Source: a virus. Taken from it: a stretch of 40,506 nucleotides of DNA. The notes beneath the pieces were generated by a model. That model was not told the origin of the DNA. It saw only the letters and a list, made by a program, of their open reading frames with translations, and ran no database searches. Each line of letters opens with the position of its first letter. Position 1 is the first letter of the stretch. Positions 1-40,506 of this stretch are shown piece by piece. Made by a program: the position numbers and the translations under genes. The stretch is taken from positions 1 to 40,506 of the IMG/VR virus record IMGVR_UViG_3300043313_000240, one strand, 5' to 3'.

Positions 1-57
1 TGAAGCCTCCCGCGGGCTGCTGGGGTGGCTGCGGAGCCTGAACGGGCGGCTGCGGCT
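1..57. repeat. 57-bp terminal direct repeat (circular join)
   Basis: Bases 1-57 are identical to bases 40450-40506. The reading frame entering from 601 (minus strand) continues in frame from base 1 into 40449, so this is the overlap of a circular or circularly permuted genome rather than two biological copies. Unit length is 40,449 bp. A 57-bp overlap is much shorter than typical T7-like terminal repeats and looks like an assembler overlap. Confidence 0.93.
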
Positions 58-601
58 GCACTTGCACGGGGGGCGGAGCGGGCGGGGGCGGGGGAGCCTG
101 CAAAGGCCCCGGCTGCACGACGCGTCCATTGACGATTTGCGGGCGCGTCGGCTCCCGGTAGGGCGCGTCAGGCGCATCATTCGGCAGCGCGTCAGCAGGC
201 ACCGGCACGCTCCCCGGCACCGGCCCGTTATTGTCAACGATGGGGGGTCTTGCGATAGGCTGCTGCGCCAGCGGCGGAGCTACGGTATTGGCGTCAGTAG
301 GTGCGTAGGAGCGGGCGACCGGCGCAGGCGCCCCGTCCGCACCCGGCGGCCCGGTGTAGCCAGCAGCACTGGTCTGCCCTTCCTTGTCCAGCCGCTCCAG
401 ATCGACCGCCATGCGGCGGTCGCCAAGCGCGTCACCGATTGCGGCTAGGCCCTCGCCGAAGGTCTTCGGGTAGGCGCGCTTTTGTATCATCTGCGCCAGC
501 GCAATCCGCTCCCGCAGCTTCAGGTTCGCACTGGGGCCGTTCTGGAAGAAGTACGACTGCAGCAGGCTGTTGACCGGGTTGTTGTTGTCCGTGGTTGACA
601 T
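1..601 (-). CDS. Internal virion (ejection) protein, N-terminal part (continues at 40449)
   Basis: This is the 5' part of a 629-residue protein whose 3' part lies at 39161-40449. The ATG at 601 overlaps the upstream stop (TAATG), and codon 201 is split over the join (bases 1, 40449, 40448). The N-terminus (MSTTDNNNPVNSLLQ) is followed by a helical stretch (about 25-80). Residues about 80-215 are Pro/Ala/Gln-rich low complexity. Such disordered N-termini, placed between tail-hub and fibre genes, are usual for podovirus internal proteins that are ejected with the DNA. No enzymatic motif was seen. Annotating the window as linear would truncate this gene. Confidence 0.8.
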   Translation of the reverse strand, partial: MSTTDNNNPVNSLLQSYFFQNGPSANLKLRERIALAQMIQKRAYPKTFGEGLAAIGDALGDRRMAVDLERLDKEGQTSAAGYTGPPGADGAPAPVARSYAPTDANTVAPPLAQQPIARPPIVDNNGPVPGSVPVPADALPNDAPDAPYREPTRPQIVNGRVVQPGPLQAPPPPPAPPPVQVQPQPPVQAPQPPQQPAGGF

Positions 602-1998
602 TATGCGGCCCTCATTATGCTGCCCATGACCTTGGCCGGGTAGATGTGCTTGACGCCGTCGCGCGTCGTGACGGCGCTCTTGTCGATTTTCTCAACATCC
701 TGCGCCATCGGTCCGACATGCCGTGTGTCCTCGCCCTTGTAGGACCACTCCGAGATCGGCAGCGGCTTGCGCTTGCCGTCCTCGCCCGCCGCGAACACCG
801 TGCCCATCGGGATGATGTTTTCCTTGGACCGCTCGTCCGACCTGATCGCTCCGGCACCGAGGCCGAGCAGGCCGCCCATGGTCGCGTTCCAGCTGCTTGT
901 TGCAGTCTGGTAGTTCTGTTGCTGCTGGGCAAAATTCTGGTTGATCAACCCACCGATGTCGGTAGTGGCGATCTGCGACCCCGGAGTATTGACGAAGTTC
1001 GGCGCGGAAACCTGACTACCCGAGAGAAGCCCGGAGATTTCATTCAGCGGCTGGTTTCTCTGTGCGTACTGCTCCTGCATGTACTGGTTACGCCAGGCGT
1101 TCTGGGCGTTAAAGCCCGACTGCTGCTGCGCCAGCTGCTGCGCCGCTCCGGTATTGTAGAAGCCCGCCGCAGCCGCGTTTTGCGAGTTTTGCTGCGCCTG
1201 CGCGGAGTTGGCGAACGACCCAGAGCCCAAGTTCTGCGTGTATTGCTGCTGCTGGGCAGCATTCTGAAAGCCCGCACGCTGTGCGGCCATGTCCATCATG
1301 CGCTGCTGCTCTTGGCCGCCCTGCGCGGTGACGGCGAGGCGGGCGTCGTTGGACTGCCGGTTGTAGTCGTCCATCGCCGAGGTGTAGGCCTGACTGCCGT
1401 AGCGGATGCCCTGATCGGCGAGGCGCTGCTCGATCGCGGAGCGGTCCTTGGCCAGCTGCGGATTGAGGCGGCCATAGAGGCTCTCCTCGACGCGGCTGCG
1501 ATCGGCGCTGAAATTGTCTGAAGGTCCGTAGTCACGGGTGATGGCACCGGCGTCACCGAGACCGGTCTGGATCTGACCACCCATGTCATACGACGTTCGC
1601 GCCTGCGGCGCATTCAGAATACCCTGCGCGTTGCCAGCAGCAGGCGCGCCTGAGTTCGGATCGAACGGCGAATTGAGGATATTCCCCGCGCGCAGGGACT
1701 GCTCCTGACCCGCCATGGCCAAATTGAACTGCGTCATGTCACGTTGCGACTGGATATCCCGCTGTATCGGCGTCTGCTGCTGCGTCGCAGTAAAACGCGG
1801 GATATTGTAGGTCGAGCCGGTGGTGGGATCGGTCCAGCTGTAGCTGCCGGTCTGGTCGTAGGTCAAATTGCCGTTTGGCGTGACCTGATTGGTGTTGTTG
1901 AGAAACGAATTTGCCACCGCCGTCGAGACGTTGGTGCCGGTCTGCGCGGCTGCGGTCGCGATCGGGTTGGGCGGCTGCGGTGCGTCGGGTTTGGACAC
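601..1998 (-). CDS. Virion protein with C-terminal S74-type intramolecular chaperone domain
   Basis: 465 residues starting at GTG 1998 with AGGAGG eight bases upstream. Residues about 170-350 are Gln/Ala-rich and helical (many Q-Q runs). The C-terminal 80 residues match the Peptidase_S74 / endosialidase-chaperone domain: SDERSKENI (putative Ser-Lys dyad), then HVGPMAQDVEKID and a closing IYPAKVMG block. In the family this domain trimerises a fibre and then cleaves itself off. The body here lacks beta-repeat fibre character and sits among internal virion genes, so it may be an internal or tail-tip protein rather than a receptor fibre. Its stop overlaps the next start (TAATG). Confidence 0.75.
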   Translation of the reverse strand: MSKPDAPQPPNPIATAAAQTGTNVSTAVANSFLNNTNQVTPNGNLTYDQTGSYSWTDPTTGSTYNIPRFTATQQQTPIQRDIQSQRDMTQFNLAMAGQEQSLRAGNILNSPFDPNSGAPAAGNAQGILNAPQARTSYDMGGQIQTGLGDAGAITRDYGPSDNFSADRSRVEESLYGRLNPQLAKDRSAIEQRLADQGIRYGSQAYTSAMDDYNRQSNDARLAVTAQGGQEQQRMMDMAAQRAGFQNAAQQQQYTQNLGSGSFANSAQAQQNSQNAAAAGFYNTGAAQQLAQQQSGFNAQNAWRNQYMQEQYAQRNQPLNEISGLLSGSQVSAPNFVNTPGSQIATTDIGGLINQNFAQQQQNYQTATSSWNATMGGLLGLGAGAIRSDERSKENIIPMGTVFAAGEDGKRKPLPISEWSYKGEDTRHVGPMAQDVEKIDKSAVTTRDGVKHIYPAKVMGSIMRAA

Positions 1999-2013
1999 TT
2001 TTTCGGCCTCCTG

Positions 2014-2286
2014 TCACATGCCCGGCATGGGCGGTTGCTGCATCGGCTGTTGTGGCTGCTGTGGCTGCATTATCCCGCCCAGCGCGCCTGCCATCATCGG
2101 CTGTTGCTGGCCCACTGGCGCGCCTTGCGCTGGCATGCCCTGTTGCTGCGGCATCGGGGCGGCCTGCTGCGGCATCCCCATCTGCGGCTGCTGCATCTGC
2201 GGCTGCGGACTGGCAATGTTCATCAGCGCCTGCGTGATGGCGTCGCGCTGGCCGCTCTGTGAGGGGTCTAGGTACTGGGCGGGCAT
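2014..2286 (-). CDS. Small Gln/Met/Pro-rich virion-block protein
   Basis: 90 residues; the ATG overlaps the stop of the upstream acetyltransferase gene (TGATG). The N-terminal 25 residues include QRDAITQALMNIA, a short helix-like motif that recurs in other virion-block proteins of this genome. The rest is low complexity (runs of QQP, PQM, GMP). I recognise no family. Its position in the tail/internal-protein block suggests a minor virion component or assembly factor. Composition alone cannot assign function. Confidence 0.65.
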   Translation of the reverse strand: MPAQYLDPSQSGQRDAITQALMNIASPQPQMQQPQMGMPQQAAPMPQQQGMPAQGAPVGQQQPMMAGALGGIMQPQQPQQPMQQPPMPGM

Positions 2287-2762
2287 CAGGCTGCTTCCTT
2301 CTGATCGTTAGCCGGTCGATGCCGGTTAGCGTTGTAGCGGCTTTGCTCCCAATCTTCCACGGTCAAGGTGGCGACGACGCCGTCGCGATCGCGTCCGCCG
2401 AGCCGCTTGATGTAATGAAACGTGAAGCCGACCGCGGCGGCAATCCGCAACACCGGCTCGTTGTCGGCCATCGTCGTTTTTATCAGCATCTGACAGCCGA
2501 CTTGGTAGAACGGGTAGTCGTACATGACCTGGATGGTGCGCCTCGACAGCCAGTAGGTGCCCGGGATGGCGGCACCGCTCATCTCGATCGTCCCCGTCTC
2601 GGGGCACCAGTTGCGGTAGACCAGCCCGCCGATCAGATAGCCGTCGTGGTCGAGCACGCCGATCGACGAGCACGCGCCGAAGCCACGCTCGCGGCACTCG
2701 GGAATGAGCGAGGCCACAAACGGCGCGACGAAGTCAGTCTTGTCGAAGACGTAGCCGAGCAT
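2286..2762 (-). CDS. GNAT-family N-acetyltransferase
   Basis: 158 residues, TAATG overlap with the upstream gene. The pattern fits the GNAT fold: the beta-hairpin strands IGVLDHDGYLIGGLVYRN, then IEMSGAAIPG, then a helix with YPFYQVGCQMLIKTT where the acetyl-CoA pyrophosphate loop is expected, then DNEPVLRIAAAVGFTFHYIKR, the typical 'N-x-x-x-x-R-x-A-x-x-x-G-F' end of the fold. GNAT proteins of this size are frequent in podovirus structural operons. Substrate is unknown; it could modify a virion or host protein. Confidence 0.8.
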   Translation of the reverse strand: MLGYVFDKTDFVAPFVASLIPECRERGFGACSSIGVLDHDGYLIGGLVYRNWCPETGTIEMSGAAIPGTYWLSRRTIQVMYDYPFYQVGCQMLIKTTMADNEPVLRIAAAVGFTFHYIKRLGGRDRDGVVATLTVEDWEQSRYNANRHRPANDQKEAA

Positions 2763-4465
2763 TAGCCGCCGCCTCCGTAGTAGTCATTGTGTATCGGTAT
2801 AGACAGTCCGCGGTTTGTATCGGCCAGTTCACGCTGCGCCTGCAAAGTCAGGAAGTCTGTATTCGGGTCGCCGAAGCGGTTCTCGATCTGCGCCTGCGCT
2901 GTGTTCCCGGTGTACGGGAACGCTGTGAACACGTCCTGCTGCGGCCCGATCACGCTGTGACCACCGGGTGCCGCGCCGTAAGTATTGATGTCGCCGCCGA
3001 GGGTATTGTCTACCCTGTTGCCGTAGTCCGTGGTCGGCCTGACCCCGCTGTCACCAAAGGCCCCGCCGCTACCAAAATACTGATTGAACCGATCCGCGGT
3101 CCAGCCGGGGAAGTCTGCCGGGGTGTACCCCATCGGGTTCCGAAGACTGCTCGTGTACCTGTCGAACTCGCTGCCAAACGGCGTGATGTTCGGGCTGTAG
3201 GGCACTGGCATATCCATGTTGGGGACCGCCCCACGGTTCTGCGTCCACGTATCTGGATACGACGGCGCGGGGGTCGGTGTCTGCTGCAGCATCGCCATTG
3301 CGATCGCATCGCGATTGCCGCCACCACCCCCGCCGAGGTTGCCGCCACTGCTGCCGCCAAACTGCCGGTTAAACCACTCCTGTGTCTGACCGGGGAAGTC
3401 AGCAAGGGTGTAGCCCATCGGGTTGCCGCCTTGGCCGCCGATCGGGCCGCTACCGCTCCAGCCGCCGCCGGAGCTATTGAAGCCTTGAACGTCGTTCGGG
3501 GTAGCCGGGACATTAGGCGGCGGGAGGTTGTAACTGCGGCCATTGGAGACGCCGCCGTCGTAGATGATCTGCGGGAGCTGCAGGTCGGGCAGCGCGGTCA
3601 CGCCGCCGGGTCCGGAGAGCACAGAGGGAGCGTAGAACGAACCGCCACCAACGGCACCACCACCACCGCCGCCACCGGCGCTGCCGGGGCCAAAATACTG
3701 TTCAAACCGCTCCGAAGACCAGCCCGGAAAGTCAGCGAGCGTGTAACCCATCGGGTTCATCGCGCTAGGGCCGCCACCGCTGCCGACATTGACGCCGCGG
3801 TTGCCATAATCATTGTAGGCGGGCTGCACGTCCATCGCCGCGGGCCGGTTCTGCTGCGTCGGCGAGTAGCTTGGCGCGGCGCTCTGCATTGTCAGCGACT
3901 GGTCGGGAACGTAGCCAAGTAGCCGCTGGCTGTCGGCTGCTGTCGGTACACCTTGAATGCCGCCGCCTCCCGCACTGGGACCGTTAAGCGCCCACCACCA
4001 GTCTGCAGTGCCTGCCGGAGGAGCATTGTATCCGGCGTCGCTATAGCGATAGTCAGTGCCACTCGTCGTCGGCGGGCTGTAAGACTGCTGCGGCGTGTAG
4101 CCGTAGTTGGGTCCAAGGTCCGTCGGCTGGTAGTAAGTCTGGCCGCCGCCGCCACCGCCACCCATCGGCGTGCCGCTGTAGGAGCTTAGGCCGCCTGCAT
4201 TGCCGGGGCTGTAGGTGCCGGGGGCTGCGGCTGCGCCGATGTTTCCGAGCGCAGCGGCACCTGCAGCGGCGTATCTCCCGGTGTCGTTGATGCCCTGCTG
4301 AAGCTGGTTGGTGCCAGCCTGCCCCATCGCATTCGCGGTCGCTAGCGTGTTATTAATCTGCTGCGTGTTGTAGTTCATGTTGTTCATGAACTGCGCGTTG
4401 CTCATGCCTGTGCCGTAGAATAACGGCGCTCCGCCAGGTCCTGTCGCCCAATAACCATCTGACAT
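2762..4465 (-). CDS. Gly-rich virion protein with three NPMGYT repeats
   Basis: 567 residues; AGGAGAG lies upstream of the ATG. Most of the chain is Gly/Tyr/Asn/Pro-rich and probably disordered. Three copies of a 22-23 residue unit, NPMGYT-x-ADFPG-x5-F-x3-FG, start near residues 236, 346 and 442 and are separated by poly-glycine linkers. Another segment reads NRDAIAMAMLQQ (near residue 388), matching a motif in three other virion-block genes. No known domain was recognised. Position between tail hub and acetyltransferase suggests a tail or internal virion protein; the repeats could be docking helices. Confidence 0.7.
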   Translation of the reverse strand: MSDGYWATGPGGAPLFYGTGMSNAQFMNNMNYNTQQINNTLATANAMGQAGTNQLQQGINDTGRYAAAGAAALGNIGAAAAPGTYSPGNAGGLSSYSGTPMGGGGGGGQTYYQPTDLGPNYGYTPQQSYSPPTTSGTDYRYSDAGYNAPPAGTADWWWALNGPSAGGGGIQGVPTAADSQRLLGYVPDQSLTMQSAAPSYSPTQQNRPAAMDVQPAYNDYGNRGVNVGSGGGPSAMNPMGYTLADFPGWSSERFEQYFGPGSAGGGGGGGAVGGGSFYAPSVLSGPGGVTALPDLQLPQIIYDGGVSNGRSYNLPPPNVPATPNDVQGFNSSGGGWSGSGPIGGQGGNPMGYTLADFPGQTQEWFNRQFGGSSGGNLGGGGGGNRDAIAMAMLQQTPTPAPSYPDTWTQNRGAVPNMDMPVPYSPNITPFGSEFDRYTSSLRNPMGYTPADFPGWTADRFNQYFGSGGAFGDSGVRPTTDYGNRVDNTLGGDINTYGAAPGGHSVIGPQQDVFTAFPYTGNTAQAQIENRFGDPNTDFLTLQAQRELADTNRGLSIPIHNDYYGGGG

Positions 4466-4474
4466 AACGCTCTC

Positions 4475-6310
4475 CTATACGACGACGGCGTCGCGCTCGA
4501 ATGTTGCGGCGATACTAATGAGATCGACGATCGGCTTGGCTTGTTGCGATACCGTTACCTGCACGATCGGCGCGTGGCTGTAGCCGGTCATGCCGATCGA
4601 AACCCAGCCAGTGTTTTGCGCACGGGACACCGGCGCACTGGCGTCCCATTTTGCGAAATCCCACAACCCCTCGTCCCAGAGGTCGAGTGGCCCGGGGTCG
4701 TTTCCGATCGGAGGCGGCTGCGGTATTGTCACGACGTAGTCGGTGGTCGCCGACAGCTGCGGTATATACGGCTCGTTCGGGCGCGCGAAGAACGACGCCC
4801 GCGCCTGCCGCCACGTCACCGTCTGCGATGTCGCGTTGAACATTTCCCATCCGCCGACAATCGTGGCGACATACGGCGCGCCATTGTCCTTGCCCGTTTG
4901 ATCAGCTTGCATGATCTGGCCGGTCTGGGTGCCGAAGTACATGCTGCCGTTTATCTTGGCGAAACACATGGCGTCCCAACCGGTAAAGCGTGCCCATGCC
5001 GTGGTTGCCTGATTAACGACCGCGCAGAGCTGCTTGCCGGGAGCACCGCCGGGCCACGTCACGAACATGCCGCCGTACTCGTCCCACTTGCACATCGTCC
5101 ACGGATAGCGACGCTTGGCGATCGCCTCCTCGCGCCACATCGGCTTGATGGCGCGGGTGATGGCGGCCAGCTCCAGTTCGGCACGGTCCTTGGTGATGGC
5201 TCCAGACGTCGGAATGATGCCGTCTACAGTGGCAATCAACAGATCGCCGCCGACGAGAATGTGCGCGTTCATGCCGAGCGGCGGCGACATCTCGTAGCGC
5301 CCCTCCTGCCGCCAGTTGGCGGCGACAGACGGGTCGCTGCCGGTGAAGATCAGCAGCTCACCGAGGTCGGTGCAGAATACCAGCTTGTCGTCGATGCCGT
5401 CGCCTGCATCAATTGACCACGCCGCGCAAAACAGCAGCTTGCCGCCCTTCGTCGCCGCGCCCGACAGCGGGATCATGTTCAAATTGCCGCCGACCGCATT
5501 AAGCGGTAGATACCACGCGTTCATGCTGTTCTTCTCGATGAAGAACAGGCGTCCGCGGTACTTGCAGACGTAGACAAGATTGGCACCGCCATCGACCGTC
5601 GCGCCAGGATACGCCACCAAGTCAACATCGATCGTTGACGGCTTGCCCGCAGGCGGCACGTAGCCATTGATCAGCACTTCCCAGTCGGTGCCGTTATAAC
5701 GCAGCGGCGGATCACCGGCGTCGTTGACCACAATCATCCAGTCGCCACCGGCGTTCGACATCTGCGCGGAGGCGTAGTTGCCGGAAGTCTGGCCCGTTTT
5801 CACCGCGGCAGGTGCCTGCACCTTCGTCCACGCGGCTGGTATTGCCGTGCGGAATTGCGCAAAAGTCAGCGGCATTGCGCCGCTGATGTGCGTGATGTTG
5901 GCGCGCCAGATGGTGCCGTCTGCGGTATCCGTCGCAAAATCTCCGACGTTATAGATGGTGACGTTTTGCCAGTTCGAGGAAACGCCGGTCAGCGCAGAAT
6001 ACGTCACGTCGTACAGTTTAGTGGCGTTGCCAGCGAACATTTTCTGAACGCTGGAAGACACGTAGCTGAAGGCGCTGATAACCGGCGTTGCCTCCGGCAG
6101 CTGGCACCACAGGCTACAGCCGCCACGCAGGCTCGCCCCGCGCATCGTCGGCTTCCAGTTGTCCATGACCACTGCGCCGCCCGGCTGCATGTAGGTCTCA
6201 TTTTCATTTAAAATCAGCCCGCGCGTCGGTGCCGGGATCGTCACGGTCTGCAGCTGCTGCGCGACCTGCGCAGGCACTGCCGAACGGCGGAAGAACTGGT
6301 GCTGGCTCAT
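4475..6310 (-). CDS. Tail hub / head-completion protein, beta-propeller-like
   Basis: 611 residues. It starts with a short basic segment, then PAPTRGLILNENETYMQPGGAVVMDNWKP, an opening typical of podovirus tail-hub or P22 gp10-like stabilisation proteins. The body alternates short strands rich in aromatic residues (LVYVCKYRGRLFFIEKNS, GELLIFTGSDPS, NGSMYFGTQTGQIMQADQTG), as in beta-propeller folds. It follows the collagen-like fibre genes with 1 bp between stop and start, which fits a nozzle/hub that anchors fibres. Length is close to such proteins. Exact equivalence to P22 gp10 or T7 gp12 is inferred. Confidence 0.7.
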   Translation of the reverse strand: MSQHQFFRRSAVPAQVAQQLQTVTIPAPTRGLILNENETYMQPGGAVVMDNWKPTMRGASLRGGCSLWCQLPEATPVISAFSYVSSSVQKMFAGNATKLYDVTYSALTGVSSNWQNVTIYNVGDFATDTADGTIWRANITHISGAMPLTFAQFRTAIPAAWTKVQAPAAVKTGQTSGNYASAQMSNAGGDWMIVVNDAGDPPLRYNGTDWEVLINGYVPPAGKPSTIDVDLVAYPGATVDGGANLVYVCKYRGRLFFIEKNSMNAWYLPLNAVGGNLNMIPLSGAATKGGKLLFCAAWSIDAGDGIDDKLVFCTDLGELLIFTGSDPSVAANWRQEGRYEMSPPLGMNAHILVGGDLLIATVDGIIPTSGAITKDRAELELAAITRAIKPMWREEAIAKRRYPWTMCKWDEYGGMFVTWPGGAPGKQLCAVVNQATTAWARFTGWDAMCFAKINGSMYFGTQTGQIMQADQTGKDNGAPYVATIVGGWEMFNATSQTVTWRQARASFFARPNEPYIPQLSATTDYVVTIPQPPPIGNDPGPLDLWDEGLWDFAKWDASAPVSRAQNTGWVSIGMTGYSHAPIVQVTVSQQAKPIVDLISIAATFERDAVVV

Positions 6311-6311
6311 G

Positions 6312-7139
6312 CTAACCCCACCTTCCCGGCACGGCGGTAGCGAGGGCAGCGGCTATGGCGTCGTCTACGTATTTCTTGGTGGCGGCATGAAGGTCGGCAG
6401 TCGGCGCCGCCGCCAGCAACAGCGCCCCCGTCATGGAGCCGCCCGCTTTGGCGAGCTTCTCGCTGTCGAGTTCATTGATTGCGCCCTGCACATTGGATGC
6501 AGCGATGTCGCCGCCGGGCGTAAACGTAACGCCAGACGCCACCGTCGTACCTGCTGGCCCGGTCGCGCCAGTGTCGCCCTTCGGCCCCTGTGCGCCGGTA
6601 GCACCTGGCGCTCCGGTTGCGCCGGTCGTTCCGGCGGGCCCCTGCAGACCCGTTGCGCCGGTCGCTCCAGTCGCGCCGGGATCACCCTTGTCGCCCTTTG
6701 GCCCCTGTGCGCCCGCCGTACCGGCGGCACCCGTTGCGCCTGTTGCGCCTGTTGCGCCCTGCGGCCCGGTCAGCCCGGTGGCTCCCACAGGGCCTTGCGG
6801 TCCGGTTGCTCCCGTTGGACCCGGTGGACCCTGTATTGGGCCAGCGTTGATCCACACCCCGGTTTCGGTGTCCCAGACCCACATGTCTCCGGTTGCCGTG
6901 ACGACATAGGCGTCGCCGTCACTATTGCCGGTCGGAGGCAGGGCACCGACAGTCGCCACCTGACCCTTGAAGTTAATGCCCGTCCCGGCCGCGCCCTGCG
7001 GGCCTGTGGGGCCAGCCGGACCCTGTGGCCCAGTGGTGCCAGTGCCGGGCGGGCCTTGCGGTCCAGTCGGCCCGGCAGGCCCCGCGAGAGCGAGGTTTTG
7101 CCATCCTGTCGAGGTGCGAACGCGAACGGCGTAGTTCAT
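6312..7139 (-). CDS. Collagen-like tail fibre / appendage protein
   Basis: 275 residues from ATG 7139, which overlaps the upstream stop (ATGA). Two collagen-like Gly-x-y tracts (about 19-50 and 103-200) flank a globular insert with [14 protein letters not shown]. Tracts of [16 protein letters not shown] type are classic trimeric phage collagen-like domains. The C-terminus has [19 protein letters not shown] and [16 protein letters not shown], a common phage fibre ending. It probably forms a trimeric tail or head appendage. A longer frame upstream to 7202 would start inside the neighbour and lacks a ribosome site. Confidence 0.8.
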
Positions 7140-8047
7140 GTCAATGCCACCTGTTTCGTGACGCCGTTGATGCGAATAAACAGGCCAGCCTCCGTCATCC
7201 ACATCTCGCCATCGATTGGATCTACGGGAGTGGCGCGGGGAGCCATACGCAAGGCACCCGAGATGGTGAACGTGCCATCGTCGCCGAAAATGTGTGTCGC
7301 TACGGTCGCGGCCGCATTGATCAGCGAAAGGCTTGGAGTTGCTCCGGGGTTCGTCCGCATGAACCGGGTGTAGCCCGCGATATTTTTCCAGAACACGCCG
7401 CCATAGTCGCCCGACGATACCGACAGGTTACCCGTCATCTCGTCGCCGGTCGTATTGACGTAGCGGACGTCGGCATCGGCTTGGCTGATGCCGCCCCCGC
7501 CACTGCCGCCCGTGACGACACTCCACGCCGCATCCTTGCGCGCGTATTGCTGGCCGTCGATCGGCGCGTCCGAGAGGTTTAGCGGCGCGCCCTCGTCGGT
7601 GTCCACCCACAGCGCGCCGATCTCGACCGCGCCGGGGTCGTTTGGCTGTTCGTAGACTTCGACCTGCCCCTCGGGGCCGATCGGGCCTGTCGGTCCCGCA
7701 ACGCCCTGCGGGCCCACATTACCCTGTGGCCCCGTGCTTCCGGTAGATCCCGTGGCTCCGGTCGGCCCCGTTGGTCCCGCAGGGCCCGTGTTTCCGATGT
7801 CGCCCTTGACGCCCTGCACGCCCTGCGGGCCCTGAATACCGGGGTCGCCCTTGTCGCCCTTCGGTCCCTGCACTGTGCTGGCCGCGCCGGTGTCGCCCTT
7901 GACGCCCTGTGGCCCCTGCGGGCCTGTCGGACCCGGCGGACCCGGCACAGTGCTGGGCTGGCCCGTTTCACCCTTCGGGCCGGGCGGCCCTTGCGGGCCT
8001 TGCAGAGCGACGTTGTAGACGGCGGGAGGCGGGCTTACGAAGGCCAT
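7136..8047 (-). CDS. Collagen-like tail fibre protein
   Basis: 303 residues from ATG 8047 (GGTGAG just upstream), overlapping the previous gene by 13 nt. After [16 protein letters not shown] there is a Gly-x-y tract to about residue 125, then [12 protein letters not shown], then a fibre segment with [25 protein letters not shown], a motif repeated in many fibre and decoration proteins (also in the fibre at 35990-37435). The end, [23 protein letters not shown], is a typical beta-rich cap. It is paired with the next collagen-like gene and may form hetero- or homotrimeric appendages. Confidence 0.8.
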
Positions 8048-8772
8048 GGCGCGCTCACCTTGCCCCACGAAGAAACCTTGCGACCGATGATGATCGGTGC
8101 GGGGCTGTCGTGGCCTGCGGCGTAATTGAGAGCGTCCTCATAGGTGCCCATGTTCTCGGCGTAGCTTGCGCCGTGGTCTGCCTTCCACTGCCAGATCATG
8201 CCGAGCTTCAAGACGCGCTCGTCAAGCCGGAAGCTGTCGGCATCGTTCATGAATTGATCGCCGAAGCCGCCGCTGTTCAGCTTGATGCAGTTCTTGTCGA
8301 GGTAGGTATAGTAGGCGGAGACGCCGACCGGCATGATCGGGTGGATATGCATCTCGCCGCCCAGCTTCGTCCACTCGCCAAACGCACTGCCGTGATTGGC
8401 GAGACGGTTTTGCGTCCACTGATCGGTATCCGACACAAACGTCATCGGCTGCTGCGTCGAGGACGTGCGCCAGACATTCGATGTGAGCAGCAGGCGTTTG
8501 AAGTTGGCTGGGATGGGGAAAGCAGCGGTACCGGTGAATACACTCGTCGGGTCGGGCAGCGGCGGCACATAGGCACCATCGCCGACCATGGTGTGGGTCT
8601 GGCGCAGTTCGGTCCAGTCGCGCCCGTCATAGGCGATGCGCTGCGCCATCTCGTTGGCGAGCGCCAGCATCTCCTGCATGGTCCTGTTGCCGGTGATGCT
8701 GGAAAACACGCTGGCTGGCTGCGTTACGCCGACCACCGCGCAGACATCGCGCACCACTGACAGCAGGGTCAT
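8035..8772 (-). CDS. Head-to-tail adaptor / tail tubular protein A-like
   Basis: 245 residues. The N-terminus [25 protein letters not shown] and [23 protein letters not shown] is typical of podovirus adaptor proteins (T7 gp11 / P22 gp4-like), where helices contact the portal. A beta-rich middle ([17 protein letters not shown]) and a helical C-terminus ([19 protein letters not shown] ... [12 protein letters not shown]) complete the usual layout. It sits downstream of capsid and the coiled-coil protein and upstream of fibres and hub, as expected for a neck component. Confidence 0.75.
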
Positions 8773-8773
8773 T

Positions 8774-9490
8774 TCATGCAGCCTTGGCTGGGCGGCACTC
8801 GACCGCCATGCGGATCAGTGTCTTCTTGTTCATGTTGTTTATGTTGCCAAGCGGCTCCTGTCCGGTGTGGGTGGCGATGTACTCGCGCAGCTGTGGCAGA
8901 TCCATCTCCTCGAACTCCGCTTCGGCTTGCTGCACCATCGTCTTCTTGACAGTAGCGTCTTCCTCCAGCACCGCGTTGCGGGCGCGCAGCGCCATCAACT
9001 CGGCCTCCAGCTGCTTGTTAGGCGCAGTAGACTTGGCTTCAGTGATGTACGCCATCGCCGCGTTCTTCCACTCGCGGCCTCCGCTGCCGAGGTTCTTCAG
9101 CTCCTGGCCGTCGATCGCGGCCAGCGCCTCGACAGTGTAGATGTTCTGCGCCCGCAGCTCGGCGCGCTTGCCCTCAGAGAGGAATGGCACGTAGTCGAGT
9201 GGCGTGCCGCTCTTGGTCTGCGTGTCACGGCGCTTGAACTGCTGGTACTGGTGGCGAAACCGCTCGGCGTAGGTGACTATTTTCAACCCTCCGGTTTCCG
9301 GGTCAGGCTCCCAGTGCGATTGCGCCGTCGCCGGAAAAACCTTGATGTCGCGCGAGCCGGGAATGCGGATCTCGACCACTTCCATGTCATCGAAGATCGG
9401 CCTGCCTTCGGCGCGACTGCGTAGCTCGTTGGGGACCGGGTGCTGCTTGAACAGTGCGACGAGGGCCTCGTCGGGGTCGTTCCTTGCCAT
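8774..9490 (-). CDS. Virion-block coiled-coil protein of unknown function
   Basis: 238 residues; GGAGAG precedes the ATG. Residues about 85-130 (VPFLSEGKRAELRAQNIYTVEALAAIDGQELKNL) resemble a helix-hairpin-helix-like segment. Residues 140-195 form a predicted coiled coil (NKQLEAELMALRARNAVLEED), followed by an acidic stretch and a short C-terminal helix pair (LPQLREYIATHTG, TLIRMAVE). Similar proteins lie next to capsid genes in many phages, but I know no proven role. It is the first gene after the capsid terminator. Confidence 0.65.
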   Translation of the reverse strand: MARNDPDEALVALFKQHPVPNELRSRAEGRPIFDDMEVVEIRIPGSRDIKVFPATAQSHWEPDPETGGLKIVTYAERFRHQYQQFKRRDTQTKSGTPLDYVPFLSEGKRAELRAQNIYTVEALAAIDGQELKNLGSGGREWKNAAMAYITEAKSTAPNKQLEAELMALRARNAVLEEDATVKKTMVQQAEAEFEEMDLPQLREYIATHTGQEPLGNINNMNKKTLIRMAVECRPAKAA

Positions 9491-9512
9491 CTATCTCTCC
9501 GTTGTTGCCTTC

Positions 9513-9574
9513 AAAAAAGTGCCGGGCCGCCTTCATGGAAGGAAGGCATCTTACCTACACGTCAGCAGCCCGGC
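9513..9574 (-). terminator. Terminator after the major capsid gene
   Basis: Read on the minus strand, GCCGGGCTGC pairs with GCGGCCCGGC (10 bp with one G-T pair), a small CCTTC/GAAGG inner hairpin sits in the loop, and a run of six T follows (9518-9513). It lies 53 bp after the capsid stop and just before the next ribosome site. It is probably partial, giving more capsid than neck/tail transcript. Confidence 0.8.
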
Positions 9575-9626
9575 TTCTTCCCTTTCGCGTGTTCGGCGCG
9601 TCAGGAAGCCTACAACCTCCAATTGA

Positions 9627-10655
9627 TCAGGAGGCTGGGACCGAATCGTACAGTCTCCAGTTGAACATGGGGTTGGTCATGCAAAGTTCCCCCATCCACC
9701 CGATGAACTGCGCGACTGCGTCCTTGTCGATGGGCATCTGCCCGTCGCTGTCGAACAGCTTGTCGAAGTTTCGGTTGGGGTGGTAGCGGATCTTGAGGCT
9801 GTCGGTGTCGATACCGAAGGTTGTATTGGCGGGCATGTTGCTGCCGATACCTCCATCCAGCACGATCTCGGCCCGTTTTCCTCCGCCGATATATTCAAGC
9901 GAAGAGAACCCCAGCGTGCCCATCGACGTATTGCTGGTTTGGCGCTGGATCGCCAGCGTTGCCGCGTCGTACGCCGCATAGTGCTCCGGCGACATGATCA
10001 AGAGGTCAGCATGGTCGCGACCACGCGAACGCGCCGTCATGATGGCGTTGAGCATCGGCCTGATCGTGGTCGAGTTGACCTGCGTCGAGCCAGCCATGAA
10101 GCTGTGCGCGTCGTAGGTCGTGGTACGCCAGATCGTATTGAGGTTACGATCGATGCCGCCATAGGTGCCGGTATTGGTGACGATCGGGATCGCAGTCGCA
10201 AGGCCCGTAAGCTGCTTGCCGCCGTTGGCGGAGCCGTCGCCGTAGAGGGCCGCGTCCATTGCATCTTCCAGAGCGCGTTCAGCAGCGGAGATGTACGCGT
10301 CGTACACGTCCATCAGCTGGTTCTCGCCCTCGTTGTTGAGGATCTCCTGCATCGACAGGATGATCGGCACAACAACCTGCTTGGGCGTGTAGGCGGCGTC
10401 GTTGAACAGGTCGATCGCCGGGTTGAGCAGCTGGTCGTAGCCGGAGTACCATTGAGCTGCCTGCTTGGCGATCTGCAGCGTCTGGCGGATGACCGGACCC
10501 GAATAGGTCTGCCACGCGCCCTTGCTCCTGAGTTTTGAAAGCAGCGCGTTGTTGTTGCTGACAAGATCTTGGTAGCCGCTTGAACGCTCCTCCAAGGCCA
10601 TTGAGAGGATCTGCTGGTAGGCAGCCGCGGTAGTTACGTTGGGCATTGTTGCCAC
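9627..10655 (-). CDS. Major capsid protein
   Basis: 342 residues, GGAG about 9 bases before the ATG. It begins MATMPNVTTAAAYQQILSMA and has a long N-terminal helix, then AIDLFNDAAYTPKQVVVPIILSMQEILNNEGENQLMDVYDAYISAAERALEDAMDAALYGDG, the spine-helix region of HK97-fold coat proteins of this podovirus type. Later features are DLLIMSPEHYAAYDAATLAIQ and a DAVAQFIGWMGELCMTNPMFNWRLYD end. It follows the scaffold gene by 20 bp and is followed by a terminator, the usual arrangement for a highly expressed coat protein. No cleavage protease is encoded nearby. Confidence 0.85.
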   Translation of the reverse strand: MATMPNVTTAAAYQQILSMALEERSSGYQDLVSNNNALLSKLRSKGAWQTYSGPVIRQTLQIAKQAAQWYSGYDQLLNPAIDLFNDAAYTPKQVVVPIILSMQEILNNEGENQLMDVYDAYISAAERALEDAMDAALYGDGSANGGKQLTGLATAIPIVTNTGTYGGIDRNLNTIWRTTTYDAHSFMAGSTQVNSTTIRPMLNAIMTARSRGRDHADLLIMSPEHYAAYDAATLAIQRQTSNTSMGTLGFSSLEYIGGGKRAEIVLDGGIGSNMPANTTFGIDTDSLKIRYHPNRNFDKLFDSDGQMPIDKDAVAQFIGWMGELCMTNPMFNWRLYDSVPAS

Positions 10656-10674
10656 TCCACATGGGGTTCAGATG

Positions 10675-11940
10675 TCAGCCACCGTTGACGCGGCGTATCG
10701 CGTTTTGGATGGCAGTTCGACGTTCCACCGGAACTTTGGGTCGCCGCGATGCCCCGTTTGAGGAGGCCACATCCGGTGATCCAGAGATCGATCGGTCTAC
10801 GGGTCGGGTCTGAGCCGATGTGTCGCGGGTCTGAGCCGCTGTGGTGCCGGGGCGGAGTAACTCAGCCCGGCGGTAGGCTGTCGGCAGATCAAAGCCTAGT
10901 TTCAGCTCCTTTTCAATAAGGTCGCCCAATTCATCGAAGCGGGGGTGCGCTTCCGCGAACTGGTCGACCGCGGAGCGGGTGTGAAAGAATTGCCGTTCGT
11001 GGTGCAGCTGCTGCAGCTGCTGCTTGGTCTGGGTAACCTCCCGGTGCAGGCCGCCGAGCTGCTGCTGCAGGGCGGTCTGGGCATTGCCCTGCTGCATGGT
11101 CTTCAGCGCCTCCGGCGTCTGGCTCAGGACGTGGTAGCAGATGTCGCGGAAGGTGATGCGTTGCCCGGTCTGCGGGTCGACCATGCCCAGATTGTTGACG
11201 ATGTTGTCGAGCCCGGCGACCGGATCGGTACGCAGCTTGTTCTCGATCCCGATGTAGTTCGACAGCGCCTGCTGCAGCGTGGTGCCCTGCTGGCGCGCCA
11301 GCTGGTCGTAGGCCGCCACCGGCTGGTAGGCCTCGGCGACGCCCCTGTAATGCCGGTGGATGTTGTCCGCTTCCTGATGGAGCCGGTGGTAGTCGCCGCG
11401 GACGCTTTCGGGGGCGCTGTCCCAATCCTGCTTGGCTCGCTCCGAGATCCGCGGCGGCGGGTCGCGATAAGGTGCCCCCTCGGGAAGGGTACGGGCACGC
11501 GGCAAGGCGTTTTGCGCTCTGTTTGCGTCATTTTGCGCTCCATTTGCCGCATTTTGCGCTGCGTTTTGCGCTCTCGGCGCAAACTGGCCTCGCTCGCCTC
11601 GGGGGAGCTGGCCCTCTTTCTCCTTCGGCGTGTCTTCCGGGGGCTGGTTATGCCCCTTCTTGGCCTCTGCAGCCGGGGTTTGTCGCAATTTGTCGCGATC
11701 TGTCGCGAGTTGTCGCGACTTGTCGGGCGGATTGTTGGCCCGGTCGAAGGCGCGCTGGATGGCCTCTCTGCGGCTCTCCGGGCGGCCCTTGCCGCCCTCT
11801 ATGTCGCCGGGAGGCGCAGGCGGAGCTTGCGACCCTACAGGGGTCGGCGAGCTGGGCGGGTTCTGGTTGATGGGAACTTCGGCTTGCGCCGGTGCGGGCG
11901 CGGCACTCGGCGGCGCCGCGGGGGCTGACGTGTCTGACAT
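10675..11940 (-). CDS. Scaffolding protein
   Basis: 421 residues; GGAAAG before the ATG. The first 170 residues are Pro/Ala/Gln-rich and charged, including an AQNA-type peptide repeat (about 120-145). The middle and end are helical with a Gln-rich coiled coil (LQQQLGGLHREVTQTKQQLQQLHHERQFF, about 285-315) and a basic C-terminus (RRPKVPVERRTAIQNAIRRVN). Disordered acidic/basic helical proteins directly upstream of the coat gene are assembly scaffolds in portal-type podoviruses; the basic C-terminal helix is where P22 scaffold binds coat. The gene also carries a 10-bp DNA repeat (11681-11726). Confidence 0.75.
   Translation of the reverse strand: MSDTSAPAAPPSAAPAPAQAEVPINQNPPSSPTPVGSQAPPAPPGDIEGGKGRPESRREAIQRAFDRANNPPDKSRQLATDRDKLRQTPAAEAKKGHNQPPEDTPKEKEGQLPRGERGQFAPRAQNAAQNAANGAQNDANRAQNALPRARTLPEGAPYRDPPPRISERAKQDWDSAPESVRGDYHRLHQEADNIHRHYRGVAEAYQPVAAYDQLARQQGTTLQQALSNYIGIENKLRTDPVAGLDNIVNNLGMVDPQTGQRITFRDICYHVLSQTPEALKTMQQGNAQTALQQQLGGLHREVTQTKQQLQQLHHERQFFHTRSAVDQFAEAHPRFDELGDLIEKELKLGFDLPTAYRRAELLRPGTTAAQTRDTSAQTRPVDRSISGSPDVASSNGASRRPKVPVERRTAIQNAIRRVNGG
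11681..11726. repeat. Five head-to-tail 10-bp repeats (TGTCGCGANT) inside the scaffold gene
   Basis: On the plus strand the units start at 11681, 11691, 11701, 11711 and 11721: tgtcgcaatt, tgtcgcgatc, tgtcgcgagt, tgtcgcgact, tgtcgg. A 10-bp period is not a multiple of three, so the encoded peptide is not itself repeated, meaning that the conservation is at DNA level. The pitch is one helical turn, as in protein-binding iterons. A packaging or replication site is possible; function is unproven. Confidence 0.7.
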
Positions 11941-11978
11941 GATGCTTTCCTTCAGCGCGTTTGATTAGTCGCATGCAG

Positions 11979-12299
11979 TCAGAATGACCGCACTCCGGCC
12001 TTGTACTTTTGGATCGCTGTGTGGATTGCCCGCTTCCTGACCGCTTTTACGTTGGGGTCCGCCGTTGCCCTCTGTTTCGGCGGCAGCTTCTCGTTGCCGA
12101 CCTCGATCAGCCCGTGCGCCTTCCCCACGGCGCGGTACTGTCGTTTCGAGGTGTAGAACTTGCCGTCGACCTGCTCGACCGGGTCCATGGTGTCGCTGAT
12201 GACGAAAGGCAGCGGCATGTTTTCGGCCCGCAGCTTTTCGTGGCGGATCTTGCGGACCCGCCACCTGCCCGGCGCGAACTCCTCCAGCTCAATAGACAT
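11979..12299 (-). CDS. Conserved small protein next to scaffold
   Basis: 106 residues overlapping the upstream gene by 11 nt. It begins MSIELEEFAPGRWRVRKIRHE and contains ISDTMDPVEQVDGKFYTSKRQYRAVGKAHGLIEVGNEK, a block I associate with small proteins beside podovirus capsid genes, and a basic C-terminus (RKRAIHTAIQKYKAG). No catalytic motif is visible. Function unknown; a role in head assembly is inferred from position only. Confidence 0.7.
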   Translation of the reverse strand: MSIELEEFAPGRWRVRKIRHEKLRAENMPLPFVISDTMDPVEQVDGKFYTSKRQYRAVGKAHGLIEVGNEKLPPKQRATADPNVKAVRKRAIHTAIQKYKAGVRSF

Positions 12300-14058
12300 T
12301 GCAGCCTGCCGACGTCATGTAGGCGTTGAGGGCGGCGTTCTTCGCCAGCGCCTGCGTATTGTTCATCGCGCCGCCAATGAACGCCGACGCCAGTTCGTCT
12401 TGAAAAACGAAACCACCTGTCCCGGTGCCATCCAGATTGTAGGCAAACACAAACCAGTTGTACGTCGGGCGCGCCAATGCCGCCCCGGTAGTGGCTCCCA
12501 GCAGCAGTGCATTGTTCTTATAGAGGTTTATGGTCGTGGAATTGGTCCGGGTGACGATGTAGCTGCCCCACGCGTTGGGATTGGCGACACCACTCCAGTA
12601 GCTGTCATTCAGGGTATGTTCCGTCGTGCCGCCCTGCAGTGTGCGTAAGGTACAGTAGCTCCCGGTCGCGGAGGCCGCTGAACCCATGCCTTTGACGACA
12701 CTGTCCCCCGTGCGGGACGTCAGGGCATAAAAGCCATACGAAGCAGCGTTCTGTTGGAAATTAACGCCCGCAGAGGGCGCAAATCCAAGGTCAAGATAAG
12801 TGCCAAGGTTACCATCCTTAAGTCCGCGCATCACCGTGAGTATCATCGGGCCATTAGGCTCGCTCCACTGCGCCAGCCTGACGATATCAACCTTCGCCTG
12901 TGGCCTGTTCTCTGCCGCAAACAGCCACTCGTTGTCGAGTAGCGCCCAGACGCCCGCCGCCTTGTAGGCGGTGATCAGCGTATCGACGCGGCCGCGCTGC
13001 GTGGTGCTGACAGTGCCGCCCGCTGCGATCACCGCATTGACCCACGCCGTCGTCGCCGGATCTTCCACCGGACCGCTCGCGATTGGGCCGACTGGCGACG
13101 ATGTGGCGTTGGCGCTGCCCGCGCCGTTGGTCGCCGTCACCGTCACGCTGACGTTGGTCGTGGCATCTCCCGACACCAGCAGATACGTGCTCGCCGTCGC
13201 GCCCGATATGCCCGAGCCGTTGCGCAGCCACTGGTAGGCGTAAGATGGAGATCCGCTCCACGTCCCCGTGGTCGTCGTCAGCGTCTGGCCTACGTTTGTC
13301 GTGCCGCTGATAGCAGGCAGCACTGAGTTGACGGGCACGCCAAGCACGGCCCCGGTCGCTGCCGACGTCGCGCTGGTGTTTCCAGCTGCGTTGGTCGCGG
13401 TGACCGTCACCGTGATGGTAGACCCGGCGTCTGCCGTCACCAGCGCGTAGGTGTTTGCCGTTGCGCCACTGATGCTCGTTCCGCCACGTTTCCACTGATA
13501 GGCGTATGTGATCGGTGCCGTGCCGGTCCATGTGCCTGATGTCGTCGTCAGCGTCTGGCCTACCGTCGCCGTGCCCGATATCACCGGCAGCACTGTGTTC
13601 GCAGGCAGCACCAGCGGCGTGATCGGCCCGACTGCCGCAGACGTCGCGCTCGCGCTGCCCGCAGGGTTGGTCGCCGTCACCGTCACCGTAATGTTGGTAG
13701 TGCCGTCCGCCGTCACCAGCGTGTAGATATTGCTCGTAGCGCCCGCGATGTTCACCCCGCCGCGCTTCCACTGATAGGTGTAGCTCGCCAGCGTGCCGCT
13801 CCAAGTACCGACCGTCGTCGTTAGCGTCTGGCCTACCGTTGTCGTGCCGCTGATGACAGGCGGCGTCAGGTTGGCGGGAATAACCGCCGGGCCAAACAGT
13901 GTGCCCGTGGTGTCGGACACGGCGAGGCCGCCAGTCGCAACCGGCGTCACACCGAGGCCAAAACCGTTTGTGGACACCGTCACCGGCAAGCCACCCATTG
14001 CTGTGGTGGCTTGCCTGACGGCAATCCCGTTAGGTACGGCGATAACGGGAAGTGCCAT
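12289..14058 (-). CDS. Surface-exposed virion protein with three Ig-like repeats and a C-terminal lectin-like module
   Basis: 589 residues. Three tandem 85-90 residue Ig-like units begin near residues 60, 150 and 242. Each has the pattern P-x-I-S-G-T-x-x-V-G-Q-T-L-T-T-T, G-T-W-[ST]-G, Y-x-Y-Q-W-x-R, and ends with T-V-T-A-T-N-x-A-G. The C-terminal 240 residues (WVNAVIAAGGTVSTTQRGRV ... YLDLGFAPSAGVNFQQNAASYG) resemble the concanavalin-like module of phage decoration and fibre proteins. Such proteins decorate capsids or tails and bind carbohydrate weakly. It lies between portal and scaffold, which favours a head fibre. No signal peptide is seen. Confidence 0.75.
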   Translation of the reverse strand: MALPVIAVPNGIAVRQATTAMGGLPVTVSTNGFGLGVTPVATGGLAVSDTTGTLFGPAVIPANLTPPVISGTTTVGQTLTTTVGTWSGTLASYTYQWKRGGVNIAGATSNIYTLVTADGTTNITVTVTATNPAGSASATSAAVGPITPLVLPANTVLPVISGTATVGQTLTTTSGTWTGTAPITYAYQWKRGGTSISGATANTYALVTADAGSTITVTVTATNAAGNTSATSAATGAVLGVPVNSVLPAISGTTNVGQTLTTTTGTWSGSPSYAYQWLRNGSGISGATASTYLLVSGDATTNVSVTVTATNGAGSANATSSPVGPIASGPVEDPATTAWVNAVIAAGGTVSTTQRGRVDTLITAYKAAGVWALLDNEWLFAAENRPQAKVDIVRLAQWSEPNGPMILTVMRGLKDGNLGTYLDLGFAPSAGVNFQQNAASYGFYALTSRTGDSVVKGMGSAASATGSYCTLRTLQGGTTEHTLNDSYWSGVANPNAWGSYIVTRTNSTTINLYKNNALLLGATTGAALARPTYNWFVFAYNLDGTGTGGFVFQDELASAFIGGAMNNTQALAKNAALNAYMTSAGCNVY

Positions 14059-14060
14059 GT

Positions 14061-15008
14061 TTACTTCCTGCCCTTGCTCTTCTTGGCGGCCTTCTTCGGC
14101 TTGGCCTTGGCCTTGGTTGTCCGCGAGGTCCGCTTGGTCTCGCGGGCCGCAGGCGGATCTTCAGGATCGAGGAACTCAAACTCCAGCGCATCACTTTCGT
14201 GCTCGCCGTTCCGCACCGTCACCGGGCAGACCGCGGGCACCACGAACAGGCTCGGCTTGACGCCGGTGGTGACCTCGGTCTCGCTGACAAACGTGGTCGG
14301 CTCGACCAGCCCGTTGAAGTAGATCACACTCTCCGGCGTGAACCCGGTGCCGTGCACATGCATCACGATGTCCTCGGCATCGCCAGCGTCCGCCTCGTCA
14401 GGGTCGAGACGCTCTAGATCCGGCGCCTCGTCCAGCTCACCCTCGCCACCGCCCTCGCCTTCGCCGCCCTCCTCGGTGGCCGATCCCTCGCCACCGACGT
14501 CGCTGCCGGGAGGCTCGTTAATGCTGGCGTTGTCGAGGGAGCTGCCGCCCGGCCCCGGCGTCAGCGTAGTGTTCGGCTTGGGATCTGACCGCAAGGCTGC
14601 CGCGCCGAGCGGGTTGTGGTCGGATTGCTCCGCCGGTGTGCGCGGCTCGTTGATCGACTTGACCGGCGGCGGGTAGACCGGCTGGACGCCGCCCTGCTCC
14701 ATGCCGAGGCTGGTGGGGTCGACAATGCCGCCGGGATTAATAACCTTCGGGTCGGGTTGCACGCTCGGGATCACCGGCGTGACGTTATCGCGCGTCTTCT
14801 GACCGGGATTGTCGCTCGGGCTCTCCGGCTTGCCGCGCAGTCCGGTGCGCTCGTCCATCGGCTCGTCGAGGTAACTGTGGGGCCGGTCTACCTGCGCCTT
14901 GCGGACGTCGTCGATGCGGACGTCTTGCTCGGGCACCGCCGGGCGGTCGCCCTGCATGGGCATCGGGCGGTCCTTATGCTCGGTTTTATCTTCGTGCTTG
15001 GTCGCCAT
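14061..15008 (-). CDS. Virion-block protein with acidic linker and IPT/TIG-like domain
   Basis: 315 residues from ATG 15008, chosen because GAGGGAG lies seven bases upstream; the longer start at 15047 is out of range of it. The first half is hydrophilic (KHEDKTEHKDRPMP...), then a Gly/Glu tract (about 155-190). Residues about 210-280 form an IPT/TIG-like Ig fold (MHVHGTGFTPESVIYFNG, PTTFVSETEVTTGV, VTVRNGEHESDALEFEF). The Lys-rich C-terminus has KAKAKPKKAAKKSKGRK. The basic tail could contact DNA or capsid. It groups with the two neighbouring Ig-type proteins. Confidence 0.7.
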   Translation of the reverse strand: MATKHEDKTEHKDRPMPMQGDRPAVPEQDVRIDDVRKAQVDRPHSYLDEPMDERTGLRGKPESPSDNPGQKTRDNVTPVIPSVQPDPKVINPGGIVDPTSLGMEQGGVQPVYPPPVKSINEPRTPAEQSDHNPLGAAALRSDPKPNTTLTPGPGGSSLDNASINEPPGSDVGGEGSATEEGGEGEGGGEGELDEAPDLERLDPDEADAGDAEDIVMHVHGTGFTPESVIYFNGLVEPTTFVSETEVTTGVKPSLFVVPAVCPVTVRNGEHESDALEFEFLDPEDPPAARETKRTSRTTKAKAKPKKAAKKSKGRK

Positions 15009-15070
15009 GGTCGTCTCCCTCATGTGCGCGGCAGGATCGCCGCGCACCCCAATAACGTTTCAGTGGCGCA

Positions 15071-15817
15071 TTAAGTCCAAGTGATGGTGCGGGTAGATGG
15101 CACGGCGACGCCGCCGAGCTTGACGTCTACCGATTGTGTTCCGGCCAGCGCCTTCTTGGCGATAGTCGCAGTCAGCGAGGTGGCGCTGACATAGGTCGTG
15201 GTCTGCTCGCGATTATCGACCCAGATCCGGCAACCCGGCACGAAACCGGTCCCGGTACAGGTCAGCACCGCCGTGCCTGACGCCCCCGAAGTTGTCGGCG
15301 CCTGCAGGGCCGCCGTCAGCGTCGGGTTAGTGGTCGGCGACAGCGAGGAGGCGTGCGTGGCGTTCGGCCCTGCCGCAACCGTCGCCGCAGTCTGCACCGG
15401 CCCCGTCGAGTAGGTCTTGGAGGTGTCAAAAGTGCCGCTGACGACAGTGTAGGTGATGTTGCCGGGGTTGGTCACCACCACCTCGGTGCCCGAGCCTTCG
15501 TGTGGCACACTGGTCGCGGCAGGCACGACGCCGTTGGCCGCGCCGGGGTAGCTACCCTCGGTGCCGCCAGCAGTGGCGCCAGAGCCGACACCTTGGGTCA
15601 GCGCCGCTGTATTGGTCGCAAAGGTGCCGACCGGGCCAGCAGCGCCGTCATCGAAATACGGGACATTGCCCGCGGTGTTGATGATCGTGTTATCGGCGTA
15701 GTCGATGTAAAGGTTCTTGCTGAAGTTCGGCGGATTGGGGCTGGTAGCCCCCGTGCAGCTCATGTTGGTCGGCGGCGTCGGGTTGGGCGGGGTAACGGTC
15801 AGTGCTGACTGCGCCAT
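15071..15817 (-). CDS. Virion-block protein with C-terminal IPT/TIG-like domain
   Basis: 248 residues, GGAG ten bases before the ATG. The N-terminal half is Thr/Pro/Gly-rich with NPGNITYTVVSGTFDTSKTY. The C-terminal 75 residues (VLTCTGTGFVPGCRIWVDNREQTTTYVSATSLTATI ... QSVDVKLGGV) follow the IPT/TIG pattern and resemble the domain in the next gene. It is likely a decoration or head-fibre component; no enzymatic signature was seen. Confidence 0.65.
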   Translation of the reverse strand: MAQSALTVTPPNPTPPTNMSCTGATSPNPPNFSKNLYIDYADNTIINTAGNVPYFDDGAAGPVGTFATNTAALTQGVGSGATAGGTEGSYPGAANGVVPAATSVPHEGSGTEVVVTNPGNITYTVVSGTFDTSKTYSTGPVQTAATVAAGPNATHASSLSPTTNPTLTAALQAPTTSGASGTAVLTCTGTGFVPGCRIWVDNREQTTTYVSATSLTATIAKKALAGTQSVDVKLGGVAVPSTRTITWT

Positions 15818-15826
15818 GCTAGTCTC

Positions 15827-17089
15827 CTATGGGTTGCGGTAATAATCCTGTGCGGCCAGTGCTCCCATGCCTGCGGGAGCCGCACCCGCAATGCCGTACT
15901 TTTTCATGATGTCGATGATCGACGGATCGAACACGACGTAGTTGCTTGAGCCGGTGCCTGCGCCGCGCGATCCCTGATCGAGATACTTGATGCCGGGGAT
16001 GCCTGCTTCGTAAAGGCGTTCAGATGCCTTCACCTTGTCACGGTAACCACCCGGAACCAGTTTTTGGCTTTCGTATATCTGCGCCCCGCTTGGATCAGGC
16101 AGCGGTTTTGGAATGCTGATGTTTGGATTGCCTTCTAGCGCCGCCAGCAAAGCGTCGTCATGCGAACGCATCAGGTTTTTATCAGCCTTAAACCCAAACC
16201 TCTCAAGTGCTGCTCTTACTTCCGGCGACTGTGTATGCAGCCCCCTATCCCAATCCAGCATATGCGCCGGGTCGGCCTTGATGTTGACCTCGTAGGTGCG
16301 CGGGCCGACAGGGGCCTTGCCCTTCAGCATCTCTACCGCACCCTCAAATTGGCGTGGGAAGTTGGCTTGCCAATAACCGTCACGATCCTTGTGCAGATAC
16401 TCCAAGGCCTTCGCGCGATCTGCGCCGCTATTCCTGAGCGCAATGGTTGCTAATGTCTCTGCATCGTTCTGCTTGAACTGCGGGTGTTCGGTAAACGCCT
16501 TCCAATACTGCCCGCCCTGCCCGCTCACCGCCGGGTTCTCGGCGAAATACAATCCATGCCCATATACCTGCGCGCCCTCGCCGGTGCCTATCTTCGCCAG
16601 ATCGAACTTGTCGAAGTCGTGCGGCGAGGAGTGGTAGGCGCGGATGCCTTTTATCAACTTGTTCAACGATCCCGCCTCGGCCTCGTCAGGGTTCATGATC
16701 GCGCCTAGCGCGCCAGCGGCCAGCTTATAGCCGACACGGCCCGGCCCGGTCGCCAGCATCAATCCGGCATCCAATGGATCTTGCGGCACGACGCTCTGGA
16801 TCGCCAGCTGGCCCATCACGTCAGCGGCGCGGTTGGCAGTCTGATTGCCCTGCCATGTCGGCCCGCTCGGGACCATCGGCTCGCCGACGTCGGGCAGCTC
16901 CTTCGGCGGCTTGTAGGCGGGCCACATGCCGACGCCGGGCTCAAAGCGTACGGGATGCGCCAGCGCGCCCATCGCAAAGCGGGGGTCTGGCGGCGCCTGC
17001 TGCGGCTGTTCAGGCATCACGCCGCCGGTCGGCAAGCCAGACATCGGGTCGTAATACTCGTCCTGCCGTGCGAGCGAGCCCATCGCCAT
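15827..17089 (-). CDS. ADP-ribosyltransferase-like protein (ART-PolyVal type) in the virion block
   Basis: 420 residues; the start overlaps the upstream stop (TGATG) and has GGGGAGG eight bases before it. Residues 1-145 are a Pro-rich region and a short hydrophobic helix (LMLATGPGRVGYKLAAGALGAI). The ART-like core begins with AYHSSPHDFDKFDLAKIGTGEGAQ (His153), then YGHGLYFAEN (176-185), an inserted helical region, and ends with GIKYLDQGSR (366-375) and NYVVFDP (383-389). This matches the H-Y type ADP-ribosyltransferase family seen in phage polyvalent proteins. In those, NAD+ is used to modify host targets. Location beside the portal suggests packaging into the virion and ejection, as for T4 Alt; activity is unproven. 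Confidence 0.75.
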   Translation of the reverse strand: MAMGSLARQDEYYDPMSGLPTGGVMPEQPQQAPPDPRFAMGALAHPVRFEPGVGMWPAYKPPKELPDVGEPMVPSGPTWQGNQTANRAADVMGQLAIQSVVPQDPLDAGLMLATGPGRVGYKLAAGALGAIMNPDEAEAGSLNKLIKGIRAYHSSPHDFDKFDLAKIGTGEGAQVYGHGLYFAENPAVSGQGGQYWKAFTEHPQFKQNDAETLATIALRNSGADRAKALEYLHKDRDGYWQANFPRQFEGAVEMLKGKAPVGPRTYEVNIKADPAHMLDWDRGLHTQSPEVRAALERFGFKADKNLMRSHDDALLAALEGNPNISIPKPLPDPSGAQIYESQKLVPGGYRDKVKASERLYEAGIPGIKYLDQGSRGAGTGSSNYVVFDPSIIDIMKKYGIAGAAPAGMGALAAQDYYRNP

Positions 17090-17277
17090 CAGCCCAGCCT
17101 CCCCGTCTTATCCTGCGCTACCAACCGCCGGATAATCTCTCGCGTCATCTCCGTTGGCTCGCCAGCCAGACACTCGTAGCCGGGGTGCTTCATGTAATAT
17201 TGCACCCTCTCCTCATACGTCATGCCTGCAGTGACCTTGTTGATTACGGGATCAGACATCACCCACTTAGCCATCAT
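17089..17277 (-). CDS. Small conserved protein after portal
   Basis: 62 residues overlapping the portal stop (ATGA) and the next start (TGATG), so it is coupled at both ends. It reads MMAKWVMSDPVINKVTAGMTYEERVQYYMKH and has a helical C-terminus EMTREIIRRLVAQDK. No known domain was recognised. A second ATG directly follows the first, so the start could be 17274. Confidence 0.65.
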   Translation of the reverse strand: MMAKWVMSDPVINKVTAGMTYEERVQYYMKHPGYECLAGEPTEMTREIIRRLVAQDKTGRLG

Positions 17278-19550
17278 CCCAGCCCTCCGATGCCGTTTGG
17301 CTTCTTCTGCGCCGCCGCCATCTGCCGCTCATTGGCTCTGGCAGCCATGTCCTGCTGCTTGTTCTGGTGCGACTGCGCCATCATCGCTGCCTTCTGCTGC
17401 GCAATCCGCACGTCTTCAGCCTTCTTCACCATCTCCATCTGATGCACTTCGCGGTCGTGCATCTGCTCTTGGCTGGCCTGCACCATCTCCTGCTGCCGAT
17501 CGCCCTGCTTGGCCTGCATCTCGATCTGCTTGATCTGCATCTCGTTCTGCAGCTGCCACTGAACGTGCTTGTCTTTCTGCAGCATCTCGCTGGCCTTCAG
17601 CTTGGCGTCCATTGCGTTCTTGTCGGCGATGGTCTTCTGCTTGAGCTGCTCCAGCTGCATGTCCGCCTTGGCCTTGGCGGTCACGGGGTCGTCGCCCTGC
17701 GGCTGGTCGGCCTTTGCCTTCATCAGCTCAATCAGTTCGTCGATCGCGGCATCGAGCGAGCGGCCCGCGCGGAATGGAGCGGTAGAGAATTTCAGGATCT
17801 CGCCGCAGAACGGCGCCGTCTTCGCATCGTTCTGGATCATGGTCGACAGCTGCGGCAGCAATTGACCAAGCACACCGACGAACTCGGTGCGGCGCTGCTT
17901 CTCGGCGTTCTCGTCCGCCATGATGGTGCTGTCGGTCTCGATGTCGAGCACGAAGCTCTTGGCGCGGTTATCGCCGAGGAACTTCAGCACCTGATCGATC
18001 GTCGGCTCTTCCTGCAGTTTCTGCAGCTTGGCCTGACCCTGCTGCAGTCCCTGTTGTATCTGCTGCGCCTGTGCCGGGTCTTGTTGCTGCGCCTGCTGCA
18101 TCAGCTGCTGCCCCTGCGCCATTGCCTGCTGCAGCGACTGCATCTTCTGCTGCTGCATCTCTTTGGTCGGCAGTTGGGTCTGGCTCATCTCGATGATGGT
18201 GACGGGGTCGAACTTCTCGGTGATGATCTCGCTCGTTATCTCGACGAGGTCGCGCGCCAAGCGCACCATCTCCTGCTGCTTGTCGCGGATGCGGGTCGAG
18301 CCGTACTGGGTCTTGAGCTGCTGGGCGCCGAGCGTTTCATTTGGGTCGGTCGCGCCGCGCATGATGTCCGACAGTCCCATGATCTGGTAGATGTCCTCGA
18401 TCACCTGTTTGCGCAGCGCGACCAAGGCCGTGATCGTCGTCGCGATCATGTCGATCGGCAGCCAGATGATGACTTCCTTGGTTCCACCAAACGCCGCCCA
18501 GTTGCTGATCGGCACTAGCATGCGGGCCGATGAATGCGTCTTGACCGCGGTCTCGATCGCCTCCGCAAGCTCACTGGTACCGGCGGGGTAGAAGCCCTTG
18601 GCCTCGACCGCGTCGCTCAAGGCGTGGATGCGGCCCGTCAACAAGTTGATCTCATCCAACTGATCCTTGTACTGCAGCACGTCGGGGACAGGGATCAGAG
18701 AGCCGCGCTGTACTGTACCGTAAGCGGGCGGCGGGCACGGAAAGAAGTTCTGCAACTCCAGATGCGGGTCGTCCTCATCGAGGATGTCCTCGCAGCCGTG
18801 GCTGACCCACAGCACGCGGCGTGATCCCTTGTGCCAGATCTCCCAGAATTTGGCCCGCTCGCGGTTGTCGGCGCCGCCGACCTCGGCAGCCTCCTTGTCG
18901 ACCTTGTACTCGGCCTCCTGATAGGCGTCGCCGCTGTGCTTGTGGAAGCGTTTACGCGCCTCGCCGCGCGTCATGTAGGAGGCAGCCGCAACCCAGCCCA
19001 CCTCGCGCCAATTACGGCTGATGCTGTGCAGGAAGTCGCGCCTGCCCTTGAAGTCTATACACACTTTTTCGTGGTCGTAGGTGCCATCACCCTTGCCGCT
19101 CTCGTAGCGGCACCACGCCACGCCGCGGTTGTTCATCGAGACGTCGTCGCGCACCAGCAGCATCAGGTCATTGATGCGCGTGAGATCGAACGCGACCACG
19201 ACACAACGCTCCATCACCTCGGAGGCGGCTTGATAGACCGGCCTGCGGTCCTTGAATTTGGGCGTCACCACCGGCACCGGCGGCTTGGCGTAGATGCTGG
19301 GTTTCAGAACTTCGCAGTTCGCCCAGAACATCTGAAACTCTTTGTCGCGCGCCATGCCCGACAGGCGCTCAAGGCTGGCGTATTGCCGGTCGATCTTGTC
19401 GCAGTGGTTATTCCAGCTCTCGAACGCGTCCTCGCTTTCGAGCAGCAGGTTGAGCCACGCCTTGGCCTTCTTCGGCTCCATCGCCGGATTGTAGTCCTGG
19501 TCCTCATGGCGGACGTCTTCGTCGACCGGCTTGACGGGTTCATCAACCAT
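17274..19550 (-). CDS. Portal protein (P22-like podovirus portal)
   Basis: 758 residues, close to the P22 portal (725). The N-terminal crown/wing region contains MEPKKAKAWLNLLLESEDAFESWNNHCDKIDRQYASLERL and VLKPSIYAKPPVPVVTPKFKDR, a hallmark of this portal group, then VLWVSHGCEDILDEDDPHLELQNFFPCPPPAYGTV and DVLQYKDQLDEINLLTGRIHALSDAVEAKG. From about residue 450 a long Gln-rich coiled coil runs almost to the C-terminus, like the P22 barrel. It forms the dodecameric DNA channel at one capsid vertex and docks the terminase. It lies downstream of terminase, as usual. Confidence 0.88.
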   Translation of the reverse strand: MVDEPVKPVDEDVRHEDQDYNPAMEPKKAKAWLNLLLESEDAFESWNNHCDKIDRQYASLERLSGMARDKEFQMFWANCEVLKPSIYAKPPVPVVTPKFKDRRPVYQAASEVMERCVVVAFDLTRINDLMLLVRDDVSMNNRGVAWCRYESGKGDGTYDHEKVCIDFKGRRDFLHSISRNWREVGWVAAASYMTRGEARKRFHKHSGDAYQEAEYKVDKEAAEVGGADNRERAKFWEIWHKGSRRVLWVSHGCEDILDEDDPHLELQNFFPCPPPAYGTVQRGSLIPVPDVLQYKDQLDEINLLTGRIHALSDAVEAKGFYPAGTSELAEAIETAVKTHSSARMLVPISNWAAFGGTKEVIIWLPIDMIATTITALVALRKQVIEDIYQIMGLSDIMRGATDPNETLGAQQLKTQYGSTRIRDKQQEMVRLARDLVEITSEIITEKFDPVTIIEMSQTQLPTKEMQQQKMQSLQQAMAQGQQLMQQAQQQDPAQAQQIQQGLQQGQAKLQKLQEEPTIDQVLKFLGDNRAKSFVLDIETDSTIMADENAEKQRRTEFVGVLGQLLPQLSTMIQNDAKTAPFCGEILKFSTAPFRAGRSLDAAIDELIELMKAKADQPQGDDPVTAKAKADMQLEQLKQKTIADKNAMDAKLKASEMLQKDKHVQWQLQNEMQIKQIEMQAKQGDRQQEMVQASQEQMHDREVHQMEMVKKAEDVRIAQQKAAMMAQSHQNKQQDMAARANERQMAAAQKKPNGIGGLG

Positions 19551-19731
19551 TATCCACCGCCTTTAGTGGCGGGATTAGCGCCTGCTTGACCGTCAGGCAC
19601 GCCTCGTTGACGCGCCCGCCATTGACGCCGTACAGCATCGCGAGATCCTGCTGATCGATCTGGCGCACATAGTGCATGAACGCCACCGTGATCTTTTCCT
19701 CAAACGTCAGTGCGGTCTTGCGCTCAGTCAT
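19543..19731 (-). CDS. Small HTH-like protein between terminase and portal
   Basis: 62 residues, overlapping the portal start by 8 nt. The stretch TFEEKITVAFMHYVRQIDQQDLAMLYGVNGGRVNEACLTV looks like a simple three-helix DNA-binding unit (recognition helix near GVNGGRVNEAC). Similar short proteins occur beside terminase genes in related phages; a role as packaging cofactor or regulator is inference. Confidence 0.6.
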   Translation of the reverse strand: MTERKTALTFEEKITVAFMHYVRQIDQQDLAMLYGVNGGRVNEACLTVKQALIPPLKAVDNG

Positions 19732-20011
19732 GTCGCTTCGCCTCCATGCGATCGAGCCGCCAGTTCCAGTATCTCATGACGTGATCGTTCTGCTGCGGGT
19801 CCGATGGCGGCGGCAGCGGCGCGAGATCCCACGTCGGGCTCGGCACCTCGAACGGCGTCATCGCATTCGTCACCACGTCTGGCATCACGTTCGACACCGC
19901 GGGCAGCGTGTCGTCAGCGCCGTACCAGTGCCCGCTGAACATCGGGTCGCGGTTGGCCAGGCCGCCGATCGACACTTCCAGTGGCCTGTGGCGCTGCCGG
20001 TTGATCTTCAT
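19724..20011 (-). CDS. Small hypothetical protein
   Basis: 95 residues; ATGA overlap with the upstream gene and 8-nt overlap with the next. Basic N-terminus (MKINRQRHRPLEV), a Pro-rich centre (FEVPSPTWDLAPLPPPSDPQQ) and a C-terminal aromatic helix (HVMRYWNWRLDRMEAKRHD). No family was recognised. Its place in the packaging block suggests a head-assembly or connector accessory. Confidence 0.6.
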   Translation of the reverse strand: MKINRQRHRPLEVSIGGLANRDPMFSGHWYGADDTLPAVSNVMPDVVTNAMTPFEVPSPTWDLAPLPPPSDPQQNDHVMRYWNWRLDRMEAKRHD

Positions 20012-20214
20012 GTCGGATCGCCTTTGATGGCTATCTCCACATCCTCGCCCTCCGGAGGCACGACGCGCGCACGCTTGAATGCCTCACGCGTGCACGTCTC
20101 CGGGTCGTGCCCTTGCGCTTCCAGCTCCAGCAGGGCGACGCAAATGGTGGTGAATTGCTTCGGTGTGACGTACTGCGTTTTCATAGCCGTAGGTGTGACG
20201 TACTGCGTTTTCAT
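20008..20214 (-). CDS. Small protein with a duplicated start region
   Basis: 68 residues from ATG 20214, which overlaps the terminase stop (ATGA). A perfect 30-bp tandem duplication makes the N-terminus read MKTQYVTPTA-MKTQYVTPKQ, so a second equally placed ATG lies at 20184. The rest is a short helical domain (FTTICVALLELEAQGHDPETCTREAFKRARVV). Function unknown. Before the duplication the gene presumably encoded 58 residues. Confidence 0.65.
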   Translation of the reverse strand: MKTQYVTPTAMKTQYVTPKQFTTICVALLELEAQGHDPETCTREAFKRARVVPPEGEDVEIAIKGDPT

Positions 20215-20221
20215 AGCCGTA
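20162..20221. repeat. Perfect 30-bp tandem duplication at the terminase stop/start overlap
   Basis: Bases 20162-20191 and 20192-20221 are identical. Each copy holds the CTATGA overlap in which the large-terminase stop (TGA) and the next ATG share bases. Thirty bp is ten codons, so the downstream frame is kept. The lack of any difference between copies suggests a recent event. Confidence 0.9.
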
Positions 20222-21578
20222 TGCCCTTGTTGAGCGTCTCGACGGGCGGCGCGAGGCGCCAGCCCGTCAGCTTGGGCTCCTTCGGCACGATCCGCGGCGC
20301 GGGCTTGTAGCTCATAGCGAGGTATCGGAAGGCGTCGGCAGGATGCGATGTCCAGTCATGAAGGGGATTGGATTTGAAAGCCTTGGTGTCGTCGTCCCAC
20401 TCTCGTCGATACTGCTCAAGCGCAGATATCCCGCCGTCTTCGCAGCGTGGATGAAAGACGCACAGCGGCAGCATGCGTCGGACGGCGTTGATGCCGTCCT
20501 CCACCGTAGACATGGGTACGAGCATGGGGTGAAGTCCAAGACTGGACATGGTTTCAACTCGGGTTCGTCCGCTTCCCCATTCTTTGACCTTGGCGTCGTG
20601 GGGAACATAATCACTGCCATGTTGCCACCCGTGCTCGTCGTGGATACGATTGATCTCGTCGCGGAAATACTCGACGCCGACATTGCTCGCCGCGATGTGG
20701 TGTAGCAGCACTATCTGCGAGCCCTGTGCCTGCCAAAACCATATCGACGTGTCGTCACGTACACCCAGATCCCAAGCACGATGGACAGGTCGATCAGGTA
20801 GCGCCTCACACGGCAGTATTCGCCCCTCGGCTCGCACGTTGGCCATTTCCATCGCGTAGAACGAGCCCAGGACCATCGCATTGAAGCTGACCTCGTACTC
20901 TTGCTCGTAGGCTGCCCGCCCGGCGTCCTCGCCGTACAGCGCATTGTACTCCTCGCGCGCGTCACGCTGTTGCTCTGCCGTCAGTGCGCCGGTGCTCGAC
21001 ACTGGCAGTAGCTCGGAGAACCAGCCCGGCCTGTTCATCGCGTAGTCGTACATTGACTTGGCGTGGTTGCGTCCGCGCGGTGTCGTAATGAATAATGCGA
21101 AGCCATCGTTTTCTTCAATCATCGGGCGCATGTACGCCCACGCCGATGGATTGCTCAGTGCGTACTCGCTGAACACCACACCGGCTGCCGACGAGCCGAC
21201 CGTACGGCTGTATTGATCGCTGCCAATGCACTGCCACGTACTTCCGTTAATCAACCGGATAAACATCTCGCTGTCGTTGGTCGATGCGCGCAGCTCGATC
21301 GGGAACGCCTCGTCGATGCGCCTGTTTCCCGTGTGCGGATTAACAGAAGTCCATATCGCCTTGCGGGCCTGCGCGTACTCGGGCAGGCAGTGCCAGTAGT
21401 TACCGACTTTCCGAAACGCTGCAACCGCGGTGTGATGAAGCGCGATCTCGTCCTTGCCAGCACGGCGATGCCAGACCGCGATCGCGCGCTTGCCACCGTC
21501 GTGCAGATAATTCCACAGCGGCATCTGGTGAGGTCTTGGCGACCAACCGACGCTCGGTATCTGCACGCGCATGTTCAT
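20211..21578 (-). CDS. terL: Terminase large subunit
   Basis: 455 residues, the ATPase-nuclease motor that packages DNA through the portal. The ATPase has Walker A WHRRAGKD (36-43), Walker B AGVVFSE (132-138; Ser-Glu in place of the usual Asp-Glu) and coupling motif ITTPRG (164-169). The RNase H-like nuclease has Asp270 (AWDLGVRDD), Asp328 (VPHDAKVKEWG) and Asp415 (SHPADAFRYLA), the expected acidic triad. Length is typical. The start overlaps the small upstream gene by 4 nt and the stop overlaps the next start. Confidence 0.93.
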   Translation of the reverse strand: MNMRVQIPSVGWSPRPHQMPLWNYLHDGGKRAIAVWHRRAGKDEIALHHTAVAAFRKVGNYWHCLPEYAQARKAIWTSVNPHTGNRRIDEAFPIELRASTNDSEMFIRLINGSTWQCIGSDQYSRTVGSSAAGVVFSEYALSNPSAWAYMRPMIEENDGFALFITTPRGRNHAKSMYDYAMNRPGWFSELLPVSSTGALTAEQQRDAREEYNALYGEDAGRAAYEQEYEVSFNAMVLGSFYAMEMANVRAEGRILPCEALPDRPVHRAWDLGVRDDTSIWFWQAQGSQIVLLHHIAASNVGVEYFRDEINRIHDEHGWQHGSDYVPHDAKVKEWGSGRTRVETMSSLGLHPMLVPMSTVEDGINAVRRMLPLCVFHPRCEDGGISALEQYRREWDDDTKAFKSNPLHDWTSHPADAFRYLAMSYKPAPRIVPKEPKLTGWRLAPPVETLNKGIRL

Positions 21579-21835
21579 GGCTTTTTCTTCTTCGCGTATT
21601 CAGCTGCGATGTCGCGCAGGATGACTTCGACCTTGCCCTCGATCTTGCTTTCGGTCGGCTGATTTGGTTTGCCCCAGCCGCGGTCGAGTAGCGCGATCGC
21701 AGCGGAGACGCGCGCCGCATCGCTCTCACCGTTAGTGGCGATGCCGCCCAGCGTGAGGATCGACGCCTCGGTCCAGCCGCGGGCCAGCGACTTGATATCA
21801 GTTGGCATTTTCTTTTTTGGCGTAGGATCAGGCAC
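21575..21835 (-). CDS. Putative small terminase subunit / packaging protein
   Basis: 86 residues from GTG 21835, four bases after the upstream stop, with GAGGGTG ten bases before. The core SLARGWTEASILTLGGIATNGESDAARVSAAIALLDRGWGKPNQ is a helical module that I associate with small genes immediately upstream of large terminases in rhizobial-type phages. Ends are Lys-rich (PKKKMP, AEYAKKKKP). Assignment as small terminase rests on position and size, not on a catalytic motif; an ATG at 21808 is an alternative start. Confidence 0.6.
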   Translation of the reverse strand: MPDPTPKKKMPTDIKSLARGWTEASILTLGGIATNGESDAARVSAAIALLDRGWGKPNQPTESKIEGKVEVILRDIAAEYAKKKKP

Positions 21836-21839
21836 TTAC

Positions 21840-22022
21840 TTAGCCACCCTCTAGCTTGCGCAGACGTTCTTGAATTTGCTCGATTTTTTCGTCTATCTGC
21901 AGCTCCAGAATGTAAAGCTGGGCGTCGATACCATCGATAAACGCGCGTAGATCCGCGTTCGATTGCTCGATCGCCTGTCGTTTTGCATCGTCGATCAGCG
22001 GCTCTATTTTTCCGTAGGCCAA
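21840..22022 (-). CDS. Small coiled-coil protein at the head of the late block
   Basis: 60 residues if started at TTG 22022, which has GGGGG five bases upstream; an upstream TTG at 22034 would add four residues but abuts the terminator T-run. There is no ATG. The chain is one long helix: KRQAIEQSNADLRAFIDGIDAQLYILELQIDEKIEQIQERLRKLEGG. It may be a packaging or assembly helper. The weak start lowers confidence that it is translated efficiently. Confidence 0.5.
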   Translation of the reverse strand: MAYGKIEPLIDDAKRQAIEQSNADLRAFIDGIDAQLYILELQIDEKIEQIQERLRKLEGG

Positions 22023-22038
22023 GCGATCCCCCAACGCG

Positions 22039-22080
22039 AAAAAGGCGCGCCTGCGCCCGGATACGGGAACATGCGCGCCT
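22039..22080 (-). terminator. Rho-independent terminator between regulators and late block
   Basis: On the minus strand AGGCGCGC (22080-22073) pairs with GCGCGCCT (22050-22043). An inner CCCG/CGGG hairpin sits in the loop, and T residues follow (22043-22039). It ends the two-gene regulator unit and lies 17 bp before the first late gene, so late expression would need read-through or an internal promoter. Confidence 0.85.
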
Positions 22081-22109
22081 CAAGGGGTGGCGTCAAGTTG
22101 CTGGGGCGC

Positions 22110-22361
22110 CTACCAGCGTTTGTGGGGGTCGGCCTTCCACGGCGGCACGATGAGCTGGACGCCGAGGTCGCGGACGGCGCGGAGTAGCATGGCGTGGGCT
22201 TCTGGCACCTGCGCCGTGCCCCGCCTGTAGCGGGCCGCCGTGGTGGTGGAGATCCCGAGGTAACGTGCACAGGCTGCCATGGACAGGTTGAGATCCGCTA
22301 GGATCTCGTTGAACTGTGCCGAGGACATGGTGCGATCGAGCTGCCAGAGGTGCTTGGTCAT
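22110..22361 (-). CDS. HTH transcriptional regulator (Cro/CI or antitoxin-like)
   Basis: 83 residues; ATGA overlap with the upstream gene. The segment FNEILADLNLSMAACARYLGISTTTAARYRRGTAQVPEAHAMLLRAV fits a lambda-repressor-like helix-turn-helix (turn near LGIST, recognition helix TTAARYRRG). It is the second gene of a unit whose promoter carries a palindromic operator in its spacer, so autoregulation is a reasonable inference. Immediately downstream is the terminator guarding the late block. Confidence 0.75.
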   Translation of the reverse strand: MTKHLWQLDRTMSSAQFNEILADLNLSMAACARYLGISTTTAARYRRGTAQVPEAHAMLLRAVRDLGVQLIVPPWKADPHKRW

Positions 22362-22555
22362 TGCACCTGCTCCAGCTCGTTGTTGAGGTCGGCGATCGCG
22401 GACAGGACGGTATCGCCAATGCCATAGACGCGAATGTGACCATTCTCTTCGTCAACATCATCGGGGAGGTAGGCCATGAAGCAACCATGCGTAGGCTTTT
22501 CAACAGTCACGCGGCTACCGTCGGCGGGGAAGTATATCGTCTGGGTGTTCGACAT
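22358..22555 (-). CDS. Small acidic hypothetical protein
   Basis: 65 residues from ATG 22555, chosen because GGAG lies six bases upstream; a longer frame to 22582 would have an unusual start inside the leader. It reads MSNTQTIYFPADGSRVTVEKPTHGCFMAYLPDDVDEENGHIRVYGIGDTVLSAIADLNNELEQ. Similar short proteins with this 'GIGDTVLSAIADLN' ending look like HicB-like partial folds, but no firm match can be claimed. First gene of the regulator operon. Confidence 0.65.
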   Translation of the reverse strand: MSNTQTIYFPADGSRVTVEKPTHGCFMAYLPDDVDEENGHIRVYGIGDTVLSAIADLNNELEQVQ

Positions 22556-22582
22556 TTGATGCTCCGGTTTGTGTAGGAGCAC

Positions 22583-22612
22583 ACCATACGGTCAAATTGA
22601 CCGGGGTGTCAA
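22583..22612 (-). promoter_or_regulatory. Promoter with palindromic operator in its spacer
   Basis: On the minus strand TTGACA (22612-22607) and TATGGT (22588-22583) are 18 bp apart, a good sigma70-type promoter for the 22555-22110 unit. The spacer holds the 15-bp palindrome CGGTCAAATTGACCG (22589-22603). A further GTCAA (22608-22612) continues the pattern. A repressor bound here would block RNA polymerase. Confidence 0.75.
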
Positions 22613-22648
22613 TCTGCTATCTTTGGAATAATTTTCTCTTTTATTGTG

Positions 22649-22677
22649 TTGACGGCAGCGTCAGAATGAGAGATACC
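22649..22677 (+). promoter_or_regulatory. Candidate promoter for the 22715-23424 unit
   Basis: ttgacg (22649-22654) is followed after 17 bp by gataccaat (from 22672). The -35 is good; the -10 is weak. It is the only candidate in the 159-bp divergent gap for the plus-strand genes. The leader then has cacacaacggag, seen before other plus-strand units. Confidence 0.45.
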
Positions 22678-22714
22678 AATAGCACTGAAGCTATCCACAC
22701 AACGGAGTTACCCA

Positions 22715-22945
22715 ATGTCCTCGATCCACACCCTCATCGACCTCTTCACCGCCGCCCCGACCCTCGCCAACGCCAAGAAGGTCGTCGCCAAGGTCACCCA
22801 CCACCCGATGACCGCCTGCCTCGTCCTCGCCGACGGCACCGCCCAGATCGAGAAGGCGAAGGCGCTCGTCGCCTCCGTCACCCCGCTCGCCGCCGCCACC
22901 ACCTGCAAGATCGCCGAAGCCGCCGACCGCCTGAAGGGGGGCTGA
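22715..22945 (+). CDS. Small hypothetical early protein
   Basis: 76 residues with GGAG eight bases before the ATG. Helical and Ala-rich (LIDLFTAAPTLANAKKVVAKVTHHPMTACLVLADGTAQIEKAKALVASV). No family was recognised. First of three short plus-strand genes. Codon choice is extremely GC-rich at third positions, suggesting strong expression in the host. Confidence 0.7.
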   Translation: MSSIHTLIDLFTAAPTLANAKKVVAKVTHHPMTACLVLADGTAQIEKAKALVASVTPLAAATTCKIAEAADRLKGG

Positions 22946-22948
22946 ACC

Positions 22949-23122
22949 ATGAAGCTGTACGTCGTCACCATCGCCGACCGCCACCCCGCCGCTGGCGAAG
23001 TCGCCTCCACCATCGAGGTGGAGGCCGCCAACAAGAAGGAGGCGATCGCCAAGGCCCGTGGCCTGACCCCGTGGCGCAGCCGCTACGACAGCCCGGTCAC
23101 CTACCGCGCCACCGAGATCTAA
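22949..23122 (+). CDS. Small hypothetical early protein (57 residues)
   Basis: 57 residues, three bases after the previous stop; AAGGGGGG in the end of that gene serves as ribosome site. It reads MKLYVVTIADRHPAAGEVAS then TIEVEAANKKEAIAKARG, a small beta-beta-alpha pattern (strand, strand, helix) common in phage accessory proteins. Function unknown. A strong hairpin follows directly. Confidence 0.7.
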   Translation: MKLYVVTIADRHPAAGEVASTIEVEAANKKEAIAKARGLTPWRSRYDSPVTYRATEI

Positions 23123-23127
23123 CGCAC

Positions 23128-23150
23128 AGGCGGGCCGCGCTGGCCCGCCT
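23128..23150 (+). terminator. Perfect hairpin between small early genes
   Basis: AGGCGGGCC (23128-23136) pairs perfectly with GGCCCGCCT (23142-23150) over a five-base loop. No T-run follows, so it is a weak or Rho-dependent terminator, or an mRNA-stabilising/processing hairpin in the 59-bp gap. Confidence 0.5.
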
Positions 23151-23181
23151 AGACCCCTTCCACACACAACGGAGCTACCCC

Positions 23182-23424
23182 ATGACCACCACCGTACACA
23201 CCGTCAATCACACCGGGTCCGACGAGTTCTCCATCCACGTTCTGGGTCGCCGTGAGCAGCCCGAAGTGGTTGCCATCTTCACCAAGGGCGACAAGCGCGA
23301 GAACCGCGCTAACGCCCTGAAGGCTGCGCGCCAGCTGGCGTTCGAGTTGCGCTGCAAGGTGGCCATGAACCACGGCATCTCGGCCCGGCGGTTCGATGAG
23401 TTCCTGCCGAAGGATTTCCGCTAA
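23182..23424 (+). CDS. Small hypothetical early protein
   Basis: 80 residues; GGAG eight bases before the ATG in a leader (cacacaacggagctacccc) nearly identical to that of the gene at 22715. It reads MTTTVHTVNHTGSDEFSIHVLGRREQPEVVAIFTKGDKRENRANALKAARQLAFEL. Function unknown. Its stop overlaps the stop of the convergent gene on the other strand. Confidence 0.7.
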   Translation: MTTTVHTVNHTGSDEFSIHVLGRREQPEVVAIFTKGDKRENRANALKAARQLAFELRCKVAMNHGISARRFDEFLPKDFR

Positions 23425-24026
23425 CCGAGGTCGGGCAGGGGGTCGTCGAGCGTATCCTCCCGCCTGACGCCGTCGCGGATACCGTCGAGGGGGTCGCCGA
23501 TCGACTGGCGGATCTGGGTGACGGTGGCGCCGGGGAATGTGACCTTGACGGCAGTCACCTCGTGGTAATTCTGCAACATGCGGGCGATCTCCTCCAAATC
23601 GTAGACGACGACCTTGCGACCGCTGGTCACGACGGCGTGGGCCTCCTCCCGTGACCTTACGAGGGCCACCACGGTGCCATCCGCGAGCGCCGTCTCCCAG
23701 ACCACTGGCGCCAGCGGTAACGCGCCAGCGGCCTTGGCTGCCCGGTCCAGCGCCCACCACGCCACGGTCATGCGCCGTGCTTCGGTGATCACCTCCTGCA
23801 GCTTGCCGTTCTGGATCGCCGTCTGGAGCCTGAACCGCTGCCGGTCGAACTTCTCGCGGAGTTCCACATCGACCAGCAGGCGCAGGCGGCCTGCTCCCCA
23901 GTATTGCTCTAGGTCGATCGCCACGGCATCTGCGCCATCGATCGCCGCCTGTCCAGTCAGGTAGGTTCCATAGGAGCTGTCCCAGCGGTTGCTGGTTGGC
24001 CGCGCCTGTTCCTTAATTTTAGACAT
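23421..24026 (-). CDS. Hypothetical protein downstream of origin region
   Basis: 201 residues from ATG 24026, with CCGAGGTG just upstream; the longer frame to 24110 would overlap most of the 58-residue gene and has no ribosome site. It contains VAIDLEQYWGAGRLRLLVDVELREKFDRQRFRLQTAIQNGKLQEVITEARRM, a helical region with basic face, and a C-terminal segment GATVTQIRQSIGDPLDGIRDGVRREDTLDD. No known family. It is the last gene of the replication unit and may be a nucleic-acid-related accessory. Confidence 0.65.
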   Translation of the reverse strand: MSKIKEQARPTSNRWDSSYGTYLTGQAAIDGADAVAIDLEQYWGAGRLRLLVDVELREKFDRQRFRLQTAIQNGKLQEVITEARRMTVAWWALDRAAKAAGALPLAPVVWETALADGTVVALVRSREEAHAVVTSGRKVVVYDLEEIARMLQNYHEVTAVKVTFPGATVTQIRQSIGDPLDGIRDGVRREDTLDDPLPDLG

Positions 24027-24195
24027 GGGGCACCTCGGACAGTAGCCGACGCCGGTGAGCCGTCGCCTGCTCCAGCCGCTTCTCAGCTTGTGCCAGCAAC
24101 TCTTGGACACGCACCAGTTCCCGCCGCAGATCTTTCACGTCCTCGGCAGCATCAACTTGCTCCATCATACTTGCCGCTAGCCATCTTCCGTCCAT
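24019..24195 (-). CDS. Small coiled-coil protein (58 residues)
   Basis: 58 residues with a near-consensus AGGAGGTTACC directly before ATG 24195, and an 8-nt overlap with the next gene. It reads MDGRWLAASMMEQVDAAEDVKDL then RRELVRVQELLAQAEKRLEQ, one amphipathic helix of leucine-zipper type. It sits between the iteron region and the 201-residue gene. Function unknown; the strong ribosome site supports that it is real. Confidence 0.75.
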   Translation of the reverse strand: MDGRWLAASMMEQVDAAEDVKDLRRELVRVQELLAQAEKRLEQATAHRRRLLSEVPHV

Positions 24196-24235
24196 GGTAA
24201 CCTCCTACACCAATAAGTTGTACTCAACCCGACAC

Positions 24236-24257
24236 GGGCAGCTCCAAAAAGCTGCCC
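24236..24257. terminator. Hairpin downstream of the PrimPol-helicase gene
   Basis: GGGCAGCT (24236-24243) pairs perfectly with AGCTGCCC (24250-24257), six-base loop. On the plus strand it is followed by TTT; on the minus strand the loop is U-rich. It may be a weak terminator or part of the origin structure. Confidence 0.45.
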
Positions 24258-24272
24258 TTTAGGGTGGGTTTT

Positions 24273-24418
24273 GTCCGTACTCACATCCGCAAGCAATATC
24301 AATAACTTGCAGATACACTTCCGCTCACTTCCGCAAAAAGTTACTTCCGCTTACTTCCGCACGTCTTTACAATGGCTTAAGCGCGGAAGTGAGTTTTCCA
24401 TCTAACCGTTACTTCCGC
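24273..24418. repeat. acttccgc iterons, probable replication origin
   Basis: Exact acttccgc occurs at 24317, 24327, 24343, 24353 and 24411, with an inverted copy (gcggaagt) at 24383-24390 and a one-mismatch copy (acatccgc) at 24273. Pairs are spaced 10 bp, one helical turn. The cluster fills the gap just after the PrimPol-helicase gene. Iterons beside replication-initiator genes are typical initiator-binding sites of phages and plasmids; origin function is inferred. Confidence 0.8.
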
Positions 24419-24429
24419 ATTTCACTCAA

Positions 24430-26523
24430 CTACAAATCAGTAACTTTGCGGTATCCGCGTAGTCTATTCCGCTTGTCGTAATAGTCGTATTCAACGATGC
24501 CGTTGGCCAGCCAACCGTCCATCAGGCGTCTCGCCGCCTCCCGCTTCAGCATCCAGCGGTTCATGATCATGGTGACCGCGGGACGGTCACCGTTGGCCGA
24601 CTTGCACCACGGCATCTTGTTAAGCCACGCCTGCGCCAGAGCCGCGAGGATCTCCCGGCACACCGTCATGTCAGGTAGCCCGTCTCCAGCCGCCGGGGCT
24701 GCCTTGAGCCCGCCATCCGGATCCACTGCCAGCGACGATCGTGACGTGAAGCCCGTCGTCCATTCCAACTTGGTGACCTTGAACGGCAGCTCGACACCGT
24801 CCTCGCCGTCCTTGACCTTCTGCAGCACGATCGACCCCGTCATCGCACCGGTCTCGCGCCGGGTTTCGATCAGGAAGTCCCCGGCACCGGGGATGACGGT
24901 TGAGCCGCGTATGCCGCCGTTCTTGTTGGTGTGGTGGACGCCGATCACGATGCACTGGAACCGGCTCTGTATAATCTCGCAGGCCCCCACAAACAGGCTC
25001 ATGTCGCGCTGCAGGTTCTCCTCGGCGCCCGGCAGGACTCGGGAGACGGTATCGACCACCACGGCGGCGACCGGCACCCCGGCCTTGGCCATGATGGCCT
25101 CGATGGTCGCCACGGCTTTGGCAACGTCCTCTGGCTTCATGAAGTTGGTGGGGTGTTCGATCAGGTAGAACGGTATTCCGCGTGCCGCCATCTTGCGGTG
25201 CATCTCCCACGCCTTGATGCGGAACTTGAAGCTGGAGGTGCCCTCCCGGCACAAATAGACCACGGCCCCCTGCCGGTTGATCTTGCGATCCCACCACGTT
25301 GCTGCCTTGGCCGCCATCGACAGCGACAGGTCGAGGGCTATGAACGTCTTGAGACTGCTGGGTGGGCCAAAGATGAACCCTAGCGCCCGCTCGTTAATCA
25401 GGCCGTCAACCACCCAAATGGGGTCCGGTTTGTCCATGATCTGGTCGACGTCGAGGAAGGGGTATACGTCGCCGGGCGTGCTCACGGCTTCAGCCTTGGC
25501 GAACTCATCCGTGAAATCTGGCTTTGGGGGCTGTTTCTTGGCCTCGCCTCCCATCCTCGGACTACCCCAGTTTTTCATTTCCCGCCGCCATTTGTTGGCA
25601 AACAGGCTGTGGCCGCGGTTTTCAAGCTCCAGTAGATCGGCGTTAGACGCGCCTGCCTCGGGTGGCAGGCGGCTCCCGACACAGCTTTCGTAGACGGTCC
25701 ACGCCTCCTCCATCTTGGAAGCACTTTCGGTTGCCGACGGCGGTCCTATCGGGCATTGCCGATACCAGTCCAGCACCACGCGCCAGATCATGTCGCGCAT
25801 GTAGCTCTCGCGGCCCTCGATGATCTTGGTGCCGAAGGCGTTGGTTCTGGCTTCCGGGGATGCTGTGTGCTGGGTTCGGGGACGGCTGCCGTGTTTGGCG
25901 ACGAGGGTATCGATCGCCTCCAGCAGCCACTCGGGGGCGTCGGCTATTTCGGTCTCCCACGGGGCACAGCCGGGCAGCCAAGCGTATTCCGTCCCGCTCT
26001 CATGCTGGGAGGGGGTGATCATGGCAAAGCCGCCCTGCCCCCGGATATCGACGTGGATGGTGGTTTTGTTGGTGGGTGCCCGCCAGTCCATCGGCGCCCT
26101 GAATAGCTTCTGGCGGCCACCCCCGCCGGTGCGCTGCTGCACAGTCTCCGGGTCGAACCCGTTGTTGTGTAATTCCAGCAGACCATGCCACCACGCCTGT
26201 GGCTCGGGGCCTTTCTGGTCATCAAGGTCGATGACAAACACGTTGCCGGAACAGTGCCCGGTCAGGATGCCCATGTTCTGGCGATGGACGTGCTCGCCAT
26301 TAGCACCATACCAGCGATCGAACGTCGCCTGCGGGATCAGGTTTTCCTGAAACTCGGTCCAACTGGCCAGTGCGGGCATTTTCCATTCGCCGCCGGGGAT
26401 CGGCATGCGCGCAGGCACGATCTGCAGGCCGTATGATCGGTACATACGAGCCCATTCGGAAGAGCCAGCAAAGTCTGGATCAAACGGATTATTGGAACGA
26501 ATGCCGTCTTCTGGTATATCCAT
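24430..26523 (-). CDS. Primase-polymerase/helicase replication protein (PrimPol + RecA-fold ATPase)
   Basis: 697 residues from ATG 26523; an in-frame ATG at 26589 would add 22 residues but falls inside a strong hairpin. The N-terminal archaeo-eukaryotic PrimPol domain has VFVIDLDDQKG (catalytic DLD at 99-101), QQRTGGGGRQKLFRAP and HVDIRGQGGFAMITPSQH. The C-terminal RecA-like ATPase has FGPPSSLKT (Walker A, 385-393), VAAVVVDT (Walker B, 486-492) and IGVHHTNKNGGIRGS, as in RepA-type helicases. The C-terminus looks like a winged helix (MNRWMLKREAARRLMDGWLANGIVEY). It should initiate and unwind DNA at the adjacent iterons, with elongation by the host polymerase, as no phage polymerase is present. 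Confidence 0.85.
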   Translation of the reverse strand: MDIPEDGIRSNNPFDPDFAGSSEWARMYRSYGLQIVPARMPIPGGEWKMPALASWTEFQENLIPQATFDRWYGANGEHVHRQNMGILTGHCSGNVFVIDLDDQKGPEPQAWWHGLLELHNNGFDPETVQQRTGGGGRQKLFRAPMDWRAPTNKTTIHVDIRGQGGFAMITPSQHESGTEYAWLPGCAPWETEIADAPEWLLEAIDTLVAKHGSRPRTQHTASPEARTNAFGTKIIEGRESYMRDMIWRVVLDWYRQCPIGPPSATESASKMEEAWTVYESCVGSRLPPEAGASNADLLELENRGHSLFANKWRREMKNWGSPRMGGEAKKQPPKPDFTDEFAKAEAVSTPGDVYPFLDVDQIMDKPDPIWVVDGLINERALGFIFGPPSSLKTFIALDLSLSMAAKAATWWDRKINRQGAVVYLCREGTSSFKFRIKAWEMHRKMAARGIPFYLIEHPTNFMKPEDVAKAVATIEAIMAKAGVPVAAVVVDTVSRVLPGAEENLQRDMSLFVGACEIIQSRFQCIVIGVHHTNKNGGIRGSTVIPGAGDFLIETRRETGAMTGSIVLQKVKDGEDGVELPFKVTKLEWTTGFTSRSSLAVDPDGGLKAAPAAGDGLPDMTVCREILAALAQAWLNKMPWCKSANGDRPAVTMIMNRWMLKREAARRLMDGWLANGIVEYDYYDKRNRLRGYRKVTDL

Positions 26524-26565
26524 GACTACGCCTGTGATGACGGGTAAGAGCGGATCGCGGGTATA

Positions 26566-26595
26566 GGCGGGATGGGCTGCGAACCCCATCCCGCC
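26566..26595. terminator. Strong hairpin upstream of the PrimPol gene
   Basis: GGCGGGATGGG (26566-26576) pairs perfectly with CCCATCCCGCC (26585-26595). On the plus strand five T follow (26597-26601), the form of a Rho-independent terminator for rightward transcripts. On the minus strand it may act as a processing or attenuating hairpin between the SSB-like and PrimPol genes. Confidence 0.55.
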
Positions 26596-26626
26596 ATTTT
26601 TGTCCGTTACCGGACATTAAACCCAA

Positions 26627-27316
26627 TTAGCCAAAGTCGTCATCAGCCATTTCTTCGACCTGCACCCGCATCTTGTTAGGCGGCGGGACCGTCTGTGCGC
26701 CGGTGGCCGGGGGTGTAGCCTTGAGGGGCTCCACCGGGGCCGCGGAGGGCTGCCGGTAGATCAGGTCATCGGGACGTTTAGCCCAACCCGAGATCCTGAA
26801 CTCAGGCCGGTAGTTGGTCGATTGAGCGGACTTGACGGGGGTGGTTTTCATCAATTCCACCACCGGCAGCTCACCGGGGTGCTGACCCTTCTGCCGCTCG
26901 TACTCGGCGTACAGCTCCTCGATCGCAGACAGGAATGCTTTTGATTGTCCTGCGATCTCCCGCACCTGCTTGTCGCCGCCGCAGGCCTTCGTCAACTTCA
27001 ACATGAAGCGAACGCCTGGCTTGTGTTCCGGCGTCGGCTTCTCCGGGTACGTCCCACCCTTGTCCAGCGCCGCCAACTGGATTAACCGCAGGCTTGGGGG
27101 CGTGCCGGGCGCAAACAACATCCACCCCGTTTCGACGTTCTCGAAATCAAACACCGCTTTAAAATTGGCGGTGATGTCGATCGGGTCGTTGGTGAAGCCG
27201 TTGGCGTCTTGGACGCGATCGATGCGAAACATCCTCCCCGAGCGGGCGTCGTATTTGACGATGGGGGTGAAGTCGCCGCCTGCGGATGCTTCAGTACTAA
27301 ATCCAAATCGTGCCAT
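26627..27316 (-). CDS. Putative single-stranded DNA-binding protein
   Basis: 229 residues. It starts MARFGFSTEASAGGDFTPIVKYDARSGRMFRIDR, has a beta-rich first half (NFKAVFDFENVETGWMLF, GVRFMLKLT) consistent with an OB-like fold, and ends in a Pro-rich linker and acidic tail MRVQVEEMADDDFG. An acidic, aromatic-ended tail is the protein-interaction tip of SSBs and T7 gp2.5. It lies directly upstream of the PrimPol-helicase in the same unit. The fold is inferred from pattern and context. Confidence 0.6.
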   Translation of the reverse strand: MARFGFSTEASAGGDFTPIVKYDARSGRMFRIDRVQDANGFTNDPIDITANFKAVFDFENVETGWMLFAPGTPPSLRLIQLAALDKGGTYPEKPTPEHKPGVRFMLKLTKACGGDKQVREIAGQSKAFLSAIEELYAEYERQKGQHPGELPVVELMKTTPVKSAQSTNYRPEFRISGWAKRPDDLIYRQPSAAPVEPLKATPPATGAQTVPPPNKMRVQVEEMADDDFG

Positions 27317-27385
27317 ATCAGTATCTTTCTCAAGTGCCGCTGTAAGGCCAGCTGCGGTGCCATGCCGGATTATCCCGGGATTGGA

Positions 27386-27595
27386 TTACTTCCTCTTGAA
27401 CCCCCGATAGAGATCCGGGCGTAAACGCTCGCGCGGGATGCCTAGCAGGACTTCTATATCGAGCAGCCGATCAGCCGGGACTTTTGTCCACTGCACGATC
27501 GCCTGGTAACTGATGCCAAGCAGCCGCCCCAGCTTGCGGTGCCCGCCAGCGGCTTTGATCATCACCTTAACGCCGTCATCTAGCTTATTTGACAT
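27386..27595 (-). CDS. YdaS/Cro-like HTH regulator
   Basis: 69 residues. The sequence VMIKAAGGHRKLGRLLGISYQAIVQWTKVPADRLLDIEVLLGIPRERLRPDLY is typical of YdaS-type Cro repressors: HTH with recognition helix SYQAIVQW, then the 'IPRERLRPDLY' end. The start has no good ribosome site (AAGTACAAA precedes ATG), suggesting low or leaderless translation. It is divergent from the J-domain-like gene and heads the replication unit. It probably controls the 27.6-kb divergent promoters. Confidence 0.8.
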   Translation of the reverse strand: MSNKLDDGVKVMIKAAGGHRKLGRLLGISYQAIVQWTKVPADRLLDIEVLLGIPRERLRPDLYRGFKRK

Positions 27596-27609
27596 TTTGT
27601 ACTTGTCAA
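27589..27609. promoter_or_regulatory. Candidate operator overlapping the YdaS-like start
   Basis: TTGACA (27589-27594) and TGTCAA (27604-27609) form an inverted repeat with a nine-base spacer across the ATG of the YdaS-like gene. The same TTGAC half-site appears in the 22.6-kb operator. Binding here would repress both divergent genes. Confidence 0.5.
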
Positions 27610-27631
27610 TATTGAATGAGAGGGCTAGCCT
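27603..27631 (+). promoter_or_regulatory. Candidate promoter for the 27662-28467 unit
   Basis: ttgtca (27603-27608) is 17 bp from tagcct (27626-27631). It overlaps the inverted repeat at 27589-27609, which would place it under repressor control. The -10 is poor, so it may need an activator. Confidence 0.4.
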
Positions 27632-27661
27632 ATCACCCCATACAACAGAAAGGAAGTTCTA

Positions 27662-28255
27662 ATGTCTGTCGCTGTTGCCACCAACAAGAATGCCGTGAGG
27701 CGGGTGCCACGCCCGCTCAAGGTGCTGGTGCCGTTGATCCGAGAGGAATTGATAGCTGGCAATGAAGCTGGCATGGCGCACTTCGTCAAGGCTGGCAGGA
27801 TGCTGATCGAGGCCCGCGAGCTGGTAACTCATGGTGGGTGGTATCGTTGGCTGCAAGATAACTTCACCTTGAGCAAGGCTACAGCAAACGACTACATGCG
27901 GGTCGCACGCAAGGCCGAGGAAGTCGGTCACGAACGTATAGCAAGCTATACGATTGATCAGGCCGTTGGTCGCGACCCGCGCACCATCAAATCCGTTACC
28001 CAGAAAAACAAGCTGAAGGCCCTGTTCGATAACGTCGATAAGGTCAACGTCACACGCTTGTCTAACGAACGGAAGTCTCGTGAGGAAGAGATCAAGCTGC
28101 ACCGGGAGCTGGCGCTAAAGCTAATCGACTTGGGTTACCGCGCAATGGCGACGCGCCTCCACCCTGATCAGGGAGGGTCGAGGGATGCAATGTCGCGTCT
28201 CAATACCGTCCGTGATGAAATGAAAGAGTTCGCCGCAACAAGGAAGTTCATATGA
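27662..28255 (+). CDS. DUF3102-like protein with C-terminal J-domain-like motif
   Basis: 197 residues; AAGGAAG before the ATG. Residues about 35-85 (HFVKAGRMLIEARELVTHGGWYRWLQDNFTLSKATANDYMRVA) resemble the DUF3102 / phage-regulator module with an HTH-like end. Residues 148-190 read ELALKLIDLGYRAMATRLHPDQGG-SRDAMSRLNTVRDEMK: a helix, the HPD tripeptide (167-169), then a second helix, as in DnaJ J-domains. A J-like domain could recruit host DnaK to the replication complex, but this is inference. It is divergent from the YdaS-like gene and therefore likely early. Confidence 0.65.
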   Translation: MSVAVATNKNAVRRVPRPLKVLVPLIREELIAGNEAGMAHFVKAGRMLIEARELVTHGGWYRWLQDNFTLSKATANDYMRVARKAEEVGHERIASYTIDQAVGRDPRTIKSVTQKNKLKALFDNVDKVNVTRLSNERKSREEEIKLHRELALKLIDLGYRAMATRLHPDQGGSRDAMSRLNTVRDEMKEFAATRKFI

Positions 28256-28467
28256 GCAACGCAGTCGTTAAAACGTCGAAGGTGATCAAGGGTATGACAT
28301 CAGGCGTGCGCACGCACTTCGATGTGTTTGATCGCGCCCGCGATATCTACCTGAACCAGATCAAGAAGGCAGAGTCCGACTACTTCGACCGGATCAAGCG
28401 TGCGACAACCATCCTTGCCGGTGAGGTCGAGACTGAAGCCTCACCGGCTCAGGAAGCTGCCAACTAG
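28252..28467 (+). CDS. Small basic helical protein
   Basis: 71 residues; ATGA overlap with the previous gene and AAGGAAG before the start. It reads MSNAVVKTSKVIKGMTSGVRTHFDVFDRARDIYLNQIKKAESDYFDRIKRATTILAGE, largely one amphipathic helix region. No family was recognised. It is co-translated with the DUF3102-like protein and may be its partner. Convergent with the gene ending at 28472. Confidence 0.65.
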   Translation: MSNAVVKTSKVIKGMTSGVRTHFDVFDRARDIYLNQIKKAESDYFDRIKRATTILAGEVETEASPAQEAAN

Positions 28468-28471
28468 GATC

Positions 28472-28780
28472 TTAACTATCTGGCGGGGTGTGTCGGCTGT
28501 AGGGGCCAGCATACCCCGTCATATCATGATGAGATGGGGATGCACGGGTTTCAAAAAACTCACCCAACTCCGGGTGCTTGTCCATAAACCACCGCGCCAT
28601 GCGCGGCGTCCAGTTATTATTGCACTTAAAGTCCTTGTCGCCCTGATCGACGTGATAGTGCCAGCGAATGCGATGCAGGACGGCTCGCGCGGAATAGTTT
28701 TTAAATCCGCGACTGGCTAGTTCCAGAGACAGTTTCTCAAACAGATAAACGACAGCTGGCGGTATGCCGGATAGATCCAT
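28472..28780 (-). CDS. Conserved phage protein with WTPRMARWFM motif
   Basis: 102 residues from ATG 28780, which overlaps the nuclease stop (TGATG). It reads MDLSGIPPAVVYLFEKLSLELASRGFKNYSARAVLHRIRWHYHVDQGDKDFKCNNNWTPRMARWFMDKHPELGEFFETR. This block is familiar from many phages as an uncharacterised protein; it is rich in Trp/His/Arg and could bind nucleic acid. Coupling to the PD-(D/E)XK nuclease suggests a recombination role. Confidence 0.7.
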   Translation of the reverse strand: MDLSGIPPAVVYLFEKLSLELASRGFKNYSARAVLHRIRWHYHVDQGDKDFKCNNNWTPRMARWFMDKHPELGEFFETRASPSHHDMTGYAGPYSRHTPPDS

Positions 28781-29553
28781 CACACACCCCAATGCTCAAA
28801 TGCCAACTGCCTGGCTACAGGTGAACTCCAGTAAAAGCTATCGAGATCCGGCACCGTGATGCCGGTAAAGAATGCCGGGTCTTCACTGAGCGCCAGGAAG
28901 TTTTCCACCTTGCGCGCGATGTTGTGCAGCGCCTGCCGATGCTCGCGGATATTCTCCAGCTTCAGGGTCTGCACCTTCTTCGGTGTCACATAGGTCAGCC
29001 GCCCTTCCTGATTGTCGGACGCGGCATAGAGCGACACCTGCCTTGCGTGCGCGATCTTAATTTCTGACGGCATTCTGTCGGTCGTTTTCAAGTCCGTGAT
29101 GATGCCATTGTCTTCCCACTTGAAGTCGAAGTAGCCGACGATCGGCAGGCGCAGATCCTCTGGCTTCCAGGTGATAAACCCCTGGGTGTCAGTCGGGATG
29201 CCGTAGGGGCGCAGCTCATCCAGCCCCTGCGTCACCATGCCGGGGATATCATCACGATACTTGTCGCGCCGGGCGTCGCCCGACATCGCCGTCAGCATGT
29301 TGTATTTGGCCAGGGCGACCTTGATGCAGTCGACGTCCGACGCGTCAGGATCTTTCAGGCCGTGGGCGACGCCGTCCTCGATCGCCGAGCCGCGGTGTGC
29401 AACAGCACCGACCGTTTGTTTGTGACCGAGGATCTTTTCCAGCACGAACATGGCGGGCTCGGCGGCGAACAGGTTGAGGCCGGATGGGCTGTGCTGGTAG
29501 TAGTTTTTGGACACCGGCGCGCCTTGGATAAATTCTCTGCGGACGTAGTTCAT
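28780..29553 (-). CDS. RecB-like PD-(D/E)XK exonuclease
   Basis: 257 residues. Expected motifs are present: HRGSAIEDGV (53-62, first helix with Glu), GYFDFKW (140-146, Asp143), IITDLKTT (151-158, the D-x-K core) and RQVSLYAAS (171-179, the QxxxY motif). This is the RecB/Cas4-like nuclease group used by phages for recombination or end processing. It neighbours a RuvC-like resolvase, supporting a recombination module. The start overlaps the 60-residue upstream gene (ATGA). Confidence 0.85.
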   Translation of the reverse strand: MNYVRREFIQGAPVSKNYYQHSPSGLNLFAAEPAMFVLEKILGHKQTVGAVAHRGSAIEDGVAHGLKDPDASDVDCIKVALAKYNMLTAMSGDARRDKYRDDIPGMVTQGLDELRPYGIPTDTQGFITWKPEDLRLPIVGYFDFKWEDNGIITDLKTTDRMPSEIKIAHARQVSLYAASDNQEGRLTYVTPKKVQTLKLENIREHRQALHNIARKVENFLALSEDPAFFTGITVPDLDSFYWSSPVARQLAFEHWGV

Positions 29554-29732
29554 AACAGCCGTTCCTTCTCTACCCGTTCATTGTAGTCTTGCACTATTGC
29601 CTGCATCAGGCTGATCTCATGATCAGCCCAGCGTTGAGTTTTCTTGCCTGACGCCACCAGCCGCGCGTAGACGCGCACGCGCATCGCCAGCTCTCGCGCC
29701 ACGCAAGCCAGCTTGTCGGTTTCGGTATGCAT
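29550..29732 (-). CDS. Small hypothetical protein (60 residues)
   Basis: 60 residues from ATG 29732, sharing bases with the resolvase stop (TGATG); the same frame extends upstream inside the resolvase gene and is not the true start. It reads MHTETDKLACVARELAMRVRVYARLVASGKKTQRWADHEISLMQAIVQDYNERVEKERLL, helical and basic. Coupled on both sides to recombination genes. Function unknown. Confidence 0.65.
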   Translation of the reverse strand: MHTETDKLACVARELAMRVRVYARLVASGKKTQRWADHEISLMQAIVQDYNERVEKERLL

Positions 29733-30226
29733 CACGATCCTCTGTGGATAAGTGTGCGGGAGGCGTACACGGCGAGCAGCGCCGCCTCGGCACGTCCGTG
29801 ATCTTTCTTGCGGTTGAGCTGCGCCACACTGTCGGGGAACATGTGGATGGCTATGCTGCGAGCCTGCTCCTTGCCTTCCTTGCCGCCCTTCAGGTTCATG
29901 CGATTTTTCCACATCGCCGGGCTGACCAGCGTGAGCGGGATCTGGCACAGCATCACCACGACGCGGGCGGTAGTGTAGGCGGCGGAGAACCGCCACACGC
30001 CGCTGACGCCTTCCTTCGGCATCGGGTGGACCTTCTCAAGGACGGCGTAGTCTGGCTTTGCCCCCTTGATCATGGTCGTCAGCTGGTGCGGGTCGACGTC
30101 GCCGTCGAGCAGCGGCATGTCGTAAACGTCAACGCTTCCGTTCGGCAAGTAAGGGTGAGAGATATCCGGCTCGTAAACCGCTATTGCGCCCGATATGCCG
30201 GGGTCGATCGCGAGGATGATGGTCAT
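29732..30226 (-). CDS. RuvC-like Holliday junction resolvase
   Basis: 164 residues, the RuvC length. Acidic residues of the RNase H-like fold are visible: Asp8 in ILAIDPGISGAIAVY, Glu64 in YAVLEKVHPMP, and the C-terminal KKDHGRAEAALLAVY (Asp142, Glu147). The centre has WRFSAAYTTARVVVMLCQIP and the basic MWKNRMNLKGGKEGKEQAR. It should cut four-way junctions arising in replication or before packaging. The start overlaps the previous gene. Confidence 0.88.
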   Translation of the reverse strand: MTIILAIDPGISGAIAVYEPDISHPYLPNGSVDVYDMPLLDGDVDPHQLTTMIKGAKPDYAVLEKVHPMPKEGVSGVWRFSAAYTTARVVVMLCQIPLTLVSPAMWKNRMNLKGGKEGKEQARSIAIHMFPDSVAQLNRKKDHGRAEAALLAVYASRTLIHRGS

Positions 30227-30513
30227 GTCACCACCACCTTCCTCGCTCTCTTTTTTGGCTTGCCAAGACGCAGTGCGGCCTGCTGGTACGCCAGCTTGGC
30301 GGCGTAGACGAAGTCTTCCTCGGGGCCGTTCATGAGAACGGTCGCCTCTGCAGCTTCAACGATCAACATCGCCAGCAGCATGGTCCCGGCTGCCCCTCTG
30401 CTCACGCCGCCGTGAAGACAGGTGTCCATGCTGTCCTCCAGAAACTGCCGCAGCTGGTAGGTGAAGTGATTATTGAGATCGCGCTGTATCGGGCTGGGGT
30501 TAAATTGCTTCAT
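30223..30513 (-). CDS. Small hypothetical protein
   Basis: 96 residues from ATG 30513 (ATGA overlap with the GcrA-like stop). It reads MKQFNPSPIQRDLNNHFTYQLRQFLEDSMDTCLHGGVSRGAAGTMLLAMLIVEAAEATVLMNGPEEDFVYAAKLAYQQAALRL with a Lys/Arg-rich end (KPKKRARKVVV). A mostly helical protein with one hydrophobic helix (about 42-58). No family was recognised. Confidence 0.65.
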   Translation of the reverse strand: MKQFNPSPIQRDLNNHFTYQLRQFLEDSMDTCLHGGVSRGAAGTMLLAMLIVEAAEATVLMNGPEEDFVYAAKLAYQQAALRLGKPKKRARKVVVT

Positions 30514-30986
30514 GCCCGCACCCGCGGCCCGTAACTGACACCGCGCGACATGGCAGTGTGCTCGTCGCAGTAGGGCCGCTCGATCTCGCACCATTGTCCG
30601 CAGTAGCGCAGAGGAGGCCGGGTTTCCATCGCCCCCAGCGGCCAGCGGCAGGTGCAGCTTTCGAGCTGGTAGATCGAGATGCCGGGTTCTGCCGCCTCTG
30701 CGGGCGTTTCCAGTTCCGGCTCGATCGGGGCGTCTATTTTGTGTGGAAGCCTGATCATTTTTGGCCTCGGCTGTTTGAGTATCCTCTCTCGATCGACAGC
30801 GCCGCGCACCGGCAGGCCCATGCGGCGAGCCTTACCGATACAGCTGTTTTTTGTCAGGGTCACCCCGAACTGTGCCGACATCTGCGCCGCGATGGCGCCG
30901 AACGACAGCGTTTCGTCGCGGTGCAGTCGGCGCAGTGTTCTTGCCATGTCCGCTGTCCAGATGAGGCTACGGGGTTGGGTTGTCAT
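30510..30986 (-). CDS. GcrA-family transcriptional regulator
   Basis: 158 residues from ATG 30986, overlapping the upstream gene by 20 nt. The N-terminal helix-turn-helix reads LIWTADMARTLRRLHRDETLSFGAIAAQMSAQFGVTLTKNSCIGKARRMGLPVR, the GcrA pattern of 'TRNAVIGKxHRLGL'. After a linker the C-terminus has SCTCRWPLG and YCGQWCEIERPYCDEH (Cys 111, 113, 129, 133, 140; His143), matching the GcrA C-terminal cysteine block that contacts sigma70. GcrA is confined to Alphaproteobacteria and stimulates promoters with methylated GANTC sites. A phage copy could redirect cell-cycle transcription or activate phage promoters. Confidence 0.82.
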   Translation of the reverse strand: MTTQPRSLIWTADMARTLRRLHRDETLSFGAIAAQMSAQFGVTLTKNSCIGKARRMGLPVRGAVDRERILKQPRPKMIRLPHKIDAPIEPELETPAEAAEPGISIYQLESCTCRWPLGAMETRPPLRYCGQWCEIERPYCDEHTAMSRGVSYGPRVRA

Positions 30987-31263
30987 GTTTTCCCCCGTTG
31001 ATGAACTCCTTGTGGGCATCCAGCACACGCTCTCCATAGGTCTTGGTACGCTCTGTAGCGTCCGCGAGCATCTTGGCGTGATCATCGACGTGTTTCTGGA
31101 TCTCCTCGACCAGAATTTTAACGCTGTCGAGCAGGGCGTTAGCCTCATGTGCGTTGTCTTCGGCGGCTTTGATCAGCGACGCCCCCAGTTGCTCCGCAAT
31201 GGCGGCAAAGCCGTACCCAAGCTGTTTGGCGGTTTCAGCGAATGCCTGTGTTTCGTCGCTCAT
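30967..31263 (-). CDS. Small coiled-coil protein
   Basis: 98 residues from ATG 31263, overlapping the HNH gene stop (ATGA). MSDETQAFAETAKQLGYGFAAIAEQLGASLIKAAEDNAHEANALLDSVKILVEEIQKHVDDHAKMLADATERTKTYGERVLDAHKEFING forms one long amphipathic helix. No family was recognised. Possible adaptor; overlaps the GcrA-like gene, so the two are co-expressed. Confidence 0.65.
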   Translation of the reverse strand: MSDETQAFAETAKQLGYGFAAIAEQLGASLIKAAEDNAHEANALLDSVKILVEEIQKHVDDHAKMLADATERTKTYGERVLDAHKEFINGGKHDNPTP

Positions 31264-31805
31264 CGCGCGCCTCCAGCGTAAAACTCGCCGTGCAGGCTGC
31301 GTGCTGCTGTGTCGTATGCCATGGCGGCATCCTTTATGGTTTGAAATGTACCTAGATGCCGCTGCACGTTTTGTATGCGGATATTGGCCCGCCATTTCTT
31401 CCCGCGCGCTCGGCTTACGCCCTTATGTCCAGACGTGTTATCGACACGTCTGTCTGTGTTCCAGTTCTGCTGTGATTTGTTGGCCGACCGGAGGTTATTC
31501 CAACGGTTGTTCGTGCCGTTGCGGTCTTTGTGATCGATAGACCGAGGAGGGTTTTTTCCGGTCATCAGCTTCCATATTATTCGGTGAGCCGCGATCAATT
31601 GCTTGTCTACGCTAACCATGCGGCGGTTAGCGAAGACGTGCCCAGCGACACACCTTGCGTAACGCCGGTTCCACGTCGCCCACGCTTGGGCGTTGGCGAA
31701 ATGCCTCAGTGGGCGGTGTTTCCAGTACAGCTCTCCGGTGCGATGGTGATAAAAAAAGCATTCTTTTAAATGCTTTAGCGGGGGTAGCTTCAGCGACAAC
31801 GCCAT
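31260..31805 (-). CDS. HNH homing endonuclease with AP2 DNA-binding domain
   Basis: 181 residues; GGGGGAAG before the ATG. The HNH core has AHRIIWKLMTGKNPPRSIDHKDRNGTNNRWNNLRSANKSQQNWN (His at SIDHKD, Asn at NNRWNNLR). The C-terminal SGHKGVSRARGKKWRANIRIQNVQRHLGTF-QTIKDAAMAYDTAARSLHGEF is an AP2 domain. This is a free-standing phage homing nuclease of the common HNH-AP2 type, which copies itself into related phages. It overlaps neighbours at both ends, so it does not break a gene. Confidence 0.9.
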   Translation of the reverse strand: MALSLKLPPLKHLKECFFYHHRTGELYWKHRPLRHFANAQAWATWNRRYARCVAGHVFANRRMVSVDKQLIAAHRIIWKLMTGKNPPRSIDHKDRNGTNNRWNNLRSANKSQQNWNTDRRVDNTSGHKGVSRARGKKWRANIRIQNVQRHLGTFQTIKDAAMAYDTAARSLHGEFYAGGAR

Positions 31806-32149
31806 GACTTCCCCCTGATCGTTTTCCTCAACCCGTGCCGGGTGCAGATGTCGCCGGTCTTCGACGCGTGCCGCTCGGCCTTCACCCTGTCGAGCTTGGG
31901 CCAGATCCCCGGCCCGCTGTCGGCGATCGGATCCAGCTGCACATCCAGCGCCGCCGCCATCGCAGTGACGTCGGGGTCGGTCAGGTCGACCATGCGACCG
32001 CCGACCATCGAATTGCCGTTGAGCCGGTAGGCCGTCTTCAGGGCAGCTGCGATCGCCTCGTCACTCGGTCGCTGTACGGGATCTGGGTAGTCTCCCGCTG
32101 CGGCTGGCGAGGCCAGCAACAGCAACAGCAATGCTGTGGAGTATTTCAT
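31790..32149 (-). CDS. Exported hypothetical protein
   Basis: 119 residues; ATGA overlap with the repressor-like gene. MKYSTALLLLLLASPAAAGDYPD is a Sec signal peptide with cleavage after AAA (about residue 18). The mature part has QRPSDEAIAAALKTAYRLNG and two cysteines near a basic C-terminus (GDICTRHGLRKTIRGKSWRCR), possibly a disulfide. No lysozyme or known periplasmic domain was recognised. An exported protein beside a repressor may act on the host envelope (exclusion or lysis), but this is speculative. Confidence 0.7.
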   Translation of the reverse strand: MKYSTALLLLLLASPAAAGDYPDPVQRPSDEAIAAALKTAYRLNGNSMVGGRMVDLTDPDVTAMAAALDVQLDPIADSGPGIWPKLDRVKAERHASKTGDICTRHGLRKTIRGKSWRCR

Positions 32150-32376
32150 TGGGATGCCTTCCTTCGTGGTTGTGTGGCTTTGGTATTGAGGTCAATGAAC
32201 GCGCGCACGCGGTCAATGGTTTTGAACGTCGGCACCGCCCCTTGCTCCAACCTCGGAATGAAATTGCCGTTGTTGAGGCACTGGATGCCGAAATTGGTGC
32301 GGTCGACGCCGGATCGCGCGCGATACGCCTCGATCTCGGCAAGCAGCCGGGCGGCTGCGGGGTGAAGTTTCTTCAT
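32146..32376 (-). CDS. Repressor-like HTH protein
   Basis: 76 residues. The stretch YRARSGVDRTNFGIQCLNNGNFIPRLEQGAVPTFKTIDRVRAFIDLN fits a lambda-repressor-like DNA-binding domain (turn near NNGNFIPRL, then PTFKTIDRVRAFI). There is no ribosome site: AAATAAACC precedes ATG, and the inferred -10 lies at 32389-32384, so the mRNA may be leaderless, as lambda cI from PRM. It is divergent from the plus-strand small-gene array and heads the recombination block. Confidence 0.7.
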   Translation of the reverse strand: MKKLHPAAARLLAEIEAYRARSGVDRTNFGIQCLNNGNFIPRLEQGAVPTFKTIDRVRAFIDLNTKATQPRRKASQ

Positions 32377-32383
32377 GGTTTAT

Positions 32384-32413
32384 TTATTACGATAGCATCA
32401 AGGCTATTGTCAA
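32384..32413 (-). promoter_or_regulatory. Promoter for the repressor-like gene with inverted repeat in spacer
   Basis: TTGACA (32413-32408) is 18 bp from TAATAA (32389-32384) on the minus strand. The spacer contains ATAGC/GCTAT (32392-32396 and 32403-32407). Expected transcription start is at or within two bases of the ATG at 32376. The layout repeats that at 22583-22612. Confidence 0.6.
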
Positions 32414-32435
32414 GCGGGTACGACGCAGCTACGGT
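32407..32435 (+). promoter_or_regulatory. Candidate promoter for the small-gene array
   Basis: ttgtca (32407-32412) is 17 bp from tacggt (32430-32435). It overlaps the -35 of the divergent repressor promoter, so the two should be mutually exclusive. A cacacaaaccggag leader follows before the first gene. Confidence 0.45.
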
Positions 32436-32462
32436 GAGCTACACACAAACCGGAGCACGACT

Positions 32463-32684
32463 ATGGAAAACTGGTTCGCCTTCAAGGCATACAATGCCCA
32501 GACCCTCTACGGGTTTGGGACCGAGGACGAAGCCCACTGCTATGCGGATGAGCTGAATTGCAGTCGCAATTACTACTGGCCCTATCCCATGACACGCGAC
32601 CAGATTGCAGAACTCAATCTGGAAACCAGCGACTTGGGTTTCAGTCTTTCAATCGCTCTCAGTGATATGGAAGAGACAAACTAA
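32463..32684 (+). CDS. Small hypothetical protein, first of array
   Basis: 73 residues; CGGAG nine bases before the ATG. It reads MENWFAFKAYNAQTLYGFGTEDEAHCYADELNCSRNYYWPYPMTRDQIAELNLETSDLGFSLSIALSDMEETN. An aromatic-rich N-terminus with an acidic helical end; similar short proteins occur in phage accessory regions. Function unknown. Its stop and the next ATG share one base. Confidence 0.65.
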   Translation: MENWFAFKAYNAQTLYGFGTEDEAHCYADELNCSRNYYWPYPMTRDQIAELNLETSDLGFSLSIALSDMEETN

Positions 32685-32899
32685 TGGTTCCCAAGGCCTT
32701 CTTTTCCATCCACCTCGTCGATGCCATCCACGCGGCGAGGCCCGGTCTGGCGCTCGGCGAGCCGATCATCCTGACGATCGACAGCGGCGACCACGCCACG
32801 CAGATCACGCTGTTCTTCCGCGACGGCGACGAAGGCTACACGCGCCGCCTGATTGACGCCATCAACAGCGTTGAACGCACAGAGGCCAAGCATGTATGA
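32684..32899 (+). CDS. Small hypothetical protein
   Basis: 71 residues, TAATG overlap with the previous gene. It reads MVPKAFFSIHLVDAIHAARPGLALGEPIILTIDSGDHATQITLFFRDGDEGYTRRLIDAINSVERTEAKHV, a beta-rich centre between two helices. No family was recognised. Confidence 0.6.
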   Translation: MVPKAFFSIHLVDAIHAARPGLALGEPIILTIDSGDHATQITLFFRDGDEGYTRRLIDAINSVERTEAKHV

Positions 32900-32987
32900 C
32901 ATCACTGCAGTCCTCGCCGCCACCTTCACCGTCGCGATGCTGGTCGCGGTCTACGCGCTGGTCATCTCCGAGTGGAGGGCGATGTGA
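32892..32987 (+). CDS. Small membrane protein (31 residues)
   Basis: 31 residues: MYDITAVLAATFTVAMLVAVY then ALVISEWRAM, one transmembrane helix (about 6-25) with the short tail outside or inside unclear. It overlaps the previous stop by 8 nt and the next start by 4 nt, with GAGG at 32883. Position in a tightly overlapped series supports translation. It could be a single-helix holin-like or inhibitor peptide. Confidence 0.55.
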   Translation: MYDITAVLAATFTVAMLVAVYALVISEWRAM

Positions 32988-33166
32988 TCTACCCGCATTA
33001 CACGGTCTGGAAGGATCACGTCCGCGGCCACTTTGAGGTCGTCAAGTGGCCCGGACCCGACATTGCCGTCGTGGTGCAGACCAACATCAAGACGCGGGCC
33101 AAGGCCGAGGAGGCCTGCAAGATCTGGCAGGCTCGCGCCGCCCTCGCACCGGAGCAGGACAAATGA
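32984..33166 (+). CDS. Small protein ending in AALAPEQDK tag
   Basis: 60 residues from GTG 32984, with GGAGG five bases upstream and GTGA overlap with the previous stop; the GTG at 32972 is less well placed. It reads MIYPHYTVWKDHVRGHFEVVKWPGPDIAVVVQTNIKTRAKAEEACKIWQARAALAPEQDK. A beta-hairpin then helix. Its last ten codons lie in the 31-bp junction repeat shared by other genes of the array. Confidence 0.65.
   Translation: MIYPHYTVWKDHVRGHFEVVKWPGPDIAVVVQTNIKTRAKAEEACKIWQARAALAPEQDK
33136..33166 (+). repeat. 31-bp gene-junction repeat, copy 1
   Basis: Identical over 31 bp to copy 2 at 33306-33336. It encodes the tail AALAPEQDK, the stop, and the overlapping ATG of the next gene (AAATGA). 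Copies 3 (33572-33600, diverged) and 4 (33968-33998, two mismatches) share the same core (cgccctcgcaccg). Confidence 0.85.
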
Positions 33167-33336
33167 GCGAACTCTTGGTTGTTTATATCGAGGTATTGAA
33201 AGTCCGCATCAAACAACTGGAAACGACGCTGCGGCAGATTGCGGCACTGGATCAGAAAATTGTGCCTGCCAGCGACCGTCTTGCCATAGCTCGAAGTCTG
33301 GCCCACGCCGCCCTCGCACCGGAGCAGGACAAATGA
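33163..33336 (+). CDS. Small coiled-coil protein ending in AALAPEQDK tag
   Basis: 57 residues, ATGA overlap on both sides. MSELLVVYIEVLKVRIKQLETTLRQIAALDQKIVPASDRLAIARSLAHAALAPEQDK: a leucine-zipper helix (IKQLETTLRQI), a variable spacer, then an Ala-rich helix and the shared tag. The same layout returns in the 33843 gene. Function unknown. Confidence 0.65.
   Translation: MSELLVVYIEVLKVRIKQLETTLRQIAALDQKIVPASDRLAIARSLAHAALAPEQDK
33306..33336 (+). repeat. 31-bp gene-junction repeat, copy 2
   Basis: Exact match to 33136-33166. It contains the stop of the 57-residue gene and the ATG of the next. The exact identity of copies 1 and 2 next to divergent flanks argues for recent duplication or gene conversion. 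Confidence 0.85.
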
Positions 33337-33617
33337 CCCGACAGGAAATCATTGACCTGATCCACAACGAGTATGATGCCGCACCAGCCCACTACAAGCT
33401 GGGCGACAACTGGGATGACGGCAGCGGGCGCATCGCCGATGTCATCATGCAGCGCATCGAGGCGCTGGAAGCGGCGCTGTGGGTGTTTACCGGAGTTCTC
33501 AGAGCACCCAGTTCATATATCAACGACGCCTATGAGTTGCATGTAAAGCGGTTAGAATACGAGAAAGCCTGCGCCGCACTCGCACCGAAGCAGCCACAGG
33601 AGAGAGCGGATGGCTAA
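33333..33617 (+). CDS. Small acidic protein with tag-like C-terminus
   Basis: 94 residues, ATGA overlap. MTRQEIIDLIHNEYDAAPAHYKLGDNWDDGSGRIADVIMQRIEALEAALWVFTGVLRAPSSYINDAYELHVKRLEYEKACAALAPKQPQERADG. The segment IEALEAALW matches the 33843 gene, and CAALAPK is a diverged form of the tag, so this is a member of the same small family with an extra N-terminal domain. Confidence 0.65.
   Translation: MTRQEIIDLIHNEYDAAPAHYKLGDNWDDGSGRIADVIMQRIEALEAALWVFTGVLRAPSSYINDAYELHVKRLEYEKACAALAPKQPQERADG
33572..33600 (+). repeat. Gene-junction repeat, copy 3 (diverged)
   Basis: Shares cgccgcactcgcaccgaagcag with the other copies, one base changed in the first ten. It has lost the stop/start part, so the gene continues seven codons further (QERADG). 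Confidence 0.7.
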
Positions 33618-33846
33618 AGAAACGATGACGCTAAATCTCTCCGAGCGCGAAATGGACGTGCTCGAAAATCTCGCCGTCGAGAGCGATATGAGCAAGACGG
33701 CTGTGATGCGCCAAGCCCTTCGCCTCTATCAGCTCGTCCGCGTTCGAGCGCAGGCCGGTGAGCGCATTTTCTTTGAAGGTGATGATCAGCGGCGCGCGGA
33801 GTTCATCGGTCCGTGGCTGCACGATGCTGTGGGAGAAGTGAAATGA
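33610..33846 (+). CDS. Ribbon-helix-helix DNA-binding protein
   Basis: 78 residues, overlapping the previous gene by 8 nt, with AGGAGAG before the ATG. TMTLNLSEREMDVLENLAVESDMSKTAVMRQALRLYQLVRVRA fits the RHH pattern: a strand (MTLNLS), helix A (EREMDVLENLA), the turn ESDMSKTAV, helix B (MRQALRLYQ). RHH proteins are small dimeric repressors or antitoxin-type regulators. It may regulate this array or another phage promoter. Confidence 0.75.
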   Translation: MAKETMTLNLSEREMDVLENLAVESDMSKTAVMRQALRLYQLVRVRAQAGERIFFEGDDQRRAEFIGPWLHDAVGEVK

Positions 33847-33998
33847 CTAAGGAAGAAATGGCCGCCCGCATCGAACAACTGGAAGCGGCGCTGTGGGAGC
33901 TAATAGAGGTCTGTGAGTGCTCTGATGTTTACATTAAAGCGATGGATAACACAGTAAAGCAGGCCCGCGCCGCCCTCGCACCGAAGCGGGACAAATGA
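33843..33998 (+). CDS. Small coiled-coil protein ending in AALAPKRDK tag
   Basis: 51 residues, ATGA overlap on both sides. MTKEEMAARIEQLEAALWELIEVCECSDVYIKAMDNTVKQARAALAPKRDK. The helix RIEQLEAALWELIE matches the 33333 gene, and ARAALAPKRDK is the shared tag. The centre is variable. Function unknown. Confidence 0.65.
   Translation: MTKEEMAARIEQLEAALWELIEVCECSDVYIKAMDNTVKQARAALAPKRDK
33968..33998 (+). repeat. 31-bp gene-junction repeat, copy 4
   Basis: Differs from copies 1 and 2 at two bases (cgaagcggg for cggagcagg). It again holds the tag codons, the stop and the ATG of the next gene. Confidence 0.8.
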
Positions 33999-34351
33999 TC
34001 GATCAGTTTTTCACTGACACCGATGACCTCGCCAGCGAGTTGGCAACGGATATCGCGAACGCCTTTAGATACAAGGCAAAGCAACTAGGCGCGGATGTCT
34101 CAATAGACAGCCTTTGCGACTTTCACGGCTACGTTCAGGGTACGATAGCGGACCGCCTGCGCGGTGCAGGATCGAGCATGACACACGATCAAGCAATCGA
34201 ACTGGTGGAAGAACTCATCCAGGCGCACCATGATTATGAGTTCTACGGCGATAACTATTACCGCCAAGAATACCTCGCCACGAAAAAGAAGGTAATCGCC
34301 GTGCTGACCACCCCCTCGGTCTCGCGCCCACCTAACGGAGATGCGACATGA
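33995..34351 (+). CDS. Small acidic hypothetical protein
   Basis: 118 residues, ATGA overlap. It reads MIDQFFTDTDDLASELATDIANAFRYKAKQLGADVSIDSLCDFHGYVQGTIADRL and ELVEELIQAHHDYEFYGDNYYRQEYLATKKKVIAVLTTPS. Helical and acidic; no recognised domain. It follows a tag-bearing gene and has no tag itself. Confidence 0.6.
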   Translation: MIDQFFTDTDDLASELATDIANAFRYKAKQLGADVSIDSLCDFHGYVQGTIADRLRGAGSSMTHDQAIELVEELIQAHHDYEFYGDNYYRQEYLATKKKVIAVLTTPSVSRPPNGDAT

Positions 34352-34551
34352 AAGCCCTTATCTCAAAACAAATGTGCGAAGAGGTGATGACCGAGTTTGA
34401 AGCAGAAACCGGCAAGCCGATTAGTGAAATGCTCCCGGCTGAATTTTCCGACCGAATGATGAAGAAGGTCAAAATTACGGATGACCAGTCTCCACAGGAG
34501 GAACCGCCCGACGATCCGCCAGAATTTTCCGACCTGAGACAGGAACAATAG
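34348..34551 (+). CDS. Small acidic protein, last of array
   Basis: 67 residues; ATGA overlap and GGAG before the ATG. MKALISKQMCEEVMTEFEAETGKPISEMLPAEFSDRMMKKVKITDDQSPQEEPPDDPPEFSDLRQEQ: helical start and a Pro/Asp/Glu-rich disordered end. No family recognised. A hairpin terminator follows two bases after the stop. Confidence 0.6.
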   Translation: MKALISKQMCEEVMTEFEAETGKPISEMLPAEFSDRMMKKVKITDDQSPQEEPPDDPPEFSDLRQEQ

Positions 34552-34552
34552 A

Positions 34553-34590
34553 AAACGCGCCGCAGAGGGGGGCACCCGTGCGACGCGTTT
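34553..34590 (+). terminator. Terminator of the small-gene array
   Basis: AAACGCG (34553-34559) pairs with CGCGTTT (34584-34590) and, across one mismatch, CGCA pairs with TGCG, enclosing a 14-base loop. TTTAATTAA follows. It closes the array and isolates the moron-like gene downstream. Confidence 0.7.
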
Positions 34591-34722
34591 AATTAAGCCA
34601 CTCCACACAACTGAAGCGGGGGAAACATACCCCCGGAGAAAGGAGAGCGCAATGGACTAAACCAGCGAATAGCGTAATGTTGCCACGTTTTCCCAATCTG
34701 ACCCACACATGGAGACTTACCT
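34591..34722 (+). promoter_or_regulatory. Leader with hairpin and a two-codon minigene
   Basis: This gap holds a perfect hairpin CGGGGG/CCCCCG (34617-34622 and 34630-34635) followed directly by AGGAGAG and ATG-GAC-TAA (34652-34660), a two-codon reading frame with a good ribosome site. Then a second leader with cacacatggag precedes the PEP-CTERM gene. A ttgcca at 34680 could be a -35 but I see no convincing -10. Confidence 0.5.
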
Positions 34723-35478
34723 ATGCGACGCCTTTTGTTATCCCTTACTGCTCTGGCTGCCTTTGCGGCGGCATCCCCCGCCAAGGCTGATCTTGTTGCC
34801 GGTGGTCTTACCTTCACGGGTAACGGCACCTTACTCCAGTTGGAGAATGTCGTCCCCGGCGGTAATCAGCCCCGCAATATTGCCTGCGTCATCTGCGGCG
34901 AGAACCAGCCGCAGCAGCCCACCGGCTTCGGCTACAACGATTTTGGCAACAGCGGCAACACCAGTACCATTAACGCCTTCTCGTCCGGCGTCTTCCGCGA
35001 TCATCTGGCCGACAACACCATTAACACCGGCTACGTCGTCGATGCTGGCAGTTTGTTTCGCTTGGCATTGCTGGGCCGTAGCGATTTCTCCATCGGCGTT
35101 GACATTAACGACACCAATCAAGCGCAGATCCTTGAGAGCTTCTGGTTTCTCAACCTCACGCAACGCACGGTCCTTGCTGCCTTCTCTCCCGGACCGGGCG
35201 GAACTGCGGTGCCATCCATTAACAACGGTACCGGCTTCCCGGACTACACACTTACAGGATTTGACTTGAACCGTGGAGACATCGCTGTTGGCGACCGGAT
35301 CATCTTTCTGGCCCGCATGAGCAATATGAACGACGGCCCGGACAGCTTCTTCCTGACACAGACATCGGCAGTGCCGGAGCCTGCGACGTGGGCGATGATG
35401 ATCCTCGGCTTCCTCGGCGTCGGCGGTCTCGCCATGCGCAAGCGCCGCCGCGAGGGTCACGCTTTCCGCGTTGCCTGA
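34723..35478 (+). CDS. Exported PEPxxWA-CTERM sorting-domain protein
   Basis: 251 residues; GGAG eight bases before the ATG. A Sec signal peptide (MRRLLLSLTALAAFAAASPAKA, cut after residue 22) precedes an Asn/Gly/Thr-rich beta-type body with CVICGENQP (55-63). The C-terminus is the full PEPxxWA-CTERM signal: VPEPATWA (217-224), a hydrophobic helix (225-238) and the basic RKRRR (239-243). In Alphaproteobacteria such proteins are processed by exosortase and sent to the cell surface or biofilm matrix. The phage carries no exosortase, so it must use the host's. It sits between a terminator and a hairpin, as an independent moron. The function of the body is unknown. Confidence 0.85.
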   Translation: MRRLLLSLTALAAFAAASPAKADLVAGGLTFTGNGTLLQLENVVPGGNQPRNIACVICGENQPQQPTGFGYNDFGNSGNTSTINAFSSGVFRDHLADNTINTGYVVDAGSLFRLALLGRSDFSIGVDINDTNQAQILESFWFLNLTQRTVLAAFSPGPGGTAVPSINNGTGFPDYTLTGFDLNRGDIAVGDRIIFLARMSNMNDGPDSFFLTQTSAVPEPATWAMMILGFLGVGGLAMRKRRREGHAFRVA

Positions 35479-35485
35479 ATGGGTT

Positions 35486-35526
35486 CCGGTGATGATCTTG
35501 GCCTGTTTGGCCGGGCTCATCACCGG
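35486..35526. terminator. Bidirectional hairpin between convergent units
   Basis: CCGGTGATGA (35486-35495) pairs perfectly with TCATCACCGG (35517-35526). The 21-base loop contains GGCC/GGCC. It lies just after the PEP-CTERM stop and before the last late gene on the other strand, where both transcripts should end. There is no T-run. Confidence 0.6.
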
Positions 35527-35559
35527 GTACATTATCGCGTGGATGCTCGATAAAGACGA

Positions 35560-35736
35560 TTAGCGAATGGGGCTTCCGAACGCGTGCAGCCCCAAGATCC
35601 CGACCAGCAGGAACAGGATGAACCAGCTTCCGAACGGCGCCCACACCGCGCCAGCTGGCCGCCACGGGTTCATGCCCCAGACGCCGAACACCAGCGTCAG
35701 TACGTAGATCAGCCAGAACCAGATATTTGCGCCCAT
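35560..35736 (-). CDS. Small two-helix membrane protein (possible holin)
   Basis: 58 residues with AGGAGGGG seven bases before the ATG, and TAATG overlap with the lipoprotein gene. Helix 1 is about 4-22 (NIWFWLIYVLTLVFGVWGM), helix 2 about 35-52 (FGSWFILFLLVGILGLH), with a short Pro/Trp-rich turn. Size, two helices and place at the end of the late block next to a lipoprotein suggest a holin or membrane partner in lysis. No sequence family was recognised. Confidence 0.6.
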   Translation of the reverse strand: MGANIWFWLIYVLTLVFGVWGMNPWRPAGAVWAPFGSWFILFLLVGILGLHAFGSPIR

Positions 35737-35993
35737 TATGGTCCCCTCCTGTTGCCGACGCAGCGCGCCATGTCGAGCTGGTTTCGCGCGACTTGCTTGC
35801 ACTGTTGCTCGGCGTTGATCGCATCGACTTCGGCGCGGGTGTAAACGTTCGGGTCGTACAGCTCGACGCCAATGCGCTGCTGCGCACAGCCGACAAGCAG
35901 GATGGCGGCGACAATCAGCACGGTGGTGATCACAATCATCCACAGCGGGCGACGACGCATCCAGCTAAAGACGCGGTCGCCGAGCTGGGTCAT
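35736..35993 (-). CDS. Small lipoprotein (possible spanin-type lysis protein)
   Basis: 85 residues. A basic n-region (MTQLGDRVFSWMRRRP) and hydrophobic stretch (LWMIVITTVLIVAAILLVG) end in a lipobox LVGC (Cys36). The mature part is helical and polar with two further cysteines (EQQCKQVARNQLDMARCVG). It overlaps the fibre gene stop (ATGA). A small late lipoprotein next to a two-helix membrane protein fits an outer-membrane spanin, but the inner-membrane partner is not obvious. Confidence 0.6.
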   Translation of the reverse strand: MTQLGDRVFSWMRRRPLWMIVITTVLIVAAILLVGCAQQRIGVELYDPNVYTRAEVDAINAEQQCKQVARNQLDMARCVGNRRGP

Positions 35994-37435
35994 CCGGGTT
36001 TGACTCCGGTTGTGCCTTCCAGTTCAGCCACTCTGGCTCGCAAAGCTTTAAGCTCTTGCAAGATCACCGGGACGTATTTCGAATAATCAACCCCCCAGAA
36101 CTCCTCGTCTGAGCCGTCCTGTTTGCTGTGTGTGACCGCCAGCGGGTAAACCTCGACGGCCTGCTGCGCGATTACGCCAAAGGCGCGTTCCTTGGTGGAC
36201 TTCCACTTGAAATCGTAGACGTTGGTCTGCTCGATAATGCTACCCGCGTCAAACGACTTCAGATCTTCCTTCAGGTCGGCACTGGACGACGTGTTGTAGG
36301 CAGTGGCCGCCGCCGTCACTGAAATGCTGCCATTCGCGGTCCCGGCGGCATTCACGAACTGGATCGCCGTCGTGGTGTCGTTCTGGCTGCGGAGGGTAAA
36401 TCCGTATTGCGTAACGCCGCCCACATAGGTCAACATCATCTGGGCGTTAGCCGAACCAAACGAGGCACCGGCGGGGGCAAACTTTCCCGGTCCTATCGCA
36501 CGAAAGCCGTTGTTGACGGTCACCTCGCCCGTGTTGCGCGGGATCGCTAGTACAGCGTCGAGCACTGCTCCACTGTCGTTATATCTGTTAATAGCAAACC
36601 CGGATCCGGTATTACTGCCGCCCTCCGCCACACCATCACCCAGTGCAAGAAGCCATTTCAGGTTACCGTTGACGGTGCCGGTGACGGAATTCATACCGCT
36701 CGCGTTGTTTCGCAGCGCAAACGATGGCTGACTGCTGGTAATCACTATATTGCCGGTCGAGCCGATGCCGCCTGCGCCAGCAGTTATACTGCCCGTCGCG
36801 GTCATATTGCCCGTCGTATTGAGCGAAGCCCCGGTTATGGGGCCGGTGCAGCCAAAGCCGCCTGTGCCAGCATTTATACTGCCTGATGCGCCACTGGCTA
36901 TATTGCCAGTCGAGGTGACCGTGGCCCCGGTTATGGCGGCGCTTACGACGAGGGGCCCCGTCATGGTGTCGCCGGTCGTATTTACAAAGTCAGCGTCGGA
37001 CGCCGCCTGCTGCATCCACGACCCCCACCCCGTTCCGGCTATTTTGTGCCTAGCGTATTTTTTTGGATTAACGACACCGACTTCCCATGCCTCCAGAATA
37101 CAAAAAGCGGGGTCGCTGTTTGGGATCACGCAAGTGCCAGCGTAGTAGCCTGCGCCGGGTGCTGCTGTCGCGCCGGGGGCAGAGCTAAATGAGCCCGCAA
37201 CAAATACGAATGTGTCGTAGTTGGTGACGATCTGACCGGCTTCCTCGCCGTGCAGATTAATCAGTGCAGCGTGTGCGCTGGTAGCCCCAGTGCCACCGGC
37301 CACGATCGGGCGCGCCGTGTTAAGATCCTGCTCAACGTCGTTTGTGTTGCCATTAAATACAGCACTCGCGATCGTGGTGCCCGCGACCACTTCGGGGTAG
37401 GGCTGGGTGTAAACTCCTGAACCGTCGCGTGGCAT
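35990..37435 (-). CDS. Tail fibre with C-terminal S74 chaperone
   Basis: 481 residues from ATG 37435, one base after the upstream stop. The N-terminus MPRDGSGVYTQPYPEVVAGTTIASAVFNGNTNDVEQDLNTARPIVAGGTGA is the classic virion-attachment segment of such fibres. The middle has YVNTTGDTMTGPLVVS-type units, Thr/Gly repeats (TGNIASGASG, TGNMTATGSI) and a beta-rich region. The end carries the S74 chaperone: SSADLKEDLKSFD, FGVIAQQAVEVYPLAV, WGVDYSKYVPVILQELKALRARVAELEG. The protein should trimerise, shed the chaperone and bind the host receptor. Confidence 0.85.
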   Translation of the reverse strand: MPRDGSGVYTQPYPEVVAGTTIASAVFNGNTNDVEQDLNTARPIVAGGTGATSAHAALINLHGEEAGQIVTNYDTFVFVAGSFSSAPGATAAPGAGYYAGTCVIPNSDPAFCILEAWEVGVVNPKKYARHKIAGTGWGSWMQQAASDADFVNTTGDTMTGPLVVSAAITGATVTSTGNIASGASGSINAGTGGFGCTGPITGASLNTTGNMTATGSITAGAGGIGSTGNIVITSSQPSFALRNNASGMNSVTGTVNGNLKWLLALGDGVAEGGSNTGSGFAINRYNDSGAVLDAVLAIPRNTGEVTVNNGFRAIGPGKFAPAGASFGSANAQMMLTYVGGVTQYGFTLRSQNDTTTAIQFVNAAGTANGSISVTAAATAYNTSSSADLKEDLKSFDAGSIIEQTNVYDFKWKSTKERAFGVIAQQAVEVYPLAVTHSKQDGSDEEFWGVDYSKYVPVILQELKALRARVAELEGTTGVKPG

Positions 37436-37436
37436 T

Positions 37437-39164
37437 CTACTTGCTCCTCGTAATGTAAATCCGGCGCAGCTTCTCGCGTTCTCTTTCGTTGCGATCGACG
37501 CCGCTCGGCTGCGAGATACCCTGCTGCAGCATTGCCTGCGCAACGACATCGCGGGCGTTCTGCGGCAGCGCGCGGTTGCCAAGGTACAGCTGCCCGAGGC
37601 GGGACGTCGCCAGCCCCGGCGCAACGAGCGGCGCCCCCGCTCCAATTGCAAACCCGACCCCCGCACCAACCGGCCCCCCTACGGTCGCGCCGATTGCCGT
37701 ACCAATAGTTCCGCCGCCGCCAGATTGTGCGGCCAGCCGCGCCGCCGTGCCGCTATTCGGCAGCGGTTTCATCACCACCGAGGCGGCGTTCGCCAGCTCG
37801 TCGAGGTCGCCGCCGCGGGCGGCGTATTGCGCACCGCGCCGCGATCGGACCGCCTGCGCCAGCTTGGCGGGGGATAAGTGCTCTGTGGCGGTGTCGACAG
37901 CGGGCTGGGTCTGCTTCATCAGCGCGTAACGACGGTTGTTCGCCGCCAGCGCCGCGGCGTCAGCAGGCGGCAGACCAGCCATGTAGGCCTGATCCATCGC
38001 CCGCTTGTATTCGAGCAAGGCGCGCTGTTCTTGGGGGTTGATGCCCGGCGCGCGGGCGTCGGTGCCGATCTGGGACCGGATCGCCTGGTATTCGTCACCG
38101 GCCATGCGGCCTTGGCCTGCGGTCAGCCGGTCGATGATGTTGTTCTGGGTCAGATTGACGTTGGTGCCGCGCTGATGCGGTTGCACCAGCCGCTCGTACT
38201 CGTCCTGCGCCCGCGTCATCCGCTGTTGGAATTGCGAGTTGGTCAGAAAATCGCGCTGTGTCAGCCGCGTGTAGTTGTCCCCGAGGGCCTCCGGCCCGGC
38301 TTGGGCGACCCGCGGGTCAGGCAGGTTCACGTCGTCAGGGACGCCGCGCGCCCGCAGTTCGGCGCGGGGGTAAACCCGCTCGGTCACGGTGCGGTCTAGC
38401 GCGTTCAGCGGCGCGTCGCGCAGCCGGGCGGCCTGCCCGCCAATCAAAGGCATGTCGACGGCGTTGCTCTCCATGTACTGGAGGTTCTTGTTGCCGGTGC
38501 GCTGACCCGCCGTCAGCGGGATGCCTTCCGCATCCAGAGCGGCCACAGCGCGCCCGTAGGCCCCCTCAACTGGGGCGAAGGGCGTGACCAGCTTGGCACC
38601 GCCAACCCCGCCCACAACGCCGCCCACGGCCCGCGCGTAGGGCTCGTAGGGCGTGTCCTTGGTGAACTGGCCCGCGGTTTCCGAGGTGATGCCTCCGGCC
38701 AGCGTATTGACGCCGCGGGCGGCGAGGCTGCCGCCGCCGGGGATCACCGCACCCGGCGCGAACTCCGCAATGGTCGAGGCGTACTGCCCGGGGATGGTCT
38801 GTGGCTCGTAGAACTTGCCGGTAACGCCCTCGACCTTCTTCTGGATCTGGCTGCCGCTGGGCAAGGTGAGCAGGCCGATGCCGGGAACGTAGCGGGCGAC
38901 CGAGGCCCCGGTCGCTAGCGCGCTCTCCGGCACGCCGATCTTGCCGAGCCCGGCGCGGGCCAGCTCGCCGACCGTGCCGGGGAGCCCGACGAGACCGGTG
39001 GTGCCGCGGCCAAGGCCGCCGCCAATGCCCTTGACGATGTCCTCGGTGTAGCCGACGCCCGGCTCGGCAGGGGCGGCAGCCTGGGCAGGTTGCTCCCAGA
39101 TAGATCCTGCCTGCGCGCGGGACGGCGCATTGGCAGGCTTGTCATCTGTCTCCCAGATGCTCAT
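37437..39164 (-). CDS. Internal virion (ejection) protein with glycine-zipper helices
   Basis: 575 residues, ATGA overlap. After a polar start (MSIWETDDKPAN), Gly/Ala-rich helices GIGGGLGRGTTGLVGLPG and GVVGGVGGAKLV, and near the end GTIGTAIGATVGGPVGAGVGFAIGAG, could insert in membranes. The centre is a polar helical region (NYTRLTQRDFLTNSQFQQRMTRAQDEYERL). The C-terminus has ARDVVAQAMLQQ, a shared motif. This layout is that of podovirus proteins ejected with DNA to build a conduit through the envelope; no enzymatic domain was found. Confidence 0.72.
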   Translation of the reverse strand: MSIWETDDKPANAPSRAQAGSIWEQPAQAAAPAEPGVGYTEDIVKGIGGGLGRGTTGLVGLPGTVGELARAGLGKIGVPESALATGASVARYVPGIGLLTLPSGSQIQKKVEGVTGKFYEPQTIPGQYASTIAEFAPGAVIPGGGSLAARGVNTLAGGITSETAGQFTKDTPYEPYARAVGGVVGGVGGAKLVTPFAPVEGAYGRAVAALDAEGIPLTAGQRTGNKNLQYMESNAVDMPLIGGQAARLRDAPLNALDRTVTERVYPRAELRARGVPDDVNLPDPRVAQAGPEALGDNYTRLTQRDFLTNSQFQQRMTRAQDEYERLVQPHQRGTNVNLTQNNIIDRLTAGQGRMAGDEYQAIRSQIGTDARAPGINPQEQRALLEYKRAMDQAYMAGLPPADAAALAANNRRYALMKQTQPAVDTATEHLSPAKLAQAVRSRRGAQYAARGGDLDELANAASVVMKPLPNSGTAARLAAQSGGGGTIGTAIGATVGGPVGAGVGFAIGAGAPLVAPGLATSRLGQLYLGNRALPQNARDVVAQAMLQQGISQPSGVDRNEREREKLRRIYITRSK

Positions 39165-40506
39165 CGGACAATTTTCCAGCTATTTTCTTTATCGCGCGGG
39201 TCGCCGCCGATGTATTGCCGTGTCTTGCCGTCGCTCCATGTGGCGTCAATTTCGCCTATGTCCGGCGCGTGCGGGTCATTTGGCGTTTTTTGATACGCCG
39301 TCACAGGTAGGTATAGTTTGCGCTCCATACGCTCGACAGCACCGCGCATCGTGCTTTCCAGAGTTTTAAGAGCATCTCTATAACCAGCTTCCGTCCCCGC
39401 CGTGGCGAGCGCCGCCTGTGCCTTCGCGAGGTTCTCGCCCTCCCGTTCCCCGACCGGGCCGGTACCCTTGATCTTCTGGTACACCGCAGCAAGGTTTTTA
39501 CCCTTCAGCTGCTCGTGGAGCGCCGCGAATTCTTGGCCCGGCGCGGTCAGCTTGGCCAAGCCGCCGAGGGAGCCAACGCTCGCAGGCAAAGCGGGGTGCG
39601 CGCTGATCTTTTTCATCAGATCAAGTGTCTCCCGCAGCTCCGGCCTGGCGCTTTCGAGGTTGGCTTGGTCAGCCTCGACCTTCTTCTGCTGGCTTTCGGC
39701 CCAGTTCTTCGGAATGCTGCCGGGTATCGGCGGCTCAATTCTGGGTCCGGTGCGTTGCGGGCTCTGCGGCGTGCCGAGCAGCGCGCGCTGGTCGCCCTGC
39801 GGGGCGGGCGGGGCAAACGACGGCAGTTCCGCCTCTCCCTTTCGCCATTCCTGTACTCGCTTGGCCTGATCCATGCGCCCGGTGATGTGCTGCTTGGCCT
39901 GCTCGGTCTCCCGCGTGATCTGGGCCTCCCAGACCTTGTCGGCGTCCTTCTGCCGAGCGGCGCGGTCAGCCTGCAGCTGCTGCAGCCGGATCGCTCCCGG
40001 CGACTGCGCCATGTAGGGGTTCACCTGCATCTTGATGGAAAGGTCGCGCGCCAGCGCCAGCTCCTCTGGCGAGGGCGGGATGACCGGGTTGGCGCGCGGC
40101 TTGGTGTCTGGCAGGCCGGGCACCCAGCCGACGACGCCGCCGGGCTGGATCTGCGGCTCTGTCGGTGCCGAGCGGATCGGATCTTGTGGCGGGGCCTGCC
40201 GGATGACGGGCGCGGGCGCTGGTTCAGCGGCGGGGAGGGAACCAGCTCCCCCCTGCATAGGGTTTGGCGGCGGCCCTCCCGGCGCCGCGGGCCTCGCCCC
40301 AAAACGCTGCATCAGCGCCTGCGTTAGCGAATTACGGGCGTCATTGCGCTCCTCGGCACTCGGCTCATTGCCTGCGGCCATAATCGGCGTGCCGGGCGGC
40401 GGTTCCAGCGCCGACTGCTGGCCGGGCCGGGCGGCATTGAAGCGGTCGTTGAAGCCTCCCGCGGGCTGCTGGGGTGGCTGCGGAGCCTGAACGGGCGGCT
40501 GCGGCT
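39161..40506 (-). CDS. Internal virion (ejection) protein, C-terminal part (continues from base 1)
   Basis: The 3' part of the 629-residue protein that starts at 601; bases 40450-40506 duplicate 1-57. A methionine at 40381 (residue 224) looks like a start in the linear window but is internal: the frame is open through the join and lacks a ribosome site there. This part holds ARNSLTQALMQRFG (a shared virion motif), a Pro-rich stretch, then helices QVNPYMAQSPGAIRLQQLQADRAARQKDADKVWEAQI and a C-terminal domain (PGQEFAALHEQLKGKNLAAVYQKIKG ... GALKTLEST-like helix ... WSDGKTRQYIGGDPRD). Function inferred from position. Confidence 0.75.
   Translation of the reverse strand, partial: PQPPVQAPQPPQQPAGGFNDRFNAARPGQQSALEPPPGTPIMAAGNEPSAEERNDARNSLTQALMQRFGARPAAPGGPPPNPMQGGAGSLPAAEPAPAPVIRQAPPQDPIRSAPTEPQIQPGGVVGWVPGLPDTKPRANPVIPPSPEELALARDLSIKMQVNPYMAQSPGAIRLQQLQADRAARQKDADKVWEAQITRETEQAKQHITGRMDQAKRVQEWRKGEAELPSFAPPAPQGDQRALLGTPQSPQRTGPRIEPPIPGSIPKNWAESQQKKVEADQANLESARPELRETLDLMKKISAHPALPASVGSLGGLAKLTAPGQEFAALHEQLKGKNLAAVYQKIKGTGPVGEREGENLAKAQAALATAGTEAGYRDALKTLESTMRGAVERMERKLYLPVTAYQKTPNDPHAPDIGEIDATWSDGKTRQYIGGDPRDKENSWKIVR
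40450..40506. repeat. 57-bp terminal direct repeat, right copy
   Basis: Identical to 1-57; see the left copy. It falls inside the internal virion gene and should be counted once in the circular sequence. Confidence 0.93.

Follow-up and report, generated by a model that had tools for sequence, protein, structure and literature searches.

In this work, we analysed a 40,506-nt uncultivated virus record (IMGVR_UViG_3300043313_000240, positions 1-40,506; hereafter the window) and found that a stop/start joint of about 24 nt, CTCGCACCGGAGCAGGACAAATGA, named J1 here, links small genes in the window and recurs far beyond it, in many other viral contigs. We propose that J1 is probably a dual-purpose module, namely a translational joint and at the same time a short-homology recombination site, which has spread between phages, and that the window carries what is likely a short and partly decayed member of a type of cassette array found in several unrelated phage groups. 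Additionally, a second repeat, J2, lies inside the array open reading frames (ORFs), and there is good reason to think that it joins and exchanges protein halves as J1 does whole genes. In the following, G000 is the window, and the other G-numbers and the L-numbers are the viral records and loci compared.

The joint-bearing gene array of the window

The window encodes the terminase, portal and major head proteins of a tailed phage, together with a Holliday-junction resolvase, a prim-pol/helicase, an HNH endonuclease and, by a sub-threshold match, a PD-(D/E)XK-like nuclease. The closest isolates by terminase are Rhizobium phage RHph_I3_18 (60%) and Bradyrhizobium phage ppBjS10J-1 (59%), and from these relatives and the gene content a Hyphomicrobiales host may be guessed. 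A host search with CTNGCNCCNGARCARGAYAARTGA across 84,980 prokaryote species returned one match only (L043), which is unrelated and attributable to chance.

All the genes and repeats of the array lie on the plus strand. Gene 1 (32984-33166, ending ...KIWQ-ARAALAPEQDK*) is joined to gene 2 (57 aa, 33163-33336) by J1 copy 1 at 33143-33166, and gene 2 to gene 3 (94 aa, 33333-33617) by copy 2 at 33313-33336; both copies match the consensus without mismatch and provide the stop of one gene, the Shine-Dalgarno (SD) motif GGAG and the ATG of the next. J1 copy 4 (33975-33998, two mismatches) similarly links gene 4 (51 aa, 33843-33998, MTKEEMAA-RIEQLEAALW...ARAALAPKRDK) to a 118-aa ORF at 33995-34351. 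As the earlier note had described, stop and next start lie inside the repeat, TGA overlapping ATG as ATGA in these three joints. The tags and their underlying DNA occupy 33137-33166, 33307-33336 and 33969-33998, and the repetition of this DNA holds in that copies 1 and 2 are identical over 31 bases and copy 4 differs by two mismatches, whereas the supposed third copy is a relic. This relic, CTCGCACCGAAGCAG, assigned to repeat family D2, lies inside gene 3 at 33579-33593 and reads ALAPKQ within the degenerate-tag C-terminus ...ACAALAPKQPQERADG*; it makes no stop/start joint there, and the following gene has its own, different SD (AGGAG) and an ATG at 33610. That gene (33610-33846), which is tag-less and encodes a ribbon-helix-helix, CopG-like protein (PF01402, 21.2 bits against a cut-off of 20.5), separates the gene that ends at 33617 from the one that ends at 33998, so that the four tagged genes are not adjacent as had been thought. 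A codon-degenerate J1 pattern occurs at exactly three sites of the 40.5-kb window and at none in 100 shuffles.

The regions flanking the tags had been called unrelated apart from an IEQLEAALW helix, and the DNA encoding this helix is a dispersed repeat in its own right. This second repeat is J2, the RIEALEAALR-coding repeat CGCATCGAGGCGCTGGAGGCGGCGCTG (or CGCATCGAACAACTGGAAGCGGCGCTG), which occurs as a diverged copy in gene 2 (RIKQLETTLR, 33205-33233) and as further copies in gene 3 (RIEALEAALW, 33453-33482) and gene 4 (RIEQLEAALW, 33867-33896).

J1 across viruses and its conservation as DNA

A search with a pattern left free at third codon positions and requiring TGA found J1 in 31 other viral contigs, and a frame-agnostic DNA pattern added further ones. 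With up to five mismatches, there are 77 copies in 38 viral records including the window, compared with 0-1 in shuffled controls, and the 37 records other than the window originate from 26 metagenomes. The copies lie on a single strand per contig, clustered in one or a few array regions. An upstream ORF of at least 40 codons reads into J1 in 71 of the 77 copies, and a downstream ORF of at least 40 codons begins at J1 in 75. The ATGA overlap is likewise present in 75 of 77 copies; as the counting script demanded ATG, the ATG is not independent evidence, and the overlapping TGA is the better evidence, with the caveat that the third-position-free pattern also required TGA. At L055, J1 precedes a 451-aa ORF with ATGT, namely the start is kept and the stop lost.

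Terminases recovered from 15 of the J1 records fall into eight groups with less than 35% identity between groups (G000/3/6/10/17/21; G020; G002/30/31; G032; G005; G011; G034; G008). Meanwhile, 18 relatives of the window terminase found by homology search, including several records longer than 40 kb and one whose terminase is 84% identical in the aligned region, contained no J1 within 3 of 19 mismatches, nor did a crude detector see in them a comparable array with analogous joints. Therefore, J1 arrays are patchy within a lineage and common to several lineages. A search of the phage genomes in INPHARED gave no clear J1 match, and tblastn of two array proteins against that collection gave none; the best INPHARED match, in Gordonia phage GTE8, reads GCACCGGAGCTGGAGGAATGA and was judged a coincidence. 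Contig L127/L168 (IMGVR_UViG_3300042818_000004) is, in the stretch read, 99.995% identical to window positions 3206-23205, the array lying outside the matched part. The 62-kb contig of G008 bears array sequence at both ends (236-262 and 61464-61851), as if a circular map had been cut inside the array, and several other contigs also end within arrays.

Across 71 deduplicated copies, conservation climbs from about position -33, reaches 97-99% at GGAG (-12 to -9), remains high to +4 (97%) and drops to 44% at +5, ending exactly at ATGA. The GGAG stands 8 nt before the ATG, and the bases upstream of it (CTCGCACC) are nearly as conserved as the SD itself. Alanine in J1 is encoded by GCA in 61 of 63 codons, compared with 13% of the Ala codons in the same contigs. 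Single-base departures from J1 comprise 31 amino-acid-changing and 18 synonymous changes, half of the latter being CAG>CAA alone (31 and 9 without it); about 25% synonymous changes are expected without selection on the protein (P=0.07), and no protein-level selection on the tag was detected among these departures. Because substitutions that alter the amino acid occur at roughly the chance rate, the AALAPEQDK tag, which had been suggested to be a protein signal, is mostly a by-product of the DNA, namely J1 read in the frame of the upstream gene. J1 also differs less than the adjacent homologous sequence (9.8% versus 16.5%, P=0.0004, from non-independent pairs). The site is asymmetric and unstructured, with no RNA hairpin or stable fold (fold z-scores -0.1 to +1.8).

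Several other features were noticed in these records. PEP-CTERM proteins (family F1), with a signal-peptide-like start and a PEPxWxM-type C-terminal anchor, the last residues of which are in most cases FRLA/FRVA or similar, are encoded by 18 array-region ORFs (34723-35478 in the window), and a PEP-CTERM-related family is present in 12 of 16 J1-bearing genomes, usually just downstream of the array; family F1 had no match in INPHARED, and a literature search found no paper on phage-encoded PEP-CTERM. A conserved leader with an inverted repeat, CGGTGCATTCCGCACC...CTGATCAGGAG, occurs in 12 records (L014 near 4583, plus strand; also G002, G004, G007, G008, G009, G017, G018, G020, G028, G030 and G032), and where checked it lies on the array strand just before the PEP-CTERM gene; it gave no Rfam match in the three loci tested. 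Upstream of many arrays are small secreted-looking proteins (family F0) with the conserved C-terminus CTRHxMRKVxxxxRSWRCRK, one being encoded at 31790-32149 on the minus strand of the window. In the terminase group of the window, a second ribosome-site-like repeat, CACAACGGAG, reminiscent of the start-associated sequences (SAS) discussed below, precedes several ATGs (window ~22695-22717 and ~23162-23184; G043 record, L157, near 5099, 15963, 16940 and 17714).

Exchange of genes at J1 and probable exchange of protein halves at J2

Alleles of one gene (MTDREPVSHA...) are 83-95% identical in DNA from the ATG onwards in G007, G009, G013 and G019, and the four cassettes upstream of them are mutually unrelated beyond the tag. 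Comparable cases are MMWGRHKENG (G005/G018 versus G007), MTPDREPLAQ (G016/G032) and MNEAELGFEL (G001 versus G005/G016/G031). G013 and G019 differ by one whole repeat-bounded cassette, a difference that the earlier note had proposed looking for among relatives: 179 nt are present or absent exactly between J1 copies, the left flank being 96.6% identical up to and including the first J1 and the right flank 87% identical from the second J1 onwards, with the two flank matches overlapping on the sole J1 of G019. The arrays of L035 and L058 differ between flanks that are ~92% identical on both sides, and G005 and G031 share an array segment 95% identical over 338 nt with terminases only ~30% identical. 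Furthermore, the gene 1 homologue in G001 is tag-less (ending ...EIWEKREAQR*), and a homologue of the G009 protein MISFGKGD... ends IKKIEHKR* in place of the tag; therefore, J1 occurs on genes that do without it elsewhere. The proposal that cassettes are exchanged at the joint by homologous recombination is thus supported as to the exchange, through swaps, precise gain or loss, unrelated genes and tag-less homologues, and homologous recombination would be the likeliest route.

The junction between G008 and G017 is one-sided, with J1 on the right and unrelated sequence on the left, which indicates that illegitimate recombination also occurs. In L026 (G017; ~913-1156 of the reverse strand), a one-sided exchange leaves a reading frame open across J1 (CPRTGARQM), and a fusion of the two neighbouring genes could result.

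The comparisons all rest on metagenome contigs, the J1 carriers being uncultivated viruses with no isolate among them, and four of the best swap partners (G007, G009, G013 and G019) come from a single metagenome (3300043313). Short-read assemblers can mis-join at repeats of 30-39 nt, and some contig-level exchanges may be affected; the G005/G018 junctions, however, are identical in two metagenome assemblies and one in G031, from a third, is 95-100% similar, which argues against a general assembly artefact.

J2 recurs inside array ORFs, at times in several copies per protein. Its codon haplotypes agree within genomes in 85 of 97 cases, against 58.8 expected (0 of 5000 shuffles), and the codon variants differ between phages with related terminases, a pattern that points to recombination, or to recent amplification, inside genomes. 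Such within-genome homogenisation was seen for J2 but not for J1 (5.26 versus 5.32 mismatches). In the window, the N-terminal part of gene 3 resembles G012 before J2 (IHNEYD..WDDG.GRIAD.IM), and from the first J2 base (33453) to 33574 it matches a G004 gene with 93% DNA identity, after which the J1 relic follows; gene 3 thus looks like a chimera joined at J2. A shared coiled-coil function may remain a partial explanation for J2.

Mechanism, alternatives and relation to known systems

On the basis of these findings, each cassette is a small ORF, and J1, which links it to its neighbour, holds in succession the end of the ORF, its TGA, the SD GGAG and the following ORF's ATG. As J1 supplies the stop, the ribosome site and the start, an exchanged cassette would stay in the operon and be translatable beside any neighbour, and exchanges at J1 are proposed to survive because these three elements are left intact. 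That GGAG precedes the ATG of ATGA by 8 nt would fit translational coupling. Near-identical J1 copies would offer roughly 24-39 nt of homology to phage recombination within and between genomes, so that cassettes could be gained, lost and traded at J1, and J2, inside many ORFs, would perform the same role for protein halves. Exact identity over 24-39 nt could serve annealing-type phage recombination, and homologous recombination of this type appears the likeliest route of exchange, although RecT or ERF, the annealing proteins looked for, turned up in just 5 of 23 J1-bearing records. The arrays may also be of benefit to the phage that carries them.

The main rival to homologous recombination is selection on translation alone, wherein J1 would be purely a SAS-like initiation site, either optimal or recognised in a special way and preserved by selection, exchanges would be illegitimate and only those leaving J1 intact would survive. 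The peak of conservation at GGAG and ATGA, the lack of structure, the one-sided G017 junction and the J1 of L055 that keeps its start without a stop all agree with this explanation. We nevertheless consider it unlikely, since CTCGCACC upstream of the SD is conserved almost like the SD, breakpoints land on J1 repeatedly, the terminase relatives manage without J1, and J2, an intra-ORF repeat with no ribosome-site role, exhibits similar dispersal at the DNA level and similar breakpoints.

Two further alternatives are much less probable. That one coiled-coil gene was simply duplicated in tandem, its ends conserved and its middles diverging, would account for J2 and the tag being common to many array members and for the mutual similarity of genes 2-4 of the window; however, gene 1 and many tagged proteins (F10, MISFGKGD.., MSQPKRK..) are unlike the coil family, two non-coil tagged proteins have tag-less homologues and J1 is found across unrelated phages, so that this origin is already contradicted for non-coil cassettes and is very improbable overall. 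A dedicated site-specific recombinase acting on J1, as in an integron-like phage cassette system, would explain the uniform short site, the cassette arrays and their precise gain and loss, but tyrosine recombinase domains were found in only 2 of 23 J1-bearing records and serine recombinases in none of the 23, no recombinase-like family common to most J1-bearing genomes was found, and J1 is asymmetric and unstructured; we regard this as the most remote of the explanations. A more far-reaching form of the dual-purpose reading is that J1 and J2 constitute a two-level shuffling system in one host community, whose sequences are kept identical since recombination requires it, namely a selection for evolvability. 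This extension is tentative and rather doubtful; if true, J1 would trade whole genes and J2 protein halves among unrelated phages of that community.

Compared with known systems, integron gene cassettes likewise form arrays in which small genes share a joining sequence, but no common integrase was found for the J1 arrays, which also lack a folded attC-like site, and their joint is coding. The SAS known from cluster K mycobacteriophages measure 13 bp (GGGATAGGAGCCC) and lie for the most part in gaps >50 bp (PMC3203893). They resemble J1 in that numerous nearly identical copies, largely in one orientation, occupy the ribosome-site position of many gene families, and in conservation extending beyond SD pairing. 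J1 falls outside their definition, as its sequence is other than GGGATAGGAGCCC and 75 of 77 copies are ATGA overlaps rather than gaps >50 bp; moreover, it is 24 nt long, belongs to coding sequence, overlaps the stop of the upstream gene, is found across phage lineages and coincides with exchange breakpoints. The promoter early stem-loop (PeSL) elements of T4-like phages (Arbiol 2010 and Comeau 2014, as cited in PMC4503421) are also repeated between small genes and reported to mediate modular shuffling, but consist of a promoter and a stem-loop, whereas J1, which forms no hairpin, is a joint for translation within the coding sequence. Closest are the boundary or linker sequences of phages (PMC3029335): in mycobacteriophage Island3, the C-terminal 18 residues (~50 bp) are common to two adjacent genes at the DNA level, and a single gene distinguishes this phage from Brujita. 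At the majority of mosaic junctions, no boundary sequence could be detected (PMC3029335). Like the known boundary sequences, J1 is a short conserved sequence at module edges where the sequence relationship between relatives changes; unlike them, J1 is a single 24-nt sequence that links dozens of genes of unrelated kinds across no fewer than eight phage groups, has several copies in a genome and includes a stop, an SD and a start. Since J1 and its arrays failed tests for features by which SAS, PeSL elements and integron arrays are recognised, the best reading is that J1 behaves like the proposed boundary sequences and resembles SAS and PeSL, being neither of them.

In conclusion, these arrays bear on the long-standing question of whether phage mosaicism arises via homologous exchange at boundary sequences or via illegitimate recombination plus selection. 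J1 could serve as a hook for hypervariable accessory-gene loci in viral metagenomes. As a boundary sequence found many times across unrelated phages, it has a built-in reason for exchange to be harmless, namely that it carries the stop, the ribosome site and the start; therefore, the boundary-sequence model of phage mosaicism becomes directly testable.
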